DNA of 64,000 nt from assembly GCF_028617075.1 (NCBI RefSeq), contig NZ_JAQKGV010000011.1, positions 1-64,000 on the forward strand, in the 5' to 3' direction. A model generated the notes under the pieces. That model worked only from the letters and a program-made list of their open reading frames with translations, had not been told where the DNA came from and did no database searches. The stretch is from Rubrobacter calidifluminis. GTDB taxonomy: Bacteria; Actinomycetota; Rubrobacteria; Rubrobacterales; Rubrobacteraceae. Within the stretch, counting starts at the first letter, position 1, and the number at the start of each line of letters is the position of its first letter. Made by a program: the position numbers and the translations under genes. Below, in pieces: positions 1 to 64,000 of this stretch.

Positions 1-166
1 CTCCCGCGCCGCCGCAACCACCGACCCCGCGAGCCGCTCCCCGGGCCGCTCCCCGAGCCGCGAGAGCGGGCTGCTCGCGGCGGTGTGCGCGAGCGGCCCG
101 CTCTCGCGGCTCGGGGAGCGGCCCGGGGAGCGGCTCGCGGGGTCGGTGGTTGCGGCGGCGCGGGAG
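1..166. repeat. Near-perfect 166-bp palindrome at the window edge
   Basis: Base i pairs with base 167-i from 1/166 inward to 79/88, with a single mismatch at 72/95 and a loop of about 8 bases around 80-87. The right arm is in frame with the end of a plausible regulator gene, so the left arm looks like its inverted copy. It may be a real hairpin or a fold-back artefact at an assembly end. Arms this long and this exact are unusual for a natural bacterial terminator. Confidence 0.85.
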
Positions 167-190
167 ATCGCGGCGTCGCTCGGGGGGTAG
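2..190 (+). CDS. C-terminal end of a probable IclR-family regulator (partial)
   Basis: The frame ending at TAG 188-190 reads LLAAVCASGPLSRLGER and ends AAAREIAASLGG. That pattern (small residues, SGP, a helix, AAREI..LG) resembles the last 40 residues of IclR-type transcription regulators. Only the part after about base 62 looks genuine, because the stretch before it is the inverted copy of the palindrome. IclR proteins are effector-binding regulators of catabolic genes. The DNA-binding part lies outside the window, so the assignment rests on a short tail and is tentative. Confidence 0.4.
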   Translation, partial: SRAAATTDPASRSPGRSPSRESGLLAAVCASGPLSRLGERPGERLAGSVVAAAREIAASLGG

Positions 191-277
191 GCCTCCTGCA
201 GGCCGGGGTGGTTTCTGGTATATCCGGACGGGCTGGTTTTCGAGGAGAAGAAGCTTTTTCGAAGAGAAGGTGTATCG

Positions 278-712
278 GTGGCGCAAGAGTACAGGACCTA
301 TTCTCCAGCGTACTGCTTCGGGTGCGGGGCCGAGAACCCCATCGGGCTGCACCTGGATATAGAGTTCGAGGAAGGAGGGGTGGCGCGGGCACTCTTCACC
401 CCGCAGAGGCCGCACTCGGGCTATCCGAACATGGTGCACGGCGGGATCGTGGCGACGCTTCTGGACGAGGTGCTGGCGCAGGCCGTCTACAACGAGCGGG
501 AGGGTGCGGTGACGGCGAAGATGGAGACCACCTTCCGCCGGCCGCTCGAGCCCGGCGAGACGGTGGAGGTCAGGGGGTGGGTCGAGAGCATCCGGGGGCG
601 CAGGATCGTCTCGCGCGGCGAGATCCGGCGGGCGGAGGACGGGGCTCTGATCGCCGAGGCGCGCGGGGTCTTCATGAGCCTGAGGGGCGGAGACACGCCC
701 GGGCAGGGATGA
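278..712 (+). CDS. Hotdog-fold thioesterase, PaaI/THEM4-like
   Basis: A 144-residue protein of the usual length for single-domain hotdog acyl-CoA thioesterases. It starts at GTG 278 behind a purine-rich site (gaagagaagg). Near the N-terminus CFGCGAENPIGLHL is typical of the PaaI/THEM4 branch, and NMVHGGIVATLLDEV is the hotdog active-site helix with its HGG turn and acidic residue. Such enzymes hydrolyse acyl-CoA thioesters in the cytoplasm; the acyl group cannot be read from sequence. It stands alone between the regulator remnant and trpS. Confidence 0.85.
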   Translation: MAQEYRTYSPAYCFGCGAENPIGLHLDIEFEEGGVARALFTPQRPHSGYPNMVHGGIVATLLDEVLAQAVYNEREGAVTAKMETTFRRPLEPGETVEVRGWVESIRGRRIVSRGEIRRAEDGALIAEARGVFMSLRGGDTPGQG

Positions 713-947
713 CGCTGAGGCCGGCCGAAGTTATACTCGTGTGCTGCACGCTCCGCGAGAGTTCCGAGGAGGACGTTTTGGATCCGACCCCGTCGAAAGA
801 CGAGAGGCACCCGCGCCGGTGGCCGCGCTAGCGGCCGGTCATCCCACACCTCCGAAGGAAGAAGCCTCATCGAAGAGGGAGCGCGAACGTTCACGGCGCT
901 CCCGGTAAATCCGTAGAACAGAACACTTGGAGCACTCTGGAGAGAAG
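709..947 (+). promoter_or_regulatory. Leader and possible promoter of trpS
   Basis: A possible promoter, ATGACG (709-714), 17 bases, TATACT (732-737), precedes a leader of about 200 bases. The leader holds a perfect 8-bp stem, GGGAGCGC (877-884) with GCGCTCCC (896-903). Aminoacyl-tRNA synthetase genes often carry T-box leaders, but the conserved T-box sequence is not clearly present, so only a structured leader is claimed. Confidence 0.35.
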
Positions 948-1943
948 ATGGAGCGGGAACGGAGAGCGCGGGTCTTCAGCGGGATACAACCGAGCGGGAA
1001 CCTCCACATCGGCAACTACCTGGGGGCGCTCAAGAACTGGGTCGCCATCCAGGACGACTACGAGAACTACTTCTGCATCGTCGATCTGCACGCGCTCACC
1101 GTGCCGCAGGACCCTAAGGAGCTCAGGAGGAAGATCCGGGAGGTCGCCGCGATATACCTGGCGGCCGGGCTCGACCCCGGGCGGTGCGTCATCTTCCGGC
1201 AGAGCCGGGTCCCGGCGCACGCCGAGCTGTGCTGGCTGCTGAACGGCATCGCGCGCTTCGGGGAGCTCTCGCGGATGACCCAGTTCAAGGACAAGACCAG
1301 GAAGGAAGGGACAGAGAGCGCGAGCGCGGGCCTCTTCGATTACCCGGTGCTCATGGCCGCGGACATCCTGCTCTACAACGCCCAGCTGGTGCCGGTCGGC
1401 GACGACCAGAGGCAGCACCTCGAGCTCACCCGCACGCTCGCCCGCAGGTTCAACCACCTCTACGGCGAGACCTTCGTCGTGCCGGAGCCGATGATCATGA
1501 AGAGCGGGGCGCGGGTGATGGCGCTCGATGATCCGACCGAGAAGATGAGCAAGAGCTCCCCGCGGCCGGGGAGCTACATCTCCATCCTGGACGAGCCGGA
1601 TGCGATCCGGCGCAAGGTCCGCCGCGCCGTCACCGACTCGGGCACCGAGATCAAAGCGTCCCCCGAGAAGCCAGCAATAACCAACCTCCTCGACATCTAC
1701 TCGGCCACGACCGGCCGCCCGGTCGAGGAGATCGAGGATGAATACCGGGGCAGGGGCTACGGCCAGTTCAAGCAGGATCTCGCCGAGGCCATCGTCGAGG
1801 TCCTCTCCCCGGTGCGCGAGAGGGCGCTCGCGCTGCTCGACGATCCGCGCGGGCTTGACGAGTTGCTCGAGCGCGGGGCGGAGAAGGCCCGGGAGGTCTC
1901 CCGTCCGATCCTCGCGAGCGCGCAGGCGAAGATGGGCCTCTGA
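948..1943 (+). CDS. trpS: Tryptophanyl-tRNA synthetase
   Basis: Class Ic synthetase that charges tRNA-Trp. The HIGN signature is at about residues 20-23 (SGNLHIGNYLG) and KMSKS is near residue 200 (TEKMSKSSPRPGS), with GDDQRQHLELTR between them. At about 331 residues it is full length. ATG 948 is preferred over the in-frame TTG at 927 because ctggagagaag sits just upstream as a ribosome site. Its stop TGA overlaps the ATG of the next gene (TGATG), so the two are probably co-translated. Confidence 0.97.
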   Translation: MERERRARVFSGIQPSGNLHIGNYLGALKNWVAIQDDYENYFCIVDLHALTVPQDPKELRRKIREVAAIYLAAGLDPGRCVIFRQSRVPAHAELCWLLNGIARFGELSRMTQFKDKTRKEGTESASAGLFDYPVLMAADILLYNAQLVPVGDDQRQHLELTRTLARRFNHLYGETFVVPEPMIMKSGARVMALDDPTEKMSKSSPRPGSYISILDEPDAIRRKVRRAVTDSGTEIKASPEKPAITNLLDIYSATTGRPVEEIEDEYRGRGYGQFKQDLAEAIVEVLSPVRERALALLDDPRGLDELLERGAEKAREVSRPILASAQAKMGL

Positions 1944-2173
1944 TGGCGGGGGACGTCAGGGGCAAGATCCTGCAGGTGCTGCGGGCCATCCCCAAAGGCG
2001 TGCTCTACTCGACGACCGACTGGCACAGGATCACGGGTGAGGACAAGCGTGAGATCCGACGCACGCTGGACGACCTGGAGCGAGAAGGCGTGATAGAGCG
2101 GCTCGAGAGCGGACGTCCGGACAAGCCGCTCTACCGGCTCAAGGGAGGCTCAGGAGGAGATGAACCGGCTTAG
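1943..2173 (+). CDS. Small winged-helix-like protein
   Basis: A 76-residue protein. The stretch KILQVLRAIPKGVLYSTTDWHRITG..KREIRRTLDDLEREGVIER followed by a short basic segment has the helix-turn-helix and wing layout of small winged-helix proteins. It overlaps trpS at its start and the next gene at its end (2160-2173), so it belongs to a trpS operon. A DNA-binding or adaptor role is likely; no named family was recognised. Confidence 0.6.
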   Translation: MAGDVRGKILQVLRAIPKGVLYSTTDWHRITGEDKREIRRTLDDLEREGVIERLESGRPDKPLYRLKGGSGGDEPA

Positions 2174-3848
2174 GAGCATACTCGACCGGATAGACCGCAG
2201 AGGGTACGGGGCCTACAAGGACCTGCAGGGCTCCTACGACTTCGAGCGGTTCACCCTGACGATAGACAGGGTACAGCGCGACCCCTTCGCCCCGCCCTCG
2301 CTCATCCGCGTCCGCACCCGGGACAACCGCTTCGACCCGGCGCTGTTCTCCAACCCGGTGCGCAAATTCGCCCTGGAGGACTTCCTGACGCGCAGGGTGG
2401 ACGCGGCCATCCGCAGGATCGTGCGCGGGAACCGCGGCTCGGGCGGGAGCGGCCGGGTCGAGATACAGCGCCCCTCGCAGGTGGTGCTGCCGCGCACCTC
2501 GATGGTCGTTCACAGAGACTACGTGGAGGCGCGCATGGCGGTGGGCCTCCCCGCGCGCGGCCGCACCGTCGACGCCCGCGCCGCCCGGGCGGTCCTGCTC
2601 GACGAGCTCCCCAAGGTGGTGGGAGCCTCGCTCGTCCCGGCCGGGGTGGACGAGGAGGCGGCCCGCTTCCACGTCGAGACGATAGAGGACGCCGAGCACC
2701 TGCGCGGCATGCTCCCCTCCCTCGGGCTCGTGGCTTTCGTTGCCGACGGGGCCGTACTGCCGCGGGAGAGTGGGGCGAGCGACAGGCCACTCACCGGCGG
2801 CGCCGTCCCCTTCGAGAGCCCGGAGGAGCTCAGGGTGACCGTCGAGCTCCCCAACCGCGGCGAGATCACCGGGATGGGCATCCCGGAGGGGGTCACGCTC
2901 ATCGCGGGCGGGGGTTTCCACGGCAAGAGCACGCTGCTCGAGGCGCTCTCCTGGGGCGTCTACGACCACGTCCCCGGTGACGGGAGAGAGCTCGTGGTCA
3001 CCCGCGAGGACGCGGTGAAGATCCGGGCCGAAGACGGCCGCAGCGTCGCCGGGGTGGACATCTCCGGGACCATCGGCGAGCTGCCCGGCGGGCGCACCAC
3101 CGAGAACTTCTCCACGCCGAACGCCTCCGGCTCGACCTCCCAGGCGGCGAACATCGCCGAGGCGCTTGAGGTGGGAACCTCGCTGCTTCTGGTCGACGAG
3201 GACACCAGCGCGACGAACTTCATGATCCGGGACGAGAGGATGCGCGAGCTGGTGCGCAAGGAGCCAATAACCCCCTTCGTCGACCTGGCGCGCCCGCTGT
3301 ACAACACCCTGGGCGTCTCGACGGTCGTGGTCATAGGCGGCGTCGGGGCGTACCTCGACGTGGCCGACCGCGTGATCCTGATGGAGGATTACCACCCCCA
3401 CGACGCGACCGACCGGGCGCGCGAGGTGACCGAACGCTTCCCGGTCAAGATCGAGGGCGACGGACACGTCTCGCTCCCGAAAGGTAGGCGCGTCCGGGCC
3501 ACCTCCATAGACCTCAGGCGCGGCCGGCGCGAGACGGCGCGCGGCAAAGGACTCTCCACCATCGAGCTCGGCCGCGAGCGGGTCGACCTCTCCTACGTCG
3601 AGCAGCTCGCCGAGCCCGGCCAGACCGAGGCCATAGCACGCATCATCGGAGAGTTCGCCTCCTCCGGCAAGAGCCGGGCGGTAAGGGAGGTCGTCGAGGC
3701 GGCGATCACGGGCCTCGAGAGCGGAGGACTCGATTCCCTGGGCGGCTTCCGCGGCCACCCCGGCCAGATGAGCCTCCCCCGTCCGCAGGAGATAGCCGCA
3801 GCGATAAACCGTATCCGCTCGCTCGAGGCCACGACTGAACGACACTGA
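2160..3848 (+). CDS. Predicted ATPase of the ABC class (ABC_ATPase, PF09818-like)
   Basis: A 562-residue protein opening with LRSILDRIDRRGYGAYKDLQG, typical of the stand-alone 'ABC class ATPase' family. The nucleotide loop is near residues 250-258 (GGGFHGKSTLLEAL), and LLLVDEDTSATNFM near 345 is the Walker B region followed by family-specific residues. There are no membrane segments. The cellular role of the family is not established; RNA-linked roles have been suggested. Two hairpins downstream separate the gene from cas6. Confidence 0.85.
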   Translation: MNRLRSILDRIDRRGYGAYKDLQGSYDFERFTLTIDRVQRDPFAPPSLIRVRTRDNRFDPALFSNPVRKFALEDFLTRRVDAAIRRIVRGNRGSGGSGRVEIQRPSQVVLPRTSMVVHRDYVEARMAVGLPARGRTVDARAARAVLLDELPKVVGASLVPAGVDEEAARFHVETIEDAEHLRGMLPSLGLVAFVADGAVLPRESGASDRPLTGGAVPFESPEELRVTVELPNRGEITGMGIPEGVTLIAGGGFHGKSTLLEALSWGVYDHVPGDGRELVVTREDAVKIRAEDGRSVAGVDISGTIGELPGGRTTENFSTPNASGSTSQAANIAEALEVGTSLLLVDEDTSATNFMIRDERMRELVRKEPITPFVDLARPLYNTLGVSTVVVIGGVGAYLDVADRVILMEDYHPHDATDRAREVTERFPVKIEGDGHVSLPKGRRVRATSIDLRRGRRETARGKGLSTIELGRERVDLSYVEQLAEPGQTEAIARIIGEFASSGKSRAVREVVEAAITGLESGGLDSLGGFRGHPGQMSLPRPQEIAAAINRIRSLEATTERH

Positions 3849-3852
3849 ACCC

Positions 3853-3907
3853 TGGCCACCTGGCCATTTTTCCCGCCGCACCCCGCAAAACCTCTTGTGC
3901 GGGGTGC
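3853..3907 (+). terminator. Tandem terminator hairpins between the ATPase gene and cas6
   Basis: First, TGGCCA-cc-TGGCCA (3853-3866) is followed by five T. Second, a perfect 10-bp stem GCACCCCGCA (3878-3887) pairs with TGCGGGGTGC (3898-3907). Together they probably end the trpS operon and insulate the CRISPR operon. Confidence 0.75.
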
Positions 3908-3922
3908 TCCGTTACGCATAAT
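3895..3922 (+). promoter_or_regulatory. Possible cas operon promoter
   Basis: TTGTGC (3895-3900), 16 bases, CATAAT (3917-3922) lies about 45 bases before the cas6 start. It overlaps the second terminator arm. The match to a sigma-70 promoter is moderate, and nothing else upstream of cas6 looks better. Confidence 0.35.
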
Positions 3923-3965
3923 TACCGGTAAATAAATAGTTTGACTCCCAAAGAGGAGGGGGCTT

Positions 3966-4730
3966 TTGAGACTCAAGATTGCTCTTTCGCCCGAAGATGG
4001 CATCCTGTGCCTTCCCCTGCAGTACAACAGCACCCTGCAGGGGTTCATCTACGCTAACCTCGACCGGGCCCTTTCGGGCTGGTTGCACGAGGAGGGACAC
4101 GCCTACGAGAAGCGACGCTTCAAGCTCTTCGTCTTCTCCCGGCTCTTTGGGAAGCGTGAGATCTCGAAGGGCAGGGTACGCTTCTTGCGGGGAGCCCATT
4201 TCTACCTCTCCTCGGCCGACCCGGACGTGCTCTGCTCGCTGGGGGAGCACCTGCTGAGGAAACCATCCGTGGAGCTCGGCAGGAGGAGTTGTCTCGTGGA
4301 AGAGGTCGCCGTGGAGCCCGAGCCGGAGATGAACGGGGGGAAGCCCGTGATCGTCAGGGCCCTCTCCCCCATCACCGCCTACACGACGCTCGCCGCACCC
4401 GATGGCAAAAAGAAGACCTATTACTACTCACCTTACGAAGAGGAGTGGAGCAAGTCCCTGGTGGACAACATCAAACGCAAGGTTTTGGCGCTGGGCTGGG
4501 ATACAGACCCCGAGGAGGATCTGGAAGAGGCGAGCATCAGGCCGTACCGGGTGCGGAGCGCGGACCAGAAGGTCCTGCGCTTCAAGGGCACCGTCGTCAA
4601 GGGTTGGATGGGCCTCTACGAGCTGAGGATGCCCCGTCCGTACCTGCAGCTCGCCTACGACACCGGCTTGGGAAGCAAGAACTCACAAGAATCTGGCATA
4701 CCTTCCACAACACGGGGGTCAAAACGGTAG
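3966..4730 (+). CDS. cas6: Cas6 pre-crRNA endoribonuclease, 3' end replaced by prophage DNA
   Basis: Cas6 cuts the CRISPR transcript within its repeats and supplies crRNA to the effector complexes. The start MRLKIALSPEDG, then LPLQYNSTLQGFIYANL, fits the Cas6 N-terminal fold. TTG 3966 is preceded by gaggaggggg. The first 239 residues are host-coded, up to GLGSKN. The core GAACT (4679-4683) then passes into phage DNA, which supplies SQESGIPSTTRGSKR and a stop, giving 254 residues. The host's own ending survives at 51719-51769. The lost part includes the second half of the Gly-rich loop (QGFGM), so activity is uncertain. This is the only cas6 in the window for both CRISPR modules. Confidence 0.88.
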   Translation: MRLKIALSPEDGILCLPLQYNSTLQGFIYANLDRALSGWLHEEGHAYEKRRFKLFVFSRLFGKREISKGRVRFLRGAHFYLSSADPDVLCSLGEHLLRKPSVELGRRSCLVEEVAVEPEPEMNGGKPVIVRALSPITAYTTLAAPDGKKKTYYYSPYEEEWSKSLVDNIKRKVLALGWDTDPEEDLEEASIRPYRVRSADQKVLRFKGTVVKGWMGLYELRMPRPYLQLAYDTGLGSKNSQESGIPSTTRGSKR

Positions 4731-6259
4731 GTTATCCTGACTCGGGTCTTCCCCTTCTCGTCGCGTCCTGCGGATATCTCCTCGACGAGCAGCCGTACCA
4801 GCTTTTGGCGGACGTCGAAGGCTTCGGGGGTGTCGGCCTCCACCTCCCCGATACGCCGCCTGAGCTCTGCGAGGTACGCGCCGGCTGACTCCGCGAGCTC
4901 CCTCTTCTGGTCCTTTTTAGCGAGGTCGCTCTTCGTTGCCTCTATGAGGAGCTGCAGGTTCTCGGTCCTCAGGCGGAGGTCCTCGAGGTAGGAGCCAAGC
5001 TCCTCGTCGTCCAGGTGTCCCATGGCGTACATCCTGACGTAGCGGTCCTTCTCGGCATGCTTCGCAGCGAGGCGTCTCTCGAGGTCGGCGAGGCGGTCCT
5101 CGAGCTCTCTTTTCTCGCCTTCCGTATCGAGCTGCTCCTTTAGCCTCTCCAGAAGAGAGCCTGGGTCCTGGAGAAACCGACGCACATCAGACCACACCAG
5201 GGACTCTATCCACTCGGCGCGTATGTATGGCGCATGCCCGCGGGTGGCCTTGGGGTTTTTCTCCCTGCGGGTGCGGTGGTCGTTCGCACACCTGTAGTAG
5301 TAGAGCTTCTTGTTCTTGCTCCTCGTCGGGTGGCCGACATAGGCTCCTCCGCAGACCTCGCAGCGCATGAGGCCGCTAAGGAGGTACTTGCGGTCCGTGG
5401 GGCGGTTGTAGCGGCGCTTGTTCTCGGAGAGACTCTCTATGGCGCGCCGCTGCAGAGAGGGCTCTACTATGGCCGGGGTCTTTCTGACTATCGGGTCTTT
5501 CCCCCCGTTTGCCCGGATGAGGTGCTCCCCGCTGTAGGCACCCTGACGGCAGATATTGTGTATCGTCCTGGTCGACCAGGCGGGGCCGTGCTGGCGCTCC
5601 CTCCCGCGGTACTTCATCCCCGGAGCCGGCACGCCGAGCGAGTTCAGACGCTCCGCCTCTGAGTAGAGCGTCCCTCCAGAGGCTATGTTGGAGATAATCT
5701 GCCGGACCACACGAGCCTCCTCCTCGACCACCACGAAGGTGCCGTCTTCGCCTATGTCGTAGCCGTAGGGGATTCGTCCCGACTGTTTTCCGGCCCGGTA
5801 GGCCCGGTGCAGGCCGTGCGTGGTCCTCTCGCGTATCGTCCCGCGCTCGAACTCGGCGAAGGAGGCGAGCATCTGGAAAATGAGCCGGCCCGCAGGTGTG
5901 GAGGTGTCTACCGGCTCGGTCGCGCTCTTTAGCGCTACCTTCGCCGCCTCGAGCCGGTCGTGTGCGTCAACGGTGACAAGGAGCGTCCGGCCTAGCCGGT
6001 CGAGCTTGTACACCAGCACCACACCGAAGGCCCCTTCGCTGGCTGCCTCCAGCATCTGCCTCCCAGCCGACCTCTCGTGTACCGGGACCGTCCCGGAGAC
6101 TCCCTCATCACGGTAGGTTTCCACGACCGTAAGGCCGTAGAGCGAGGCGTACTGGGTGAGAAACTCCTCCTGCGTTGCCATCGACATCCGCTCGACCTGT
6201 TCCTCGGAGGAGACGCGCATGTACAGCGCGACGCGGCCTTCCCCTTCCCTCTCTGGCAT
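4655..6259 (-). CDS. int: Large serine integrase of the prophage
   Basis: A 534-residue large serine recombinase. RVALYMRVSSEEQ places the nucleophile at Ser17. YKLDRLGR is the resolvase signature, and SFAEFERGTIRERT with GRIPYGYD leads into the recombinase domain. A zinc ribbon follows (CEVCGGAYVGHP..YYYRC), then a coiled-coil stretch (LADLERRLAAKHAEKDRYV). Start is ATG 6259. The gene crosses attL, so its last seven residues after CEF (LLPKPVS) and its stop are host DNA antisense to cas6. In the rebuilt free phage the frame continues with EKVSTNVSLKFSLVYCSLR and stops, giving about 546 residues. Confidence 0.95.
   Translation of the reverse strand: MPEREGEGRVALYMRVSSEEQVERMSMATQEEFLTQYASLYGLTVVETYRDEGVSGTVPVHERSAGRQMLEAASEGAFGVVLVYKLDRLGRTLLVTVDAHDRLEAAKVALKSATEPVDTSTPAGRLIFQMLASFAEFERGTIRERTTHGLHRAYRAGKQSGRIPYGYDIGEDGTFVVVEEEARVVRQIISNIASGGTLYSEAERLNSLGVPAPGMKYRGRERQHGPAWSTRTIHNICRQGAYSGEHLIRANGGKDPIVRKTPAIVEPSLQRRAIESLSENKRRYNRPTDRKYLLSGLMRCEVCGGAYVGHPTRSKNKKLYYYRCANDHRTRREKNPKATRGHAPYIRAEWIESLVWSDVRRFLQDPGSLLERLKEQLDTEGEKRELEDRLADLERRLAAKHAEKDRYVRMYAMGHLDDEELGSYLEDLRLRTENLQLLIEATKSDLAKKDQKRELAESAGAYLAELRRRIGEVEADTPEAFDVRQKLVRLLVEEISAGRDEKGKTRVRITYRFDPRVVEGMPDSCEFLLPKPVS
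4679..4683. other. attL: attL core GAACT (host cas6 / phage left junction)
   Basis: GAACT at 4679-4683 is shared with 51715-51719. Host sequence lies to the left (cas6 codons ending GLGSKN) and phage sequence to the right. Joining left host DNA to right host DNA across this core restores the cas6 frame exactly. A core of only five bases fits a serine integrase, which needs little identity. Confidence 0.9.
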
Positions 6260-6291
6260 AGCGGCAGTTTAGCCGAGAGATTAGCCGGACG

Positions 6292-6513
6292 CTAGGAGAG
6301 TAGGTCGACCAGAGAGACGCCCAGAGCACAGGCGATACGGTAGAGGGTGGAGAGCCTTGGGTTCGACTCGCCGCGTTCGACGAGCGAGAGGCCATTGCGC
6401 GTCATTTCGCACTCTGCGGCGAGCTCTTCGAGCGTCATCTTACGCTCTTTCCTGAGGGACCGTATCCGGGTCCCCACTCGCCGCTGAAGTTCCTCCAGGC
6501 CCTCGGTCTTCAC
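6292..6513 (-). CDS. Small XRE-type repressor
   Basis: About 73 residues with an XRE helix-turn-helix: RIRSLRKERKMTLEELA, then SLVERGESNPRLSTLYRIA and ending ALGVSLVDLLS. GTG 6513 is chosen because an upstream in-frame GTG at 6576 would put the palindromic operator (6546-6564) inside the coding region. A TATGGT box just upstream would give an almost leaderless mRNA. Next to the integrase and divergent from a strong promoter, it probably represses the 6634-8614 operon and itself. Confidence 0.75.
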   Translation of the reverse strand: MKTEGLEELQRRVGTRIRSLRKERKMTLEELAAECEMTRNGLSLVERGESNPRLSTLYRIACALGVSLVDLLS

Positions 6514-6545
6514 GTGGAGCAGTCTACCATACCTTGCGAAATATT

Positions 6546-6598
6546 TTTGGAAATTTTTTCCAAATACACTTGACACACCTCCTGCCTCCTACTATACT
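6546..6598 (+). promoter_or_regulatory. Consensus promoter with palindromic operator
   Basis: TTGACA (6570-6575), 17 bases, TATACT (6593-6598) is close to an ideal sigma-70 promoter reading rightward. Just before it lies TTTGGAAA-TTT-TTTCCAAA (6546-6564), a perfect 8-bp inverted repeat, and a half copy (TTGGAAA) follows the -10 box. The site is placed to control both the rightward operon and the leftward repressor. Confidence 0.8.
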
Positions 6599-6633
6599 TG
6601 GAAACGTAAAGAGAAGACTAGAAAGGAGAGGAA

Positions 6634-6981
6634 ATGGACCTCCGGAAGGCGAAGAGAATAGGTCGGGAGTGGAAGAAGCAGGGCGGAGAGATTCGGGTCG
6701 TTATGGAGGACGGTGGAGAGCTCGACCGGTACGAGCTCTCCGAGGCCATCAAACGCTACCTCATCCGGACGGACCGCGATGAGGCAAACGGGATTGTCCG
6801 GACTGCCTCGTTTGTCGGCCGGGACGGTGCCGAGCGTACCATCCGGTGGGTCAGCCCCGGGGCATATACCCTATCTACCCCGTCCGGGGAGTACGAGTAC
6901 TCCTCAACCAAAATTGAGGAGTACATGAGGAAGCAGCGTGGTGCGGAGTTTGTCCTCCGCACCGGAGAAGAGGGGAGGTAA
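6634..6981 (+). CDS. Phage protein of unknown function (115 aa), first gene of the lysogeny-side operon
   Basis: A 115-residue charged soluble protein starting at ATG 6634 behind aaaggagaggaa. Its N-terminal part is rich in Lys, Arg and Glu (DLRKAKRIGREWKKQGGEIR). The middle suggests a small beta-rich fold (TIRWVSPGAYTLSTPSGEYEY). No family was recognised. It is the first gene after the consensus promoter and is probably expressed in the lysogen or early after infection. Confidence 0.7.
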   Translation: MDLRKAKRIGREWKKQGGEIRVVMEDGGELDRYELSEAIKRYLIRTDRDEANGIVRTASFVGRDGAERTIRWVSPGAYTLSTPSGEYEYSSTKIEEYMRKQRGAEFVLRTGEEGR

Positions 6982-6985
6982 GGAA

Positions 6986-7330
6986 GTGGCTCTTTACAAG
7001 GAACTGGAGGCCTACCGGATGAAGATGGTGGACCTCCTTGAGAGGCAGGAGGACGCGGGTGACCCCCAAGCGGAGGCCACCCGCGAGATAATCGCGGTGC
7101 TGGCGGCCGAGCAGGATGGGATCCTCCAGCGGTCTTATAACCGTGGCTGGGAGGATTACCAGGCAGGCCGGTTCGTGCGTGGGATACTCCCCGCGCACCT
7201 GGCGAGTTACTACCGCCGTCGCGGCTTTACCGAAGTCGATGCGGACTTCTCCGACCTCAGCGAGGACGAGAAGGAACATTACCGCAGTCCGTTCCGCTTC
7301 TACGGCCCAGACGGACTGGGCCGTAGTTAG
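6986..7330 (+). CDS. Phage protein of unknown function (114 aa)
   Basis: Begins at GTG 6986 (VALYKELEAYRMKMVDLLERQ) behind aggggaggtaagga, five bases after the previous stop. The first two thirds are helical and acidic; the end carries FRFYGPDGLGRS. No cysteines, signal peptide or membrane segment are seen. Tight spacing marks it as part of the same operon. Function unknown. Confidence 0.65.
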   Translation: MALYKELEAYRMKMVDLLERQEDAGDPQAEATREIIAVLAAEQDGILQRSYNRGWEDYQAGRFVRGILPAHLASYYRRRGFTEVDADFSDLSEDEKEHYRSPFRFYGPDGLGRS

Positions 7331-7344
7331 AAGAAAGGAGAGTC

Positions 7345-7632
7345 GTGAGCTGCGAAATCTGCGGCGGGGTGACCACCTGCCCGGGAGGGAAATACTCCCT
7401 CGTCTTGCGTCCACCGGACGAGTATGTCCGGAACGCGGAGAAGGTGGACCAGCTCCCGGGCTGGACCCGGACTCATACCACCGGCCACGGGAAATGGTTC
7501 GTCCAGGATGCCGGGCCTAGCGGCACCCGGCTTGAGCTGGTCGGGGCCAAGCAGGCCCGGCGCGTCGAGGCCCACTACGGCGTTGAGCCACGGTGGGTCG
7601 GCATGTGCACGTACGCAGTGTACGTGCGCTGA
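7345..7632 (+). CDS. Phage protein of unknown function with N-terminal cysteines (95 aa)
   Basis: Starts at GTG 7345 after agaaaggagag. The first 12 residues, MSCEICGGVTTC, hold three cysteines in a CxxC-type arrangement that could bind a metal. The rest is mixed and tryptophan-bearing (LPGWTRTHTTGHGKWFVQDAG). Length and position fit a small host-takeover or lysogenic-conversion protein, but no family was recognised. Confidence 0.65.
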   Translation: MSCEICGGVTTCPGGKYSLVLRPPDEYVRNAEKVDQLPGWTRTHTTGHGKWFVQDAGPSGTRLELVGAKQARRVEAHYGVEPRWVGMCTYAVYVR

Positions 7633-7649
7633 AGGAGAAGGGAGGAAGA

Positions 7650-8240
7650 GTGACCGCTATCGTTCTTACGAAAGACTATCGGTTCCTTCTGGTCGAGAGA
7701 AGGTTTTGCGACGAGGAGGAGAGAAACCGGCACTACGCCGTTGAGATGCCGCGCACATGGAACGGTATCGTCTACGATATCGACGCGTACCGTCGCCTCG
7801 CGAAGAGTCGCAGCCTCGCGTTTGTGGACGAGACCACGAAGGGAAATGACGACCATCCGTTCTCCGGCCCCTACTCCGGGGAGCCGGAGACTTTCGATGT
7901 CGGGGGTTACCGGGTTATCTCCATACTCCTCCCCTGGGAGGCTCGTGTGGTGCTTCGCCAGTGGGAGCGTGGTGAGTCCCCGGATTGGGACTCTCTCACT
8001 CCAGAGTGCGTGGCCGCTGGTCACGGCCGGGAGAAAGAGAGAATGCTCCTCCGCTCCGCGTGGCATATTGACGAGGGGGGCGTAGCGCGGGAACGGCTGG
8101 ATATCCCTTGGCCGGACCAGGAGGCCGTACGGCAGACCGAGGCCGGACGGCTGGCGGTGAAGAGGCTTTGGAACTCCTGGGCCTCTGCGTATGCCGGCTA
8201 CGAGGAGTCCAGCGTACCTGGTACGCCTTTCTACGAGTAG
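7650..8240 (+). CDS. Phage protein of unknown function (196 aa)
   Basis: GTG 7650 follows ggaggaaga and gives MTAIVLTKDYRFLLVERRF, which would form an early beta strand. Aromatic and acidic residues are frequent, with many charged pairs and no membrane segments. It is the longest gene of the five-gene operon. The start suggests a compact enzyme or binding fold, but no catalytic motif could be placed. Confidence 0.65.
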   Translation: MTAIVLTKDYRFLLVERRFCDEEERNRHYAVEMPRTWNGIVYDIDAYRRLAKSRSLAFVDETTKGNDDHPFSGPYSGEPETFDVGGYRVISILLPWEARVVLRQWERGESPDWDSLTPECVAAGHGREKERMLLRSAWHIDEGGVARERLDIPWPDQEAVRQTEAGRLAVKRLWNSWASAYAGYEESSVPGTPFYE

Positions 8241-8251
8241 AGGAGGTTGGA

Positions 8252-8614
8252 ATGATAGTCCTTGAGACATATCCCGCCGGCGAGAAGTCCTACGACGGGG
8301 GGGAGTACGGTTTTTGGACCGAATACTCCCCGGAGAACGGACTCGTCCGGAGGAGGTTCCGCACCACGTCGGGCGGCTTCTTCTACTGCCCGACCTGCGG
8401 AGTCTTTGGGGGGGTGTGGGGCGGCTGCTCCACATACCACCCCGAAGAAGAGGAAGACGGCGCGCTCATATCCATCGAGCGCGCCGTGGAGGAGATATCC
8501 TCCGAGGTCGGAGGCCGGAAACCCCCGGAGGAGATCCGCTCTGACCTCCTCTCCGGGGATAGGAGGGTCTACTACTCCCTCTCCTACGAGAGGGAGTTGC
8601 AGTCCCGCGGCTAG
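8252..8614 (+). CDS. Phage protein of unknown function with a CPTCG motif (120 aa)
   Basis: ATG 8252 follows aggaggttgga. The protein is acidic and carries FFYCPTCGVFGGVWGGCSTYH in the middle, a possible metal-binding knuckle with a third cysteine and a histidine. It is the last gene of the rightward operon and is followed by a strong terminator. Function unknown. Confidence 0.65.
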   Translation: MIVLETYPAGEKSYDGGEYGFWTEYSPENGLVRRRFRTTSGGFFYCPTCGVFGGVWGGCSTYHPEEEEDGALISIERAVEEISSEVGGRKPPEEIRSDLLSGDRRVYYSLSYERELQSRG

Positions 8615-8634
8615 AGGAGGCTCTCCTGCCTCCG

Positions 8635-8666
8635 AGCCCCCGGCCATCCGGCCGGGGGCTTTGTCT
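8635..8666 (+). terminator. Rho-independent terminator of the five-gene operon
   Basis: An 11-bp perfect stem AGCCCCCGGCC (8635-8645) and GGCCGGGGGCT (8650-8660) with loop ATCC is followed by TTGTCTT. It ends the unknown operon just after 8614. Confidence 0.85.
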
Positions 8667-8671
8667 TGGTC

Positions 8672-8701
8672 TTGACCGAAAAGATTTAAGACGCCTAGAA
8701 T
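8672..8701 (+). promoter_or_regulatory. Promoter of the secreted-protein genes
   Basis: TTGACC (8672-8677), 18 bases, TAGAAT (8696-8701) lies directly after the terminator and 32 bases before the next start. It gives the secreted-protein genes their own transcription, as in a phage moron. Confidence 0.7.
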
Positions 8702-8733
8702 GATCTTGCAGGTAGGAGAAACCAAAGGGAGGG

Positions 8734-9198
8734 ATGCGTATGAGGAGAGTGGTCTATCTTTGCGCACTATGTGCGCTGCTTATGCTAGCGTTTGCGCCAG
8801 CAGCGTTAGCCCAGGCAGACAAAGATTGTTCGGACTTTGCCACACAGCCACAGGCGCAAGCCTACTTCACCTCGCACGGCGGCAGCGCCTCGAACAACTT
8901 TGACAATCTCGACGCCGACCATGACGGGATAGCATGTGAGAGCCTGCCGGGAGGCAGCGCGCCGGCAAGCTCCGCGCCTGCCAGCAGCACGCCTGCGTCG
9001 AGCGCGCCAGCCACGAGCACTCCTGCTTCCAGTGCTCCCGCTGCACAGCAGTATTCCACTCCGTCGACAGGGACCGAGATGGGCGCCGGCGGGAACCTGC
9101 CGCTGCCGAACACCGGCGGGCCGAGCCTGCTTCTGCCGCTCGGGACGGGCGTCCTTGCCGCCGGTGCTCTGCTCATGATCATCACCAGGCGCCGGTAG
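8734..9198 (+). CDS. Secreted, wall-anchored excalibur-domain protein
   Basis: A 154-residue protein with a signal peptide (MRRVVYLCALCALLMLAF, cut near ALAQA). An excalibur calcium-binding domain follows (DCSDFATQ...DADHDGIACESLP), then a linker rich in Pro, Ala and Ser in 'SSAPA' type repeats. It ends in LPNTG, a hydrophobic helix and RRR, the layout of a sortase substrate. ATG 8734 has ggaggg upstream. It would be displayed on the host wall by the lysogen, a lysogenic-conversion gene. It shares the excalibur domain with the next gene. Confidence 0.85.
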   Translation: MRMRRVVYLCALCALLMLAFAPAALAQADKDCSDFATQPQAQAYFTSHGGSASNNFDNLDADHDGIACESLPGGSAPASSAPASSTPASSAPATSTPASSAPAAQQYSTPSTGTEMGAGGNLPLPNTGGPSLLLPLGTGVLAAGALLMIITRRR

Positions 9199-9206
9199 AG
9201 TTCACA

Positions 9207-10166
9207 GTGAAGAAGCTCCTACCTGCACTGGTTGTCCTGCTCCTCGTGCTCTCCGGGTGCGGGGGGCAGGGCTCCGCCTCCAGCAGCACGTCCTCAAGCC
9301 CAGAGGCGCAGCAGGCCAAGATCGGCGGCAGGACGGGCGCGAAGCCAGCCAGGAACAACCATGTAGCGCACCACACGCCACCGGCAACACACCTGAAGAA
9401 AAAACCTGCCCCAGCCAGCAAGCCAAAAGCGAGCAGCAAGCCGGCGAGATCGGCAAGCACGCCCGTCTCCGCTGGCCTCGCTTCTCGTGGCACCGTGGTC
9501 ACCGTCACCCGCGTGGTGGACGGGGATACGATCTACGTCTCTCCTGCAGTGGACGGTCTGACCGACGTAAGGTTGATCGGAGTGGACACTCCAGAGACTC
9601 ATAAACCCGGAACGCCGGTACAACCGTATGGGCCACAGGCCGCGCAGTTTACTACTTCTCACCTCGCTGGTAGAAAGGTCGCACTTGAGACCGACGTCGA
9701 GAAGGTCGATCCGTACGACAGGCTCCTCGCCTACGTATGGACCTCGCCGAACACGATGTTCAACGAGGTTCTGCTAAAAGAGGGATACGCGCAACTCGCC
9801 ACCTTCCCGCCCAACGTGAAGTACGTGGAGCGGTTCAGGGAAGATCAGGCCGAAGCGCGGGCGGCAGGGCGCGGGCTCTGGGGACTTCCACCTAGCCAGC
9901 TCTGTCAGGAAACCGACAGAGGAAACGGGATAGGCGGCGGCTGTTCTACCACGCCGGCGTCTAGCTCACCAGTATCCAGCGCACCCGTAAGCCCTGCTCC
10001 AGCTCCCAGTCCGCCGTCAAGCGGTGCTGCGCCTCCGACCGGTAAGAGCGACTACGACTGCTCAGACTTTCAGACGCAGGCCGAAGCTCAACGCTATCTC
10101 TTGCCCGGAGATCCTTACCACCTCGATGCCGACGGGGACGGCATAGCGTGCGACTCGCTGCCTTAG
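9207..10166 (+). CDS. Secreted nuclease lipoprotein (SNase domain plus excalibur domain)
   Basis: The 319-residue protein opens with a lipoprotein signal (LLLVLSGCGG), so it should be lipidated at the cell surface. After a Lys/Pro/Ala linker comes a thermonuclease domain: VTRVVDGDTIYV, DVRLIGVDTPET, VDPYDRLLAYVW and AAGRGLWG hold the family's calcium and catalytic positions. A Ser/Pro/Ala linker leads to a C-terminal excalibur domain (DYDCSDFQTQAEA). It should degrade extracellular DNA or RNA using calcium. It begins 8 bases after the wall-anchored excalibur gene and probably shares its promoter. Confidence 0.9.
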   Translation: MKKLLPALVVLLLVLSGCGGQGSASSSTSSSPEAQQAKIGGRTGAKPARNNHVAHHTPPATHLKKKPAPASKPKASSKPARSASTPVSAGLASRGTVVTVTRVVDGDTIYVSPAVDGLTDVRLIGVDTPETHKPGTPVQPYGPQAAQFTTSHLAGRKVALETDVEKVDPYDRLLAYVWTSPNTMFNEVLLKEGYAQLATFPPNVKYVERFREDQAEARAAGRGLWGLPPSQLCQETDRGNGIGGGCSTTPASSSPVSSAPVSPAPAPSPPSSGAAPPTGKSDYDCSDFQTQAEAQRYLLPGDPYHLDADGDGIACDSLP

Positions 10167-10213
10167 CAGAAGGTTTCCTCTGGGGACCTCAAGGAAATCC
10201 ACCATACCGTCCC

Positions 10214-10242
10214 TTGCATTTACTCACGATATGGTGTATATT
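10214..10242 (+). promoter_or_regulatory. Promoter giving a leaderless transcript
   Basis: TTGCAT (10214-10219), 17 bases, TATATT (10237-10242). The expected start of transcription, about 7 bases on, falls on the ATG at 10249, and no ribosome site is present. The following gene is therefore probably translated from a leaderless mRNA, as is common in actinobacteria. Confidence 0.7.
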
Positions 10243-10248
10243 ACGGTC

Positions 10249-10542
10249 ATGGCGGAGAAGGCCGGCATAGTCCAGAGGCTTAAAGAGAGGTTCGGGCTTA
10301 CCCCCTATTTCGAGGACAACGTGGTAAACAACCCCGCCCGCGAGCACCTGCTTCCCTACGTCGAAGCCGCGATAGACGAGGCGGAGGCGAGGGAGGTTCA
10401 GGAAGATAGCAAGGTCCGCCACTTCTGGTATGTGGAGGAGCTTGGGTACCACATCCGGGTAATCACCACCGGAGAGGGAAGGCTCTTCAACGCCCACGAG
10501 GACAGTAACTACACCCGCAAACAGAGGAGGCGAAAGCAGTGA
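10249..10542 (+). CDS. Small protein of a possible toxin-antitoxin pair (97 aa)
   Basis: ATG 10249 is preferred over the ATG at 10231, which lies inside the promoter. The product (MAEKAGIVQRLKERFG...) has a helical first half and ends with strands and a basic tail (GYHIRVITTGEGRLFNA..NYTRKQRRRKQ), a shape seen in small RelE/DUF4258-like toxins. It overlaps the DUF2283 gene by four bases. Pairing of DUF2283 with small basic proteins is known in toxin-antitoxin loci, so this is the likely toxin; the family is not certain. Confidence 0.6.
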   Translation: MAEKAGIVQRLKERFGLTPYFEDNVVNNPAREHLLPYVEAAIDEAEAREVQEDSKVRHFWYVEELGYHIRVITTGEGRLFNAHEDSNYTRKQRRRKQ

Positions 10543-10799
10543 GGCTCAGATACTACCCTGAGACAGATTCGCTCTACGTGGACCTGAGGCCAAGAGAGGA
10601 GCAGTCTTACCGGCAAGGAGAGCACGGCTCGCAGGTGGTCGTCTCCGACGAGATGGTCGTGGACCTCGACGCCGACGGAAAGCCTGTGGGCATAGACATC
10701 CACAGTTTCGCCTCCAGGATCGTAGACCTCTCCCGGCTCGAGCTCGACGGCGTATCCCTCGGCAGATTCACGGCCGGGCTCGCGAAGGCAGGAGCCTGA
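10539..10799 (+). CDS. DUF2283 family protein (86 aa), possible antitoxin
   Basis: The start LRYYPETDSLYVDLRP and the core VVSDEMVVDLDADGKPVGIDI are the hallmarks of DUF2283. These small beta proteins are often encoded next to a toxin-like partner. It overlaps the gene before it (ATGA-type junction GTGA) and is followed within two bases by a helix-turn-helix gene, so the three form one operon. The pair may stabilise the prophage or act in defence. Confidence 0.75.
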   Translation: MRLRYYPETDSLYVDLRPREEQSYRQGEHGSQVVVSDEMVVDLDADGKPVGIDIHSFASRIVDLSRLELDGVSLGRFTAGLAKAGA

Positions 10800-10800
10800 T

Positions 10801-11010
10801 TTGTCGCTCGAAGGTTACGAGACATCCGCCCAGGCAGCCGAGAGGTACGGCATCGACCAGAGCCAGGTGCGCCGCTACTGCGAGGCCGGGCGCATCCCCG
10901 GTGCAGTCAAGGTCGCCAACCGCTGGCTCATTCCCAGGGATGCCTGGCCGGAGCAAACCGGCTTCGGCCGCCCCCCCGAATGGACCAAAAAAGTTTCGGC
11001 GAGTTCTTAA
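10801..11010 (+). CDS. Excisionase-type helix-turn-helix protein (69 aa)
   Basis: TTG 10801 follows the DUF2283 stop by one base. The sequence TSAQAAERYGIDQSQVRRYCEAGRIPGAVKVANRWLIP is the HTH_17 (excisionase/MerR-like) fold: helix-turn-helix and a short wing ending in the usual WLIPRDAW. It could regulate the toxin-antitoxin-like operon, or it could be the recombination directionality factor for the serine integrase. The sequence does not decide between these. Confidence 0.75.
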   Translation: MSLEGYETSAQAAERYGIDQSQVRRYCEAGRIPGAVKVANRWLIPRDAWPEQTGFGRPPEWTKKVSASS

Positions 11011-11045
11011 AGCCTCCTGAAGAAAGCAAGGCCCTCCGGGGAGGT

Positions 11046-11080
11046 GGCCCCCAGTGCCAAACTGGGGGCCTAATCTTTTT
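11046..11080. terminator. Terminator between convergent transcripts
   Basis: A perfect 10-bp stem GGCCCCCAGT (11046-11055) and ACTGGGGGCC (11061-11070), loop GCCAA, then TAATCTTTTT. It ends the rightward DUF2283 operon. The leftward late operon ends at the same place, because the stop of the last lysis gene lies at 11070. Confidence 0.85.
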
Positions 11081-11324
11081 GCCCGGATTGCCGGCCTTTT
11101 CTAGTCGGCGTGACAAACTGCCGGGAGGCGAAACCTAAAATCAGGATTATCAGGGAGTCCAGGACGCTCTTCACCTGGTCTCCCTGATTAGAGCTCAGGT
11201 AACCGAGCGTCACCACCAGGTTGATTATCGCCGCCACGAGCGAAGTCAACACAACCGGCTCGTTCTTAATCCTCTCCAGTATTCTCCCGGAAGGACTGCG
11301 TACTTCTCCTTCCTGGTGCGGCAT
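11070..11324 (-). CDS. Small membrane protein, probable holin
   Basis: An 84-residue protein with two hydrophobic segments (PVVLTSLVAAIINLVVTLGYL and VLDSLIILILGFASRQF) joined by a short polar turn, and a charged tail (RKGRQSGQKD). It is the last gene of the leftward lysis cassette and overlaps the gene before it (ATGA). Size, topology and neighbours fit a class II-type holin that would release the amidase at 11497-12360. No family name was recognised. Confidence 0.65.
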   Translation of the reverse strand: MPHQEGEVRSPSGRILERIKNEPVVLTSLVAAIINLVVTLGYLSSNQGDQVKSVLDSLIILILGFASRQFVTPTRKGRQSGQKD

Positions 11325-11497
11325 CAGTTCTCCTCCCTCTCGTCCAGGAGCTGGTACTCGCAGGCATTGAGCGGCAGGTACGAGCCGCAGCAGACCTCCG
11401 GCACGCCGTCTCTGGCCAAGACCACCTCGACGACCTCCCCTGCTCCGAACCTCTCCCCCGAGAGCGAACGGACCTCGGCGAGGAGCACGGCGCGCAC
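11324..11497 (-). CDS. Small phage protein between endolysin and holin (57 aa)
   Basis: GTG 11497 shares its base with the endolysin stop (TAGTG), and its stop overlaps the next ATG (ATGA), so all three genes are translationally coupled. The product begins MRAVLLAEVRSLSGERFGAG and contains two adjacent cysteines (EVCCGSYLPLNACEY). It has no membrane segment. Its function in lysis, if any, is unknown. The coupling at both ends is the main evidence that it is a gene. Confidence 0.65.
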   Translation of the reverse strand: MRAVLLAEVRSLSGERFGAGEVVEVVLARDGVPEVCCGSYLPLNACEYQLLDEREEN

Positions 11498-12360
11498 TAG
11501 CTCCTCCTCACAAACGCCTCAAAACCGGCCTTCTTGAGGTGCGCGGCGAGCTCTTCTGCGTTCTTGCGCTCGGAGAACGCACCGCACTGCACGCGCCAGA
11601 AGCCGCTCTTTACGACGTAGGTGTCGAATCCGGCCTTCTTCAGACGCGAGGCGAGAGTATCCGCATTGCTCTTCTGGTTGAACGCTCCGACCTGCACGCG
11701 CCAGAGTCCTTTTTGCGGGGCGGGCCTCACTCCACCACCGGAGAGGTACTTCTTCACCAGAGAGAGGTAGCGCTCCCAGTCCCAGTACGGCCCCGGGTCG
11801 TGGTGGCCTCCTCCGGCCGCACCGAGGTCAGAGTGTGCGCAGATACCGTGAGAGGTCGAGCGTACCGGCGGTATGCCGTGCCGGTGGCAGATACCGGCCG
11901 CTATCTTCGCCGAAGTCTCGTACATCTCCTCGGTGTAGTAGCGGCCAGTGGAGGCGTATCCCTCGTGCTCGATGGACACCGTAAAACCATTATCGTAAGC
12001 GACCGCCCAGCAAGCATACTGCTCTCCGACCATCTGGCAGTTCTCCCCGTGTGAACCGACAGCATAGTGAGAAGAAACTTGAGAGGATGGGTTACGCAGC
12101 CAGGAAACTCCGGCCTGGTAACTCGACTCCATGTCGTGAACGACTATTACTCGAATCCTCGAATCTCCATAGGCGGAGCGAGAGGAGTAGTTTGGGCTGG
12201 CCAGATACTCACTCGCGTAATAATCGGGGGGCTCGAGGGCAGCAATCTCAGCCTTGATCGCCTCCACGGCCTCTCTGATCTCCCGCTCTGGCGTAACCAG
12301 CCTCTGCACGCCTCCGCTTTGATCATGGGCCAGACAACCGCCAGGGTGCTGTTCGGTCAT
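11497..12360 (-). CDS. Endolysin: N-acetylmuramoyl-L-alanine amidase with two SPOR domains
   Basis: A 287-residue endolysin that should cut the bond between muramic acid and the stem peptide. It carries an amidase_2 domain from about residue 65 to 205: [32 protein letters not shown] and [17 protein letters not shown] supply the zinc histidines. Two SPOR repeats then bind peptidoglycan ([20 protein letters not shown] and [20 protein letters not shown]). The first 35 residues ([19 protein letters not shown]) match a separate 34-residue peptide at 13093-13197. No signal peptide is seen, so a holin is needed. Confidence 0.93.
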
Positions 12361-12404
12361 GGCATCTCCTTTCTCTTTTAGGGTTTTAGGTATTACTATG
12401 CGGG

Positions 12405-12415
12405 CTTGGTATAAT
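12405..12415 (+). promoter_or_regulatory. Extended -10 promoter for the HNH gene
   Basis: TG-G-TATAAT (12407-12415) is a perfect extended -10 box reading rightward, against the direction of the late genes. No good -35 box is present, as is usual for extended -10 promoters. A start near 12422 would leave a leader of about 65 bases with GGAGG before the GTG at 12488. Confidence 0.6.
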
Positions 12416-12487
12416 TTAAGGAGTTATGCAAAGAGGCCCCGGCGCTGCGGGAACAGCCCGGGGCGTGGCCCACAGGAGGTTGGTCCC

Positions 12488-13096
12488 GTGGACAGCCAGA
12501 AGTTTAAGCGTTGCTCGCGCTGCCGCCAAATCAAGCCTCTTTCCGAGTTCTGCAAAAACCGTAGCCGTAAGGACGGATATCACCACCGGTGCAAGGCTTG
12601 CCACAAGCTCGATTACGACGAAGCCCTGGCCAAGCGAAGAGCCAGGCGTCCTCCTAAACCACCCAAACCCGCCAAACAACTAAAGCTAGACTTGAGAACC
12701 GGCAGCCAGCGCCGCCGCAAACCCCGGGTGGTGCTTCTCTGCGAGCATTGCGGCGTAGCGTTCGAGGTGCTACCACACCTTGCGAAACATAGGCGGTTTT
12801 GCTCTCAAGAATGCTCCAATCGGTTCAACCGGGGGCAGAATAGCGCCCGATACAAGGGCGGCTCCATAGACGGCAGCGGCTACCGATTGCTGTGCGTTGA
12901 TGGCAAACGGGTTAGGGAGCACCGGGTTGTTATGGAGCAGCATCTCGGACGCCCCTTACATCCCAACGAGCACGTACATCATATCAACGGCAACAAGCTC
13001 GACAATAGGATCGAGAACCTACGCCTTGTATCCCCCAGCGAGCATAGCGGGCTGCATCGCCACAAGCGAAATAACAAAGGGCAGTTTTTGAACTAG
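12488..13096 (+). CDS. HNH homing-type endonuclease
   Basis: About 202 residues from GTG 12488, behind caggaggttggt. Zinc knuckles come first ([38 protein letters not shown]), then the HNH core with [34 protein letters not shown] and a C-terminal NUMOD-like basic tail. It lies on the opposite strand to all neighbouring late genes and has its own promoter, so it is probably a selfish insertion. It sits between two related N-terminal modules (see 13093-13197). Confidence 0.9.
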
Positions 13097-13197
13097 AGGT
13101 CGGTTTGCACGGCGGCCCAGATCTCATGCGCCGGGGCGGCGAGCCTTTCGGCGCCACCAGATTGGTCTTCGTGCATGCATCCTTTATGTTCAGGCAT
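13093..13197 (-). CDS. 34-residue peptide related to the endolysin N-terminus
   Basis: ATG 13197 has a full ribosome site (aaaaggaggtaggca). The peptide runs [20 protein letters not shown] to [10 protein letters not shown]. It aligns with the first 35 residues of the endolysin (shared GC, DQSGG, RL, P, EI, AV). Its stop overlaps the end of the HNH gene on the other strand. It is either a functional small peptide or the remnant of a gene split when the HNH gene arrived. It follows the protease gene by three bases in the lysis cassette. Confidence 0.6.
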
Positions 13198-13200
13198 TGC

Positions 13201-13893
13201 CTACCTCCTTTTCTCGACTGCCGTACAGACAACAGCTCCAGGGACGTTTAGGAGCGTCTCGAAGTCTTTTGCCGTAAACCTCCCTCCACCGTCATTTCCC
13301 CAATCTCTCCCCCACGAGTTGCGGAAGTAGAACCAGTCGTCCTCCTTCCCGCCGTGCCAATAGACGGCCAGTACTGCCACGCAGTGCCAGCCACGTACAC
13401 CGGAGCGCGTATCTACAGGCGTGTAGCCGTACTCTCCCTCTGGGGTATCCATCGAGTGAAACCACGGCACTCCTATCACCACGGGACCGTGGTTTAAGAG
13501 CCAGAGCGCGCTCTCCTCCGCATCCTTCGCGAAGGCGTAGGAGGAGATATGCCCCCACATCTTCATCACCTTCGCCCCCGAGCGTACGTCGGTCCCTTCC
13601 TGCCCGCTCCTCCAGTCGCCGGGGAACTGGTCTATCTCGGTTGCCTTCTCGTATATCTTCCTCGCGTAGGACTCACCGGCCGTGTGCGGGAAGGGCTCTG
13701 CGTCATACCAGTGGCAAAAACCGTTCCCCACGCAAGAGCCTTCGGCCCGCTGGTCGAGCCTCACCTCGCACCGCCAGTGCCTCTCGCCGGAAGTCCTCTC
13801 CAGCTCCTGAGGAGCCGCGAGGTAGTCCTTTAGCAGGAAGTCGCGATGGTCTGCGAGCGTTGGCCTCGCGTCGAGTTTCGGCATATTCTCCAC
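13201..13893 (-). CDS. Papain-like (C1) cysteine protease
   Basis: A 230-residue protein with the C1 peptidase triad: Cys54 in DQRAEGSCVGNGF, the histidine in GWHCVAVLAVYW and the asparagine in FRNSWGRDWG. The spacing matches the mature papain fold, with a short N-terminal extension and no signal peptide. GTG 13893 follows agagaggagat. In the lysis region it could cut peptide cross-links of the wall, or process virion or host proteins; the sequence does not show which. Papain-like proteases are uncommon in phage lysis cassettes. Confidence 0.85.
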   Translation of the reverse strand: MENMPKLDARPTLADHRDFLLKDYLAAPQELERTSGERHWRCEVRLDQRAEGSCVGNGFCHWYDAEPFPHTAGESYARKIYEKATEIDQFPGDWRSGQEGTDVRSGAKVMKMWGHISSYAFAKDAEESALWLLNHGPVVIGVPWFHSMDTPEGEYGYTPVDTRSGVRGWHCVAVLAVYWHGGKEDDWFYFRNSWGRDWGNDGGGRFTAKDFETLLNVPGAVVCTAVEKRR

Positions 13894-14143
13894 GGATATC
13901 TCCTCTCTTGGTTTCTAGGACGCCTCCCGGGCGGGGACTCTCGGGAGGCCCAGTGCGCTCCGGGCAGTCGAGCCCCGCGAGCCTCGCGCGCCACAGCACC
14001 ATGACGTTGTCCGCGAGAGTCGCCCGGACGTAGAGGGTGTCGCCGTCTACGACCGGTCCTCTCTTCCCGGACGGGCTCTTTGACGGCTCGGCGTAGAAGA
14101 TGTTGTTGGGCTTCGGGGGCGCCGGTCCTGCAACCTCAGTCAT
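13703..14143 (-). pseudogene. Truncated thermonuclease-like fragment
   Basis: The frame starts at ATG 14143 and reads GPVVDGDTLYVRATLADNV then LWRARLAGLDCPER, the first strands of an SNase domain (VDGDT and RLxGxDxPE). After about residue 70 it loses all similarity and overlaps the protease gene for 190 bases, so the remaining nuclease core is absent. A complete relative is carried at 9207-10166. It is best read as a decayed nuclease gene, though a short stand-alone protein cannot be excluded. Confidence 0.5.
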
Positions 14144-14606
14144 GTCTTCTCCTCCACGGATAAGGCCATATCTGGTATGAGAGGCACCCCAGGTAGTAGC
14201 CGACGGCGAAGACTACGGCAGAGACGAGGTTTACGAACATGGCGGAGCCTACGAACGCATAGGCAAGCGCCTGGTAGAGGTCCGGGACGAGGTGGAAACC
14301 GTATATGCTCCTCAGTGTCACGAGCGCCACGATTGCCCAGAAGGTGACGGCAAGGCCGAGCTTGGAGTAGGTGAAGGCCACGAGCCACACCGACGCCTTC
14401 CCTTCCTCCCCGCGGCGGATGAGGAGGAGGTGGCCAATTCCGAGCACGCTCTCTGAGATGGCGAAGAGCGTGTAGATGAAAAGTGCCTCTGCTAAGTCGT
14501 AGTCGATGTAGGAGAGGAGGAAGAAGAGCACGAAGGCGAGGGGAGTGAGGACGAAGAGAAGAAGCGGGAGCCGGCGCGCTATCCTCGATGCAATGATTCG
14601 CCTCAT
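14136..14606 (-). CDS. Four-helix membrane protein of unknown function
   Basis: A 156-residue protein with four hydrophobic segments: LLLFVLTPLAFVLFFLLSYI, ALFIYTLFAISESVLGIGHL, LGLAVTFWAIVALVTL and FVNLVSAVVFAVGYYLG. The ends are basic (MRRIIASRIARR and PYPWRRRHD). It overlaps the small gene before it (ATGA). In the phage late region it may assist lysis or alter the host membrane. No family was recognised. Confidence 0.65.
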   Translation of the reverse strand: MRRIIASRIARRLPLLLFVLTPLAFVLFFLLSYIDYDLAEALFIYTLFAISESVLGIGHLLLIRRGEEGKASVWLVAFTYSKLGLAVTFWAIVALVTLRSIYGFHLVPDLYQALAYAFVGSAMFVNLVSAVVFAVGYYLGCLSYQIWPYPWRRRHD

Positions 14607-14779
14607 CTCCTCCTCCCCCGGATGTTCATCGCCTCATCGAAGTCCCTAGCCGCAAGAGCACGCCTTCTCTCGCGCTCTTCTATCCTTCTTCTCTGGGCCC
14701 ACACCTTCCTCTCCTGCTCTTCGCGGTCTGTGCCGTACACCTTGGCCATGAGGTCTTCGAGCACCTTCCTAGCTTTCAT
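14603..14779 (-). CDS. Small basic helical protein (58 aa)
   Basis: ATG 14779 to TGA 14603. The product is almost entirely charged helix (MKARKVLEDLMAKVYGTDR, then EERERRRALAARDFDEAMN). It overlaps both neighbours by a few bases, indicating translational coupling. Nothing in it identifies a function. Confidence 0.55.
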   Translation of the reverse strand: MKARKVLEDLMAKVYGTDREEQERKVWAQRRRIEERERRRALAARDFDEAMNIRGRRR

Positions 14780-15089
14780 GCCCGGCCGCCCCTCTGAGCT
14801 CCTGGAGCTCTTCCTTTAGCTCTTCTACCTGCGAGGTCAGCGCCTCTATCCGTGCGCCTTGGCGCGCTATCTCCTCGCGGTATTTCGCCACGTTCTCGGT
14901 TAGTTCCAGGACGGTTTGGTTTAGTTTTTCGTTCTCCTCCTCCAGCGCGTCGTTTCTCTTCCTCTCTGACTCGTAGACGAAATATGGGACGAGGAAGTGA
15001 AACCGCGTCATGCCGAGGAGGACGGCGGCGAGCACGACAAGGGCTCCGGCCGGGCCGACGAGGAGGGAGGCTGCGTCGTTGGGGCTCAC
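14769..15089 (-). CDS. Membrane-anchored coiled-coil protein (106 aa)
   Basis: One hydrophobic segment near the N-terminus (GALVVLAAVLLGMTRFHFLV) is followed by about 65 residues of coiled coil (LEEENEKLNQTVLELTENV, IEALTSQVEELKEELQELR). The layout resembles small phage membrane proteins of the lysis region such as holin-associated or spanin-like factors. It overlaps the following coiled-coil gene by four bases. Confidence 0.6.
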   Translation of the reverse strand: MSPNDAASLLVGPAGALVVLAAVLLGMTRFHFLVPYFVYESERKRNDALEEENEKLNQTVLELTENVAKYREEIARQGARIEALTSQVEELKEELQELRGAAGHES

Positions 15090-15319
15090 GGGGAGGGCCG
15101 GCCGTTCTCCTGGAGCTGCTGTATGTGGAGAAGGAGCTGCCTTCTCTCGCGGCTCATGTCCCTGAGCTCCCGGGCCATCTCGAGCTCGCTCTGCTGGGAG
15201 GCGCGGTACGCCTCCTGGGTCTTCGCGAGCTCCTCGCGCAAAAACTCCACCTGCTCCTCAAGGGCAGAGAGCCTCTCTTCCTTCTCCCCCGAGGTCTTTG
15301 TCTTCTCGTCAGGCACCAC
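15086..15319 (-). CDS. Coiled-coil protein (77 aa)
   Basis: Starts at GTG 15319 (or the adjacent GTG 15316) behind agaaaggaacga. Nearly all of it is heptad-like helix (RLSALEEQVEFLREELAKTQ). It is coupled to the membrane-anchored coiled-coil gene downstream, so the two may interact. It begins inside the last codons of the gene broken by the TnpB fragment. Confidence 0.6.
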   Translation of the reverse strand: MVPDEKTKTSGEKEERLSALEEQVEFLREELAKTQEAYRASQQSELEMARELRDMSRERRQLLLHIQQLQENGRPSP

Positions 15320-15378
15320 TCGTTCCTTTCTGCTCTAGGTACTTCTGTATCGCCTGGTCTATTACGGTCTTCGTTATA
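15309..15378 (-). pseudogene. 3' remnant of the gene split by the TnpB fragment
   Basis: In this strand the frame reads SITKTVIDQAIQKYLEQKG and ends TSGA at TGA 15309. It has no start of its own and lies directly beyond the TnpB fragment. It is the natural C-terminal end for the reading frame that begins at 16045. The match of the two halves is inferred from position. Confidence 0.5.
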
Positions 15379-15806
15379 GAAGAGGGGGAGCGCATCAAGA
15401 ACAAGCGGACGAATTTCGCACACCAGCAGAGTCGTAGGCTTGTGAACCGCTATGGTTTCATCGCTGTTGAAGACCTCTCGGTGAACCGGTTGACCAGGAA
15501 CCATTGTCTCGCCAAGAGCATTGCGGACGCAGCGTGGTGTGACCTCACTCAAAAACTCTCGTACAAGGCAGCATGGGCCGGTCGGGAGTTCGTGAAGGTC
15601 AATCCCGCCTACACTTCGCAAGACTGTAGTGCTTGTGGTCATCGGCAAGTCATGCCTCTCTCTTGTAGGGTGTATGACTGTCCGAACTGCGGCCTCTCTC
15701 TTGACCGGGACGTGAACGCCGCAAAGAACATCTTGAGACTGGGGCTACAGTCTCAGCCGGAGTATCCGGCAAGAAGCCCCCTGCTTTAGCGGGGGGAGTA
15801 GTCACG
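15376..15806 (+). pseudogene. tnpB: Truncated TnpB (IS200/IS605 OrfB), C-terminal part with right-end hairpin
   Basis: The frame reads EEGERIKNKRTNFAHQQSRR, YGFIAVEDLSVN (the RuvC glutamate), YTSQDCSACGHRQV and YDCPNCGLSLDRDVNAAKN (zinc finger and last RuvC aspartate). These are the final 130 residues of a TnpB RNA-guided nuclease. The N-terminal two thirds and any TnpA are missing. Beyond the stop, CCCCCTGC-ttta-GCGGGGGG (about 15777-15796) resembles the right-end hairpin of IS605-type elements, where the guide RNA is normally encoded. The fragment interrupts a leftward phage gene. Confidence 0.85.
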
Positions 15807-16045
15807 GCACCCTGCACGTCAGCCGGGGGTGGAGGCGGGCCCGGGGGCTCGACGCGAAGCTCCCCTGTAGATTCGTCGTAGTACACGGGCCCGGGTTCCC
15901 CACCTGCAATCTCCTTTGCCCTCTCTTTGGGGTCGTAGTCGAACTCGACTATGCTCTGCCCCTCCATCGGCACTGGGGCAGTGTCTTCGTCCCCAAAGAA
16001 CATGAGAAGCTGACCTGTAGAGTCGTCCCTTAGCGCGTAGTACAA
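15807..16045 (-). pseudogene. 5' part of a tail-region gene interrupted by the TnpB fragment
   Basis: TTG 16045 follows taagggaggggc. The host frame encodes about 79 native residues (LYYALRDDSTGQLLMFFGDE, GPVYYDESTGELRVEPPG, then a run of prolines). After AVTT it enters insertion-element sequence and stops at 15650. The native C-terminus appears at 15309-15378. Its place after the tail fibre genes suggests a fibre accessory or attachment protein; function unknown. Confidence 0.6.
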
Positions 16046-16055
16046 CGCCCCTCCC

Positions 16056-17678
16056 TTAACTTATATCTGCGAGCATGAAGAACGCCCTTACGTCGCAGCC
16101 GGTATCGTCCTGGTTTTTTAGGTAGAGGTTCGAGTCGTCGACGCGCCAGATGACACCCTTCACCGTGGAAGTCCCGATGGCGCAACCGTACCAGCTCGAT
16201 GAGTTATTCGGCCTCATCTGCACTATCGTTATGAGGGGCGCGGAGGGCATCCCGTGCGGCACCCTCACAAAACTCCCCATGTTGGCTCCAAGACCGGTCA
16301 CCGTGGTTCCCCACACCGAGAGCTTCGTCCGGCGGCTGATTACGAAAGAGTCCGTGTCGAAGTTGATGCTGTTGGTGACGACCCCGAGCGTGTCTCCGTT
16401 TACGTTCACCCCAGCGCTTATCGCCACCTTGCCGTAGCCGCCGTTGTTGGACGTCAAAAGCAGCGATGCCGTCGAGTTTGCATTCGGGTTTTGGCCCCCG
16501 GTGTCGGCGATGAGGGATATCCTGCCCTCTTTGGCCCCGCCCGATACGCCTGAAGACCACAGCGAAAGCCCCCTCACCTGTGCGTCATTTGAGCTGTAGA
16601 AGTGGATGGCGCTCCAGGGGTTTGGCGCAGGCAAGTTTGAGTCTGGGGTTATCTTTGAAGAGCGGTTGCTCGTCGGCGGGTCGTTGTAGGAGGAGATATT
16701 GGCCATCTCGACACCGCTATTTGTTAGCGCGGCCCCGCCTGCGCTTATCGTGCCGCCCTGGGTGGATATGTTGCCGCCGGCGGTGATGTTGAGGTTAGCC
16801 GAGATGTTCCCTGCCGTTATCTTCGAGGCCGAGAGGTCGCTGACCTTGGCGTTTGTGATGGCGGCGTCTGCTATGTGAGCCGTGTTTATGACCGCCGTGT
16901 CTATCTGGGCGCTCCCGATGGCGGCGTCGGCTATGAGCGCCCGGTTGATGGTGCCGTTTGCGATGATGGCGCGGCCTGCTGCCACGGTCCACGCGGCGAG
17001 AAGGTTGGCCCCAACGATGTTCTGAAATCCCTCGTAGCCCGGGGAGGCGGCCGTAGCGTTCTGGAGCACGGCCATAACCGCGTTCACGAGCTTTGCGGGG
17101 TCAGTTATCGAGGAGAGCTTGTCCTGCGGTATCTGCGGCAGGTTCGAGGCGGCGAGGACGCCGTTTATCTGGGATGCGGCAACCTGGGCCTCGGCCGATA
17201 TCTGGTCGGCCACGCTCTGGTTTACCGTGACCGAGACCGGAGCCGAGAAGGCGCTCCTGCGTCTCCAGTGGTCCACGAAGGCCACCGCCACCTGCCACTG
17301 CCCGGGCGCAAGGTCGGTAAACGAGGTGCCATAGACGCCGCTCTTTTGCGTGCTCGCCGCGCCGTTTGGGTCCGTGAGCCTTATTACCGCAGACTCCACG
17401 TAGTCTGAGGCGGGAGGGTCGTCCCACTGCACGAAGAGCGAGCGCATGCCCCCTATGGCCGTGACGTTCTGTGGCGGGGCGGGGGGTATCCCGTCGTCGA
17501 CGAAGAGGTCTGCGTTCTCTATGGTCTCTGTGACCTGCTGGACGCTCTGGGTTATCTGCTCTGTCCTTACTCGCGCGCGCGACTTGGAGTAGCCACGCTC
17601 AAAGACAGGCTTTTGGGTTGCTATGTCCTCTACGAGAGAGCGGAGCTCTTTTACGGCCTGGCGGTTTACTCTTACCAT
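16056..17678 (-). CDS. Tail fibre / tip protein with fibronectin-like domain
   Basis: A 540-residue protein. The first 70 residues are helical (VNRQAVKELRSLVEDI). A fibronectin III-like module follows (PAPPQNVTAIGGMRSLFVQW..VESAVIRLTDPNG..GTSFTDLAPGQWQVAVAFVD). A long stretch of ADAAI..AQI..AHI..NAKV repeats then leads to SASKITAGNISANLNITAGG, the neck repeats of tail-spike and J-like proteins. The C-terminal 200 residues are beta-rich and probably bind the host. It overlaps the gene upstream by one base. Confidence 0.8.
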   Translation of the reverse strand: MVRVNRQAVKELRSLVEDIATQKPVFERGYSKSRARVRTEQITQSVQQVTETIENADLFVDDGIPPAPPQNVTAIGGMRSLFVQWDDPPASDYVESAVIRLTDPNGAASTQKSGVYGTSFTDLAPGQWQVAVAFVDHWRRRSAFSAPVSVTVNQSVADQISAEAQVAASQINGVLAASNLPQIPQDKLSSITDPAKLVNAVMAVLQNATAASPGYEGFQNIVGANLLAAWTVAAGRAIIANGTINRALIADAAIGSAQIDTAVINTAHIADAAITNAKVSDLSASKITAGNISANLNITAGGNISTQGGTISAGGAALTNSGVEMANISSYNDPPTSNRSSKITPDSNLPAPNPWSAIHFYSSNDAQVRGLSLWSSGVSGGAKEGRISLIADTGGQNPNANSTASLLLTSNNGGYGKVAISAGVNVNGDTLGVVTNSINFDTDSFVISRRTKLSVWGTTVTGLGANMGSFVRVPHGMPSAPLITIVQMRPNNSSSWYGCAIGTSTVKGVIWRVDDSNLYLKNQDDTGCDVRAFFMLADIS

Positions 17679-18748
17679 CAGCTCGAAGACCCCACGTAGT
17701 TGCCGCAGAAGTAGTTGGCCGCCGTGCTGGCGGTGAGCGCCGCCGCCGCGCCAGAATTCTGGTATACAAAGACCTCGAAGTAGTCGGTCGTGCCGTTGGC
17801 GTAGGCAGTCACGCTGCCCCAGCCCGCCGCGTTGCTCCCCCCGCCGGCGTTCGACTGCCCCATCCTTTTATACTCCTGGCCGTTCTTGTAGAGCGATATC
17901 AAGACGCGGCTTCCGGCCCCGACGGCCGTCCCGGCGAACTCACACATCGCGCTGAAGTTGTAGTAGCCAGCCCGCTGCGGGGTAAAGCCACTCTGGGATG
18001 CTCCCGTGCCGGCTACCGCCCAGCCGTTCGTGGAGTACTCCAGCGTATTGAACGAGAGCTTCGTCCAGGTGGCGTTGGGGATGGACTGGCCCAGGTTGCT
18101 GGAGAGCATGAAGGTGCCAACGGCCGGGATCGCCCCGTAGCGGGCGGTGGGGATCAGGCCACTGCCGTCCAGCTCGCACACGCCGCCGGGCTGCCCCTTG
18201 GTCGACGAGGGCACCGCTCCGGTAATGCGGGGGTCGTTACCGGCAGCCGCCTGCTGCGCTCCGGTGCCGAGCGTACGCCTCGAGGGCACGTTTGGCGCGG
18301 CGTCTGAGGCGAGGGCAAGCTTGGACTCCGCTATCGCAGCACCCGAGGCGACGTCTGCGTCGGTGATGGCAAGCGGTGCCAGTTTGCTCTTGGCGATGGC
18401 GGCCCCTGAGGCGACGTCTGCGTTTGTGATGTTTAGCGGTGCGAGCTTCGACTTCTGTATACCTGCGTTCGCCGCGACCTTCGCGTCGGTGACGCTGCCA
18501 TCAAGCGGTGTCCTCTGGTCGGAGAGCCTGCTGTCTGTGGTCTGCACGAACGAGGAGGCAGGGATCCCGTCGAGGAGGTCGGCGTCGAGCCCCGAGCCGG
18601 AGCCGTCCACGGTCTTTAGCGCCGCGAGGATGGCGGCAGGCTGTGTGGCCTGCTCCAGGCTAGAAAGACGGGCGTCAGCCTCGGTGAAGTTGTCGTTTAT
18701 CTTGGGGTAGCTGTTCCTTAGTTCGTCGCTGCCGGTTATCGCACGCAA
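17678..18748 (-). CDS. Tail fibre protein with fibre repeats and C1q-like end
   Basis: A 356-residue protein. N-terminal SDELRNSYPKINDNFTEADA is a common fibre start. The middle has tandem repeats of about 20 residues (NADVASGAAIAKSKLAPL and variants) that form a trimeric shaft. The last 140 residues (NATWTKLSFNTLEYSTNGW..FTPQRAGYYNFSAMCEF..RVLISLYKNGQEYKR) resemble a C1q/TNF-like trimeric head for receptor binding. It sits between the hub protein and the fibronectin-bearing fibre. Confidence 0.8.
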   Translation of the reverse strand: MRAITGSDELRNSYPKINDNFTEADARLSSLEQATQPAAILAALKTVDGSGSGLDADLLDGIPASSFVQTTDSRLSDQRTPLDGSVTDAKVAANAGIQKSKLAPLNITNADVASGAAIAKSKLAPLAITDADVASGAAIAESKLALASDAAPNVPSRRTLGTGAQQAAAGNDPRITGAVPSSTKGQPGGVCELDGSGLIPTARYGAIPAVGTFMLSSNLGQSIPNATWTKLSFNTLEYSTNGWAVAGTGASQSGFTPQRAGYYNFSAMCEFAGTAVGAGSRVLISLYKNGQEYKRMGQSNAGGGSNAAGWGSVTAYANGTTDYFEVFVYQNSGAAAALTASTAANYFCGNYVGSSS

Positions 18749-18762
18749 GAGGACTCCTTTGG

Positions 18763-19983
18763 CTATGCCTCATCCCAGGTGAGGTCGCCAAGCTCATCCC
18801 ACTTAAGGCTCGAGGACCACAGGATGGGCTCGGGCTCGGGCGGGGGGCTGAGCCTGAAGATGCCGGTGGTGGCCTTAGGTTTGTACGTCTTCTCCACCGG
18901 CCTGCTGTCTATCAGGATGGCGGTGCCGCCTACGCTCATGGTGAGAGACCCGGAGTTGTCCCCGCCAAAAGTTATGTCGTCTTCCAAAAGCGCGACATAG
19001 GTCTCGTGGACGCCTTCCGCCTCCCGCTCCAGGTAGACCGAGTCGTAGAGGAGCAGGTCGGGGTTGAGCGCAATGTCCTGTAGGTGCCAGCTCCAGGCTA
19101 CACGGGAGAGCCACATCGCCTCCTGCGCCGCCTTGTCGCCGGCCTGGGCATTTGTCCCAGGGTAGTCGGTCACCCAGAAGACGTGGTTCGGGGGCGGTTT
19201 CAGCAAGACACCCCGGTTGGCCACGGCCGCCTCCCGCCACACCGGGTAGGAGCCGTCGTCGGCGCGGCGCATGACGATGACCTTCGCGTAGAGGACGGCG
19301 TTTAGCGGCTCTATCGTGAAGTCCTCCTCCGATTGCACGTCGTCCGGGGTGTAGGTGGCCTTCGCGCGCCCCGTAGAGCCGGGCCTTGGGCGGGGCATGA
19401 CGAGCCTGCGGTACTTCGGACGGTCTGAGAGCACGAAGTTCATCGCGTCGGTTATGGAGCTTGCTACCTCATACGGCGCCGTCTCGGCCGCTACTATGTC
19501 CTGGTCTATGACCTCCACGCGGCCGCCACGGACCTCGAGAAACCGGGGGTTTTGGTTGCTCCTTTCGCCGAGGTCGAGCATCACTTGCTCTACCGTCCAG
19601 CCCGAGTAGTCCACGTCTTCCATCATCGAGGCTGGCTCCCCCATCTCGGCGTAGGGTCCGTAGACGGTGGCCGTGTCAGTGCGGGAGAACGGGTTGCTCT
19701 TAGGCTCCTCTATCTTGCCGGTGAAGTACTCGACGTAGCTGTCAGGGTCTCCGTAGCCCACGAAGAGACGGCACATCTGGCCCTGGACCCTGGAGAGGGA
19801 GCCCCTTTGCACCTCTATCTCCATCGTCGATGAGCCCCCGGAGGCGGCGTAGGTGCCGGAGAAACTATTTACGAGGGGGGTGACGTCCTTTCCCCCTATC
19901 TCCATCCTGAAACCCGGCTTCGCGTCGCCTACGTGGGAGCGTCTTTTGGCCAGGTTGCCCTGTCTTGAAGCAAGCGTCTGCAT
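18763..19983 (-). CDS. Baseplate hub / tail tip protein
   Basis: A 406-residue protein. FRMEIGGKDVTPLVNSFSGT, then EIEVQRGSLSRVQGQMCRLF and YVEYFTGKIEEPKSNPFSRT are like the beta-barrel start of gpD-type hub proteins. WTVEQVMLDLGERS and the later ITDAMNFVLSDRPKYRRLVM match the next domains of that family. Gene order after the large tip protein agrees. It would close the tail tube and carry the fibres. Confidence 0.7.
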   Translation of the reverse strand: MQTLASRQGNLAKRRSHVGDAKPGFRMEIGGKDVTPLVNSFSGTYAASGGSSTMEIEVQRGSLSRVQGQMCRLFVGYGDPDSYVEYFTGKIEEPKSNPFSRTDTATVYGPYAEMGEPASMMEDVDYSGWTVEQVMLDLGERSNQNPRFLEVRGGRVEVIDQDIVAAETAPYEVASSITDAMNFVLSDRPKYRRLVMPRPRPGSTGRAKATYTPDDVQSEEDFTIEPLNAVLYAKVIVMRRADDGSYPVWREAAVANRGVLLKPPPNHVFWVTDYPGTNAQAGDKAAQEAMWLSRVAWSWHLQDIALNPDLLLYDSVYLEREAEGVHETYVALLEDDITFGGDNSGSLTMSVGGTAILIDSRPVEKTYKPKATTGIFRLSPPPEPEPILWSSSLKWDELGDLTWDEA

Positions 19984-19984
19984 G

Positions 19985-21007
19985 CTAGAAGTAGGTGACG
20001 ACTACCAGCATGCCATCCCCTCCCTTTCCGCCAGCGCCGGAGGAGTACCCGTTGAGGGCCGCGCCACCTCCGCCTCCCCCGCCTCCGGGGTAGCCGCCTG
20101 CCCCTCCGTTGCCCCCGTTGGAGTTGATCGAGGAGCCTCCGCCACCGCCTCCAAAGGCCGCAGCAGGCCCCATGAGCGTCCTTATGGGGTATCCTGCAGT
20201 ACCGGCGCTACCCCCGGCCGCACCACCCGCAGGGTTGCCGGAAGCCCAGAGACCGGCCGTCCCTCCTCCCGCACCACCGGCTGAGGCAGCGGGGGTCGTG
20301 TTTACCCCTCCACCTGCTCCTCCTCCGCCGCCTCCTGCGGCGTTAGATCCGGCCGCCCCCGCACCGCCGGAGGTGTTGGCGGCCCCGCCCGCTCCGTTTG
20401 CTATCTGGGTACCCGCTATGGTGGAGCCTCCAGCTCCGGAGGAGGTCGTGCCGCCCGAGCCTCCGTTACCTCCTATCGCCCGGAAGATACCCGTGGTTGA
20501 GGCGTTGCCGATAGAGGTGCCCCCGAACCAGGTGTGCCCGCCCGCGCTTCCATTGCTTCCGTTGGTGTCGTTCGTCGTCACGGCGGCACCCCCGGCTCCG
20601 CCAGCCCCGACCGAGAGCTGCTCTGTTGCGCCTAAAGAGGAGGCGGGTATCCTCACGTCGAAGACTCCCCCGGATGCTCCACCTCCTCCTCCGCAAGCCA
20701 CGGTCCCGGAGGCGCTAACCCTCCCGGACCCGCCGCCGCCTCCCCCGGCGACCCCGATGATCTCCACTATCTTGGCGTTCTGCGGCATGGTCCAGGTGTA
20801 GTTCCCCGGTGTGGTGTATACGTCTATCTGGAGGGTCTTCGCCGCGTTTACGTCCGTGTAGGTCAGCGTCACCGCACCGGTGTAGTTGTTGACGCTCGTC
20901 ACGCGGTCCTGCGAGTAGAGCTCCGTGAACATCCGGTTGACCTTGTCGAAGGCGAGACGGATCTTCTCGCCGGCTCCCCGAGTATTGTCGATGGGCTCAA
21001 GTGGCAC
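19985..21007 (-). CDS. Glycine-rich tail protein
   Basis: A 340-residue protein. The first 70 residues (LEPIDNTRGAGEKIRLAFDK, MFTELYSQDRVTSVNNYTG) form an attachment module. The rest is glycine-rich (GGGGGGSGRVSASG, GGAGGAAVTTND, GGAGGYPGGGGGGGG) and ends in GGDGMLVVVTYF, as in glycine-rich fibre domains. Such domains form polyglycine helical bundles at fibre tips. DNA here is very rich in GGC/GGG repeats, so it is prone to length change. Confidence 0.75.
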   Translation of the reverse strand: MPLEPIDNTRGAGEKIRLAFDKVNRMFTELYSQDRVTSVNNYTGAVTLTYTDVNAAKTLQIDVYTTPGNYTWTMPQNAKIVEIIGVAGGGGGGSGRVSASGTVACGGGGGASGGVFDVRIPASSLGATEQLSVGAGGAGGAAVTTNDTNGSNGSAGGHTWFGGTSIGNASTTGIFRAIGGNGGSGGTTSSGAGGSTIAGTQIANGAGGAANTSGGAGAAGSNAAGGGGGGAGGGVNTTPAASAGGAGGGTAGLWASGNPAGGAAGGSAGTAGYPIRTLMGPAAAFGGGGGGSSINSNGGNGGAGGYPGGGGGGGGAALNGYSSGAGGKGGDGMLVVVTYF

Positions 21008-21008
21008 C

Positions 21009-24000
21009 TTATTCCTCCCCTACCAGTCTGTCCGAGCCTGCCGTCACCACGTCCGAGCCTGCCAGAAGGGTGGGCGGGCCGTCGTCGAGCGTCGTCCTCT
21101 CCAGGACGTAGCCCTCGAGGCCGGATATCTCCAGCGGGTAGTAGCCCGGCTCATACACAGAGTCCCTCACCCACCTGCGGCGGTTCGTCTCTGGGAAGTC
21201 CGCGTCCCAGATGAGGATGCGCTGGCGCATGCCGAGATCTTCGACGATGACGGTTGAGGCGTGGGCCGGGTTCTCGGCGACCTGTTCTCCGAGGTCCTCG
21301 TAGAACTGCTCGACTCCCTCGTCGGTGAACATCTGCACGCCCCAGCCGGAGATGAGCCGCGCCTTCTCCCCGAAGGCGTTAACGCCGGGTTTGTTGGTCG
21401 CAGAGAGCGTCTGCGTGATTATCGGGGTGTTCTTCGCGGGGGGTAAGTCCACCGGCAAGGCCCCGCCCGGGTACTCCGAGCCGTCGGCCCGGCAGAGTAC
21501 GCCGTATGGCCTGATGAAGTCGAGGAAGAGGTCGCGCAGCTCGGGGCTCTTCGTGGCATCCAGCGTCGTGAGCGTCGCCTTTATCATGAACCCCTCTCCC
21601 ACGGGCACGTCCTCGAGCGAGTCGTACCACGGTGTCCAGGCCGGAGGAGAGCCGTCATCGGGCTCCATCTTCGGGCAGGAGGCATACTGCACGGTTATGT
21701 CTGTTATGCCGCCCTCCGTCTCGCCGATGTAGCCCGCCCGCCTGAAACGCGAGACGAGGTTGTAGCGAGCTAGCGAGGAGGTTGAAGGTATGGAGGGCAC
21801 CCTGAGGTCGTAGGCCATGGTCAAAGACCCGGAGGTGGCGTTCTCGTTGGTGTAGGACGTCGGCCTGTCTCCGAGCTCGAGCTGCGGAGCCATGACTCGT
21901 ATCAGGCCGTCGGCGCAGCCTCCATATCCGCCGAAGTTTATGTACGCAGCCCCCTCCGGCGTGGTGAAACTTACCCAGCGCCGGTGCCAGCCGCGCCTTC
22001 CGGTTATGCCGTCGGCGGGAGAGCTAACGCGCTTTATTACGTTACCCTCGGCGTCGTGGACAGTGAAACCGAGCGGCGAGGCCGGAGTGTTGACGCCGCG
22101 ATACCAGAGGTAGAAGCTGAAGCAGTAGGTAGTGAGCTCCTGGACTGGCACGTGGTCGCAGAAGAAACCGTATCCGTTGTAGAGCGGTGTGCCGGGAGGC
22201 CCGTAGTACTCGAACATGCGGCCGGGTAGGTCTGTCCACGCCTCCGAGCCGTCGTCAGCGATGGTGATGTGGTCGTACTTGAAGACGGCCGTGGCATTCT
22301 GGCTGGTGAACGCATCGAGGCCGACTCTAACGTCGGTGGCCTGGAAGGTAGACCAGTCAAGGGAGCTCTGGTCGAAGACGAGACGCCTCTTGTTGTCCTG
22401 CTTGGCGAGGTATACCCTGAGGCGGCCGTTTGCGGTCCCAACGCCCGTGAGGTGTATCTCGACCTCTAGCTCGTCGTGGTTTCTTATGGCGCCGAGGATC
22501 CGGTTAGACATGGTGAGGCTGCCGTGCCTGTAGTTGGCGCGCACGTTCCCTAAGGAGTTTACGGAGATCCAGGCTATCCCCGCGCTATCTTGGGCGCTGC
22601 GCACCTGGTAGACCCTCACCTCTCCCGAGGAGGGCAGCTGCTCCATCTTCATCACGAAGACGTCGCTGCGGCGGGAGCGCAGCCCAGAGGCCTCCAGCGA
22701 GCGGTGGATGTAGGCGGGAGAGCCTGGGTTCGACAGGTTCGCACACCTTAAAGAGAGTGAGCCGAATATCGGCTTCACGGAGGAGAGCGAGACTCCTCCC
22801 ACCACGTCCCAGTAGCTCCTGTCCAGTCCGTCGGTCTCGAAGTTTACGGGACCGAGCAGGATGTAGCTCTGGTTTTTCTGTGGCGAGTTGTGCCAGTCGT
22901 CCACCGCGACGCAGTAGCCAGACGGGGGGTAGTCATCCTCGGGGTCCTCGTCTTTTACCGGTGAGTTGGGCCACCTTTTGAGGTTGTGGACCAGCGCGCT
23001 CTTTATGCCGTGGTGGTCGTGGCGGCTGGTGAGGTTCCTCGCGCCAGAGACAGAGTCGGAGCCGATGTGCCGGATGACCTTCTGCAGGAAAGCGGCGTTA
23101 GCCGGCCAGACGATATCCACATTCGTGGAGCCGTCCCCCACGGTGCGCTCTATGACCTCGTCCCCTACGAAGTCTATGTCGTCTAGGACGTCGCGCCGTA
23201 TCTCGTTGCCGAGGTTATCCAGCCACTTCAGCTGCGCCTGGACCAGGCCGGAGGTGCGCTCTTCGAGCGTGAGCCTCTGCCGGACCACTTTGTGCGGGCC
23301 GCGGACGTCTATGGGGTCGGACTGGTGCACGTCCTCGTCTGTGGTCTTGTTCGTGTGATCCTGGTGGTGGGCCTGACCGTCATGGATGTCGTGCTGGATA
23401 CCGGTCGGACCGGCAGGGTCTTTCTTCCAGTGCTCCTCCCCTCCTGAGACGTCGAGCTTCTTCCAGGCAGGGTTTCGGACCTCGTTTGAGCCGGGAGGCC
23501 TGAAGACCTTTAGGGTGTGTGTTGCAGCTCCCGCCACACCGGGGACTTTCACCGTCACCGGGTCGGAGGGAGCGCTCTCGGTGTCCTCACCCGTCTTCTC
23601 TCCCTCTATCCCCCAGGTGAACCGGATGCGTTTCTTTCCGGGAGAGAGCGGAGCGCCTCCTACCAGCTCGTAGTTTGCCGTGCCGTCTGACGTATCGGAG
23701 AGCATGCCTTCGAGGTCTATCGTGGGGTCGGGGATGCCGGACTTATCCTCGGTATGCCTCTCGCCGCGGGGATACTGGTAGTCGCGGATTACAAGGCGGC
23801 TCCCCTCTTTTTTGCTCTCCATATACGCGGTGGTAAAGACATATGCGGCCTCGCCGCGCTCCAGGTCGCTCTTTCCCTTGTCGTTTGTGACGTAGACGAC
23901 GGGCGCGTTACCGTTCGGGCCGTCCTTGTCGTAGCGCATGCAACACCGCCAGCCCAGAGTGCCCGTACTGAAGACATCCGGCCTTATCCTTATCGCCGCG

Positions 24001-24998
24001 TTCTCCAAGGGGTCGTCTATCTGGAGCCAACCGGTCATCTTCCCGCCCGCCGTGTAGCCGAACTCAGTTCTCTCCTCTATCCAGAACTGGTAGGCCCCCG
24101 GGCGGACCACCGTGCCCGCGTGGTGGACCCTCTTCACGTCCGGCTCGGGCAGCTCTCCGGGGCCCCCGCGGTAGGTGGTGTTCTCTACGTTCAACTTCGG
24201 TCCGCTCTTGTTCCAGGGCCCCCGCAGGGTCACCGAGTCAGGTATCCAGCGGCCCACACGCACGACCTTCTGCAACCTCATGTCCGTCCAGGAGTCCCCG
24301 GGCCTCCCCATGAGGATGCCTATGGCGGTAACCCCCGCTGGTACCTCGGAGGCGTCGGGCAGGGGGACTTTGAACCCCTGCCCGTCCTGCTCTATGGTTA
24401 CCGGGTAAGGCTCGCAGGAGCGGGTGTGAAGCAAATCCTTGGGGGGAGCGCTCGGATCCCCCACGATGTAGGCAAGCGCGACAGGGTAGCGGCCCGCCCC
24501 ATAGCCGACCATCTCCAGCTTGTGGAGCTCCACCAGGCCCGGCACGTCGTAGGCGTCAGGAGTCCCCGCGGAGGGGTAGCGGGGGTCGTTCTCGTTTACG
24601 AGAGTGCCGTCAGAGAGACGCTTCCAGTTGCGCGTGCGGTAGCCCGATACGTCAGGCCTCGCCACTTTTGCGTAGTCCGCCGGGTCAGGAGGGGGCCCTC
24701 CGTCTTCCGGAGGGTCGTCCACGACCTCGTAGTCATCTGAGAGGTCTATCATCCGCGTGCCCTGGCGCTGGAAACGCCTGTCGCCCGTCTCCCAGATGTA
24801 CCACCACCAGCCGTCTGGCTGTGGCGCCGAGCCAAAACGCCAGAACCTGACCTCCCCCTCCTCGTCGGTTTCCATCCCGTCTGGGTTGGGGAAGAGGTTG
24901 CGGGACGAGAGCACGGCCGCCCCCTCGGGGTCGAGCATGAGGTTCTCCATGAGCCCCTGGACCTTGTCGAGTGCGCCCCGGCAGTGCCGAAGAGGCAT
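21009..24998 (-). CDS. Large tail tip / baseplate protein (1329 aa)
   Basis: This very large protein follows the tape measure gene by one-base overlap. N-terminal residues (LDKVQGLMENLMLDPEGAAV) resemble distal-tail proteins. Many beta domains follow, among them a jelly-roll-like region (YWDVVGGVSLSSVKPIFGSL) and carbohydrate-binding-like parts (GYGFFCDHVPVQELTTYCFS). The C-terminal end (GWGVQMFTDEGVEQFYEDL..AHASTVIVEDLGMRQRI) may dock other tip proteins. It probably forms the central tip and touches the cell surface. Domain names are tentative. Confidence 0.7.
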   Translation of the reverse strand: MPLRHCRGALDKVQGLMENLMLDPEGAAVLSSRNLFPNPDGMETDEEGEVRFWRFGSAPQPDGWWWYIWETGDRRFQRQGTRMIDLSDDYEVVDDPPEDGGPPPDPADYAKVARPDVSGYRTRNWKRLSDGTLVNENDPRYPSAGTPDAYDVPGLVELHKLEMVGYGAGRYPVALAYIVGDPSAPPKDLLHTRSCEPYPVTIEQDGQGFKVPLPDASEVPAGVTAIGILMGRPGDSWTDMRLQKVVRVGRWIPDSVTLRGPWNKSGPKLNVENTTYRGGPGELPEPDVKRVHHAGTVVRPGAYQFWIEERTEFGYTAGGKMTGWLQIDDPLENAAIRIRPDVFSTGTLGWRCCMRYDKDGPNGNAPVVYVTNDKGKSDLERGEAAYVFTTAYMESKKEGSRLVIRDYQYPRGERHTEDKSGIPDPTIDLEGMLSDTSDGTANYELVGGAPLSPGKKRIRFTWGIEGEKTGEDTESAPSDPVTVKVPGVAGAATHTLKVFRPPGSNEVRNPAWKKLDVSGGEEHWKKDPAGPTGIQHDIHDGQAHHQDHTNKTTDEDVHQSDPIDVRGPHKVVRQRLTLEERTSGLVQAQLKWLDNLGNEIRRDVLDDIDFVGDEVIERTVGDGSTNVDIVWPANAAFLQKVIRHIGSDSVSGARNLTSRHDHHGIKSALVHNLKRWPNSPVKDEDPEDDYPPSGYCVAVDDWHNSPQKNQSYILLGPVNFETDGLDRSYWDVVGGVSLSSVKPIFGSLSLRCANLSNPGSPAYIHRSLEASGLRSRRSDVFVMKMEQLPSSGEVRVYQVRSAQDSAGIAWISVNSLGNVRANYRHGSLTMSNRILGAIRNHDELEVEIHLTGVGTANGRLRVYLAKQDNKRRLVFDQSSLDWSTFQATDVRVGLDAFTSQNATAVFKYDHITIADDGSEAWTDLPGRMFEYYGPPGTPLYNGYGFFCDHVPVQELTTYCFSFYLWYRGVNTPASPLGFTVHDAEGNVIKRVSSPADGITGRRGWHRRWVSFTTPEGAAYINFGGYGGCADGLIRVMAPQLELGDRPTSYTNENATSGSLTMAYDLRVPSIPSTSSLARYNLVSRFRRAGYIGETEGGITDITVQYASCPKMEPDDGSPPAWTPWYDSLEDVPVGEGFMIKATLTTLDATKSPELRDLFLDFIRPYGVLCRADGSEYPGGALPVDLPPAKNTPIITQTLSATNKPGVNAFGEKARLISGWGVQMFTDEGVEQFYEDLGEQVAENPAHASTVIVEDLGMRQRILIWDADFPETNRRRWVRDSVYEPGYYPLEISGLEGYVLERTTLDDGPPTLLAGSDVVTAGSDRLVGEE

Positions 24999-27900
24999 CA
25001 GCCGATCCTCCCCTTCGTATGCCTTCTAGCCTCTTTGAGCGTCTGGACGATGACGTATCCCGTCTTCTCGTCGAAGAGGTCGCTATTGACGAGGTGCCCC
25101 ACGGCGACGGCAAGGCGCCTTATCGTGTCGTCATCCAGCCTCTGTGAGTCTTTGGCGCTGCGCTCCACAGCCTCCCGCAGCCTCACTATCTCTTCCTTTA
25201 GTTCCTTTGTCCCGAGTGCCGTCTGCGCCGTCCTCTCCACGTGCGGGGAGTCGAGCGGCATAAATAGCTCGTTTCTATGCACCTCTGCTATGTGGTCGCG
25301 GCGGATGTAGCCTCCCCGCGCGTACCAGCCGGCGCTCTGTTCGTGTGCCCAGGCGCTGTTGGGGTTGCCGTACCTCTGGCGGATGTAGTCGATCATCCAG
25401 CCGATCTGAGGACCGGCGTGCGAGCCTCCCGTCGAGCGTCCCGCCGGGGGGAGCTTCGACTCAGGGAGAGCCTGCGGGATGCCGTAGGCGCCGGAGGAAG
25501 GGTTCCTGGCGAATCGGTTCCAGCCCGACTCGCGCATGGCGAGCCGGTCGAAGGCGCCCCACTGGGACGCCCAGCCCGCCGCGGAGACCATGCGGCGCCC
25601 CAATGCGCGGTTTTTGGCCGGGTCACCGCCTATGGCGTCCGAGCCGTAGTCGCCGCCGCCGGAGCCTATCTTCGACTCTATCCACCTCTTGATCTCGTCT
25701 GGGATCCTCTTGGCCGCCGCCCCGATGGCCCTTTCCATGACGTAGCGGCTGTGCAAGAGCGGGGAGAGCGTACGGTTTACAAAAGGAGCAACGAGCTTGC
25801 TCCACAGCCGCTCGAAGAGCGCCGCGAGCGGGTTGAAACCTCCTCCCCCACCTATATCCGCGAGGGAGACGTCAGAGCCAAGGTGCCAGATGTTGCCGTG
25901 GAAGTAGGGGTTGGAGGCGCCCCACGCCGGCCCTTGGTTGGACATGGTGTTGGTCCAGGTGTTGCCGTGAGGCCCTCCTGTCTCGGTGTTGGCGGCCCAG
26001 CCTTTGCCGGCTATTGTCATCGCGACGTGCCCGCCTCCGGGACCACCGTTTATGAAGCCGAAGGAGAGCTGCCCAGGGCCACGCTCCCAGCCGCGCCAGG
26101 GCATGTTCGCCGTCGAGCCGAGGCGTCCTGAGGGGTTGGGGTCGCCAAGTGCCCTCTTCATGACTAGCGCGGCCCAGCCGGAGCAGTCTACGCCGGGGGG
26201 TATGGAGCCGCCTCCCCAGACGTAGGGGCTTCCGTTCTTGGAGCGGGCCCACCTCCAGAGTGACTTCAGCTGCTCGTCGGAGAAGAGGCCGCCTGCGGCG
26301 TAGGCGGGGACCGGAGCGGTGACGTAGGTGCCGGGCCGCTCGCCGAACGGCCTTAGGAGACCGTTTCTCTTACCGTACTCGGCCCAGAGCCTTGCGTTTC
26401 TCTTTCTGCGGTTGCCTTTTCGCGACTCGGTCAGGATGTATTCGCGCTCTCCGGGGGCGAGGTCTTCGCCGACGAGGTAGGTTGCGTGCCGCACGTAGAG
26501 CGGCTTCTCCACCTTACCCCCTTCGGCGAAGGCAACGCCTGGCCGCGCAGGCTCAGAGCCACGCCGCGAGGAGCCATACTCCCTCATGCCGCCCTCGGCG
26601 TACTGTGGCATGCGCCACTTGATGGTCGGGAGGCCGACCTTGTCCAGGACCGAGTTTATGAGGCCCACGATGCGGTTCACCCAGCGGGCGATGAAGTCGT
26701 AGGCCGAGCGGATGGGCTTCCACATGGAGCCGCTTATCTTCCTGAAGAGCTCCCCTGTTGCGTGCCAGAGCCTCCCCCAGGTCTTCGTCAGGTCGCGGTA
26801 GAGGTCGTGCGCCCTGTTCGAGGCCCGGTGCAGAGCATCTGACATCCTGTCGCCGATGAGGGATGCTATGGCCGTGAACTTGTCCCTGGTGTCCCCCCTG
26901 GTCGAAGACCACCTCTTGGCCACGTCTTTGTAGAGCTGCCCCGCGCTCCTTACGGCGGAGTTTCGGGAGCGGGACATGCGGCTTGCTATGAGCGATGCTA
27001 TGGCTGAGAACTTGTCCTTTGTGTCCCCCCTGGTCGAAGACCACCTCTTGGCGACTTCCTTCATGAGCGCTCCGGCCTGCTTGACCGCTGTAATGTGGCT
27101 GCGGGACATGCGGGAGGAGACGGAGTTATAGATTGCGCCAAAGTCCTTGGCCGTATGCGCCTTAAGGTCTCTCCAGCGTCTTTCGGCGCCACCGCGGAGG
27201 TTACCTGCCGCGATAAGAGCCCTGGTCGTAGCCTGGTTGAAGTTTTTGACTACGGAGTTTCTGGCGTCCTTGAAGGTGCGGGCGGTGGTGGAGGAGAACT
27301 GGTGCCACCTCTTTGCCACACCTACCCCGAAGTTTGCCGCGGCCTTAAGTGCCTGGCGGAAGGAGGAGATGAGCCAGTTGTGGACCGCCCGTCCGGCCCG
27401 GTTGGAGATGCGCAAGACGGCATTAAGGCCCCGGACGAAGAGACCGAAGGCCGCAGAGGAGACACGAAGGACAAACCAGATGGCCCTAAACGCCGCTCCG
27501 ATGGCGCGCAGCGCCCCCACAATGGCGCGGCGATGCTTTACGCCGAAGGTGATCATGCCGTCAAAGAAGGTCACAGAGGCCCGCCCGAGAAGACGCATTA
27601 TCTGCCAGCCCGTCTTGAAGATCCGGTTTAAGGTCCTCTGCCCTCTGGCACTTGAAGCGTAGCGGTCGAAGGAGCGCGCGAGGCGGTCTATCGAGCGGAA
27701 CATCCTTCCCACGTAGGGCATGGCTATGGCGAACGCCTTCGTGAGCCCGCTCCCGAAGTGCCCTGCGGCCCTGAGCAGCACTCCAAACTGGCGGGGGGCG
27801 GCGTTGAGCACCTTCATGAGCGCCCCGGAGGTGGCCGGGCGGCGAAAGTCCGCCGCGATGGCCGAGAAGGCCCGCCTGGCTGTCACCGAGGCCCTGGCGG

Positions 27901-28948
27901 AGGCCCGGCCGAGGGCCGGCATGGCCCCCTTGGCGAGCCGGATGGCCTCGACTGCGACCGCACCGATGTTGCGCTGGAGGACCTTGTTGGAGCCGATGTA
28001 TCTGTCGTAGGCCCTCTCTAGCGAGGAGAAGGCTGTTATGGTGCGACGCACGGCGGGAGGCTGGCTCTTTATGGTCTGGTTGAGCTCCTGCTGGGCACTC
28101 TTGGCCTGCTTGGAGTTCTTGCCGTAGGTCTCTACGGCCTGCGAGTACTTCTTCTGTGCCTTTATGACCTCCTGGACGTTCTTTATGAACGGCAGGGCGG
28201 CGAGGGCGAGCAGTCCGAAACCTGCTGTAACGGAGGTGAGCGCGCCCCCGAGAACACCAAGTGCGCCGACGAGCCCCGCTCCTGCCCCCCCTATGACGTT
28301 GGTGAGCCCCCCGAGCGCGGCGGCTGTGGCGAGAATGACACCGCCTCCTCCCACGAGCCCTCCGAGGACGCTCCCGAAGTCCGCGGCCGAGACGCCGAGC
28401 CTGCTAAAGAGCGCGGCTAAAGGACCAATCCTCCCTGCAAGAGAGAACGCCGCCCCCGAAAGGCGCGAGATGTTGCCTATGAGCCTCACCGGGAAGGCGA
28501 AGATGCGCGTGAATATCCCGCCCCTCGCCCCGTAGCGGGAGAGCGCCCTAAATCGCGGCCCCGAGAGGCTCGTCAACAGTGCCATCGCGCGCGCGAGGCG
28601 GGAGAGTCCCCCCCGGTCCACATCCACCTTCGCCTCTGCGGTGACACTCCTCGCCCCGAACCGGTCCAGCCTGGCGTTCGCAGCGGCGAGGGAGCGCTCG
28701 AGCGGGGCGGTGTTCGCCTCCACGCGCACCGAGGGCCTAATCGAGGAGACCCTCTGTGCCTGCCTCTCTACTTCCTTTAGGGAGGCTGTTGCGCTCGCCG
28801 TCTCGGCCGAGACAGACACGGAGACCCTCTTGCGGTCGAGGGCGTCGAGCTGCCTGCTAAGTCCCTTGAGCTCGGCAGAGAGCGAGGCTATGGCGCGCGA
28901 GGCGTTGTTTTTGGCGCTAAGTTCCGCTGAGAGCTTGTAGGTTGGCAT
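24998..28948 (-). CDS. Tail tape measure protein with NlpC/P60 and lytic transglycosylase domains
   Basis: A 1316-residue protein. A helical N-terminal coil is followed by hydrophobic helices (GLVGALGVLGGALTSVTAGF). Basic repeats lie in the middle (AKRWSSTRGDTKDKFSAIAS and close copies). Around residue 885-1000 is a cell-wall peptidase domain: SPYVWGGGSIPPGVDCSGWA holds the catalytic cysteine and GGGHVAMTI the histidine. Near residues 1160-1240 is a goose-type/SLT domain (LAMRESGWNRFARNPSSGAY). It sets tail length and opens the wall during DNA entry. Confidence 0.9.
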   Translation of the reverse strand: MPTYKLSAELSAKNNASRAIASLSAELKGLSRQLDALDRKRVSVSVSAETASATASLKEVERQAQRVSSIRPSVRVEANTAPLERSLAAANARLDRFGARSVTAEAKVDVDRGGLSRLARAMALLTSLSGPRFRALSRYGARGGIFTRIFAFPVRLIGNISRLSGAAFSLAGRIGPLAALFSRLGVSAADFGSVLGGLVGGGGVILATAAALGGLTNVIGGAGAGLVGALGVLGGALTSVTAGFGLLALAALPFIKNVQEVIKAQKKYSQAVETYGKNSKQAKSAQQELNQTIKSQPPAVRRTITAFSSLERAYDRYIGSNKVLQRNIGAVAVEAIRLAKGAMPALGRASARASVTARRAFSAIAADFRRPATSGALMKVLNAAPRQFGVLLRAAGHFGSGLTKAFAIAMPYVGRMFRSIDRLARSFDRYASSARGQRTLNRIFKTGWQIMRLLGRASVTFFDGMITFGVKHRRAIVGALRAIGAAFRAIWFVLRVSSAAFGLFVRGLNAVLRISNRAGRAVHNWLISSFRQALKAAANFGVGVAKRWHQFSSTTARTFKDARNSVVKNFNQATTRALIAAGNLRGGAERRWRDLKAHTAKDFGAIYNSVSSRMSRSHITAVKQAGALMKEVAKRWSSTRGDTKDKFSAIASLIASRMSRSRNSAVRSAGQLYKDVAKRWSSTRGDTRDKFTAIASLIGDRMSDALHRASNRAHDLYRDLTKTWGRLWHATGELFRKISGSMWKPIRSAYDFIARWVNRIVGLINSVLDKVGLPTIKWRMPQYAEGGMREYGSSRRGSEPARPGVAFAEGGKVEKPLYVRHATYLVGEDLAPGEREYILTESRKGNRRKRNARLWAEYGKRNGLLRPFGERPGTYVTAPVPAYAAGGLFSDEQLKSLWRWARSKNGSPYVWGGGSIPPGVDCSGWAALVMKRALGDPNPSGRLGSTANMPWRGWERGPGQLSFGFINGGPGGGHVAMTIAGKGWAANTETGGPHGNTWTNTMSNQGPAWGASNPYFHGNIWHLGSDVSLADIGGGGGFNPLAALFERLWSKLVAPFVNRTLSPLLHSRYVMERAIGAAAKRIPDEIKRWIESKIGSGGGDYGSDAIGGDPAKNRALGRRMVSAAGWASQWGAFDRLAMRESGWNRFARNPSSGAYGIPQALPESKLPPAGRSTGGSHAGPQIGWMIDYIRQRYGNPNSAWAHEQSAGWYARGGYIRRDHIAEVHRNELFMPLDSPHVERTAQTALGTKELKEEIVRLREAVERSAKDSQRLDDDTIRRLAVAVGHLVNSDLFDEKTGYVIVQTLKEARRHTKGRIG

Positions 28949-28990
28949 CCGCTTGTTCCTCGCAAAAACAAAGGCCGCACTCGCGGCGGC

Positions 28991-29018
28991 AAAAGAAAAC
29001 CCCCGCTCGGGGCGGGGG
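28991..29018 (-). terminator. Terminator inside the late operon, after the lipoprotein gene
   Basis: Read leftward: stem CCCCCGC (29018-29012), loop CCCGA, GCGGGGG (29006-29000), then TTTTCTTTT. It is a textbook terminator placed between the lipoprotein gene and the tape measure gene. Late transcription must pass it by antitermination or restart. Confidence 0.8.
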
Positions 29019-29043
29019 CCTTAGAGTCCTTTTCTAGACTTTT

Positions 29044-29505
29044 TTAACTTGAGGCGCTGCTCATGGCACTCTTGACGCTTCTCGTTATGTCTCTGACCGA
29101 GAGAATGAGGTAGCCATCCCGCTTTCGCATTATCTCTTTTGCGTCAGCCTCGGGGCTGTAGGCGAGGCGTACGTCGCGGGCGCTCTTGAAGTGGTAGCCA
29201 ACACCCGTGAGCTGGGGGTTTATCTGGTTTTTTGTCTTGCCCTGAAACTGTATCGCCACCACGTCTGCGTCCGGATACTTCCTGGCAAGGTCCTTCGTTA
29301 TCGCGGTGAGGCCGTCTTCGCCCTTCGCCTTCGTCGAGACGTATATCTGCTCCTCGGAGATACCGTGGACGCGGGCGAGGTGAGGTTTGGATATCACGTG
29401 GTAAGGGGGCACACTCTGCTCTTTTTGCCCAGTCTGCCCGCCGGAGCATGAGGCAAGTGCAAACAGGGAAAAGAGGATAGCTAAACAAGACGCTGCCGCC
29501 CGCAT
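29044..29505 (-). CDS. Lipoprotein inserted in the tail operon
   Basis: A 153-residue protein with a lipoprotein signal (AILFSLFALASCSGG), so it should be lipidated outside the membrane. The rest is small and soluble (ISKPHLARVHGISEEQIYVS, PDADVVAIQFQGKTKNQINP). ATG 29505 follows aaagggggaacc. Its position between the tail chaperones and the tape measure gene, with a terminator behind it, is typical of a moron. Surface lipoproteins of phages often block injection by related phages; that role is inferred, not shown. Confidence 0.75.
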   Translation of the reverse strand: MRAAASCLAILFSLFALASCSGGQTGQKEQSVPPYHVISKPHLARVHGISEEQIYVSTKAKGEDGLTAITKDLARKYPDADVVAIQFQGKTKNQINPQLTGVGYHFKSARDVRLAYSPEADAKEIMRKRDGYLILSVRDITRSVKSAMSSASS

Positions 29506-29548
29506 ACCGGGTTCCCCCTTTGTCTCTCTTCTCTTCGGGGAGTGTATC

Positions 29549-30342
29549 CTACTGCCCGCTTCCCTGCTGGCGTGCCCTTTTCGCCTCCCTCTCGGCGCGC
29601 TCCTCTTCGGCGCGGCGCTTGGCCGCCTCAGCCACCCTTAGCGAGAGCAGCCACTCGTAGGGCTGCTCCCGGAGGCCGCCGGAGGAGGGGAGCTTCTTAC
29701 CGAAGAGCTCCCACTCTTCTGTGGCGCGCAGAGTCCTCTCGAGCTTCTCCCAGAAGGAGCCGGTGGGCTGTATGCGCTCTATTAGCTCGGCGCGCTCCTG
29801 TTCTAGGGCGAGCTCTTTGAACTTGCGGCTGCTCGGGCTCTCGCCTACCTTGCGGGCGTACTTATGGCTGAGGTAGATGTATCCGTAGACGAAACCGAGC
29901 CTTCTATCCCCCCGCTCCCGGGGGATGAAGTAGGATTTCGCCTCTCCTCGGGGAGCTCTTCGGTCTCCTCGGGGGCATAACGCCCGAAGATTTGATCGAA
30001 GGGCTCGGTGAAGCAGAGCCAGTCGTTCTTCTTTACGACCTCCTCGACGAGCTTATCCAGGAGGCTCCTGTGGGGATTTCTCTCCCGGAGGTTCGGGATG
30101 ACTACCTCTTCCTCGCCGTCTTTGTTGTGGTGCACGAGGGGACGGTTCTTGCCGTCTACGACGAGGGACTTTACGCCCTGGCGTATGACGACGAGCTTGG
30201 CGGTGCCCACAGGACCGCGGCTCCCGGGCATGCCCCCGGCTCCGATTACGTTCTCGAGGTCGAGCTCGACGGTCTGGGGGAGCTCCGAGATGGCAGCCCG
30301 GATGTCGTGGCCCGCGAACTCGAAGTGCACGGTGTAGTCCAC
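29549..30342 (-). CDS. Frameshift fusion of the tail assembly chaperones (about 264 aa)
   Basis: The upstream frame (30342 to 29845) and a second frame with no start of its own overlap. The second frame reads DRRLGFVYGYIYLSHKYARK and then SPSSRKFKELALEQERAELI, ends RARQQGSGQ at 29549, and is the size of a gpT partner. A -1 slip on the run of six G (29913-29908, in C-GGG-GGG-A) joins them after ...SPGSGG. Paired chaperones made by such a slip are general in siphophages just before the tape measure gene. The exact slip base is not certain. Confidence 0.75.
29845..30342 (-). CDS. Tail assembly chaperone, short form (165 aa)
   Basis: The zero-frame product. MDYTVHFEFAGHDIRAAISE gives an N-terminal beta layer. 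A basic middle (LRERNPHRSLLDKLVEEVVK) follows, then the acidic, Pro/Ser-rich end (EETEELPEERRNPTSSPGSG) read through before the stop. It binds the tape measure protein during tail assembly. It lies 15 bases after the major tail protein gene. Confidence 0.75.
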   Translation of the reverse strand: MDYTVHFEFAGHDIRAAISELPQTVELDLENVIGAGGMPGSRGPVGTAKLVVIRQGVKSLVVDGKNRPLVHHNKDGEEEVVIPNLRERNPHRSLLDKLVEEVVKKNDWLCFTEPFDQIFGRYAPEETEELPEERRNPTSSPGSGGIEGSVSSTDTSTSAISTPAR

Positions 30343-30357
30343 TATCCTCCTTTACCT

Positions 30358-31029
30358 TTAGCTGCCTACCGGGATGATGAACTGGGTGTAGCGGCCGTCC
30401 GGGTCAACTATCGACATGTCTATGCCGGTGTCCGTGAACTGTGAGGCCGAGAGGGGCCCTGGGACGGCCTCGAGGGCGAACTCGGGCTCAAAGGGGGCGT
30501 CGCCGCCTCCTGAGTGCCTGAAGACCCACGCGAGGTCGTCGGTGAGCTGGCAGTGGAAGGCTATCGTGCGCACGATGGAGTCAACGTCGGTGAAAGTGCC
30601 GGCCTTGGAGAAGCCGTCCCAGCCGAGCATTATCTGTTTTGGCACGTCCGCCTTGAAGTTGTAGACGTCGTAGGCTGGATACGCCGGAGGACCTGTCACG
30701 GCGGCGACGCTGGTCTTCACGAACGGGGAGAGCGCCATGACGAGATCTATGTCGGCATAGAGGGCCTGCATGGCGATGGCCACGGTGGCCTCACCGGTGG
30801 GCATGCGTCCTACCACGCCCTGCCTGTCTCCCTGGATGGTGTCCTGGGGGTTCTGCGGCGTGGGGCTGATGCCGCCCACTGTGTCGCGGATGGGTTTCCA
30901 CGGGGAGGGCCACGTCTCGAGGCCGTAAGGCGTGGTTATGGGGGGCACGGGAGAGCCCACCGGCGCGTAGAAGATATACGGGCGGAAGACCGCGAGGTTC
31001 GACCCCGCGGGCACTACGTTGGTTGCCAC
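30358..31029 (-). CDS. Major tail (tube) protein
   Basis: A 223-residue protein. VVPAGSNLAVFRPYIFYAPV, WKPIRDTVGGISPT and GRMPTGEATVAIAMQALY are like phage tube proteins. It lies between small connector genes and the chaperone pair, the place of the tube protein in siphoviruses. It would polymerise around the tape measure. It starts at ATG 31029 behind aaaggagtgacg. Confidence 0.8.
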   Translation of the reverse strand: MATNVVPAGSNLAVFRPYIFYAPVGSPVPPITTPYGLETWPSPWKPIRDTVGGISPTPQNPQDTIQGDRQGVVGRMPTGEATVAIAMQALYADIDLVMALSPFVKTSVAAVTGPPAYPAYDVYNFKADVPKQIMLGWDGFSKAGTFTDVDSIVRTIAFHCQLTDDLAWVFRHSGGGDAPFEPEFALEAVPGPLSASQFTDTGIDMSIVDPDGRYTQFIIPVGS

Positions 31030-31089
31030 GTCACTCCTTTCCTTGGTTGCGAGAGGGGCCCCAAGGACGCTCTGGGACCCCTTGGTTTT

Positions 31090-31293
31090 CTAGCTTGCCG
31101 TCTGGGTCTTCACGAGCAGCTGCTTACCCGTAGGGTCCTGGGCATTCTTCAGCTCCTCGTACTCTGATGCGGAGACGACCTCGCCTCCCTCGTAGAACTT
31201 GCCCGCCACGTAGACACGCTCGGGCTTCACACGGAAGGCGGGGTTTATCTGCACCACCACCTGCTCTTCTTTTGCTGCCTGCTCCTTGGCCAT
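31090..31293 (-). CDS. Small phage structural-region protein (67 aa)
   Basis: MAKEQAAKEEQVVVQINPAF, then VKPERVYVAGKFYEGGEVVS. It reads as a small beta-strand protein with a charged start. Proteins of this size occur between the tail terminator and tube genes and are often labelled discoidin- or neck-associated; none could be matched here. A hairpin follows at 31049-31075. Confidence 0.6.
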   Translation of the reverse strand: MAKEQAAKEEQVVVQINPAFRVKPERVYVAGKFYEGGEVVSASEYEELKNAQDPTGKQLLVKTQTAS

Positions 31294-31315
31294 AGTGCAC
31301 CTCCTTTCTTTTTCT

Positions 31316-31804
31316 TCAAAAGACGACCACGACCTCGAGGCGGTGCTCCCAGAGGATGGAGCCTGAGGCTGCGTCTATCCTGCTCGATCCCATCTCGTCC
31401 ACATCCCCCATGCTCTCCGAGCTTATGTAGAGCTCGTGCACCTGCCCTCCGAAGTTGTTTGTGGCGTATAGCGCCTCCCTGAAGAGAGAGGCGACGTGCC
31501 TGGTTACTCTTTTGGCCGTCTTGCGGCCGTTTTGGTCGGAGGGGGTTTTCAGCGAGGGGTAGAGTATGGAGACGTCTATTGTGACCTGGCCCGGGTTTGT
31601 GGTGCGGTCCGAGAGCCGCGGCTCGCGGTTTGCGTCGCGCTGCTGGACGCAGATGACCGGGAACTCCCCGCCGTAGGAGACGACCTGGTAGTCGAACGCC
31701 TTGCGGATGGGGGCGGGATCCTCTCCTGCGGGGAGGAGGTTAGCGAGCGTAGACTCGATGTAGTCGAGCGCCTCCTCGTAAGAGTAGTCCAGCGCGAGGC
31801 TCAA
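31316..31804 (-). CDS. Probable tail terminator protein
   Basis: A 162-residue protein (SYEEALDYIESTLANLLP, PVICVQQRDANREPRLSDRT, VTIDVSILYPSLKT) with the alternating strand and helix pattern of gpU-like terminators. The gene follows the gp10-like gene by a four-base overlap and comes before the tube gene. It should cap the finished tail and join it to the head. Confidence 0.65.
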   Translation of the reverse strand: MSLALDYSYEEALDYIESTLANLLPAGEDPAPIRKAFDYQVVSYGGEFPVICVQQRDANREPRLSDRTTNPGQVTIDVSILYPSLKTPSDQNGRKTAKRVTRHVASLFREALYATNNFGGQVHELYISSESMGDVDEMGSSRIDAASGSILWEHRLEVVVVF

Positions 31805-32262
31805 GAGCGCAAGACCTCCTCAACCGAGCTCGCGTAGGCGGACTCTATGGCGCGTTCGGAAGAGTAGCCCGCGCGCTGGAGCCAGCGGTAGGCCCTCGTG
31901 CCGGGATGGCGGACGACTTTGGCGAAGACGGTCTTGCCGTCCACCTCAAACCGCAGCGCCTTCTTGGGAGGACGGGGCCGTATGGTGTGTGGCCTTGAGC
32001 CGTACTCCAGGATGGCCGCCACCTTATCTTCACTGAAGACTACCCCCCTCGCGCCGTCTGGCGTAAGGAGAACCTCCCTCTTTATGGTCGAGGCGGTCTT
32101 CCCTGTGCGGCGACCTATCGTCTCGTGCGCAGTCCGGTCCAGGACGCGGAGCCCCCGGGCGGTACCTTCTCGCATAGCCTGTGTGAGCCGGGGCGAGAGG
32201 GACTCTATGCGCTCTGCGCACTCTTTGTAGTTGTGCTCTACGCGTATCTCGAGCACTACCAC
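31801..32262 (-). CDS. HK97 gp10-like head-tail joining protein
   Basis: A 153-residue protein. RIESLSPRLTQAMREGTARG, the RRTGKTASTIKREVLLTPDG segment and YGSRPHTIRPRPPKKALRFE are hallmarks of the HK97 gp10 family, which links the tail to the connector. A basic C-terminal end follows (YRWLQRAGYSSERAIESAYA). Gene order agrees. Confidence 0.8.
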   Translation of the reverse strand: MVVLEIRVEHNYKECAERIESLSPRLTQAMREGTARGLRVLDRTAHETIGRRTGKTASTIKREVLLTPDGARGVVFSEDKVAAILEYGSRPHTIRPRPPKKALRFEVDGKTVFAKVVRHPGTRAYRWLQRAGYSSERAIESAYASSVEEVLRS

Positions 32263-32609
32263 GGTCCTGACTCGAAGGTTATCAGCGGGGAGTCCTGAGG
32301 CTCTTCGCCTGAGGAGCGCTCCCTCTGCTCCTCATAGAGCGCGAGGAGCTCCTTGGCCTGGTTGCGAAGAGAGGAGGCCACAGGCACTTCCGAATATCCC
32401 TCCCGGACGTAAAGGAGCTCGAGGGCGTCTGCGGCAGCACCCCTTGTCACGGCCTGCTCGGCGAGGGGGCTATCGGGAGAGGTCGTATCTCCCGCGAAGA
32501 GCGTGCGCGCCTTCCAGTCGGAGATGAGGCCCTCTATCTCCGAATCGGAGAGCCCGGGCGCTCCATCCGGGAGCCGTGCTCTTATGTCTCCTGCGGTGGG
32601 GTATGCCAT
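32256..32609 (-). CDS. Head-tail connector (adaptor) protein
   Basis: A 117-residue mostly helical protein: YPTAGDIRARLPDGAPGLSD, SEIEGLISDWKARTLFAGD and AADALELLYVREGYS have the pattern of gp6-like adaptors that bind the portal. It overlaps both neighbours by a few bases. Confidence 0.7.
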   Translation of the reverse strand: MAYPTAGDIRARLPDGAPGLSDSEIEGLISDWKARTLFAGDTTSPDSPLAEQAVTRGAAADALELLYVREGYSEVPVASSLRNQAKELLALYEEQRERSSGEEPQDSPLITFESGPW

Positions 32610-32869
32610 CAGGACGTGTTCCTTGCGAGCCTCTTTCTCGCCGCCCTCTTGGCCTGGGCCTTCTTGCGCCTCTTCGGGTCGAGCTCGGGGTAGCGGCTGT
32701 AGACGGCCTTTTTTACAGCCGCCTGCTCGGCCGGCGTGCCATGCTGGGCTACCCTCGCGAGAGCGTTTCTGGCGTGTGCCTTGTCGTGAATGGGGTAGCG
32801 TTTCTCCTTGGGGAAGACAAACGCCGAAGGGGGGAGCTTCTTGCGCTGCCTGTAGGAGAGGGTGGCCAT
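32609..32869 (-). CDS. Small basic head protein (86 aa)
   Basis: The sequence has the conserved form LPPSAFVFPKEKRYPIHDKA followed by HARNALARVAQ and a very basic tail (RRKKAQAKRAARKRLARN). That first motif recurs in phage and gene-transfer proteins (DUF6582-like) of unknown function. The tail may bind nucleic acid inside the head. It overlaps the adaptor gene by one base. Confidence 0.7.
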   Translation of the reverse strand: MATLSYRQRKKLPPSAFVFPKEKRYPIHDKAHARNALARVAQHGTPAEQAAVKKAVYSRYPELDPKRRKKAQAKRAARKRLARNTS

Positions 32870-32871
32870 CT

Positions 32872-33129
32872 CTAGAGCGCCTCCCTGAGCTTCTTCAAGG
32901 AGGCCTTGCCGATACCCTCTACCGCGAGGAGCTCCTCATCGGAGGCCTTGCGTATGATCTCTATGGCGTCCTTGAGCGAGGGACGCCTGGTCTTCTTCTC
33001 GAGCTCCTCGAGCGCCAAGAGGAACCTGACCTCGGGGTCTTTGACCGCGGTCTGCTCCTCAACCCCGAAACGCTCGGTGAGGGCCTTTAGGGCGAGGGCG
33101 CGGCGCCGGGCGAGTATGTCCGGCCTCAT
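32872..33129 (-). CDS. Small helix-hairpin-helix protein (85 aa)
   Basis: Helical N-terminus (RPDILARRRALALKALTERF) and a C-terminal helix-hairpin-helix (DEELLAVEGIGKASLKKLRE), which in other proteins grips the DNA backbone. It lies directly after the capsid gene, so it may bind the packaged DNA end or the connector. That role is inference. Confidence 0.65.
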   Translation of the reverse strand: MRPDILARRRALALKALTERFGVEEQTAVKDPEVRFLLALEELEKKTRRPSLKDAIEIIRKASDEELLAVEGIGKASLKKLREAL

Positions 33130-33149
33130 GTTTTTGGATCACCTCCTGC

Positions 33150-33177
33150 GGGAGAGGGGACATGTATCCCCTCTCCC
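33150..33177 (-). promoter_or_regulatory. Hairpin downstream of the capsid gene
   Basis: A perfect 11-bp stem GGGAGAGGGGA (33150-33160) and TCCCCTCTCCC (33167-33177) with loop CATGTA. No T run follows. It may protect the very abundant capsid mRNA or partly reduce downstream expression. Confidence 0.6.
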
Positions 33178-33191
33178 CGTACACGGTTACT

Positions 33192-34295
33192 CTAGACTGC
33201 GAGCGGGGCCTGGTATTCCGCCGGGGTGGTGTAGTTTGCGGCGCCGACCTGGAAGGCCACGGCCCCTACGCGGTTTCTCACGCCAAAACCGCAGTAGCGG
33301 ATCATGCGCGTCTCAAAGACGTTGCCGTCAGGCGAGTGGTTCTCGGTGAAAAATCCCTGCAGGCTCGCCACCGGGTACTGTCTGCGGCCGAGGAACGGCA
33401 CGCCCTCTACGGTGGCTATCATATATCCGTCGGGCAACTCTCCCCAGGAAATTATGTGAGCCCTGCCCGGCGCCATGACATACCCGAGGTAGACATCGCC
33501 GAACCCCACATCCGGGGCGTTTGCGACCTCGGAGTAGATAGAGCCGAGCGAGACGTCGGAGTCGCGCGGCGGGATGAACCCCGTGAGCGAGGCTATCTGC
33601 GAGGCGAGGTTGTCCGCCACGTAGACGATGAGCCTCTTGCCCTGGTTAGAGGGGTGCTCCATGAGGTTCTCCCAGATGGCGCCAAACGGGTTTGCCGCAT
33701 CGGAGATGTCGTCGCTCTGGGCCATGTAGTGGCTGTGGTTCGTGAGAACCCGGCCGCCGCGGCCTACGTAGACCGAGCTATCCCCGTTAGCGAGCGGCAT
33801 GACCGTGAGGTTGCCCATGCCGCGGATGCCGATCTGCTCCAAGGTCTGGTCGAACCAGTTGTAGGGGCTGCTCGTGAGGATGGCGGCGAGTATGTGGCGC
33901 TTTAGCCAGTCGCGGTCGCGGTTCTGGGCGTCCACGGTCCTCTGGTTGGCCTCCGCGACGGTCATCATCGCCCGCGAGAGCCGGTTGGTTCCAAAGGCCG
34001 TTCCAGCGCCCTGTATCGGGTAGGCCACGTCGTAGCCGCGCCGTCCCTGGACGGGGAGGGGGTTGCCGAACTCATCGAGCGGCTGCAGTGTGCCGCCGAC
34101 CGGCTCGAGGTAGTGCTCCTTCGCAACCGTTACGTCGGTGGCGAAGGTGGAGAGCATACCGTCGACAACGCGGGAGTACTCGCGCGTGGACTCCTCTATA
34201 GCGGTCGAGACCAAGGCGTAGCCGTTCGGGACCTCAGCGACGCGCTGGGAGAAGAGGTCCTGGAGGTCTACGAAGCCGTAAGCTATATCCGCCAT
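33192..34295 (-). CDS. Major capsid protein
   Basis: A 367-residue protein in the HK97-fold size range, after scaffold and decoration genes. Features include the N-arm (VDLQDLFSQRVAEVPNGYAL), a long middle with FGTNRLSRAMMTVAEANQRT, and the C-terminal strand YCGFGVRNRVGAVAFQVGAA. A separate scaffold gene is present and no protease is seen next to it. It is the main shell protein. Confidence 0.85.
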   Translation of the reverse strand: MADIAYGFVDLQDLFSQRVAEVPNGYALVSTAIEESTREYSRVVDGMLSTFATDVTVAKEHYLEPVGGTLQPLDEFGNPLPVQGRRGYDVAYPIQGAGTAFGTNRLSRAMMTVAEANQRTVDAQNRDRDWLKRHILAAILTSSPYNWFDQTLEQIGIRGMGNLTVMPLANGDSSVYVGRGGRVLTNHSHYMAQSDDISDAANPFGAIWENLMEHPSNQGKRLIVYVADNLASQIASLTGFIPPRDSDVSLGSIYSEVANAPDVGFGDVYLGYVMAPGRAHIISWGELPDGYMIATVEGVPFLGRRQYPVASLQGFFTENHSPDGNVFETRMIRYCGFGVRNRVGAVAFQVGAANYTTPAEYQAPLAV

Positions 34296-34298
34296 GGC

Positions 34299-34679
34299 CT
34301 ACACCTCCACCCTAAGGAGCTTACGCGAGGGGATCTCGCCGTTTGAGGCGGTCACGCGGCCGATCTCGGTCCCGGTGGCGTCATCTAGCGTGCCGTCGGG
34401 GGAGGCGTAGACCGCAGCCCCGAAGGCGAGCGCGGAGAGTGCGTCTCCGAGGTCGACTATCCCCTCCCGGATGACGTCGAGGGAGGCTCCGGCCTGCTTC
34501 GCCGAGGTTACAGCTATCCCCTCGATGTTCGTGCCGGAGGAGGTAGCGCGTCCTCTAGAGTCGAGCGCCACCACCCTCCCTGCGTCTATGGCCGCCGCGG
34601 CGGGGAAGCTCCTCGCTCCCCCGGCCGAGTCGCAGCGCACGAGCGCCACGTCGGCGGCGTTTACCTGCAGTGTTGCCAT
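34299..34679 (-). CDS. Probable head decoration protein
   Basis: A 126-residue protein rich in Ala and Gly with a beta-barrel pattern (AAAIDAGRVVALDSRGRATS, NIEGIAVTSAKQAGASLDVI, AFGAAVYASPDGTL). This resembles DUF2190-like capsid cement proteins. It lies between scaffold and capsid genes. Confidence 0.7.
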   Translation of the reverse strand: MATLQVNAADVALVRCDSAGGARSFPAAAAIDAGRVVALDSRGRATSSGTNIEGIAVTSAKQAGASLDVIREGIVDLGDALSALAFGAAVYASPDGTLDDATGTEIGRVTASNGEIPSRKLLRVEV

Positions 34680-34692
34680 GCATTCTCCTTTC

Positions 34693-35343
34693 TTAAAAAC
34701 GTAAGTTCGCGAGGTTTGACCTCTTGAGCTTCTCCTCGTGCGAGAGCTTCGAGGAGCCCGAGCCCTGCGGGGCTGGGGGGATGCCGCGCCGCTCCTCCTT
34801 GGAGGTAAACCACTCGGGTACCTCCTCCTTGAGGCTCTTTACGGCCTGCTCTATGCCGGAGACCTCCTCGTTTTCGTCTACTTCGAGGGAGGAGAGGTCG
34901 GCGTGGCGTATGGCGTGCTTTACGCGGTCGGGCCTTACGCCTTCGGCAAGAAGTGCCTGCTGGAGAGCCTGGCTCTTCAGCGCCCGCTCGTAGCGTGAGG
35001 AGAGGTCGGTAAGACGTCCGGTGAGCTCGGTATGCTTCTCGGAGAGCTCGTTGTAGCGGCTCTCCCACCGCTCCACCTCGTCCTTTACCTCCTCCTCGGC
35101 CTCGCGGTAGGCGGTGAGTATCTCGTCGAGCTCGTCCTCGCTCTCAACGCCGCGATTCTCGAGGAAAGACTTACGCAAGGATTCCTCCTGGCGGGCAAGA
35201 CGGTCCTTTATGAGCTGCTCGACGAAAGATTTGGGGAGGTACTCCTCCTTATGCGCGCCACTCTTCTCGCCTGTTTCCGCCGGCGGCTGCGTGTTCTGGG
35301 CGCCTTCATGCTCATGCATACCTGCCTGCTCGGTCATAGCCAT
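34693..35343 (-). CDS. Capsid scaffolding protein
   Basis: A 216-residue acidic, helical protein with a long coiled-coil core (EVERWESRYNELSEKHTELT, SSRYERALKSQALQQALLA) and a low-complexity N-terminus. Its C-terminus is basic (SHEEKLKRSNLANLRF) and would contact the capsid protein. Composition and position before the decoration and capsid genes identify it. Confidence 0.8.
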   Translation of the reverse strand: MAMTEQAGMHEHEGAQNTQPPAETGEKSGAHKEEYLPKSFVEQLIKDRLARQEESLRKSFLENRGVESEDELDEILTAYREAEEEVKDEVERWESRYNELSEKHTELTGRLTDLSSRYERALKSQALQQALLAEGVRPDRVKHAIRHADLSSLEVDENEEVSGIEQAVKSLKEEVPEWFTSKEERRGIPPAPQGSGSSKLSHEEKLKRSNLANLRF

Positions 35344-35415
35344 CTTCTCCTGACTCTCTTTCGTTTCCGGTTTTTGCCGTCGTGGTGGACGTGTGGGGTG
35401 TTGTCGAAGGTGGGA

Positions 35416-35739
35416 TCAGGTTGCGTTATCTGCCTTTGCCGCTGCCCGCTGGGCTTCCCAGCGGGCTATCGCCGCCTGGCAGCGGGCGCGGGTTGCGGCG
35501 CTCACGTTGCCCTTGCCCTCGGCCCAGTTGCGTACGATGCCAACGGCCATCGCCACCGCCCTGGAGACCGAGCGGGTACCTCCGCGGTTCCAGTAAAGCG
35601 CCCGCGCCACACACTCTATTTCAGCCGGGAGATGCCGCCCGGTCTTCGTCACCCAGTTGCCACCCCCGGTGTGCGGCAGCGGCGGGTGTTTGCAGCCCCC
35701 GTGCGGGTCGGGGAGGGCCATTACGGCCGGGTCTGCCAA
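35416..35739 (-). CDS. Phage head-region protein with a conserved helical domain (107 aa)
   Basis: TTG 35739 follows gagaaaggaggtggtcc, a strong site, so the longer frame is rejected. The C-terminal 70 residues (GGGNWVTKTGRHLPAEIECV, SRAVAMAVGIVRNWAEGKG, ARCQAAIARWEAQ) form a helical domain common in actinophage capsid-region proteins, often fused to minor capsid proteins. Function is not known; a structural role is likely. Confidence 0.65.
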   Translation of the reverse strand: MADPAVMALPDPHGGCKHPPLPHTGGGNWVTKTGRHLPAEIECVARALYWNRGGTRSVSRAVAMAVGIVRNWAEGKGNVSAATRARCQAAIARWEAQRAAAKADNAT

Positions 35740-35755
35740 GGACCACCTCCTTTCT

Positions 35756-36370
35756 CTAGCGGAGCTCTGGCGCTCCGGGGATGGGCGGGCCCCAGTAGCA
35801 GGTGCAGTTCGGCAGCTCGCCGGGGAGTGCACCGGTGAGCTGCGGCACACCCCTTCTGGTGTCGAAGTTGTGGCCGTCTGCCGCCAGGTGGTTGGGACGC
35901 GGCTCTTTGGGATGGCCGTGGTGCCAGCTGAGGATGGGACCGTGCAGCGCCACCATGCTCTCTGTCGCCTTCGCGGAGTGCATCCTCAGCTTCTGGGCCT
36001 TCTGGTGGAGCGCGAAGTAGAGCTTCTCGCGCTCGAGGGCCTTCTCGGGGTCTTTGGCTCGGCTGAGCCGTCTTGCGGCGTTCATGGCGTAGTAGGCGCG
36101 AAAGAGCGCCTCAGGACGGCTGCCTTTAGCGGTGCTCTTCGGCCCGGAGAGCGAGATGGCAGAGGCGGCCGCTGCCACGGCTGCGGCCTTCTCGGGGCTC
36201 TCTCTCACCAGCACGGCGAGCCCGAAGAGCGGCATGGCGGAGAGTATCGCCGCGGCTACTGCCGAAAGTGAGCCTGATGCAATAGCCGCCGCTACTGCCG
36301 CTGCGGCTGCTGCCTCCTGCTCCTTCTCGGGAGTGCTACGCTGAGCCTGGGCCTGCTGCTGTTGTTCCAT
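35756..36370 (-). CDS. Minor head (MuF-like) protein
   Basis: A 204-residue protein. The start is alanine-rich and helical. The C-terminus ends HGPILSWHHGHPKEPRPNH..DTRRGVPQLTGALPGELPNCTCYWGPP, with paired cysteines and RRGVP as in Mu gpF/SPP1 gp7-like head morphogenesis proteins. It follows the portal gene, as expected, and overlaps its end by 35 bases. Confidence 0.75.
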   Translation of the reverse strand: MEQQQQAQAQRSTPEKEQEAAAAAAVAAAIASGSLSAVAAAILSAMPLFGLAVLVRESPEKAAAVAAAASAISLSGPKSTAKGSRPEALFRAYYAMNAARRLSRAKDPEKALEREKLYFALHQKAQKLRMHSAKATESMVALHGPILSWHHGHPKEPRPNHLAADGHNFDTRRGVPQLTGALPGELPNCTCYWGPPIPGAPELR

Positions 36371-37889
36371 TTAGTCCCTGGAGTATCTGCTGGGCTCTCT
36401 GGAACGCCTCCTGTGGCACCTCGGGGCTCTGCTGGGATACGCCGGGTGCCTCGGGAACTTGCGGCTCTGGCACGGTTATGGTGTGCTCGAGGTCGCCGTT
36501 TTCGTAGGTGCCTATCCCCGAAAAACCCTCGAGCCCGTAGATAGAGCCGATAGTGAGCGCCATCTCATCGGCCCTCTCGAGCGCGGCGAGGAGGTTAGAG
36601 CGGGCCTCCCGCATGCGGTCCACTGCGCCGGCTATGACGGTCTGCAGCGCAACGCCGGAGGTGGAGAAGACGGTGGAGGAGGCGGTTGCGACCATCTGGC
36701 CGAGTTTGTAGTAGATGAGCTCGGGCATCTCCTGCGCGAGCTCGTCCAGCTGCGCGGAGAGTATCGCAAGGCCGGATGAGTAGTCTATCTGCGGTGCGAG
36801 GTCAACAGGCTCGGCGTTCGAGGGAAGAAGTATGTAGCGCTCTCCCCCGAGCTCTATCTCGTCGGGACGTCTGCGAGCGTCGGCGACATATCCCGAGGAG
36901 CCGTAGGCGTCTACCGCGGCGTTGCGGCTCGCCCTATCGAACGTGGGAGGCGGCAGCGGAGCCCCGGAGGGGTCGGTGCCGACACTCCTCAGGCCCCGAT
37001 GTGCGCGGTCGTAGCGGAAGAGGAGCTCGTGCAGACGCGTTGCCATGCGGTTCGCCTCGTCTATCTGCTCCAGGTAGGGTGCGAAGACGCCTATCCCACG
37101 GTCATCTCCGGCGTCGCGGAACTTGGCGTGGACAAACGGTATGAAGTCGAACCCCGAGACGCCTTCCTCATCCCCTTCGGCGAGGACCATGCCCCCCGAC
37201 GGGTCCGGCAGCTGGGAGATGGGAGTTCTGGCCGAGCCGTCGTGCTCGTAGTAGAGGAAGTGGCCGTCGGAGCCGCCTTCTCCTTTCTGCCAGAGCTCGG
37301 TGTGGCAGTATCTCTCGTAGGTGCCGTCGTCCTTGCGCCGCTCGGAGGGGATATCCAGCCTGAGGAAGGTGAAGTATCCCCTGTCGTCCTTGGTGAAGTC
37401 GGTCAGGTACTCGGGCTTTACCGGCTGGATGACCACCTGCTCTCGGAAGTCCGGCTTGTAGACCTTTAGGATGAGGTCGCCGTAGAGCGGGAGCCAGCGG
37501 GCCATGAGCCTTCCGCGCTCGTCGAGGTTCGAGAACCGCCACACCTTGCGTATGGCCTGCTCTACGGCGGCGCTCTTCGCCTGGATGCGCGCCTCCTCTG
37601 GAGAACCTGAACCCCACAGGAGTGAGGCGTGAAACTCCACGGCGCGCTCGGCGGGGTTCCTTAAGCTCTTTATCGCCGAGTAGCGTCTTCCTCCCTGCTC
37701 GCGGATGGCGTACGCGAGGTTCTCGTAGAGGTCTGTCTGGCGGTAGTAGAAGGCGAGCCGCTGGTAGTGGGAGGTGTCCCTCGGACCGTAGCCGGAGGAG
37801 GGGAGCCCCGGAGGCTCGGCGGCGGGGAAGGTGCGAGCGCGTCCCATTAGCGCCGCTCCCGCATCCCGGAGTCTATCCAGAAAAGACAC
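36336..37889 (-). CDS. Portal protein
   Basis: A 517-residue protein at the normal portal length: YQRLAFYYRQTDLYENLAYA, VEFHASLLWGSGSPEEARIQ, YLEQIDEANRMATRLHELLF and SGLAILSAQLDELAQEMPEL are typical of phage_prot_Gp6-type portals. It forms the ring through which DNA enters and leaves. It follows terL directly. Confidence 0.85.
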   Translation of the reverse strand: MSFLDRLRDAGAALMGRARTFPAAEPPGLPSSGYGPRDTSHYQRLAFYYRQTDLYENLAYAIREQGGRRYSAIKSLRNPAERAVEFHASLLWGSGSPEEARIQAKSAAVEQAIRKVWRFSNLDERGRLMARWLPLYGDLILKVYKPDFREQVVIQPVKPEYLTDFTKDDRGYFTFLRLDIPSERRKDDGTYERYCHTELWQKGEGGSDGHFLYYEHDGSARTPISQLPDPSGGMVLAEGDEEGVSGFDFIPFVHAKFRDAGDDRGIGVFAPYLEQIDEANRMATRLHELLFRYDRAHRGLRSVGTDPSGAPLPPPTFDRASRNAAVDAYGSSGYVADARRRPDEIELGGERYILLPSNAEPVDLAPQIDYSSGLAILSAQLDELAQEMPELIYYKLGQMVATASSTVFSTSGVALQTVIAGAVDRMREARSNLLAALERADEMALTIGSIYGLEGFSGIGTYENGDLEHTITVPEPQVPEAPGVSQQSPEVPQEAFQRAQQILQGLNGTTAAGPGSA

Positions 37890-37890
37890 A

Positions 37891-39252
37891 CTAAGCCGCC
37901 CCCGCGAACCTGGCGCCTTCGGCGAGGAAGTGCCTCAGGTACAAGATACCCATGACGATCGTGTCGGTGAGGTCATCGTGCTCTACGTTCGGGAAGGCGA
38001 AGAGCTCCTCCTCGAGCTCGTTGAGGTACGGCGCTGCGGCGTTCGGCTGGGGGAGAAGGACCATGCCGCGCCTGGCCCACACGCTCGCCTCTCTGGCACG
38101 CTCGGTCTTCTTCCCCTTCGGACGAAAGGGTTTGAGGTAAGGTGCGATGAGGCGGCTTGAGTCGGCGAGCGTCTGCAGCGCCGAGGTGCCGGCTCCGGTA
38201 TCCTCGACTACCACGGCGCGGAGCTTGCCGTCACGAGCGTAGCGCTCGGCGAGCTCCTCCATGCGCCAGGTGAGCTCGGGGAAGGGGAGCTTCTCGCGCA
38301 GACACTCGCAGAGCTTGATGCGGTAGTCCTGGGAGAGGTGGAAGACGCTTGCCGCCGAGTAGTCGTTCTCCTCTCCCTCCTTGTATGCCGTATCCCAGAA
38401 GATGTAGTGCCCGACGGCGCTGTTTCTGTGGCGCATATCGGATGCGTCGTAGCGTTCGGCGAACCACTCGCGCTTGAATATCGCCTCGCCCTCGTCCTTG
38501 ACCCAAAGGCCCTCCAAAAGTTGCTGGCGGGTGATGTCGTCGAGGTTCTCTAAGGTCTTTTTGTACTGCTCGCGGTCAAGGTAGGGGTTGTCGTCAAGCC
38601 GGGCCGGGATGAAGGCCCTCTCCTTTGTGGGGCTCTTGACGAAGCGGCGGAACACCCAGTCGTGGCCTATGCCGCCGGGGTTCGAGGCGCACCGGACGCG
38701 CAGGGGCACGGAGGTGCCCTCGAGCCTCCTCAAGCGGGAAAGGAGGTAGAGGTACTGGTTCTCCGGTATCTGCGTGAGCTCGTCCACGAAGAGCCCCTGT
38801 ATCTCCATGCCCTGGTAGCGGAAGTGGTCGCGCGCCGAGTCAAGGTAACCGAACGAGAGCGTCGCTCCCGAGGGGAAAGTCCAGCGCTTTTTCACGTCGT
38901 TCCAGACCGCGTCCGTAGGCCCGAGCCACTCGTGGGAGCGGTCCATGATCGCTCCCGGCAGAGCTAGGTCGGTGTAGGTCTTGCGGACTATGAGAGCCGA
39001 GTAGCCGGGCACGTTCGCGAACATCAGCGCCGCCATCAAGAGCCCGGAGGTCTTCCCCGGCCCGGCCGCGCCCCCGAAGAGGACCTCGCGCTCGGTGCGA
39101 AGCAAAAACCGAAGCTGTTTCTCGGTTGGCCTCTGGGGGATATAGGGGCTATTGAGTATCAGCTTCGCCGTCGCCCTCTCGTAGGGCGTCCAGCGCCTCG
39201 AAGTACTCTTCGAGGTCTTTTTCGGCGGCCTCTCTGTGCGTGTAGTCGCCAC
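37891..39252 (-). CDS. terL: Terminase large subunit
   Basis: A 453-residue packaging motor. Walker A is GGAAGPGKT at about residues 60-68 and the Walker B region is GLFVDELTQIPE. The nuclease part starts near YIFWDTAYKEGEENDYSAAS with further acidic residues at VVVEDTGAGTSAL. It overlaps terS by about 100 bases, so its true start may lie a little downstream of 39252. Confidence 0.92.
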   Translation of the reverse strand: MATTRTERPPKKTSKSTSRRWTPYERATAKLILNSPYIPQRPTEKQLRFLLRTEREVLFGGAAGPGKTSGLLMAALMFANVPGYSALIVRKTYTDLALPGAIMDRSHEWLGPTDAVWNDVKKRWTFPSGATLSFGYLDSARDHFRYQGMEIQGLFVDELTQIPENQYLYLLSRLRRLEGTSVPLRVRCASNPGGIGHDWVFRRFVKSPTKERAFIPARLDDNPYLDREQYKKTLENLDDITRQQLLEGLWVKDEGEAIFKREWFAERYDASDMRHRNSAVGHYIFWDTAYKEGEENDYSAASVFHLSQDYRIKLCECLREKLPFPELTWRMEELAERYARDGKLRAVVVEDTGAGTSALQTLADSSRLIAPYLKPFRPKGKKTERAREASVWARRGMVLLPQPNAAAPYLNELEEELFAFPNVEHDDLTDTIVMGILYLRHFLAEGARFAGAA

Positions 39253-39604
39253 GCTCGGTAGCTTCTCCGTCTTCGAGCCTTCTCTTGTCCACCGCTATGC
39301 CCAACGCCGTCATCCACGCCTGCAGCTTGTGGGCGCTATCGACCGTGGGGAGTATCTCCCTGGCCTTCTGGAAACCTTCGTTTAAGAGCTCAAGGCGCTC
39401 GGCCTTCGCAAAGTCCAACCTCGCCGCCTCAGCTTTTTTGATCGCCGTTACGTCACTGGAAATCCCGGCAGCACGTGCGATCCGGCTTACGGTCTGCTTG
39501 CTGCGGCCAACTTCGCGCGCGGTCTTCCCCTGGCTCAGACCGCTCTTAAGGAGGCTTATTATCCTTTGGCGCTCTTCTTCGGTTACTTTTCTGAAGTTAC
39601 CCAA
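39149..39604 (-). CDS. terS: Terminase small subunit
   Basis: A 151-residue protein with an N-terminal helix-turn-helix (ERQRIISLLKSGLSQGKTAR, VGRSKQTVSRIARAAGISSD). Helices for oligomer formation follow and the tail is acidic (EAAEKDLEEYFEALDALREG). It would recognise the packaging site, likely in the noncoding stretch just upstream. Confidence 0.8.
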   Translation of the reverse strand: MGNFRKVTEEERQRIISLLKSGLSQGKTAREVGRSKQTVSRIARAAGISSDVTAIKKAEAARLDFAKAERLELLNEGFQKAREILPTVDSAHKLQAWMTALGIAVDKRRLEDGEATERGDYTHREAAEKDLEEYFEALDALREGDGEADTQ

Positions 39605-39801
39605 ATCTTCGTTATGCCTAAGAAGAGGAGGGACGGCGGCAGAGCCTTACGACTTTTCGCACGAGAGGGAAAGGGAGGGGAGCCCCGCCGCCGTCCGGAT
39701 GTCTTTAGAGGTGCGCCCGCCCATATTTCTCCCCCGGGCGCACCCTATCCAGTATGCCATATAGGCTAGCATGCTCGTGCAAAACGTGCAAGAAGAGTTT
39801 T
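39605..39801. other. Noncoding region upstream of terS with inverted repeat
   Basis: No gene is supported here. A perfect 10-bp inverted repeat GGTGCGCCCG (39710-39719) and CGGGCGCACC (39735-39744) surrounds an AT-richer centre. TTGCAC occurs twice in the leftward strand near 39782-39797. The place fits a packaging start site or a late promoter, but neither is shown. Confidence 0.45.
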
Positions 39802-40443
39802 TTAGCTCGCGTCTTCTTTGGCCCAGGCGACGGCCCGCCAGACCTGCCAGTAGCTTACGCCACGCTCTTCTGATACGGCGCGGTAGGCTTCTCTCTCTGC
39901 CATACCGGAGAGGACCTTCTCGAGCCACGCCTCGGAGAGCGCGCGGTAGGCGTCTTCTTTTCTCCAGGTCCTCTTTCGCATGGCGTATGCGTGCATGCTG
40001 GGAAAACTCTCGTCTTTTCGGGGGATGCGGACGTGTATGCGGCGCTCGGGACCATACCCTGCGGCTATCTGGTGTGCGACTAGCAGGCAGAGCTTATCCA
40101 GTGCTGCCTTTTTGCGGGGGTCCTCTTCTATGGCCTTAACACCGGTAGGCTCGCGCAGGCAGTCGAAGAGGATGTCGCGAAAAGGTATGCCGCCGTAGGA
40201 GATGCCGGAGTGCATGAGCTCCTCAAGTAGCGGGGAGAGGATACGCGAGGCGTCGCGACCCTCTTCGTCTGAGAGGAAGGCGAGAAGGCGCGCGGAGACG
40301 GGAGGCCTCGAGGAGCCGCGCTCTTTGCGGGAGAGTGGTTTTTCTTCTCCCCGGCGACCTGGCTCTGCGAGAAGTGGCCAGATATCCAGGTAGCGCCTTG
40401 TGGCGCGGGCGTTGTGCTCTATGGTCTTCCTTCTCTCCCCCAA
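39802..40443 (-). CDS. Phage protein with C-terminal helix-turn-helix, possible late regulator
   Basis: A 213-residue protein. Its last 30 residues (REAYRAVSEERGVSYWQVWR) look like a helix-turn-helix. The first part is charged and helical (LLAFLSDEEGRDASRILSPL, KKAALDKLCLLVAHQIAAGY). It is the last early-side gene before the terminase block, a usual place for a late-transcription activator. Family unknown. Confidence 0.6.
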   Translation of the reverse strand: MGERRKTIEHNARATRRYLDIWPLLAEPGRRGEEKPLSRKERGSSRPPVSARLLAFLSDEEGRDASRILSPLLEELMHSGISYGGIPFRDILFDCLREPTGVKAIEEDPRKKAALDKLCLLVAHQIAAGYGPERRIHVRIPRKDESFPSMHAYAMRKRTWRKEDAYRALSEAWLEKVLSGMAEREAYRAVSEERGVSYWQVWRAVAWAKEDAS

Positions 40444-40464
40444 GTGTCCTCCCCTCTCTGGCCT

Positions 40465-40830
40465 TCAGCCCTTCCGCAGCCTGCCTTCGCGCTCCGGCCT
40501 CTCCCCTGCGGCAATGGCCGTTATCTCCGGCTCGTGGCGCGGCCACATGAGGTAGGTCTCCACGCCGGCCTCACGGAGCGCCTCGAGCCACGCGAGCTGG
40601 TTGGCGGTAGGACGGTTCCTGCCGACCTTGAGCTCCATGGCTACGAGCCTCTCTCCCTTCACGCACACCAGATCGGGAAAGCCGGCGTCAGAGCGCTTCG
40701 AGAACCAGGTGTGGTATGTGAGCCAGCCTGCGGCGCGGAATATGCCTTTCACGCGCGTGGTGAACTCTTTCTCGGAGATAGAGAAGTCGAGCTCGCGCAG
40801 GTACTCTTCGCGGGTGAGGTTCTGGCTCAT
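40465..40830 (-). CDS. VRR-NUC nuclease
   Basis: A 121-residue single-domain nuclease. SEKEFTTRVKGIFRAAGWL, SKRSDAGFPDLVCVKGERLV and AMELKVGRNRPTANQLAWLE carry the D..ExK catalytic pattern, with the Q of VRR-NUC enzymes, a PD-(D/E)XK branch. Such proteins act in phage replication or recombination, cutting branched DNA. It overlaps the GIY-YIG-like gene by four bases. Confidence 0.85.
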   Translation of the reverse strand: MSQNLTREEYLRELDFSISEKEFTTRVKGIFRAAGWLTYHTWFSKRSDAGFPDLVCVKGERLVAMELKVGRNRPTANQLAWLEALREAGVETYLMWPRHEPEITAIAAGERPEREGRLRKG

Positions 40831-41351
40831 ATTAATGCCTTGCGCTGCCGCGGAGATACCGGCTCCAGAAGGCTCTCGGGGAAGAACGTAGGCTCAAAGA
40901 GCGAGGGCGCCTCGAGCCTTTCCCTCTCCCAAAGCAAGTCATCGTAGGTATCGTTCTCTTGCAAAAACCTCCCTACAGAAATACCCTCCCGAAACGCAGC
41001 CTCGAATACCCGCGCCTCGACATCCCCTACGTCGAAAAGAAGACGCAGGAGGTTCGCTTCGGCCTCGGAAAGCACGAACCATTCGCGGCGTTTGGTAACT
41101 CGGCGATGAGCCAGGAGGGTATGTAGCGTTGCCTCTACTCCCGGCGGATCGAAACAGGTAATCCAACCGATTAGCCGCCAATCGAAGCCCTCCTGGAACT
41201 CCTCCCTGATCGACAGAAGACGCTTTTCCGGGTGCTGAAGCGTCCAGCCTACCTTATGCCAGCCGGTGTTGGCGCATTCGAGCAGGTAGACGTATCCGTA
41301 CTCGTGCCTGGCCCGATCCCGATACCCCTCATAAGAAAACGCCCGAGCCAC
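40827..41351 (-). CDS. GIY-YIG-like (T5orf172-type) protein
   Basis: Start GTG 41351 shares a base with the stop before it (TAGTG). The first 60 residues hold YGYVYLLECANTGWHKVGWT followed by RLLSIREEFQEGFDWRL, the shortened GIY-YIG core of Mug113/T5orf172 proteins. VEATLHTLLAHRRVTKRREW follows with the conserved E, H and W. These are probable endonucleases or DNA-binding proteins. The C-terminal half is helical. Confidence 0.75.
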   Translation of the reverse strand: MARAFSYEGYRDRARHEYGYVYLLECANTGWHKVGWTLQHPEKRLLSIREEFQEGFDWRLIGWITCFDPPGVEATLHTLLAHRRVTKRREWFVLSEAEANLLRLLFDVGDVEARVFEAAFREGISVGRFLQENDTYDDLLWERERLEAPSLFEPTFFPESLLEPVSPRQRKALI

Positions 41352-41635
41352 TACTCCTCCCCCGTCATCTCCTTGATTTTCGCCGCAAGCTCGTTGAAGG
41401 TCACAGCGCGGCCACAAGACTCCCAGGCCGGATCGTCGCCGTTACGCACGAGGCGAACCACGACCACCGCCCGCTCGAAAGTGTCGAGGCCGGTCTGCTT
41501 CCAGAGCTCCCCATAGACCTTCGCCCCTTCCGAATACCCGGAAGAATCCGGGTCGGGCAGCTTCACGTAGCCCTGCTCATAAAGCTCCGGGCCGCCTTCG
41601 CGGACATGTCCTTCCTGGTTGACCCACCAGCTCAC
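41351..41635 (-). CDS. Small phage protein (94 aa)
   Basis: GTG 41635 overlaps the stop of the gene before it (GTGA). The protein reads MSWWVNQEGHVREGGPELYE and ends EMTGEE, with FERAVVVVRLVRNGDD in between, which suggests a small alpha/beta fold. Function unknown. It is coupled at both ends, which supports it as a real gene. Confidence 0.6.
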   Translation of the reverse strand: MSWWVNQEGHVREGGPELYEQGYVKLPDPDSSGYSEGAKVYGELWKQTGLDTFERAVVVVRLVRNGDDPAWESCGRAVTFNELAAKIKEMTGEE

Positions 41636-42123
41636 CGCCCACTCCTCCCCTCCAGCGCCCCGGTGACGTCTGAGAGCATCATGCAAAAGTTCGCGACGTC
41701 CGCGCACTCCTCCCGCACGGCATCGGGGTCCGGCTCTCCTTCTTTCGCGTACATGGCCTCCTCCAGCTCCTGGACCTCCTCACAGAGCCGCGCGAACAGC
41801 CACAAGGGGCTCTCTCCCTTCCAGCCGCCTTTATGCGCGTTCGCATCCAGCTTGCGGGCCATCGCGGCGGCAAACGCCGAGAGCTCTTCTCTTCCGCGCC
41901 GCCCTACTCGAGGTTCTAAGAGAGTCTGTTTTGGGAGGAGGTCGTAGACCTCCGCATCTAGAGCCCGCGCGATTTTTATCAACGTCGCAGAGTTCGGACT
42001 CCGCTTACCTGCTTCGATTCGGCTGATTGCCGAGACAGATATGTCTGCTGCCGCGGCGAGCTTTGTTTGACTAAAGCCCTTCGCCTCCCGGCGGCGGCGT
42101 ATTTCGCGTCCTAGCTTACTCAT
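41632..42123 (-). CDS. XRE helix-turn-helix fused to a MazG-like domain
   Basis: 163 residues from ATG 42123 (ATGA overlap with dcm). N-terminal XRE domain: EIRRRREAKGFSQTKLAAAA, VSAISRIEAGKRSPNSATLI. The C-terminal half has LFARLCEEVQELEEAMYAKE and AVREECADVANFCMMLSDV, the EExxE..ExxD pattern of MazG-type nucleotide pyrophosphatases. The fusion could couple a nucleotide signal or hydrolysis to transcription control. Both domains look complete. Confidence 0.8.
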   Translation of the reverse strand: MSKLGREIRRRREAKGFSQTKLAAAADISVSAISRIEAGKRSPNSATLIKIARALDAEVYDLLPKQTLLEPRVGRRGREELSAFAAAMARKLDANAHKGGWKGESPLWLFARLCEEVQELEEAMYAKEGEPDPDAVREECADVANFCMMLSDVTGALEGRSGR

Positions 42124-42770
42124 TCTGCCTCCTCGTACACGAGCCCTTCCATCTCTCCTCTTAATCGCACACCGATGAAATGTGTGTAAGCCGGTGGGAT
42201 TGCCTGCGAGAGCTCCTCGCGTGTCATCCACGGTATCTGCATCACCTCCCGCCAGCAGCCAACCCCGTGGTAAACGTGCCCGCCGTGACCGAAGACGCTG
42301 ACGACCGGTCCGCTATGGTCGCATGGAGGCACCAGCAGCAACCGTGGCGTGTCGAACTCAAACAACCGGTGGCGCACCAGCCGTCCGTGCCTGCAGCGAA
42401 GCCCAAAGTGCGAACCGCAAAGGACCAAATCAGGCCGCATGGGCGCGCCGGGGACATTCTCGATAACCCACGGCCTGCCTGTCTCAAGCAGAAGCTCGCG
42501 GGTTGGGCTCAGGAGGTCCGGATGCCGGGATCCGTGAATATGGCGCGCAGGGGTGAACGCCTGGCAGGGCGGCGAGGCGTGGATGAAGTCGTACTCGTGG
42601 CCGTGCTCGTGCACGTATTCGAGAGCGTCCGCCATGATGAATTCCTCGCCCACGTAGCGCGGTTGCGGACGGATATCCACACCGGTCATGCGGAAGCCCG
42701 CAAGCTGGTAGCCGCGGGTAGCACCGCCTGCACCCGAAAACAAGTCCAACCCCCGCAGTTGGCGGCTCAT
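42120..42770 (-). CDS. dcm: C5-cytosine DNA methyltransferase, short phage type
   Basis: A 216-residue protein. LRGLDLFSGAGGATRGYQLA binds AdoMet, SPPCQ carries the catalytic Cys69, and WVIENVPGAPM is the ENV motif. C-terminal motifs IX/X are reduced (HYGVRLR absent, FIGVRLRGEM present), as in short actinophage enzymes with small target domains. It probably protects phage DNA from host restriction. It follows an HNH gene and ends in a repeat shared with another gene. Confidence 0.88.
   Translation of the reverse strand: MSRQLRGLDLFSGAGGATRGYQLAGFRMTGVDIRPQPRYVGEEFIMADALEYVHEHGHEYDFIHASPPCQAFTPARHIHGSRHPDLLSPTRELLLETGRPWVIENVPGAPMRPDLVLCGSHFGLRCRHGRLVRHRLFEFDTPRLLLVPPCDHSGPVVSVFGHGGHVYHGVGCWREVMQIPWMTREELSQAIPPAYTHFIGVRLRGEMEGLVYEEAE
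42128..42150. repeat. 23-bp direct repeat, copy 1 (end of dcm)
   Basis: CCTCCTCGTACACGAG followed by CCCTTCC matches 43406-43428 at 22 of 23 bases. Both copies encode the EGLVYEE ending of a gene. Together they flank the HNH-dcm unit, so recombination between them could add or remove it. Confidence 0.8.
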
Positions 42771-42783
42771 CTCGCCGCCTTTC

Positions 42784-43332
42784 TTACTGCGTGATGTCTG
42801 TACCCTCGATTCGGCCGGTAAGCGTTAGTTCGTAGTGATGATTGGCGCAGAGGATACGAAACTGATCCCTGTGCCTGCTTACGTAGGCGTAATGGCGCGG
42901 ATGCCGATAGCGGAACTCCCTGGTCGTGGGAATGAAATCGACGTGGAGCCAGTTGGGATTTCGAACGCCGCACACTGTGCAAGCACCGCCGAGCAACTCG
43001 ATGATTCGTAGTCGCTCCGAGCGATGCTTCTCTGTCCAGACGCCCGGATTCCTGGCTTTGCGCGCCTGGTTGTATTTCCTCATGGCCTCGGGATTTTCCG
43101 TCTGCCAGCCCTTGATGCTCTTGGCATTGTGGCGTTTGGCGCATTGCTTCGAACAATGCTGCCGATTTGCATCTGCTCTGGTGCGAACCTCGAATACGGC
43201 TCCACACTCCCGGCAGGCCCGTTTCTTGGGCCAACCTCGAGCATGCCGTTGAGCACAGAGCGGCGAGCAGAATTTCTTCGTACGCCGCTGCGCTTCGACC
43301 TCTACGCCGCAATATGCACAGCGTATTAGCAC
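42784..43332 (-). CDS. HNH endonuclease with N-terminal zinc knuckles
   Basis: A 182-residue protein. Two treble-clef-like knuckles (CAYCGVEVEAQ..FCSPLCAQRHA and CRECGAVFEV..HCSKQCAKRHN) precede the HNH core: CTVCGVRNPNWLHVDFIPTT, then FRILCANHHYEL. It is a likely free-standing homing endonuclease. It is preceded by a 14-codon remnant of a methyltransferase start and followed by a complete dcm gene. Confidence 0.88.
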   Translation of the reverse strand: MLIRCAYCGVEVEAQRRTKKFCSPLCAQRHARGWPKKRACRECGAVFEVRTRADANRQHCSKQCAKRHNAKSIKGWQTENPEAMRKYNQARKARNPGVWTEKHRSERLRIIELLGGACTVCGVRNPNWLHVDFIPTTREFRYRHPRHYAYVSRHRDQFRILCANHHYELTLTGRIEGTDITQ

Positions 43333-43351
43333 TGCTAGATTTTACCACAAT

Positions 43352-43393
43352 GGCGCCGCAGAAGAGGTCCAAGCCCCGCGGAGAGTCAGCCAT
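43352..43393 (-). pseudogene. Remnant of a second methyltransferase start
   Basis: Fourteen codons read MADSPRGLDLFCGA behind gaggagagggggcggg. This is the AdoMet motif start of a C5 methyltransferase. The sequence then breaks into the HNH region. It is related to, but diverged from, the start of the intact dcm downstream (LRGLDLFSGAGG). Confidence 0.65.
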
Positions 43394-43616
43394 CCCGCCC
43401 CCTCTCCTCCTCGTACACGAGTCCTTCCTTTCTCTCGGATTCTGCGAACGACACCGGCCACCTCCTGAGCGACACCTTCATGGCCGGATTGGCGCGGCGG
43501 AAGTCCCGGAGGCGTCTTTTCGCCTCGAGCTCGGAGTTACAGGCGAATATCTGCTCGCAGTGGAGGTTCTGGTTCCGGCGGCCGGAGGTCCTTACTATGC
43601 ACCAGGAGCGCCGCAC
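43386..43616 (-). CDS. Small basic phage protein (76 aa)
   Basis: MRRSWCIVRTSGRRNQNLHC, then SELEAKRRLRDFRRANPAMK and ending KEGLVYEEERGRDG. The arrangement of strands and a basic helix suggests a DUF with nucleic-acid binding, but no family is recognised. Its ATG shares the base 43616 with the dam stop. Its C-terminal code contains copy 2 of the 23-bp repeat. Confidence 0.65.
   Translation of the reverse strand: MRRSWCIVRTSGRRNQNLHCEQIFACNSELEAKRRLRDFRRANPAMKVSLRRWPVSFAESERKEGLVYEEERGRDG
43406..43428. repeat. 23-bp direct repeat, copy 2 (upstream of the HNH-dcm unit)
   Basis: CCTCCTCGTACACGAG followed by TCCTTCC. It lies at the end of the small basic gene 43386-43616 and differs from the copy at 42128-42150 by one base. 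Confidence 0.8.
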
Positions 43617-44440
43617 TAGAAGAGCCTCCCCTCTAGCGCCTCAGCCGCAGCCGGGTTCAGCCAGAGGACCTCGGTGCGCCTTCTGCCCTTCTCGGCGAGG
43701 GCCTCGCGGCTGGTGCTGTGCCAGTGCGAGAGCCGCTCTTCGTAGAGCGGGTGCGGGTAGCCTGAGAGGAGGACGGGCCCGGGGTGGGCGTCGAGGAGGC
43801 CGAGCAACCTTGCGTGGTCGGCTGCTGTCATCTCGTGGCGGTAGTAGCCGGGCCGGGAGTCGAGTAGGTACGGGGGGTCGATGAAAAAGAGCGTCCTCTC
43901 GGCCGCCTCGCTCCTCGAGTAGGCGGCGATGACCTCTTCGGCCGGACGGCACTCGATGTAGACGCCAGAGAGACGCTCTGCGGCAGCCTGGATTCTCTGT
44001 GGCACCGTAAGCCAATCACCGCATGCCGGACGGCCTCTCACGTCGGATATTTCGTAGCGCCAGCCGCTTCTCCCCCCGACCTTCAGAGCGTGAGCCTGCC
44101 ACGAGCGCACTAAAAACCGGCGCGCGTCCTCGAGGGGGTCTTCGGAGCGCTCGTAGCTGGCGAGGTACTCGGTGCGGGAGTAGGGCGTGAGCCTCACCGC
44201 CCGCTCGAGCTCGTCCGGGCGCTCCCGAAGGACGCGGAAGAGGTTCACCACGCGGTCGTCGAGGTCGTTTACGAGCTCTACGCGGGAGCGGGGCTTCCGG
44301 AAGAGGACTGCTCCCGAGCCGAAGAACGGCTCCACATACACCGTGTGGGGAGGCATATGGGAGACTATCCAGGAGGCGAGGGTCCATTTCGCGCCTGGGT
44401 ACTTGAGCACCGGCGCCGGGCGGGAGGTGGGGGCTCTCAT
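43616..44440 (-). CDS. dam: N6-adenine DNA methyltransferase (Dam-like, D12 class)
   Basis: A 274-residue protein. LKYPGAKWTLASWI and YVEPFFGSGAVLF are motifs X and I, LVNDLDDRVVNLFRVLR follows, and FFIDPPY is the catalytic motif IV. The spacing fits the D12 class (Dam, DpnM). It methylates adenine, probably to avoid restriction or to mark phage DNA. It overlaps the next gene upstream by four bases. Confidence 0.9.
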   Translation of the reverse strand: MRAPTSRPAPVLKYPGAKWTLASWIVSHMPPHTVYVEPFFGSGAVLFRKPRSRVELVNDLDDRVVNLFRVLRERPDELERAVRLTPYSRTEYLASYERSEDPLEDARRFLVRSWQAHALKVGGRSGWRYEISDVRGRPACGDWLTVPQRIQAAAERLSGVYIECRPAEEVIAAYSRSEAAERTLFFIDPPYLLDSRPGYYRHEMTAADHARLLGLLDAHPGPVLLSGYPHPLYEERLSHWHSTSREALAEKGRRRTEVLWLNPAAAEALEGRLF

Positions 44441-44751
44441 GCCTCTCTCTCCTGCTGCGCCGTCCAGGCCAGCATCGCCGCGGCCACCGAGAGGATGGCG
44501 GCCTGGCGTATCGGGGGTGGCATCTCGGAGAATCGGAAAGGCGAGCCGTACTCCTCGACTCGGATATCTCCCTGGAGTTGTCTCTCCCTTGCTGCCATGA
44601 GAGCCGCCCAGCTCTCCAGGCCTTCGATATCCTCCGCCGCCTCCCTTATCGCTCTCTCGGCCTCCTCCGGCGAGTGGTATGAGCGTCTTAGCTCCAGGCG
44701 GATATGGCGGCCGGCCTGGGCGAGCATCCTGCCTCCTTCCGCCCGCTCCAT
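44437..44751 (-). CDS. Phage protein of unknown function (104 aa)
   Basis: ATG 44751 overlaps the stop of the replication gene (ATGA). Helical protein: RMLAQAGRHIRLELRRSYHS, PEEAERAIREAAEDIEGL, ending AILSVAAAMLAWTAQQEREA. No family is known. It is likely part of the replication operon. Confidence 0.6.
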   Translation of the reverse strand: MERAEGGRMLAQAGRHIRLELRRSYHSPEEAERAIREAAEDIEGLESWAALMAARERQLQGDIRVEEYGSPFRFSEMPPPIRQAAILSVAAAMLAWTAQQEREA

Positions 44752-45839
44752 CAGGCCACCTTCTCCCTCACCGCCCGGCGTGCCACCGAGCGCAATCGTT
44801 CGAGGTTGCGCCAGCGCTCCTCTTCGTCCCCGCCGATACGAGCCAGGATTTTGAACGGCGGCTCCTCGGCGGACGTGAAGTCCCACCTCTCGGCCACCGG
44901 AGCGTAGCGGCAGAGGTATGCGTGGTTGCGGATAGCCTCGATAGCCTCAGGCGGCGAGGGAGGAAACTCCGGTGACGGAGCAGCCCTTTCCGCGGCAGCC
45001 GGAGTTCTCTTTTCCCGGCGTGCTATCTCGAGTGCGTCCACGAACGGTATCCAGCGTTTCTTGCCTTCGTAGTAGCCTTCTCCCTCCCCACAGGCGTGGC
45101 GTACCTGGACGCGTAGAGCCTCGTCCAGCTCCTTAGCCTCGTATCCTTCGGCGAAGTGAGCTGCGTAGATATCTCCGTTTCGCCGCTTGAATGGCTCGTC
45201 TGGCACCGCTGGTTTTTTGCCCTTCTCCCTGGCCTCGTTGTAGAAGTCCATGAGGCGCCCTATGGCGTACTGTTTTGGACTCATGACCTTCTTTTCCGGC
45301 GCAGGCGGCGGTGAAATCGCCGCCTCGCCGGACTGTAAGTCCGAATCTCTGTTGTTAGTCTCTGGTAGTCTCTGGTAACGCTCCCAACTTTTGTCCGGTC
45401 CCAGATCCGTACTTTTTTCCGGTCGCTCAGTACTTTTTTCCGGTGGGTCTAGGGTCTGCGTACTTTTTTCCGGTGGGTCTTCCGAGCCGCCAACGAGCTC
45501 CTCCAGTGCCTCGTAGTTGATCGTGTACCAGAGCGTCTTGTCCGAGCGATGCTGGTTGTAGCTGCTCGTGGTCTCTATCAGGCCAGCCTTGCGCAGCTGG
45601 GCGACTATCTTGCGAATGGCCTCAGGCGACCAGAAGGGGAACTGCTCGTGCCACTCCTGTGCGGTGTTGTATATCCAGCGGCGGCCGTCGCGCTCGTGGG
45701 CGCCGGGCCTCTTAAGCCAGTAGTGAAGCTGCTGCAGAAACACGGCGCGGTTAAGTCCTATCTTCGCCGCCAGAGAAGGCAAAACCTGAAGCGGGACCTC
45801 GTCTATGAGGAGCTGGCTTGTTTTCTTAGGCGTGCTCAT
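44751..45839 (-). CDS. Probable replication initiator with winged helix and internal repeats
   Basis: 362 residues from ATG 45839 (ATGA overlap). The N-terminal domain (QVLPSLAAKIGLNRAVFLQQ, WHEQFPFWSPEAIRKIVAQL) is a winged helix of the DnaD/replication-initiator sort. A linker follows with repeats of PEKST/PDKSW. The C-terminal helical part (SPKQYAIGRLMDFYNEAREK) resembles a helicase-loader domain. The linker DNA carries iteron-like repeats (45387-45474), as in lambda O where the origin lies inside the gene. Confidence 0.75.
   Translation of the reverse strand: MSTPKKTSQLLIDEVPLQVLPSLAAKIGLNRAVFLQQLHYWLKRPGAHERDGRRWIYNTAQEWHEQFPFWSPEAIRKIVAQLRKAGLIETTSSYNQHRSDKTLWYTINYEALEELVGGSEDPPEKSTQTLDPPEKSTERPEKSTDLGPDKSWERYQRLPETNNRDSDLQSGEAAISPPPAPEKKVMSPKQYAIGRLMDFYNEAREKGKKPAVPDEPFKRRNGDIYAAHFAEGYEAKELDEALRVQVRHACGEGEGYYEGKKRWIPFVDALEIARREKRTPAAAERAAPSPEFPPSPPEAIEAIRNHAYLCRYAPVAERWDFTSAEEPPFKILARIGGDEEERWRNLERLRSVARRAVREKVA
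45356..45474. repeat. Iteron-like repeats, candidate phage origin
   Basis: A perfect tandem TAGTCTCTGG (45356-45375) is followed by four copies of ACTTTT(T/G)TCCGGT at 45387-45399, 45411-45423, 45432-45444 and 45462-45474. Copies 2-4 are identical. They lie inside the replication gene and are T-rich within very GC-rich DNA. Spacing is 24, 21 and 30 bases. They also encode a peptide repeat, so protein-level selection is an alternative. Confidence 0.6.
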
Positions 45840-46441
45840 GAGAAGTCCTCCTCCTCGAATCTCCTTTCCCAGTAGCCCAGGTAGAGCTCTTCGTCTGGGA
45901 TCTCGCCACAAGGGGACTCTTTATGGTCCGCAGTAGCAGACCAGCGGACCGCCATTGCGTCCGATATCGCCTCGAGCACAACCTCTATCGGGACTGCTAC
46001 GCTTACGGTGACGTATCCACGGTTTAAGGCTTCGACCTTGCGGTAGGTGCCAACCCACCGTCTGTGGTGCTCCCTCCAGGCGCGCCGGAGCAATTGGAAG
46101 GGCAACAGGTAGCATGTCCTGCTTGGGACGAACGCGTATGCTATGTAGTCGCAGGTGAGGTCTTTGGCTACCCAACCCGGTATCTGTCTTTTGCGGTCGC
46201 TCCAGTACTCGAGGCAAAAATCCGGATAGTCGCGCTCCCTGACCTTTTCGTCTACCGAGAGCACCGTCCCGTCTGCCAGGATTAGCCTGCGGTCTATTCC
46301 CGCGCGCTGTGCCCAGCCGTCTTGCCTGACACTCACCATCTCCTGGAGGTTGTGAAACGCTCTCTCGTAAACCTCGCGCCACCACGGTGCATCCTCGTAT
46401 GCATGCGACCTCTTCAGACTCTCCTCGAAGTCATGGACCAT
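45836..46441 (-). CDS. Predicted PD-(D/E)XK-like phage protein (201 aa)
   Basis: ATG 46441 overlaps the stop of the ParB-methyltransferase gene (ATGA). GIDRRLILADGTVLSVDEKV followed by RDYPDFCLEYWSDRK gives an acidic, E-x-K arrangement on adjacent strands that fits a restriction-type nuclease core. KDLTCDYIAYAFVPSRTCYL supplies the rest of the sheet. A nuclease role in phage DNA metabolism is likely but not proven. Confidence 0.65.
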   Translation of the reverse strand: MVHDFEESLKRSHAYEDAPWWREVYERAFHNLQEMVSVRQDGWAQRAGIDRRLILADGTVLSVDEKVRERDYPDFCLEYWSDRKRQIPGWVAKDLTCDYIAYAFVPSRTCYLLPFQLLRRAWREHHRRWVGTYRKVEALNRGYVTVSVAVPIEVVLEAISDAMAVRWSATADHKESPCGEIPDEELYLGYWERRFEEEDFS

Positions 46442-47724
46442 CAGGCCGCACTCCCGTCTTCTATCTCGTTGCCCCACGCGTCCCAGCCCTCCCGCGGGCG
46501 GCGGCAGAAGAGCTCTACCTTCGTCGCGTGCGGATACATGCGCTCCAGAAGCTCGTAAACTACCTCTGGCTTGGCGGAGTGTTCGAGCCGTGGGGACTCT
46601 ATGACCGAGTCTGGCCTGTTGTGCGGCTCCGGCACGGGCGGATTGCCCCGCTTGCCGACGAGCAGCAGCTCGTGCCGCTGGCGTGCGTAGTAGCCCATGC
46701 CGATCTTATCTTTGACCCAGACAAGCGAGGTCCGGTACTCGAAGCCCCAGGCACGCATGACTTCTAAAGACTGGTCGAGCTTAGGGCTAGTGGCCCAAAG
46801 AAAGAGCGTAGCGTCCTCTGCGGCGGGGACCTTAAGATCCTTTATCTCCTGTAGGCTCATGGTCGGGTAATGGTTCTCTATTCGCCGAGAGTCCGTACGA
46901 GCATGCTCGTAGCGCCATGGGGGGTCCGCATAGATCAGCTCGTAGCGTCTCGCGGGCAGAGGCATATCCCGCAAGGCACGCCGCTTCTCTTCACGCTCGG
47001 CTTCGCGCCTCCGTGCCGCTGTCTCGCGCTTCATGCGCTCGTACGCGTCGAATGTGGTCTTCTCCTCGCCAGAGAGCACACGCTCTGCGACTTCCGCGGC
47101 CACCTCGTCGCCGCGCTTATTTGAGATATCGGCGAGGTGGTTTAGCTGGGTGGTGCTGTTTAGAAACTGCCGGTGCTTCTCGTCGGTGGGGTCTGCCATG
47201 TCGAGTACGGAGCGCGTCTTCTCCCCGAGGGAGCGGCCTATCTTCACCCGCCCCTGCCACGTCCTCTCCGACATGCCGGCTTCTTTTGCTATGTCTGCGG
47301 TGGTAGGAAACGAACCCGCAACGGTTGCGGGTTCGTTTTTCGACGCGTTCTTGTTGCCTGCCTGTGCCCCGCGCTTAGCCCTCTGCCCCAGGGCCGCCAA
47401 GACCCGCTCGCGCTCTTCGGCGTGCTTTGCCTGCTCGTAGGTGGTGAGATCGAGCCGCTTGAGGTTCTCGTCTATCTCAAGCAGACGGTTCTTTAGCTCG
47501 TCGTCCTCCACGACGAAAGCGGGTATGGTCTTCCAACCGAGCGACTTTGCGGCCTCGAGCCTGTGCCTGCCGCTGACCAAAACACCTGACTCGGTAACCG
47601 TGATCGGGTGCAAAAGTCCGATCTTGGCCATGCTCTCTGCGAGCGGGGTAAAGTCGCGCTCTGCCCGCAGCCTATCTTGGGGGACGGTTATCTTGGCTAC
47701 CGGGGCTTGCACCACCTCACCCAC
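46441..47724 (-). CDS. ParB-like domain fused to an MT-A70 adenine methyltransferase
   Basis: A 427-residue protein. The N-terminal ParB/Spo0J fold has HPITVTESGVLVSGRHRLEA and EIDENLKRLDLTTYEQAKH. A helix-turn-helix follows (TADIAKEAGMSERTWQGRVK). The C-terminal MT-A70 domain has YELIYADPPWRYEHA with DPPW, LFLWATSPKLDQ, and SLVWVKDK. It likely methylates adenine at sites chosen by its ParB/HTH part. It is the third DNA methyltransferase of the prophage. Confidence 0.9.
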   Translation of the reverse strand: MGEVVQAPVAKITVPQDRLRAERDFTPLAESMAKIGLLHPITVTESGVLVSGRHRLEAAKSLGWKTIPAFVVEDDELKNRLLEIDENLKRLDLTTYEQAKHAEERERVLAALGQRAKRGAQAGNKNASKNEPATVAGSFPTTADIAKEAGMSERTWQGRVKIGRSLGEKTRSVLDMADPTDEKHRQFLNSTTQLNHLADISNKRGDEVAAEVAERVLSGEEKTTFDAYERMKRETAARRREAEREEKRRALRDMPLPARRYELIYADPPWRYEHARTDSRRIENHYPTMSLQEIKDLKVPAAEDATLFLWATSPKLDQSLEVMRAWGFEYRTSLVWVKDKIGMGYYARQRHELLLVGKRGNPPVPEPHNRPDSVIESPRLEHSAKPEVVYELLERMYPHATKVELFCRRPREGWDAWGNEIEDGSAA

Positions 47725-48049
47725 GAGAGACCTCGTACTTCCTCGCGAATGCGTCGAGCATCCTCATTTGCTCCTCCTTCTCCAGGTCCCGAACTGCGTA
47801 GTAGAAGGCGGCGACACGCGCCACGGGCCTACCCACCAGCTTCTCGAAGTTCTCCGCCGACTCCTCTTCCGAGAACCTGAGACGCCGCAGGAGGACGTGG
47901 GAGGCGAGCGCGGCCGAGGCCGGGACCATGAAGTCCTCCGAAGGGTTGCGCAAGAGGTCCTGCCGGAGCGCTGGGTCGAGCTTCGTGATATGCACCCAGG
48001 CCGTCCACGCCCTCCTGTGCTTTTCGGTGAGCGGGAGCCCGGTTCTCAT
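47717..48049 (-). CDS. Helical phage protein of unknown function (110 aa)
   Basis: ATG 48049 overlaps the stop of the zinc-ribbon gene (ATGA). It is largely helical (TEKHRRAWTAWVHITKLDPA, SAALASHVLLRRLRFSEEES, FYYAVRDLEKEEQMRMLDAF). No family is recognised. It overlaps the ParB-methyltransferase gene by eight bases. Confidence 0.6.
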   Translation of the reverse strand: MRTGLPLTEKHRRAWTAWVHITKLDPALRQDLLRNPSEDFMVPASAALASHVLLRRLRFSEEESAENFEKLVGRPVARVAAFYYAVRDLEKEEQMRMLDAFARKYEVSRG

Positions 48050-48201
48050 GAAGCCCTCCGGTACGCCTTTTTGGCGAGGCAGTAGCCGCAGCGGCGTGCC
48101 CACTTCGGCATGACCCTCCTCTCGCCGCACACCGGGCACAGCCTGAGCGTCCACGTCCCGCTCTTCTTTGGTCCCCACACGGGCTCTCTACGCCTCGGCA
48201 T
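48046..48201 (-). CDS. Small zinc-ribbon protein (51 aa)
   Basis: ATG 48201 to TGA 48046. It has CPVCG and, 14 residues on, CGYC, a small treble-clef or ribbon, with a basic N-terminus (MPRRREPVWGPKKSG). Such mini-proteins in phages usually bind nucleic acid or a host protein. The start overlaps the previous gene by 14 bases. Confidence 0.6.
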   Translation of the reverse strand: MPRRREPVWGPKKSGTWTLRLCPVCGERRVMPKWARRCGYCLAKKAYRRAS

Positions 48202-48775
48202 GCAAAGACACCTCCTCGAGCTCGCGGAGGGCGCTATCGAGCCTCTCTCGCGTCTCTTTGGTCGGGGCGTGCGCCGCGTCCTCCCTCTCTGCGTTTGCCA
48301 CGGTCGAGAGCGTGAGGCCTGCACGCGCGGCGAGCTCCCGGCGCGTGAGAGAGAGCGCACGCCTTCTCTCCCTTAAGGCCCGCCCCTGGGTGCGAGAGAG
48401 AAAGTCGAGCTCGGCAAGGAGCCTTCTCTCCTCTTCCTCCCGCTGGTGGACCGAGCAGAAAGGCTCGGGGTTATAGGCGGAGAGCTTTGTGTCGCAGCCT
48501 TCCTTCTTGCAGACCCTCGGCCCGTTTTTCTTCTTCTCCTCGTAGAGCCTTCTGAACTTCCGGCCCCTCCTCGAGTCGTCGTCGGAGTTCCGCACCCGCT
48601 CGCGGTAGAGCCGGTTCGTACACTCGCGGCAGCGGCTCTTCAGGTAGAGCCCTTCGCCTGTCCTCTCGAACGAAGAGAGCGCGAGCCACAGCCCGCAAGA
48701 GGTACACCTCTGCTGTACCACCTCCCCAGCCGGCGTCCGGATGGTGCGCCTCTCTTGGCTCTCCCCGGCACTCAT
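48188..48775 (-). CDS. Zinc-finger plus XRE helix-turn-helix protein (195 aa)
   Basis: From ATG 48775. The N-terminal half has CTSCGLWLALSSFERTGEGL..CRECTNRLYRE, an HNH-like zinc knuckle without a clear HNH core, then CKKEGCDTKL. The C-terminal half is XRE-like: LRERRRALSLTRRELAARAG, LTLSTVANAEREDA. It may regulate the early leftward operon. It is coupled to the tiny membrane-protein gene before it. Confidence 0.65.
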   Translation of the reverse strand: MSAGESQERRTIRTPAGEVVQQRCTSCGLWLALSSFERTGEGLYLKSRCRECTNRLYRERVRNSDDDSRRGRKFRRLYEEKKKNGPRVCKKEGCDTKLSAYNPEPFCSVHQREEEERRLLAELDFLSRTQGRALRERRRALSLTRRELAARAGLTLSTVANAEREDAAHAPTKETRERLDSALRELEEVSLHAEA

Positions 48776-48927
48776 GAGCGCCTCCAGAGCTCTTCCAGAG
48801 AGAGGTACTCTTCCTCCTTCTGTCGCTCGAGCTCGCTCGCGCGGCCTGAGGCCTCCAGGCAGCCGAGCACGAGTAGTGTTGCCGGCACGCAGAAGAGCGC
48901 GATGAGTGTAATGAGGGGGAAGATCAA
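48772..48927 (-). CDS. Tiny membrane protein (51 aa)
   Basis: TTG 48927 overlaps the stop before it (TTGA). One hydrophobic helix (IFPLITLIALFCVPATLLVL) is followed by a charged tail (ASELERQKEEEYLSLEELWR). It would insert in the inner membrane with the tail inside. Function unknown; such early phage proteins often act in exclusion. Confidence 0.55.
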   Translation of the reverse strand: MIFPLITLIALFCVPATLLVLGCLEASGRASELERQKEEEYLSLEELWRRS

Positions 48928-49115
48928 CTCTTCTCCTCCTTTCGGGACTTTTCGTAGTGCTCCCAGGCGAGAGCCTCGACCTTCTCCGGTGCGGCCCCAT
49001 GACGGCTCCAGGTAAAGACCACGTCTCCCCACGGCGCTAGAAGCTGGATCACCTCAGGGTCTGCGAGCAAAATGCGGTATCCGGGTGGGAGGTGGGGATC
49101 TTTCCTGAAGCTCAC
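48924..49115 (-). CDS. Small phage protein (63 aa)
   Basis: GTG 49115 has ggggggagag upstream. MSFRKDPHLPPGYRILLADP, then EVIQLLAPWGDVVFTWSRHG, and a lysine-rich end. It resembles a small alpha/beta protein. Function unknown. It is coupled to the tiny membrane-protein gene. Confidence 0.55.
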   Translation of the reverse strand: MSFRKDPHLPPGYRILLADPEVIQLLAPWGDVVFTWSRHGAAPEKVEALAWEHYEKSRKEEKS

Positions 49116-49155
49116 CTCTCCCCCCTCCCGAAGACCCCGGCCACGAGCTCCGTGC

Positions 49156-49311
49156 TCACCGCCTTTCACCTTCAGGAACACAGAGGACGCGTACCCTGCC
49201 GGTGCCGCCGCACGCCGGGCACACGGGAAACCGGGCCAATATGACCCCAGAACCACGACAGCCGAAACACTTCATCCCCCTACCGGCAGCCACCATACGC
49301 CGCCTTCTCAT
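49156..49311 (-). CDS. DnaJ-type zinc-finger mini-protein (51 aa)
   Basis: ATG 49311 behind gagggaggaatt. MKCFGCRGSGVILARFPVCP followed by ACGGTGRVRVLC is the CxxCxGxG zinc finger of DnaJ, here alone. It may bind a protein or a nucleic acid. The upstream neighbour is coupled by ATGA. Confidence 0.65.
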   Translation of the reverse strand: MRRRRMVAAGRGMKCFGCRGSGVILARFPVCPACGGTGRVRVLCVPEGERR

Positions 49312-49385
49312 AATTCCTCCCTCAGCTCCTCGACCTCCGCCTTGAACATCCGCTCCGTAGCCGCGAGCTCCTCGAGCATGCTCAT
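49308..49385 (-). CDS. 25-residue helical peptide
   Basis: MSMLEELAATERMFKAEVEE then LREEL, an amphipathic helix. Its start and stop both overlap neighbours as ATGA, which is the main support. It may be a coupling peptide only. Confidence 0.4.
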   Translation of the reverse strand: MSMLEELAATERMFKAEVEELREEL

Positions 49386-49648
49386 CCCCCACCTTCTGCG
49401 ATCTCGGCGAGCCTGACTCTCCCCCAGTCCGTGAGCGAAAGCCTGGCGACGCTCTCCCACCACAACCGTGCAATCCGCGCCGAGCCAGTGGTGCGCACCG
49501 AGTACGACGGCGACCCAGCCGAAAGCGCGAGCATCTGAAAGAAGTGCCCCTCTGGGCACCACATAAGGAGGCAGAACGTATCTCCCGAGAGCTCAGGCAC
49601 CTTCGCCACGGCCGCTTCCACGACCTCCGGGGATGGAAGGGCGGCCAT
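49382..49648 (-). CDS. Small phage protein (88 aa)
   Basis: ATG 49648 shares a base with the SWIM gene stop. AALPSPEVVEAAVAKVPELS, LLMWCPEGHFFQMLALSAGS, then a helical end with ARLWWESVARLSLTDWGRV. Family and function unknown. Confidence 0.55.
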   Translation of the reverse strand: MAALPSPEVVEAAVAKVPELSGDTFCLLMWCPEGHFFQMLALSAGSPSYSVRTTGSARIARLWWESVARLSLTDWGRVRLAEIAEGGG

Positions 49649-50085
49649 CACGCCGCCCCCTCGAAGCACTCATCGCAAAGGAGATCCCCTTCGAAATAGG
49701 AGAGAGGGAGATCTCCCGCCCACCTCGGGTCACCCGCCACGACCTCGTGCAGGTCGCGGTGCCGAAAGCGGTTCCCGCACCCGGCACACTCGGCCGTGGT
49801 GCCAAGCACAAAACCGACGGCGATTATGTGCTTGCACCGGTACCCGGCGTCGTCCCGGTGCCGGTACTGGTAGTCGGGGCAGGTGCACTCCTGCGACCTG
49901 TAGTCGACGCGGTAGGTGCCGCCCGAGGAGCTAGGCACCTCCCAGATCCCGCCCCCGAGCGCCCGAAAATCCGCCATCCGCTCCCGCGCCAGATCCACAC
50001 CGGCGAGAAGGCGGGGATGCCGCTCCCGAAGCGTTTCCCGCGAGACGTGCTCCTCCACGTTCCCCTGAACCGATATACTCTTCAC
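49648..50085 (-). CDS. SWIM zinc-finger protein, first gene of the early leftward operon
   Basis: 145 residues from GTG 50085. The SWIM motif CTCPDYQYRHRDDAGYRCKH (CxC..CxH) lies in the middle. Two further CxxC pairs follow (CAGCGN and CDEC). SWIM domains bind DNA or proteins. It is the first gene after the leftward promoter and operator, so it is probably among the first made on induction. Confidence 0.8.
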   Translation of the reverse strand: MKSISVQGNVEEHVSRETLRERHPRLLAGVDLARERMADFRALGGGIWEVPSSSGGTYRVDYRSQECTCPDYQYRHRDDAGYRCKHIIAVGFVLGTTAECAGCGNRFRHRDLHEVVAGDPRWAGDLPLSYFEGDLLCDECFEGAA

Positions 50086-50153
50086 TGATCCGGAAGCCTC
50101 CTTTCCGGGTCCGTGCTCCGGGCTGGTGGTGCAGCGCCGGAGCTTTTTTACTT

Positions 50154-50185
50154 CCGTTATACTTTATCACGTAACGTGATTAAAG
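50154..50185. promoter_or_regulatory. Operator 1 with early leftward promoter
   Basis: ATCACGT-A-ACGTGAT (50166-50180) is a perfect 7-bp inverted repeat. In the leftward strand it runs into TGA-TAAAGT, an extended -10 box for the 50085 operon. A half copy, GCGTGAT, lies in the extended -10 (TGA-TATAAG, 50227-50235) of the rightward repressor gene. The rest of 50086-50278 holds no supported gene. Confidence 0.65.
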
Positions 50186-50278
50186 TAAAGAGGGTTCGCG
50201 GTGCGTTATGTGTTATTTCTTTAGCGTGATATAAGATAATGAAAGCCATTGACCAACTTCACATAAGAGGTTATCAAC

Positions 50279-50689
50279 ATGATTGTGGCGGAGAGAAGGT
50301 CCAGGCGGGAGATGACCGAGTTTGGCAAGACGCTGAACAAGCTCATGGTCAACCATGAGGTGTTCGGTGGATGGCAGGAGCTGCGCCGAAGGCTGGACGC
50401 CGTGGGCTACCATATAGGGCAATCCCGGCTCTCGCAGTATCTCTACGGAGATAGGAACCCACAGGATCCGCAGAAATTATTCGACGCAATCTCTGCCGCC
50501 CTAGGGCTTACTGAAGAGGAAGAGATGCGCCTTGCGTATTCCTTCGCCTACCCAAAGTCCGGCCGGTCCAGAGGCGGGCTCTCCCAGGAAACCATTGACA
50601 AAGCTCGCAGGTTTGAGGGTAAGATAAGAAGCGAGCAGCAGGAGGATAAAGGGGAGAGCTCGCGTGGAGCTAAGGGTCGAGGAGTTTGA
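50279..50689 (+). CDS. Phage repressor-type helix-turn-helix protein (136 aa)
   Basis: ATG 50279 follows taagaggttatcaac. The first 80 residues are a helix-turn-helix: MTEFGKTLNKLMVNHEVFGG, ELRRRLDAVGYHIGQSRLSQ, YLYGDRNPQD. A basic C-terminal tail follows (GLSQETIDKARRFEGKIRSE). It is related along its length to the gene 51068-51388, which faces it. The pair with shared operators looks like a cI/cro-type switch; which one keeps lysogeny cannot be read. Confidence 0.75.
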   Translation: MIVAERRSRREMTEFGKTLNKLMVNHEVFGGWQELRRRLDAVGYHIGQSRLSQYLYGDRNPQDPQKLFDAISAALGLTEEEEMRLAYSFAYPKSGRSRGGLSQETIDKARRFEGKIRSEQQEDKGESSRGAKGRGV

Positions 50690-51071
50690 TGTAGGTCCCA
50701 GCGCAGATGGTTATTTTTTTGTTGATCACTCAGATGATCTTGCGGCTCTGGCGGTAAATCCTGAGCTTCCATCTTTTGTAAAGCGCTCGTGCGAGATACA
50801 AGCGCACGGGCACCTCAAGAAGCGTCCCCCGAAAGGCGGACGGCGATTCATCGTCGAGGTAGAGGAGCCAGAAGACCTCGACCCTAACGCCATCCTAGCA
50901 ATCCGCTCTGTGATCGAAGACCTCCAGCCCGGCTGGGTGGAGGAGGTCAAAGAGGCGTGCAGGCTCGCCAATCACCCGCGAGTCATTGCAGGCTGGTGCG
51001 AACTCTCCCTCTCGGTCGTGGTCGCGATAATCGAGAACCTTAAAGCTAGAGGGGAACTGCCTGAAGACTAG
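50664..51071 (+). CDS. Phage protein of unknown function in the switch region (135 aa)
   Basis: GTG 50664 overlaps the end of the repressor gene by 26 bases. The protein reads MELRVEEFDVGPSADGYFFV, then GGRRFIVEVEEPEDLDPNAI and LQPGWVEEVKEACRLANHPR. It is mixed alpha/beta with a helical end. No family was recognised. Its stop overlaps the convergent gene. Confidence 0.6.
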   Translation: MELRVEEFDVGPSADGYFFVDHSDDLAALAVNPELPSFVKRSCEIQAHGHLKKRPPKGGRRFIVEVEEPEDLDPNAILAIRSVIEDLQPGWVEEVKEACRLANHPRVIAGWCELSLSVVVAIIENLKARGELPED

Positions 51072-51388
51072 CCCCGGAAATTGGCTATGATCCGCTCCTC
51101 CCTTTCTGAGAACTTCCTCTGTCCATAGGCATAGGCCCACGCCAGGCGGCGTCTCTCCTCCTTAGTTAACCGCAGAAGCTCCGAGACGCAGGCCATGAAC
51201 AACGGATCGACATTGCGTTCACCATTGAGGAGGTAGCTCAACCGGGGCTGGCTAATCTTGTACCCACCCTTGTTTAGAAGGCGCAGCAGGTCTTGCCTTC
51301 GCTCAATCCCTCTCGTAAGCATAAGGCTATAAAGAGTGCGGCCAAACTCGGACATTTGCTGGGTTCCCTGCCTACTCTCAGTGAGCAT
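51068..51388 (-). CDS. Second repressor-type helix-turn-helix protein (106 aa)
   Basis: MSEFGRTLYSLMLTRGIERR, DLLRLLNKGGYKISQPRLSY and LLNGERNVDPLFMACVSELL form a helix-turn-helix akin to that of 50279-50689. The true start may be the internal ATG (QQMSEFG). It is read leftward from an extended -10 box (TGA-TAAAAT) that overlaps operator 2, so it probably regulates itself and the rightward promoter. Confidence 0.75.
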   Translation of the reverse strand: MLTESRQGTQQMSEFGRTLYSLMLTRGIERRQDLLRLLNKGGYKISQPRLSYLLNGERNVDPLFMACVSELLRLTKEERRRLAWAYAYGQRKFSEREERIIANFRG

Positions 51389-51432
51389 CGACCTAGCCTT
51401 TCTGTCGCCGCTATCTGATTTGCGTGGATTAT

Positions 51433-51474
51433 TTTATCACATCACGTGATTTTTACTTACGTTTGTGTTATACT
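51433..51474. promoter_or_regulatory. Operator 2 between divergent promoters, reading toward cas8b
   Basis: TTTATCAC-ATC-ACGTGATT (51434-51451) repeats operator 1 (TATCAC, 3 bases, ACGTGATT). It covers the extended -10 of the leftward repressor gene and the -35 region of a rightward promoter whose -10 is TATACT (51469-51474). A rightward start near 51481 would lead through the small gene 51482-51673 into the cas genes; no terminator is visible between. Confidence 0.65.
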
Positions 51475-51481
51475 GCGCCGC

Positions 51482-51673
51482 ATGAGCCGGGAGACCGACA
51501 GCATCCCTCTCCTCCTTTCCCTTTCCCTACCTTCCGTGAGGGCCGGTGGCCTCCCGGCTCCCCCCTCCGAGAGAAAACGTAGGCCGAGCGTCATACGGCA
51601 GTACGACTACTCCGAGGAGCACTGCCTTGAGGCGCTAGAAGTCCTCCTCACTTTTCAGCGCAAAGAACAGTAG
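51482..51673 (+). CDS. Small phage protein next to attR (63 aa), probably leaderless
   Basis: ATG 51482 is one base after the expected transcription start and has no ribosome site. MSRETDSIPLLLSLSLPSVR, then a Pro/Arg-rich middle (PAPPSERKRRPSVIRQYDYS) and a helix (HCLEALEVLLTFQRKE). Family unknown. It could be a directionality factor or a regulator by position; nothing in the sequence decides. Confidence 0.55.
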   Translation: MSRETDSIPLLLSLSLPSVRAGGLPAPPSERKRRPSVIRQYDYSEEHCLEALEVLLTFQRKEQ

Positions 51674-51714
51674 ACAAGAGAAAACTTAAGGCTCACATTT
51701 GTGGATACCTTCTC

Positions 51715-51719
51715 GAACT
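51715..51719. other. attR: attR core GAACT (phage / host cas6 right junction)
   Basis: GAACT again, with phage DNA to the left and the last codons of cas6 to the right. attP rebuilt from both phage ends is ...TACCTTCTC-GAACT-CACAAGAATC..., with TTGTGGA and TCCACAA as outer inverted arms. Confidence 0.9.
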
Positions 51720-51769
51720 GGCAGGGATTTGGCATGATCGCCATCGCATCCAACGGGAGAAAGAGATGA
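51719..51769 (+). pseudogene. cas6: Detached 3' end of cas6
   Basis: The codons read WQGFGMIAIASNGRKR and stop at TGA 51767-51769. They hold the QGFGM half of the Cas6 glycine-rich loop. Joined to 3966-4682 they give a 255-residue Cas6. The stop overlaps the cas8b ATG as ATGA, proof that the two were adjacent before the prophage came. Confidence 0.92.
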
Positions 51770-53787
51770 TAGAGAGCATCTACCAGATCGGGCGCGCATT
51801 GCTCGAGGAGAGCGGTGGAGGACGGCGGGCGGTCCTGGAATCGCTCGCCGCAGCACCCCCACGGGACAGAAAAGACGAATCATACGTCGCCATCCTGAAG
51901 CTGGACTCCCGGAGGCTCTCGCTAGATGTCGAGCTTCGAGAGCTGGACAGCCAGAAGAACACCGCCGCGAGGTACCTGTGGCTCGGCAACGCCCCAGGCA
52001 ACGACCCGCAGGACCGTCTCACCTTGGACAACCTGGGTTATCTCGTCTCCCAGACCATCCCTAACCTGCTCGGCGAAGGGAGGATAGATCCAAAGAGCGA
52101 TCTGTACTCAAAGCTGAAGAACCTCCGGGAGAAGCTCTACATCGACCTCGGAGAGCCGGGAGAGCTCGGCATAAAAGGAGGCGGCACCTACCAGCGCAAC
52201 CGGCGGCTCTGGGATCTCGGCAGGCTCGGCATCCCGGGTCCCTCCCGTGAAGACCTGAGAGATGAGATAAGGGGCGGCACGAACCCCAAGAACATCCCCC
52301 AGAGGGTGGTGAAGGCGCTGCGAGACCACTTCCCGGAGATCCCTGAGAGGGGCGTGCTCTTCACGCTCGAGCTCGACGGCGATCTTCTCGTGGACGATCC
52401 AGCCTACCACACGTACCTGGAGCGCAGGTTCGTGGATAGCGCCTTCACCGGGAATCAGACGGGACGCTGCCACCTGAGCGGCGAGTACGGCCCGGTCACA
52501 ACAGACATGACGCGCTTCAGGTTCAAGTACTACATAACGGACAAGTTGGGCTTCGCCTCCGGAGCCACGAAGAAGGGTTTCACCTCCAACTTCGCGCTCT
52601 CGAAAGAAGCGTACCGGGCGCTGCTCGTCGGGGAGAGGTTCGTGGGAAGGGAGCTCGGCTTCAGCTTCGCCGGGGCGAGGGGGTACATGATCCCGGACCT
52701 CTACACCGTGGAGATCCCGCGCGGGTTCCCGGAGGCACTCGTGCGCACGCTCAGGAGCATCCGCAACAGGACGCTCTTCGACATCGGGAGGGTGCAGGCC
52801 GGGGAGCTGGACGAGGAGCTCGAAGAGTTCAGAGAAGAACACCTTGCGAGCGGGTACATGATCAACCTGCTCTTCTACAAACAGAAGCAGGCCAAGTTCG
52901 AGGTCCTTAGGCTCATCCAGGACATTCCGTCCTACCGCCTGGAGGAGCTGCGCGCGCAGGGGTTCGAGACGGGGCGGCTGTGGGAGGAGCTCTACGGAGA
53001 CGAGGCGAGAGACCTCACCCTACAGCAGATCTACTACCTCATCCCAGTACGAAAAGTCCGCAAGCCTGATGGGAAAGTCGAATACTTGAACAAGAAGATC
53101 CTGGCCTTCTACCACACCCTCATCTCCGGCGGCCTCATAGACCGCAAGGAGCTCACGGACGGCTTCATGGAGCTGGCGCGGGCCTATCGCTTCGGCAACA
53201 CGGGATCGTACCAGGTGAGCGCCCCAAAGGAAGGCATGGAAGACCTCACCCTCGTCCGCTATCTCGCGCAGACCAACCTGTTGCTCGCGTTCTTGCGGGA
53301 TCTCGACCAGCTGAAGGAGGAAGAAGTGTCGCAAGAGTACCTGGAGAGGCTCTCCCTCGACGAAGTGGAGAAGGAGTACCTGAAGAGGCTCGGCTACGAC
53401 GAGCAGCAGGCGGCCCTGTACCTGCTCGGCGCTCTGGTCGCCGAGATCGCGAACGCCCAGTGGCGGCTCGGTCCCGAGGGCCGGGGTGGGGAGAAGACGA
53501 TCCTGAACAAGATCAACTACCAGGGCATGACCCTCCCCCGCGTCCAGCGCCTGGCCACCGAGCTCTTCGACAAGCTCCGCCAGTACCGCTACACCGACCG
53601 CTCCGGCGAGCGCCGACCGCTCCTGCAGGGCCGCAACGAGGCCATCTTCGCCCAGGCGCAGGAGCTCCTGACCAGAAACCAGCGAGGGTGGCGTCTCACC
53701 CCCTCAGAGAACGTCTACTACCTGCTGAGCGGTTACTCGCACCGTACCTTCAGGGCGATGACCGCGAGAGAGAAGCAGCCCGCCTAG
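51766..53787 (+). CDS. cas8b: Cas8b (Csh1/TM1802-like), large subunit of type I-B Cascade
   Basis: A 673-residue protein. The start MIESIYQIGRALLEESGG, the zinc-type CHLSGEYGPV segment, FRFKYYITDKLGFASGATKK and the late SENVYYLLSGYSHR are typical of the TM1802/Csh1 family of I-B large subunits that recognise the target's PAM. Its ATG overlaps the cas6 stop. In the lysogen it has lost the cas6-side promoter and may depend on phage transcription. Confidence 0.85.
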   Translation: MIESIYQIGRALLEESGGGRRAVLESLAAAPPRDRKDESYVAILKLDSRRLSLDVELRELDSQKNTAARYLWLGNAPGNDPQDRLTLDNLGYLVSQTIPNLLGEGRIDPKSDLYSKLKNLREKLYIDLGEPGELGIKGGGTYQRNRRLWDLGRLGIPGPSREDLRDEIRGGTNPKNIPQRVVKALRDHFPEIPERGVLFTLELDGDLLVDDPAYHTYLERRFVDSAFTGNQTGRCHLSGEYGPVTTDMTRFRFKYYITDKLGFASGATKKGFTSNFALSKEAYRALLVGERFVGRELGFSFAGARGYMIPDLYTVEIPRGFPEALVRTLRSIRNRTLFDIGRVQAGELDEELEEFREEHLASGYMINLLFYKQKQAKFEVLRLIQDIPSYRLEELRAQGFETGRLWEELYGDEARDLTLQQIYYLIPVRKVRKPDGKVEYLNKKILAFYHTLISGGLIDRKELTDGFMELARAYRFGNTGSYQVSAPKEGMEDLTLVRYLAQTNLLLAFLRDLDQLKEEEVSQEYLERLSLDEVEKEYLKRLGYDEQQAALYLLGALVAEIANAQWRLGPEGRGGEKTILNKINYQGMTLPRVQRLATELFDKLRQYRYTDRSGERRPLLQGRNEAIFAQAQELLTRNQRGWRLTPSENVYYLLSGYSHRTFRAMTAREKQPA

Positions 53788-53808
53788 AAGAGAGAAAGGA
53801 GAGAAGGC

Positions 53809-54753
53809 TTGGCCATCCACGACGGAGACATCCTCTACCTCTACGACGCTAAGCTCACCAACCCAAACGGCGACCCGGACGACGAGAACCGCCCGCGCAT
53901 GGACGAAGCAACCGGGCGCAACCTCGTCTCCGACGTCAGGCTCAAGCGCTACCTCAGGGACTACTGGCTCGACGCCGGGGAGGACATCTGGGTCAGGCGC
54001 ACCGAGCAGGACGAGACGACCAGCTCCAAGCAGCGCATGAGCGTGCTGCTTTCGGACTACAACCAGGAGAACGGAGCGAACCTCACCGAGAGACAGGCGC
54101 GCCAGAGCCGGGAGTTCAAGGACTGGCTTCTCAGAAGGCTGCGAGACGTGCGGCTCTTCGGGGCGACGATGCCGATGGAGAACACCTCGGTCACCTTCAC
54201 CGGCCCGGTGCAGTTCAGCTGGGGATACTCGCTGCACCGGGTCGAGATTAACAACTCCGCCACCATCTCGAGCCACTTCGCGGGCAGAGAGAACGAGTAC
54301 GGCACCTTCGGCAAGGACTGGCGGGTGCACTACTCGCTGCTCGCTTTCTACGGCATCGTGAGCAAGAGCCGCGCCCGACACACCGGGCTCACCGACGAGG
54401 ATCTCACCGCGCTCGACGAGGCGATGGTGAGGGCCATCCCGCAGCAGGCGACGACGAGGAGCAAGATCGGGCAGACCCCGCGGCTCTACCTGCGCGTCGA
54501 GTACGAGGACGACTCTGCTCTACGGCTCGGGGACGTGCGCGAGGACCTCGCCCTCGACCCCAAAGACGGCAAAACCACAGACACCCTGCGCGACATCCGG
54601 GACTTCTCGATAGGCTTCGATCGGGTGCTGGAGAGAGTGAGGGCGGTCGAGGGCTCCATCGGAAGAGCCCGTCTCTGGAGCCACCCGGAACTCGGGAACG
54701 CCTTCGAGCGCGGCCTGCGGGAGATACTCGACGATCGGCTGGAGACCCTCTAG
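53809..54753 (+). CDS. cas7: Cas7 (Csh2-like) backbone subunit
   Basis: A 314-residue protein. LYLYDAKLTNPNGDPDDENR, MDEATGRNLVSDVRLKRYLR and VTFTGPVQFSWGYSLHRVE are signatures of the Cas7/Csh2 family. Cas7 coats the crRNA spacer in Cascade. It starts at TTG 53809 behind gaaaggagagaag and lies 21 bases after cas8b. Confidence 0.9.
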   Translation: MAIHDGDILYLYDAKLTNPNGDPDDENRPRMDEATGRNLVSDVRLKRYLRDYWLDAGEDIWVRRTEQDETTSSKQRMSVLLSDYNQENGANLTERQARQSREFKDWLLRRLRDVRLFGATMPMENTSVTFTGPVQFSWGYSLHRVEINNSATISSHFAGRENEYGTFGKDWRVHYSLLAFYGIVSKSRARHTGLTDEDLTALDEAMVRAIPQQATTRSKIGQTPRLYLRVEYEDDSALRLGDVREDLALDPKDGKTTDTLRDIRDFSIGFDRVLERVRAVEGSIGRARLWSHPELGNAFERGLREILDDRLETL

Positions 54754-54756
54754 GCG

Positions 54757-55524
54757 ATGCCGCAAAACACACTCATCGTCTTCGACCTCTGCGGGGCGTA
54801 CGGTATGTTCCGCAAGTTCTACACCAACTCCTCCTCGCTCTCATATCCCTTCCCGCCCCGCACGACCGTCGCGGGGCTCATCGCCGGGATGATGGGCTAC
54901 GAGCGCGACGCGTATGCTGAAGACCTCGGCCTCGGCCGCTGTCATATAGCGCTCTCCGTGCGGGTGCCGGTGCGGCGGGTGATGCAGCAGGTCAACTACC
55001 TGATGACCGAGGGCCACGTCTGGCAGAAGGGAGCCGGCGGCTTCGACGGGAGCAGGGGGCCAATACAGGTGCCGGTGGAGTGGGTCTTCCCGGAGGTGGG
55101 CTACAGAGAGCTCCGCTACCGCATCTACGTGACGCATGAGGACCGGGGGTGGCTCGAACGTCTCGGAGAGGTTCTGGAAGGCGGCACTCCCGTCTATCCG
55201 CCCTACCTGGGAATGACCGAGTGTCCGGGCCGGGTGGAGCACGTGAGGAGCACGGAGGACTGGAGCCTCGGAAGGCGGGAAGAGGAGCTCCCCATCAGTA
55301 CCGTGCTCCCGGCCTCCGCGCTCTCAGGCCCGCCTCGCCTGGAGGAGGGAACCCAGATCGTCAAGGAGCGCACCCCGCTCTCCCTTGACGAAAGTCGGCG
55401 GCTAATCGCCGCGGGCGATCTCCTTTACAACCGTGCGGGTCCGCACATAACCGCCCGGCTGGAGAGCGAGGTCTTCGAGGTCTCCTACTCGGGGATCCGC
55501 GAGTACGGGGTGTTCATGCGATGA
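54757..55524 (+). CDS. cas5: Cas5 subunit of type I-B Cascade
   Basis: A 255-residue protein. Start LIVFDLCGAYGMFRKFYTNS and YPFPPRTTVAGLIAGMMGYE are the Cas5 RAMP signature, with CHIALSVRVPVRRVMQQVNY after it. Cas5 binds the crRNA 5' handle. It begins three bases after cas7 and overlaps cas3 by four bases. Confidence 0.88.
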   Translation: MPQNTLIVFDLCGAYGMFRKFYTNSSSLSYPFPPRTTVAGLIAGMMGYERDAYAEDLGLGRCHIALSVRVPVRRVMQQVNYLMTEGHVWQKGAGGFDGSRGPIQVPVEWVFPEVGYRELRYRIYVTHEDRGWLERLGEVLEGGTPVYPPYLGMTECPGRVEHVRSTEDWSLGRREEELPISTVLPASALSGPPRLEEGTQIVKERTPLSLDESRRLIAAGDLLYNRAGPHITARLESEVFEVSYSGIREYGVFMR

Positions 55525-58004
55525 GGTTCCTGGCGCGTCCGGCGCGGGGAGGGAGATCGGAGGAGCTCCTGAAAGACCACCTCGCGGCGGTAGCCCGGAT
55601 GGCGGAGAGAAAAGTGCTCACGCTCCCTATCTCGGGCCGAGCGCACCTCGCCGCTCTCGCCCGGCTCTGCGGGCTCACCCACGACTTCGGCAAGTACACG
55701 ACCTACTTTCAGGAGAAGCTTCCACCGCTGGAGAAGAAGCCCCCCAGAGAAGAGTACTCCCACCACTCCTTCGTCTCCGCGCTCCTTGGGGCGTTCGTCG
55801 CTAAAAGCCGGCATCCTGAGGATGTCGAAGCCCCGCTTCTCGTCTACCTCGCGATCCACCGCCACCACGGCCACCTCGTGACCCCGCAGGAGGTGCTGCC
55901 CCGCAAGGAGGACCTGAGAGACGCCCCGACCTTCGCGGGTCTTTCGTCGGGTCTCCGCAGAGAGCTCGCCGCCGTCGAGGCTCAGCTAGAAGACATGCGC
56001 GGGGCGCACAGGGAGCAGATAGTCTCCGAGCTGGCAGAGCTTGGGGTTCCGGAAGCAGAAGAGTTTCTATCGCTAGAGAGCTGGTGGAAACTCTTGCCGG
56101 AGATGCGCAGGTCGTGCCGGAGGCTTCTCAAAGGAGGAGATCCGGAGGCAACCCGTCGCTACTGGCGGCTGCTCCTCCTCTTCTCCGCGCTCATAGACGC
56201 CGACAAGCACGTCTCGGCAGCGGCCGCCGGAGAGCCCTCCCGCCACTCCATCCCACCCTCGCTGGTGGAAGATCACGTGCGAAGCCTGAAGGATCACGAG
56301 GCGCCCGGATCTCCCAACGCGCGGCGGCTCGCCGGGATGCGGGATGAGATCCGCGAGGAGTGCGCCCGGAGGATCGAGGAGAGACCGCTCGATGAGCTCT
56401 ACCCGGCCATTCTCAGCCTCACCGCGCCCACCGGCTCGGGGAAGACGCTCGCCGCGCTGGAGACGGCGCTCAGGCTCAGGGAGCGCATCCGGAAGGAGAC
56501 CGGGCATCTGCCGCGCGTCATCTACGCCCTCCCCTTCGTGAACATCATCGAGCAGAACGCCGATGTGATCGAGAGCGTGCTGCGCCGGTGTCCGGGCTTC
56601 GACGCTTCTCCCTATGACCACCTCCTGAGAAGCCACCACCTCGCCCCGCTCACCGGAGACGAGAACGAAGAAGAAGCGGTGGAAGACAAGCTCCTCTCCA
56701 CGGAGGCGTGGGAGCCGGAGATCGTGGTGACCACCTTCGTCTCGCTCTTCGAGAGCCTGCTCACGAACCGCAACCGGCCGCTCAAGCGGCTGCACAACGT
56801 CGCCGGGAGCATCCTGGTGCTGGACGAGGTGCAGAGCATACCCTACGAGCAGTGGAGGCTCGTGGGGCACGTCCTCACGACGCTCGTGAGCGACCTCGGT
56901 TGCACCGTGATCCAGATGACTGCGACCCGCCCCCACATCCTTCCCGGTGCCAAAGAGCTGCTAAAGAACCCCGAGCAAAACTTCGCCGGGCTCTCCCGGA
57001 CGCGCCTCGTTCCCCACCGGAACGTGCGGACCATCGAGGAACTCGCGGACTTCATCGAGGACATTAAATCCCCAAACCGCTCTCTGCTCGTGGTGCTGAA
57101 CACCATCTCGAGCTCCATAGAGCTCTACCGGATGCTGAAAGAACGCCTCGACCTCTCTCCATACCGGGAGTACGGCAGGGAGGGAGCGGACGCCTCCATC
57201 TTCTACCTCTCGACCAACATTACCCCCTGGCAGCGTTCGCGGCGGGTGCGGCTGCTCAAGAGGTGCATGAGACGGGGCGCGAAGCCGCTCGTCGTCTCCA
57301 CGCAGGTGGTCGAGGCCGGGGTGGATCTCGACTTCGACGAGGTCATAAGAGACCAGGGACCGCTTGATTCCATCGTGCAGGTGGCCGGGCGATGCAACCG
57401 GAGCGGCGATATCCCCACCCCAGCTCCGGTGTACGTCGTCTTTCTGGAGAACGAGAACTCGCGTCCCTTCGCCGAGATGGTCTACGGACGGGTGCTCCCC
57501 CTCATCTCCCGCGAGATGCTGCAAGAAGAGGTTGGGGAGCCGGAGCTCCACGCTCTCGTCGAGCGCTACTTCGCCACTGTGGAGGAACGCAAGAGCGACG
57601 ACTTCTCGATCGAATACATCGCCGCCGTAAGGGAGCTCGAGTTCGACCGCCGGGAGGGTGAGCACATCACCATAAGCCGCTACCGCTTCATACAGGAGGA
57701 GCTCGCGACCATGCCGATGCTCGTGGAGATGAACGAGAGAGCCGCGGAGGCCGTAGAGAGCCTTGCGAGCCTCTACCGTGAGAAAGAGAAGAACCGCACC
57801 AGGATCCGGCGCGCCTACCGGGAGGTTGCACCGTTCACCGTAACCCCCACCGTGAACCGGCTGCGCAAGAACTTCCCCCCACAGCACCCCGAGATCCCGG
57901 AACACTTCTACCTCTCGCTCGACGAGATCCGCTCGAGCGGCTCGACGTTCTACGACATTGAGACGGGATACAAGTGGGGCGAAGACGAGGCGATGCTGCT
58001 TTGA
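55521..58004 (+). CDS. cas3: Cas3 nuclease-helicase with N-terminal HD domain
   Basis: An 827-residue protein. The HD nuclease has H54-D55 (GLTHDFGKYT) and HHSFVSALLGAF, with HRHHGHL later. The helicase has TAPTGSGKT near residue 302, LDEVQS near 434 (DEVQ for DEAH), TATRPHI, and QVVEAGVDLDFD with GRCNRSG. Cas3 is recruited by Cascade and degrades target DNA. Both domains look intact. ATG 55521 overlaps cas5. Confidence 0.95.
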   Translation: MRFLARPARGGRSEELLKDHLAAVARMAERKVLTLPISGRAHLAALARLCGLTHDFGKYTTYFQEKLPPLEKKPPREEYSHHSFVSALLGAFVAKSRHPEDVEAPLLVYLAIHRHHGHLVTPQEVLPRKEDLRDAPTFAGLSSGLRRELAAVEAQLEDMRGAHREQIVSELAELGVPEAEEFLSLESWWKLLPEMRRSCRRLLKGGDPEATRRYWRLLLLFSALIDADKHVSAAAAGEPSRHSIPPSLVEDHVRSLKDHEAPGSPNARRLAGMRDEIREECARRIEERPLDELYPAILSLTAPTGSGKTLAALETALRLRERIRKETGHLPRVIYALPFVNIIEQNADVIESVLRRCPGFDASPYDHLLRSHHLAPLTGDENEEEAVEDKLLSTEAWEPEIVVTTFVSLFESLLTNRNRPLKRLHNVAGSILVLDEVQSIPYEQWRLVGHVLTTLVSDLGCTVIQMTATRPHILPGAKELLKNPEQNFAGLSRTRLVPHRNVRTIEELADFIEDIKSPNRSLLVVLNTISSSIELYRMLKERLDLSPYREYGREGADASIFYLSTNITPWQRSRRVRLLKRCMRRGAKPLVVSTQVVEAGVDLDFDEVIRDQGPLDSIVQVAGRCNRSGDIPTPAPVYVVFLENENSRPFAEMVYGRVLPLISREMLQEEVGEPELHALVERYFATVEERKSDDFSIEYIAAVRELEFDRREGEHITISRYRFIQEELATMPMLVEMNERAAEAVESLASLYREKEKNRTRIRRAYREVAPFTVTPTVNRLRKNFPPQHPEIPEHFYLSLDEIRSSGSTFYDIETGYKWGEDEAMLL

Positions 58005-58492
58005 GCATCACGGGCACGCTCGTTCAGTCTTACGCGGTCTGCCCCCGGCAGGCGTGGCTGATGGCGCGTCAGATGGAGCCCGAGAGGGAGTTCGAGCTGC
58101 TGGTGGAGGGGAGGCTCAACCAGCTCGAGCACTACGAGAGGTCGATGAAGGAGATCGAGCTGCCGGGGATCAAACTCGACCGCGTGCGGCGCGAAGGAGG
58201 CCGGCTCGTTCTCTCCGAGGTGAAGAAGTCCACCCGTTACCTGCCTGCGGCGCGGCTGCAGGTCGGCTACTACCTGCTGCGGCTGCGGGAGGAAGGGATC
58301 GAGGCCAGCGGCGAGATCCTGGTGCCCAAAGAGCGGTTCCGCGAGGAAGTCGAACTTACACCGCAACTCGAAGAAGACGTGCGCGAGACGGTAAAGAAGC
58401 TGGAGCAGTTGCTGGTGCGTCCGCTCCCCCCGCCGGCGGAGCGCATCCGCTACTGCAGCAAGTGCGCCTACGCGGAGTTCTGCTGGTCTTAG
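58001..58492 (+). CDS. cas4: Cas4 nuclease
   Basis: 163 residues from TTG 58001, overlapping the cas3 stop (TTGA). The first Fe-S cysteine is in YAVCPRQAWLMA, the nuclease motif runs VLSEVKKSTRYLPAARLQVG, and the other cysteines are in YCSKCAYAEFCW. Cas4 trims and orients new spacers together with Cas1-Cas2, which are not in the window. Confidence 0.9.
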   Translation: MSITGTLVQSYAVCPRQAWLMARQMEPEREFELLVEGRLNQLEHYERSMKEIELPGIKLDRVRREGGRLVLSEVKKSTRYLPAARLQVGYYLLRLREEGIEASGEILVPKERFREEVELTPQLEEDVRETVKKLEQLLVRPLPPPAERIRYCSKCAYAEFCWS

Positions 58493-58504
58493 GAGGAGAC
58501 GTTC

Positions 58505-60235
58505 GTGAAGAAGCTCGTTTGCGTCGTCGGAACAGGAGAATACAAGCAAGTCAACTACTTATTCGGCACGTGGCGACGGCATACCAATCTGGCTCCGGTC
58601 GCGATAGGCTGCTGCGTAATCGGCGCGGGGGAAGACCTTGAGCTCGTCGCCCTCCTCACCCGAAGGGCCAGAGATAGATATGAGGAAGAGCTGTGCTCCG
58701 AGGCCGAACGGCAAGGGTGGGCCTACACACCCGTCGACATTCCGGACGGGAAATCCGAAGCGGAGCTCTGGGAGATCTTCGAGAAGTTCGGGGAACACCT
58801 GAAGGAAGGCGACGAGGTCATCCTGGACCTCACCCACGGCTTCCGCCACCTCCCGGCCCTGCTCCTCTCGGCGGTTCAGTACCACGCCGCGCGCAAGAGA
58901 ATAAAAACCCTCGGCGTCTACTACGGAGCCTACGAGGCCCGGGACGAGAGCAACAACGTCCCCATCTTCGACCTCACTCCGCTCGTGGATTTGCCCGAAT
59001 GGTCCTACGGGGTCAGGCTCTTCTCCGACTACCTGCTCCCCGGCCCGCTGGGTGAGATGCTGGAGCGCATCCAGCGCAGATCCCACCAGCGCAGCGGCGA
59101 GCAGCCGTTCACCCGTCTGCAGCAGGTTGGTCGCGCGTTGTTCGATCTCGAAGCGCCCCTCGCCTCCGGCATGCCGCTCGAGGCCGGCTTCGAAGCTCAC
59201 CGAGCGTTAGAAAAGGCGCGCTCAGCAGAGGAGGAGCTCTCCCGCCTCGCTCCGCTCAGGGGCTTCTGGGAGGAGCTGAAAGGGCAGCTCACAAGCTTCG
59301 CTCTCCCGGAGCCAGAAGCACCAAAGGGAAACAAACCAAAGAAAGGCATGATCCTGACGATCGAAGAGCTGGAGCGCCAGGCGCACCTTGTCGACGGGTA
59401 CCTCGCCATCTCGGACCTCCGGGCTGCGGCGACCCTGATGCGGGAGCTCATCGTCTCGGCGGTCATACTCCACACACAGGACCCGAAACGCTGGCTGGAG
59501 GGGGAAGAACGTCAGAGAGCGGAGCGCCGGCTCGGGGTGATCGCCTCGTGGAACAGGGGAGCGTTCCAGCTCAAGAAGCTTCTCTCCAAAGAGCAGCAAG
59601 AGCTGGCCACACTCTGGGATCAGGTCAGAGAGAGGCGCAACGCCCTCGCCCACGCCGGGATGCGCGAGGACATGGTGAAGTTCGACGACAAAGCCCTGCG
59701 TGAGATCCACGCAAAGATAAAAGAGAACCTGTGCAACCCTGGCTTCTGGAGCACAGAGGTCGAACGCAAGGACGAGCGCTGGCTCGTCTCCCCGCTCGGA
59801 ATGACCCCCGGCGCGCTTTATACCGCCATCGTGCAGGAGAGCCCGGACCATCTGTTCATCATCACGAGCCAGAAAGCCAAACAGAAGGTCGGCGAGATCC
59901 TGACCGAAGCCGGCCGCGAAGACCTCGAAGTCTCCTGCCTTATCCTCGACGATCCCTTCAACGGTTTCGACGAAGCCCGAGAGAAGGCCGAGGAGGCCCT
60001 GAAAGAACACGGACCGCGCTGGGCCGCAGCGCAGGAGGTCATCGTCAACCGCACCGGCGGCACCACGTGTCTCGGCTGGGCCGTGGAACGCATCGAGGCC
60101 GCGCTCCGAAGAGACCTCGGCCTCGAGTCCCGCACCGTAGCCTGCATAGACCGTAGAGACCCCGAAGAGCAACGCAAGCGGCCATACGTAAGGGGCGAGG
60201 TCATCGACATAACGGAAAGAGGAGAGGAGGAGTGA
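58505..60235 (+). CDS. CARF-HEPN protein with a second, C-terminal CARF-like domain
   Basis: 576 residues. The N-terminal CARF domain is TM1812/Csx2-like (CVVGTGEYKQVNYLFG, VILDLTHGFRHLPALLL) and would sense cyclic oligoadenylate. The middle is helical and contains R378-NALA-H383, the RNase motif of HEPN domains. From about residue 430 a second Rossmann-like part begins: WLVSPLGMTPGALYTAI, HLFIITSQKA, VIVNRTGGTTCLGWAVERIE, which has the shape and the TGGTT loop of CARF domains. It sits between cas4 and cmr1, and the GGDD-bearing Cas10 next to it could make its ligand. Confidence 0.8.
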   Translation: MKKLVCVVGTGEYKQVNYLFGTWRRHTNLAPVAIGCCVIGAGEDLELVALLTRRARDRYEEELCSEAERQGWAYTPVDIPDGKSEAELWEIFEKFGEHLKEGDEVILDLTHGFRHLPALLLSAVQYHAARKRIKTLGVYYGAYEARDESNNVPIFDLTPLVDLPEWSYGVRLFSDYLLPGPLGEMLERIQRRSHQRSGEQPFTRLQQVGRALFDLEAPLASGMPLEAGFEAHRALEKARSAEEELSRLAPLRGFWEELKGQLTSFALPEPEAPKGNKPKKGMILTIEELERQAHLVDGYLAISDLRAAATLMRELIVSAVILHTQDPKRWLEGEERQRAERRLGVIASWNRGAFQLKKLLSKEQQELATLWDQVRERRNALAHAGMREDMVKFDDKALREIHAKIKENLCNPGFWSTEVERKDERWLVSPLGMTPGALYTAIVQESPDHLFIITSQKAKQKVGEILTEAGREDLEVSCLILDDPFNGFDEAREKAEEALKEHGPRWAAAQEVIVNRTGGTTCLGWAVERIEAALRRDLGLESRTVACIDRRDPEEQRKRPYVRGEVIDITERGEEE

Positions 60236-61413
60236 TGGAGAAGATAGAGGCCACCTTCCGCGTCGTCACCCCGATGTTCATGAGCGGGGCCGATCAGTCA
60301 AAAGCCGAGCTGAGGCTCCCCTCCATAAAGGGTGCTTTGCGCTTCTGGTGGCGCGCCCTCGCCTGGAGCAGATACGGCGACCTGCAGAAGATCCGGGAAG
60401 AAGAAACCCGCCTCTTCGGCAGCACCGACGAGGGACAAGCAGCAGTGCTCCTGAAGCTCTTTTCTCAGACCATGCCAAAGGTCCTGGAAAAGGGACAGAT
60501 ACTCAAAGATGGAGAAAACGTCGTAGGAGAAGGAACCCGGTATTTAGGTTACGGCGTTATGGAAGCATTCGCGAGCAAGAATAGAAGCACGCAGGCAGGA
60601 CAGCTGATCAGACCATGCTTGCTTTCTCCGTTTGAGTTTACGCTCGAGCTTCGATTCGGAAGGCTTGCCACAGAGCAGCAAATAAGTTCATCAATTGAAA
60701 CGCTCAAGTTGATGGGTTTAGTAGGCAGCTTGGGGAGCAAGTCCCGCAAAGGATACGGCAGCCTCACGCTAACGAAACTGAGCTACAGCAACGAACCATG
60801 GAGTCCGCCAAGTGACGTTCATAAGATGGTTGAGTCTCTGACAAGGTTTTCGAAAGACTCTCCTCACCCTCTGTTCACAGCGATCTCCCGAGACTCCCGT
60901 TTCATTGTAGTCGAAGGCCGCGAAGGGGAATCAACGCTGAGCCTGTTGGACAGGGTGGGCCGCGAGATGATGTTCTATCGCAGCTGGGGACGCAACGGTA
61001 CGGTACTGGGATCGCCTAGCGAGAAGAATTTCAAGGATGACCACGATTTGATGAGCGGTCTCAAAACGAACATCAAGTATCCAAGACGCGTCGTATTCGG
61101 GCTTCCTCACAACTACGGAAAGCAAAGGCACCTCCAAGTTACACCGGCATACCACGACAGGCGCGCCAGTCCTCTCTTCATTCACATACACCAGACCAAG
61201 AACGCGGACGCTCCTCTGGCGGTACTGAGCTTCCTGCCTTCAGCTTTCTTGCCCCAGAACGAACCTCTGAAGCTGCTGAATACGACTGCGCTTCCCCGAT
61301 ACGACAAGTCGTTCTGGAAGCCCATAGACGATTTTCTGGAACGCATGAAAGGTACACACCAACGGCCTCCACGCAAACGTCGCCAGCAATTCGCCAACGT
61401 AGTGGAGGTGTAA
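60235..61413 (+). CDS. cmr1: Cmr1 RAMP protein of type III-B
   Basis: About 392 residues from ATG 60235, overlapping the CARF gene stop (TGATG; the GTG at 60232 is an alternative). IEATFRVVTPMFMSGADQSK, LPSIKGALRFWWRALAW and LMGLVGSLGSKSRKGYGSLT are the Cmr1 signature motifs with the glycine-rich loop. Cmr1 caps the 3' side of the Cmr complex. Codon use in the middle is more AT-rich than its neighbours. Confidence 0.9.
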   Translation: MEKIEATFRVVTPMFMSGADQSKAELRLPSIKGALRFWWRALAWSRYGDLQKIREEETRLFGSTDEGQAAVLLKLFSQTMPKVLEKGQILKDGENVVGEGTRYLGYGVMEAFASKNRSTQAGQLIRPCLLSPFEFTLELRFGRLATEQQISSSIETLKLMGLVGSLGSKSRKGYGSLTLTKLSYSNEPWSPPSDVHKMVESLTRFSKDSPHPLFTAISRDSRFIVVEGREGESTLSLLDRVGREMMFYRSWGRNGTVLGSPSEKNFKDDHDLMSGLKTNIKYPRRVVFGLPHNYGKQRHLQVTPAYHDRRASPLFIHIHQTKNADAPLAVLSFLPSAFLPQNEPLKLLNTTALPRYDKSFWKPIDDFLERMKGTHQRPPRKRRQQFANVVEV

Positions 61414-61418
61414 AGATA

Positions 61419-63314
61419 GTGAATAAAGACAACAAACTGCTCCACTTCACCCTCGGTCCGGTGCAGGGGTTCGTCTCTCAGGCGCGGCGCACGCGCGATC
61501 TCTGGTCCGGCTCTTTCCTCCTCTCTTATCTCTCCGGACAGGCAATGCGCGCGGTGCTCGATGGAGGCGGGAAGGTGATATTCCCTGAAGTCGGTGACCA
61601 ACCGAGCATCACCGACCCGCTCCTCGCCGCGATCATGGGGCACCCGCTGTCTGGCAATGAAAACCCGCAGACCGGCTCGCTACCGAATCGCTTCAAGGCG
61701 GAGGTGCCGGACGACTTCGATCCGAAGAGATGCCGTGACGCCGTCCAGAGCAGGTGGCAAGAGATCGCCGATGTGGTCTGGGAACGCTACGTCGTGCTGG
61801 TGGCGGGCCATGGCAAAGGCACGAAGGAGATCTGGGAGCGGCAGGTAGAGAGCTTCTGGGAGATGGGCTGGGTGCTGGGAGAAGACCCCGGCGACCGCAG
61901 CGACCAGCGCTGGCTCGACCTTCGCAAGAACTGGCGCACCCACCATCCACCCGCCGAGCCGGGAGACAAGTGCACCCTGATGGGGAGCTGGCAGGAGATC
62001 TCCGGGTACGTGAGGGCGCGAGAGTGCAAGTCGCAGGAGGAGTTCTGGGATGCGCTTCGCCGAAAGAGCGGCGAACTCAACCTCGGAGAGCACGAGCGGC
62101 TGTGCGCCATCGCGCTCATCAAGCGGCTCTTCCCAGGCGTCGCGGAGGATGCGATCGGCTGGAAGCTCGAGGCGGGCACCTGGCCCTCGACACCGTACAT
62201 GGCGGCGGTTCCCTGGATCGAGGAGGCCTACGAAAAGCCGGAGGCCAAAGAGTATCTGTGCATACTGGAGGAAGGGGACCGGCTAAGCTGGGCCTTCGGC
62301 GAGTACAACACGAAGCTTCCCTGCCTCGAGAAAGCCGGCAGGTTCGCCAGGCTCGACGGCAATCTCTTCCACAAGACGGCGCTCGACAACGAGCGAGCCA
62401 TGCCCGAGCTCTCCGCGCAGAAACGAGAGAAGCTGCTCGACGTCCTGAGCAAGCTGAACAGAGCAGTGGGGCACCCGGCATCGCCTTTCTACGCGCTGCT
62501 CTTGATGGACGGAGACCGGCTCGGGAGCCTGCTACAGCACGATCAGATAGACCCGAAAGACGTCTCCCGGGCGCTGGCGCGCTTCACCGAAGGGGTCGAT
62601 GAGATCGTCGGGGAGCACTGCGGCAGGACGGTCTACGCCGGAGGCGACGACGTACTCGCGCTCCTGCCGCTCGACAGGGCCCTGAGCGCGGCGGAGAAGC
62701 TCAGGGAGCGTTTCCTGAAATCCTTCGACGCGGTGCTCGGCGGGCGAAGGCCGAAAGGAGAGGACGGCGAGCCACTCAGAACCACAATCTCCGCCGGGCT
62801 CGTCTTCGCCCACTACAACACCACCCTGCGCTCGGTGATGCGGGAGGCACACCGGCTGCTCGACGAGGTCGCCAAGGACAGAAACGGCCGCGACAGCCTC
62901 GCGGCTAGCGTCCTCACCGGCAGCGGGCGCACCGTCGAGTGGGTCTCCGGCTGGGAAGAAAGCCCCGGAGGACCCCTCATCACAAGACACCTGCAGAACC
63001 TCGCGTCCTCCTTCGACGAGCAGTTCGCCGGCCGCTTCTTCTACAACGTGCGCGAGCGTTTTGGTGTTCTCACCGGGGAGGACGATCACACGCTCATACC
63101 CGGCCTCGACGCCGAAAAACTCCTCGTCGCCGAGTACCTGAAGAACCGGGAGCGCGAAGGAGACAGAGAGGCGGCAGAGGCGGTCATCGAGCAACTCCTG
63201 AAGGTGTGCCGCGAACGCCGGGGAGGCGAGCCGGCCAACGAAAAAACGCTCAACGTCTCAGGAGCGATGCTGGTGCGCTTCCTCGCGACCAAGGGAAGGG
63301 GGGTGGAGAGGTGA
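61419..63314 (+). CDS. cmr2: Cmr2 (Cas10) with GGDD cyclase motif, no HD domain seen
   Basis: 631 residues from GTG 61419. The N-terminal part (LHFTLGPVQGFVSQARRTRD, WSGSFLLSYLSG) is the Cmr2 start. LLMDGDRLGSLL and YAGGDDVLALLP (GGDD at 408-411) are palm-domain motifs needed to make cyclic oligoadenylate. It is shorter than most Cmr2 and no HD nuclease motif is seen, so it may signal without cutting DNA. The CARF gene upstream is the likely receiver. Confidence 0.92.
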   Translation: MNKDNKLLHFTLGPVQGFVSQARRTRDLWSGSFLLSYLSGQAMRAVLDGGGKVIFPEVGDQPSITDPLLAAIMGHPLSGNENPQTGSLPNRFKAEVPDDFDPKRCRDAVQSRWQEIADVVWERYVVLVAGHGKGTKEIWERQVESFWEMGWVLGEDPGDRSDQRWLDLRKNWRTHHPPAEPGDKCTLMGSWQEISGYVRARECKSQEEFWDALRRKSGELNLGEHERLCAIALIKRLFPGVAEDAIGWKLEAGTWPSTPYMAAVPWIEEAYEKPEAKEYLCILEEGDRLSWAFGEYNTKLPCLEKAGRFARLDGNLFHKTALDNERAMPELSAQKREKLLDVLSKLNRAVGHPASPFYALLLMDGDRLGSLLQHDQIDPKDVSRALARFTEGVDEIVGEHCGRTVYAGGDDVLALLPLDRALSAAEKLRERFLKSFDAVLGGRRPKGEDGEPLRTTISAGLVFAHYNTTLRSVMREAHRLLDEVAKDRNGRDSLAASVLTGSGRTVEWVSGWEESPGGPLITRHLQNLASSFDEQFAGRFFYNVRERFGVLTGEDDHTLIPGLDAEKLLVAEYLKNREREGDREAAEAVIEQLLKVCRERRGGEPANEKTLNVSGAMLVRFLATKGRGVER

Positions 63315-64000
63315 GATACTACCTGCTCGAGCCGCTAGACACGCTCTTTTTCAGGGACGGCAGTCCCTTCAACGCTGGTGAGACGGGACAGATGGAGGTT
63401 CTGGGGACCTTCCCTCCCTCCCCCACCACCGTAGTCGGAGCGCTCCGGGCCGCCTTCGCCCGCAGGCTCGGCTGGCAGTACGGTGACTGGTCAGAGGACA
63501 TTAAGAAGAAGCTCGGCGACGGCGCAGACCTCGGTCCCTTGCGATTCTCCGGTCCCTACGTGGCAAAGGACGGAGAACCCCTCTTTCCAGTCCCGCTGCA
63601 CCTGCTGCGCTCAGGCAGGACCCTTGTGTTTCTCAGGCCCGGCGAAGCTGCGCTCAGCACCGATATCGGGGAGGGGAGGCTTCCCGAGATCAGTACTAGG
63701 ACCAAGGGCCTCAAGCCGTTGGAAAAAGCTTATCTCACCCGTAGAGGCATGGAGAAGGCGCTACGAGGAGAGATCCCCGATCCAGAAGACGTCTTCGAAG
63801 CCTCGGAGCTCTGGAGTGGGGAGAACCGGGTCGGTATTCAGCGCGATCCCGACAGCCACACCACCCGGGAAGACGCCCTCTACCAGACAACCCACGTACG
63901 CCTGAAGAAGGGCGTTGCGCTCGCAGCCGGCGTCGAAGGCTACGACGGCGAAGCTCCCGGTCTGCTCACGCTCGGAGGGGAGAGCCGCATGGCGAACCTG
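63311..64000 (+). CDS. cmr3: Cmr3, cut by the window end
   Basis: GTG 63311 overlaps the cmr2 stop (GTGA). The first 230 residues are present: YYLLEPLDTLFFRDGSPFNA, VLGTFPPSPTTVVGALRAAF and RVGIQRDPDSHTTREDALYQ are Cmr3 hallmarks. Cmr3 holds the 5' handle of crRNA in the Cmr complex. The remaining genes (cmr4, cmr5, cmr6) would be expected beyond the window. Confidence 0.92.
   Translation, partial: MRYYLLEPLDTLFFRDGSPFNAGETGQMEVLGTFPPSPTTVVGALRAAFARRLGWQYGDWSEDIKKKLGDGADLGPLRFSGPYVAKDGEPLFPVPLHLLRSGRTLVFLRPGEAALSTDIGEGRLPEISTRTKGLKPLEKAYLTRRGMEKALRGEIPDPEDVFEASELWSGENRVGIQRDPDSHTTREDALYQTTHVRLKKGVALAAGVEGYDGEAPGLLTLGGESRMANL

Follow-up and report, generated by a model that had tools for sequence, protein, structure and literature searches.

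The five small genes at 6634–8614 of the window (the whole stretch of 64,000 nt that was analysed, which lies within a 119,328-base contig, C11, of a 3.09-Mb genome, G000) are best read as a replaceable, moron-like accessory transcription unit of a temperate phage, which would be controlled by an HTH protein and is probably expressed early. We place the probability of this reading at about one half. It starts from what is observed, namely the DNA elements, the reading frames, the absence of known families and the location of a relative of the third gene. Morons are lysogenic accessory loci of temperate phages, located between the integrase and neighbouring modules. The block resembles them in its small, foreign-looking genes, in its own promoter and terminator, and in its variation between related phages. 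It differs in its operator palindrome and in an HTH gene linked to the integrase, which suggest that it would be repressed.

Signals and products of the five-gene block

The promoter (TTGACA-17-TATACT, plus strand, 6570–6598) was identified by a motif scan with shuffled controls. It is the sole match of at least 11/12 on both strands of the contig, and promoters of this quality were produced by 9 of 5000 local dinucleotide shuffles. Upstream of its −35 box lies the operator O1 (6546–6564), a perfect palindrome (TTTGGAAA-TTT-TTTCCAAA) whose centre falls near −50 relative to this promoter, assuming a start site ∼7 nt past the −10 box. An inverted-repeat scan of the contig (perfect arms of at least 8, spacer of 0–6) returned 24 perfect inverted repeats, with O1 as the sole AT-rich member. 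Palindromes of the O1 type were produced by 60 of 5000 local shuffles (1.2%), and a chance occurrence of ∼1% is not negligible for the palindrome by itself. A second half-site, TTGGAAA, covers the end of the −10 box (6598–6604, plus strand). The motif has three plus-strand copies within the 64 kb (at 6547, 6598 and 63719), and the copy on the −10 box strengthens the reading of the promoter as a regulated one. Both the near-consensus promoter and the perfect operator palindrome that had been proposed in a preliminary description of this DNA are therefore borne out, the half-site being an addition. At the other end of the block, an intrinsic terminator-like hairpin is followed by an interrupted T tract (8634–8668, plus strand). 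The hairpin itself (8634–8661) was missed by a simple scan; the 76-nt stretch that contains it has a folding energy of −44.6 kcal/mol with a z-score of −3.9, in agreement with the strong terminator described earlier. Judged by these sequence signals, the block has a promoter and a terminator of its own.

The genes, all on the plus strand, encode proteins of 115 (g1, 6634–6981), 114 (g2, 6986–7330), 95 (g3, 7345–7632), 196 (g4, 7650–8240) and 120 residues (g5, 8252–8614). The products of g1, g2, g4 and g5 are ORFans; that of g1 has a pI of 8.9, and those of g2 (pI 4.9), g4 and g5 are acidic. The g3 protein has a C-x2-C-x5-C N-terminus, and g5 contains a CPTC...C stretch with a zinc-ribbon-like appearance that scores below the cut-off. 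Successive genes are separated by 4, 14, 17 and 11 nt. They had been described as coupled or closely spaced, and the close spacing holds, but with these starts none of them overlap. Each is preceded by a purine-rich, Shine-Dalgarno-like stretch, and for each the codon-usage score is highest in its own frame (0.36, 0.40, 0.21, 0.21 and 0.46 for g1 to g5). A control of 295 off-frame pieces gave a mean of −0.57 (sd 0.36) and a maximum of 0.23, which lies slightly above the scores of g3 and g4.

As stated earlier for this block, no family could be recognised. None of the five proteins matched a family above the curated cut-offs of Pfam or NCBIfam, and PHROGs and PADLOC gave nothing at E < 0.01. 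Several sub-threshold candidates were considered and not used: Zn_ribbon_RRN7 for g5 (E 0.0055, 16.8 bits, under a cut-off of 27.1); Ppnp for g1 (E 0.049); Cas_VVA1548 (E 0.18), ChaB (E 0.089) and the PADLOC families NsnC (E 0.048) and CARF1 (E 0.06) for g2; and TIGR02465 (E 0.059) and a late activator PHROG (E 0.31) for g3. Scans of viral contigs with exact peptide patterns, suited to near relatives only, gave no relative of any of the five genes taken singly or of g3 and its relative taken as a pair. Against 50,697 phage records, g1, g3, g4 and g5 had no match, g2 had two (both E 0.9) and the relative of g3 had two (E 0.3). The preliminary description had also proposed structure prediction, which for g1 and g3 was of no usable confidence. 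The mean pLDDT was 58.8 for g1 and 45.1 for the g3 pair, and neither model was used; the g1 model had no match in the PDB at an E-value of 0.001 or better, and searches of PDB sequences with the g3 pair and g4 gave nothing usable.

A search of 346 genomes of the phylum per query, own genome included, matched 1, 5, 21, 4 and 6 other genomes for g1 to g5, respectively, at E ≤ 0.01. Since ∼3.5 matches are expected by chance at this threshold, the only one that we count is that of g3 in G001. The best match of g2 (2.9e-5, 26% identity) contains an internal stop. One of the 21 matches of g3 is clear (2.7e-19) and the remainder are at 5.5e-4 or weaker; the excess of g3 matches includes weak ones with internal stops in G000, G001 and G002.

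The clear relative of g3 is encoded on the minus strand of a related Rubrobacteraceae prophage, C155 of the same-genus genome G001 (L049, 11873–12274). The two proteins are 49% identical in the alignment, and C3, C6, C12, H44 and H77 are conserved. This relative follows a SWIM-like gene in a leftward run of genes that matches the window at 49–50 kb, which is the early or replication side (the SWIM score was obtained with the gene at 49651–50085 of the window). Its place suggests a role in early phage biology as much as one in lysogenic defence. Elsewhere, the window genes at 10225–10976 and part of the nuclease gene have 82% DNA identity in C155 (L048 and L049). The integrase of C155 is a different one, of the tyrosine type as named from its translation, and its gene directly abuts the homologue of the gene at 10231. 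The five-gene block is absent at this equivalent place, and no relatives of g1, g2, g4 or g5 were found in 40 kb of C155. The prophage has been rearranged relative to its sister.

These comparisons bear on a different reading, by which the block consists of ordinary, fast-evolving early phage genes (for DNA metabolism or takeover) that have no defence role and were rearranged to a position next to the integrase gene. The place of the g3 relative in the sister phage, the rearrangement itself and the faint resemblance of g3 and g5 to zinc-binding proteins all suit such an origin. However, the promoter, operator and terminator of the block are separate from the other early genes, and we regard this reading as somewhat unlikely. 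The accessory unit that we prefer also has a point against it, in that only one of its five genes has a located relative.

A probably integrase-linked regulator and a proposed accessory slot

To the left of the block, a domain search identified a large serine integrase with Resolvase, Recombinase and zinc ribbon domains (4655–6259, minus strand). Directly upstream of its gene, on the same strand and divergent from the block, lies the gene of an XRE/HTH_3 regulator (6292–6513; 73 residues from a GTG at 6513), the likely ligand of O1. We read this regulator as integrase-linked because an HTH gene likewise directly precedes the integrase gene in two other elements, L017 and L020. It had been described as the repressor; its position beside the block, together with the integrase, holds, but it is unlikely to be the main immunity repressor. 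That role was set aside since the gene is paired with the integrase and since the sister phage, at its end, has counterparts of the right-end regulators instead, namely of those at 50279 (30.9% over 55 residues), 50664 (40.5% over 79 residues) and 51071 (29.3% over 82 residues). No clear counterpart of the HTH gene at 6292 was found in C155. The main lysogeny switch more likely resides in the region 50279–51355. Regulators within it are related, and two of them are 48% identical to each other.

The position divergent from the HTH and integrase genes is occupied in L020 by other small, uncharacterised genes, followed by a DUF4258/DUF2283 pair, which resembles a pair of the toxin-antitoxin type. 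The window has a DUF2283 gene downstream of the block (10539–10796), and its partner (10231–10539) is without a Pfam match; as a pair they occupy 10231–10799. The simplest reading is that of a replaceable accessory slot beside the HTH and integrase genes. Between the block and the DUF2283 gene with its partner, the stretch 8734–10166 encodes two Excalibur-domain proteins, one of which is staphylococcal-nuclease-like. In L017 and L020, no TTGGAA motif was found in front of the HTH gene, indicating that O1 is not a conserved operator of such elements.

We propose that the integrase-linked HTH protein binds O1, between the two divergent units. By way of the additional half-site at the −10 box it would repress the promoter of the five genes, and by way of O1 it probably also tunes transcription of its own gene and of the integrase gene. 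When the protein is absent or low, in the first minutes of infection or upon induction, the strong promoter would fire a burst of the five proteins from a transcript ending at the terminator at 8634–8668. The products would be early-acting proteins of the host-takeover or counter-defence type. Some regulators activate from a position near −50. As O1 is centred there, the HTH protein could instead be an activator, and the five genes would then be on in the lysogen.

A rival reading is that of a cassette for lysogenic conversion or anti-phage defence that is expressed constitutively, with O1 serving mainly in autoregulation of the HTH and integrase genes. Such a cassette would be well placed in a variable slot adjoining the integrase gene, with a strong promoter and a terminator of its own, and O1, being upstream of the −35 box, would cover the region of the leftward promoter. 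The half-site at the −10 box instead points to repression, the relative of g3 belongs to the early gene run of the sister phage, and none of the five proteins matches a PADLOC defence family. We consider constitutive defence rather improbable on balance.

A prophage in cas6 and the spacers that match it

The block is carried by a prophage of ∼47 kb that lies within the 3′-terminal part of cas6, which agrees with the earlier placement of the phage in a CRISPR locus. Comparison of the junctions puts the 2-bp core, CA, at 4686–4687 inside cas6 (attL) and at 51722–51723 (attR), where the 3′ end of cas6 follows. When joined at CA, the outer flanks reproduce the empty site of a sister genome, G002, exactly over 65 bases. 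The three domains of the integrase and the att sites around a 2-bp core identify a large-serine-integrase prophage. In the lysogen, the C-terminus of Cas6 is replaced (QGFGMIAIASNGRKR becomes QESGIPSTTRGSKR) and a GFGM stretch is lost, so that the protein ends in KNSQESGIPSTTRGSKR, compared to KNSQGFGMIAIASNGRKR in G002. The genome contains a single match to this Cas6, in a search that could miss a very different second cas6. Beyond the prophage lie cas genes of type I-B (Cas8b/Csh1, Cas7/Csh2, Cas5, Cas3 and Cas4) and type III-B (Cmr1 and Cas10/Cmr2).

The cas6 site is apparently used by more than one type of element. An element of a related Rubrobacteraceae MAG (L017, in C210 of G001) has a 75%-identical serine integrase and an HTH gene at the same site; the neighbours on its element side are, by translation, sugar ABC transporter- and kinase-like rather than phage genes. 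In C155, the first 75 bases of L048, which precede the tyrosine-type integrase gene, are identical to cas6 (window 4346–4420). They could reflect a junction made in assembly or else a further insertion into cas6; no word of at least 11 bases shared with the tRNA-Gln end was found.

Our literature search on prophages in cas6 or other cas genes, serine integrases and Rubrobacter prophages, which covered titles and the starts of abstracts, returned none on a prophage in cas6. The nearest published case that we found is that of Streptococcus pyogenes prophages, which integrate into CRISPR loci (Varble 2021, as cited in PMC10359306). As outlined there, a CRISPR locus is likewise the attachment site and immunity may be blunted. 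In that case the direct repeats are the site, whereas the present prophage enters cas6 at its 3′ end by means of a large serine integrase and exchanges the C-terminus of Cas6. Insertions of IS elements into cas genes are mentioned in the same source (PMC10359306); they too are mobile elements that interrupt a cas gene, but here the element is a site-specific 47-kb prophage and no IS is involved.

The CRISPR array of the same contig (69329–72990) has 55 repeats, from which 54 spacers were parsed, with one more before the degenerate last repeat (full locus, 69329–73028); other settings parsed 52. The leader end was judged from the degenerate repeat at the opposite end, and the four spacers at the leader end (A0–A3) all match C155. 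Spacers A0 and A7, which are identical, match C155 at 37/37 positions and the prophage at 34/37. Their protospacer in the prophage lies in the nuclease gene (9877–9913, minus strand, 5′ flank TCG), with mismatches at spacer positions 9, 24 and 27 and an intact seed (the first eight bases). The last spacer matches 9208–9245 with 4/38 mismatches and a 5′ flank of CAG; A50 (6/38 mismatches) and A6 (9/37) also match the prophage, and the matched sites include 14012–14049 and 9139–9175. Most of the self-matching protospacers are inside 8734–10166, in the Excalibur and nuclease genes. The 5′ flank is YCR in most of the better matches, A2 (TGA) being an exception. At ≤25% mismatch, 9 of 54 spacers match C155 (40 kb examined) and 4 of 54 the prophage outside the block, compared to 0 of 54 for the block and 0 of 54 for the host part of the contig. 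Shuffled spacers of both genomes (252 shuffles) never fell under 30.6% mismatch. At the same cut-off, the 30 parsed spacers of G002 had no match to these targets, save one to C155 (8/35). The host was thus immunised against relatives of the phage, and recently so by the logic of leader-end placement.

This lysogen may survive through escape mismatches, through inactivity of the re-tailed Cas6, or through an anti-CRISPR. The last would require that at least one of the five products blocks the type I-B or III-B system of the host, before integration and after induction. Confidence in this function overlaps with that in the accessory unit, because an anti-CRISPR is one specific function that such a cassette may have. 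In size and setting, small ORFans beside an HTH gene are typical of anti-CRISPRs. The spacers that match the prophage (A0/A7, A50, A6 and the last one), and those on the leader side that match the sister phage, point in the same direction; genomes that target themselves are described as an established route to the discovery of anti-CRISPRs (PMC6990116). A self-matching spacer of near identity has been reported in a lysogen with a type I-B system (PMC9723563). Against an anti-CRISPR, the three mismatches of A0/A7 or an inactive Cas6 would explain survival without one, the HTH gene is linked to the integrase rather than encoded inside the operon, and searches of Pfam, PHROGs, NCBIfam and PADLOC tied none of g1–g5 to a named family. 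Anti-CRISPRs are often mutually unrelated in sequence. The acr-aca operon of AcrIB2 from Clostridioides difficile phages (PMC10732046) offers a comparison, as far as that account describes it. The block shares with such operons the small proteins of no family, a nearby HTH gene and host spacers that match the prophage, but here the HTH gene is divergent and paired with the integrase gene, and no sequence relation was found. Another acr-aca operon is reportedly described in a study of AcrIF24 (PMC9638941). Of the anti-CRISPR or anti-phage roles suggested in the preliminary description, the self-matching spacers justify a test of the former, and none of the five proteins could be linked to an anti-CRISPR or defence family already known; we hold an anti-CRISPR function to be doubtful, with the odds well against it.

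Significance for the lysogen

In the lysogen, CRISPR may already be disabled by the insertion as such, and an anti-CRISPR would then be less necessary there. If the re-tailed Cas6 does not function, the only period that calls for an anti-CRISPR would be that between entry and integration, which fits an early burst from a repressible promoter without proving it. A defeat of CRISPR in two steps, in which one or more new I-B or III-B anti-CRISPRs of the cassette act at entry and integration then reversibly silences crRNA maturation through the replaced tail of the sole Cas6 found, is a long shot. If true, it would act in a cell whose array already targets the phage and its relatives.

The gene block itself is a known kind of thing, and the cas6 setting raises its value. 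In this heat-loving bacterium, a dormant virus sits in a CRISPR gene while the CRISPR memory of the host recognises the virus and its relatives, and the block provides five specific, clonable genes from a phage in a visible arms race with host CRISPR. For the lysogen, the question is whether CRISPR, with the end of Cas6 rewritten by the prophage, is turned off with integration and on again with excision.

Follow-up and report, generated by a model that had tools for sequence, protein, structure and literature searches.

The gene that heads the type III-B operon in the window (the whole stretch of DNA that we analysed, 64,000 nucleotides from Rubrobacter calidifluminis) encodes, as judged from its sequence, a Csx1-type protein with a second CARF domain at its C-terminus, giving the architecture CARF2-HEPN-CARF. 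The effector is probably a cyclic-oligoadenylate-activated RNase, predicted to cut RNA when the alarm molecule binds at its front CARF. By analogy with related fusions, we see about an even chance that the C-terminal CARF (C-CARF) is a second cA4 site that restrains the cA4-activated HEPN RNase, acting either as a ring nuclease or as a sink.

Architecture of the effector

Both the open reading frame (GTG start, 576 aa; Table 1) and the domain observation made for it in an earlier note on this DNA hold up. Three PADLOC models of the CARF2--CARF_HEPN_CARF type match the protein, PDLC01839 ahead of its sisters PDLC01838 and PDLC01840. The PDLC01839 match (E 2.7e-172) runs end to end, covering residues 3-569 of 576 and profile positions 2-517 of 518; with a CARF2-type CARF, a HEPN domain, a C-terminal CARF and a full-length model match, the effector has every defining feature of this family. 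No second gene of this family turned up in the assembly, and an orthologue, L003, scores higher against the family than the window protein does. A frame or annotation artefact could be ruled out, given that four full-length orthologous genes and a fifth, partial one occupy the same place before cmr1.

Table 1. Features of the effector gene and its neighbours (coordinates in the window)
Feature	Coordinates	Strand	Remarks
cas4, directly upstream of effector	57974..58492	+	last of type I-B set
CARF2-HEPN-CARF effector gene	58505..60235	+	PDLC01839 match; orthologues L003, L005, L006
N-terminal CARF, CARF2/Csx2 type, residues 1-180	58505..59044	+	TIGR02221; PDB 8y75/8y7g Csx1-Crn2 E 6.6e-10
N-CARF motif I, G9-T10-G11	58529..58537	+	motif defined as in PMC10018336
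N-CARF motif II, D108-LTHGF-R114	58826..58846	+	H111 aligns with Csx1-Crn2 H129
Linker and HEPN domain, residues 181-414	59045..59746	+	PADLOC CARF_HEPN models stop near residue 407-410
HEPN catalytic motif (RX4-6H), R378-NALA-H383	59636..59653	+	sequence position
C-terminal CARF, residues about 424-570	59774..60214	+	profile matches, fold matches; purifying selection
C-CARF motif I, S429-PLGM-T434	59789..59806	+	S434 in L003
C-CARF motif II, N515-RTGGT-T521	60047..60067	+	T521 where most CARFs carry K
C-CARF family segment, D549-RRDPEEQRKRP-Y561	60149..60187	+	alanine probing of three PADLOC models
cmr1	60232..61413	+	TIGR01894 E 1.9e-16; overlaps effector gene end by 4 bases
cas10/cmr2	61419..63314	+	TIGR02577 E 3.8e-48; GGDD intact at 62640-62651

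The N-terminal CARF (N-CARF) is Csx2-like, as the earlier note had proposed: NCBIfam TIGR02221 scores 87.1 bits over residues 47-176, its curated cut-off being 76.25, and TIGR02549, which describes the DxTHG motif, reaches 36.2 bits against a cut-off of 21. N-CARF is homologous to the solved cA4-activated Csx1 of Csx1-Crn2 (8y75/8y7g), in which H129 is needed for cA4 binding, its mutation abolishing activation by cA4 (PMC7293037). The HEPN motif lies where the note had placed it; R378, N379 and H383 are invariant in eight of eight Csx1-type proteins, and the only other RX4-6H string in the effector, at residue 188, precedes the HEPN core.

One-CARF relatives encoded on plasmids (from Thermomicrobium, Thermus, Rhodothermus, Allomeiothermus and Pseudanabaena) lack C-CARF and end after HEPN, at about residue 400 of the window protein. 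Searched alone, the C-terminal stretch P0002 (residues 430-576) matches the three CARF_HEPN_CARF models (E 9e-52, 2e-32 and 3e-28), the N-terminal CARF portions of CARF1 effector models (E 5.2e-10 and 4.2e-9), the N-terminal CARF of CARF4 (Card1/Can2 type; E 1.6e-5) and further Csx1 models, one of them at E 1.1e-6. The CARF1, CARF4 and Csx1 models represent independent families, and P0002 aligns with approximately profile positions 3-102, which are their CARF part. Judged by these matches, the last ~145 residues, in which the earlier note had discerned a second CARF-like unit, are a genuine, CARF1-like CARF of another family than the CARF2-type N-CARF, and the NRTGGTT loop that it had singled out (N515-RTGGTT-521) coincides with CARF motif II. 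Since the domain matches CARF families and the one-CARF relatives stop after HEPN, it is a CARF that has been joined on behind a standard Csx1.

Structure prediction agrees in ranking. AlphaFold models of the C-terminal part, built from a single sequence and from two sequences with no real alignment, are of low confidence (pLDDT 57 and 52), and for models below pLDDT 60 we used only the ranking of fold matches. CARFs came first in both PDB fold searches, with Cam1 (probability 0.97) and TtCsm6 (0.91) as the top matches and the ring nucleases Sso2081 and Sis0811 among the first ten in the search topped by TtCsm6; no match passes E 0.001. That this part is some other Rossmann-like domain, as the weak models and the Pfam matches, all below cut-off, might suggest, is very improbable, since several independent CARF families match it significantly over their CARF portion and CARFs head both fold searches. 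Tandem duplication of one CARF was rejected, because N-CARF and C-CARF belong to different families (CARF2 versus CARF1-like) and show no similarity in a profile comparison (probability 0.5%, each profile being built on few sequences). A C-terminal Crn2, Csx3 or Csx16 ring nuclease was also rejected, as no such match was found.

Conservation and family-specific residues of the C-terminal CARF

Full-length copies of the effector number four (window, L003, L005 and L006), the latter three being 63-86% identical to the window copy; together with a partial copy (L007/L028), all come from one bacterial family. There was no further full-length match in 397 genomes of the phylum. A peptide-pattern scan of genome contigs with P0001 gave no match, the same scan with the C-terminal alignment returned only a partial Rubrobacter locus (L023), and no relative was found in the viral contigs and phages scanned. 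Relative to L003, C-CARF is the slowest-changing part of the protein (67% identity, dN/dS 0.305; N-CARF, 63% and 0.362; linker/HEPN, 60% and 0.332) and is under purifying selection similar to that on N-CARF and linker/HEPN.

The copies also differ from one another in an uneven way. Between the window protein and L006, from another genus, C-CARF is 97% identical and N-CARF 79%; over the comparisons of the window with L005 and L006 the values are 95-97% for C-CARF and 79% for N-CARF. N-CARF and HEPN are identical in L005 and L006 despite the origin of these two copies in different genera. This mosaic pattern of sequence identity suggests exchange of gene parts among related bacteria.

To describe what the family prefers in C-CARF, we scored single-residue variants against the PADLOC models, the bit differences being indicative only. 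The T521K variant loses 4.0, 2.4 and 3.0 bits in the three CARF_HEPN_CARF models and gains ~3-4 bits in CARF1, CARF4 and most other Csx1 models. Since threonine is preferred over lysine at this position in three of three family models, loss of the motif II lysine looks like a trait of the whole CARF_HEPN_CARF family and not a local change. G432-M433-T434 matches the motif I pattern G-x-T/S, and T434A is nearly neutral in the family models. Alanine at G432, N515, D549, R551, E555, Q556 or Y561 costs about 3 to 6 bits in each of the three models. The last five of these residues belong to the segment D549-R-R-x-x-x-E-Q-x-x-x-x-Y561, which lies beyond the region alignable with CARF1 and CARF4.

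In CARF ring nucleases, motif I is represented by G9-T10-S11 of Sso2081 and T11 of EiCsm6, and the motif II lysine by K106 of Sso2081 and K137 of TtCsm6 (PMC10018336, PMC10897365, PMC7101355). C-CARF, with T521, lacks the motif II lysine that defines the Crn1 type. TtCsm6 holds the ring with R172, R173 and E179, of which R173 and E179 sit on a mobile loop, and the distance of these residues behind motif II is roughly like that of the DRRxxxEQxxxPY segment. Because of this similar spacing, it is plausible, by analogy with TtCsm6, that the conserved segment stands in for the motif II lysine.

The CRISPR locus

The effector gene follows a type I-B set, cas8b-7-5-3-4 (51766-58492). The type III-B operon that it heads continues with cmr1, cas10/cmr2 and cmr3, which starts within the window; past the window end come cmr4 and cmr6, with a small ORF between them at the place of cmr5, and then a CARF-RelE gene, cas1b and a CRISPR array. 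From its intact GGDD, Cas10 is likely the alarm-molecule synthase and looks active. The CARF-RelE gene (G000:C11:66768-67889, or L002:8769-9890), which belongs to the Cami1 family (PDLC01934, E 1e-127) and closes the Cmr operon, retains in its CARF the two motifs of ring nucleases (CGTS and NLTGGFK). Four of the five Rubrobacter-type loci carry this gene, and the order effector-cmr1-cas10-cmr6-CARF-RelE-cas1 is kept in all four full loci; in L028, which lacks the gene, cmr6 is directly followed by cas1. The Cas10 cyclase motif at this latter locus (L028:1366-3165) reads GGED, not GGDD.

Among the neighbours, Cmr1 is only ~42% identical to its counterparts in the near relatives (L025 and L026), whose Cas10 and Cmr6 reach 88-96%, and on this account cmr1 seems exchanged or fast-evolving. 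Upstream of the CRISPR locus, 43616-51388 includes genes for a D12-class adenine methyltransferase and a ParB/MT-A70 fusion that could belong to a mobile element or prophage. A 386-aa minus-strand ORF (44751-45911) within this region contains three copies of the 21-base repeat GTACTTTTTTCCGGTGGGTCT (45409-45480), which encodes a short PPEKST-like peptide repeat.

As for dedicated ring nucleases, the sole match to PF09651 (Crn1 family) in five genomes is the CARF-RelE gene; the downstream 373-aa CARF gene, considered as a stand-alone Crn1, is this same Cami1-family effector and was rejected. PF08960 (Crn2) had no match in the genome, with a positive control in B. subtilis. The searches of the five genomes covered Crn1, Crn2, Csx3 and Csx16 and gave no match to the last three, those for Csx3 and Csx16 having no positive control.

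Possible roles of the second CARF

The Cami1 (CARF-RelE) family, to which the other effector of the operon belongs, is activated by cA4. Effectors in one locus usually share one activator, two ring sizes being rare (PMC11229360). Given this trend, the Cami1-type gene and the homology of N-CARF to Csx1-Crn2 (H111 corresponding to H129), cA4 is the likely activator of N-CARF and HEPN. In the scheme that we propose, Cas10 would make cA4 upon target recognition, and cA4 would bind the dimeric N-CARF around D108-LTHG and open the HEPN site, which would then cut RNA indiscriminately. C-CARF would act as a restraint, whether as an attached ring nuclease that cuts the ring or as a sink that holds it and sets a threshold; we rank cutting slightly ahead of holding.

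We favour such a restraining role because the C-terminal slot on the CARF2-HEPN chassis is otherwise taken by ring-nuclease families (Csx3, Csx16, Csx20 and Crn2): in PADLOC, CARF2-HEPN is also found fused to CSX3, CSX16 and CSX20. C-CARF is nearest to CARF1, a family that takes in the self-cutting Csm6 group (PMC12669027); its motif I keeps the G-x-T/S seen as T11 in Csm6 and S11 in Crn1; the conservation of DRRxxxEQxxxPY in the family and the purifying selection on C-CARF would fit too. We also count in favour the lack of Crn2, Csx3 and Csx16 matches in the five genomes, with the limits on controls given above, although the operon may need no further off-switch, since Cami1 family members cut cA4 themselves, with a ring nuclease activity of their own (PMC12409355). 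Against it, C-CARF has T521 where Crn1 and TtCsm6 need the motif II lysine to cut, which argues against a Crn1-like mechanism, and Thr434 of motif I is only weakly favoured in the CARF_HEPN_CARF models. The evidence for catalysis is therefore mixed, with motif I retained and the motif II lysine lost. It would be a bolder and rather doubtful step to propose that C-CARF represents a class of its own among CARF ring nucleases, in which D549-R550-R551...E555-Q556...Y561 would serve instead of the motif II lysine and make the RNase self-limiting within one chain.

The same lysine loss could point elsewhere. Both CARFs might sense, with C-CARF reading the same ring again or another ring size and helping to activate HEPN: the two domains come from different families and are both conserved, a CARF without the motif II lysine would suit a non-cutting sensor with altered binding, and Cam1, the top fold match for one of the models, is a sensor for which ligand cutting is not known. 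We hold this two-input arrangement to be somewhat unlikely, for N-CARF and HEPN are complete as in one-CARF Csx1 and would need no second activator, and the sister fusions carry ring-nuclease families in the same position; a sensor for another ring size in particular is possible but less likely, such pairs being rare within one locus (PMC11229360). Family-wide loss of the lysine might also mean that C-CARF no longer binds cyclic oligoadenylate and serves in dimerisation, in higher-order assembly or in contacts with another partner or nucleotide. This seems improbable to us, as a structural domain would not obviously need G432, N515, T517, D549, R551, Q556 and Y561, all conserved in the three models. 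A second cA4 site that restrains the RNase is the reading that we prefer.

The architecture as such is already known: three CARF_HEPN_CARF models are present in PADLOC-DB 2.0.0 (2023), and a 2014 paper had reported two CARF domains fused to each other (PMC4012209). Of the two-CARF interpretation in the earlier note, the part that stands is that the tail is a CARF, which we assign to another family than N-CARF, while its novelty is not supported; the single CARF that it took as the usual design does apply to most Csx1, the two-CARF version having been catalogued by PADLOC. In the open-access literature we found no characterised CARF-HEPN-CARF protein or experimental study of the architecture and, in a limited search, no description of the family-wide lysine loss or of the DRRxxxEQxxxPY segment.

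The effector and the PADLOC family agree in their three domains and in the domain order and differ in none of the features compared. The one-CARF Csx1 proteins (TIGR02221 family) have N-CARF, HEPN, DxTHG and RX4H in common with it but stop at ~400. Csm6-2 (PMC11229360) also unites two CARFs with HEPN in a single chain; it is a fused Csm6 dimer (CARF-HEPN-CARF-HEPN) activated by cA6 (PMC11229360) or, according to a 2026 paper, by cA5 (PMC13187428), whereas the effector described here has one HEPN and CARFs of different families and ends six residues beyond C-CARF, with no second HEPN past it. Can1 likewise combines two CARFs in one effector but has PD-(D/E)xK nuclease parts and no HEPN. Crn1 and TtCsm6 share with C-CARF the CARF fold and, as far as the letters go, the G-x-S/T of motif I, their motif II lysine being absent here. 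Csx1-Crn2 of Marinitoga (8y75, 8y7g) is the characterised self-limiting precedent on the Csx1 chassis (PMC7293037): it has the same CARF2-HEPN chassis, an extra C-terminal unit and a type III-B locus with CARF-RelE, but its C-terminal unit is the cA4-binding Crn2 (DUF1874), to which P0002 bears no similarity. If the tail CARF reads another ring size, the effector would be a rare two-input one. If it cuts or traps the alarm molecule, the family would present a second, evolutionarily separate design by which the Csx1 chassis becomes a self-timing CRISPR RNase, and would show a CARF to be capable of the task that falls to Crn2 in Csx1-Crn2.
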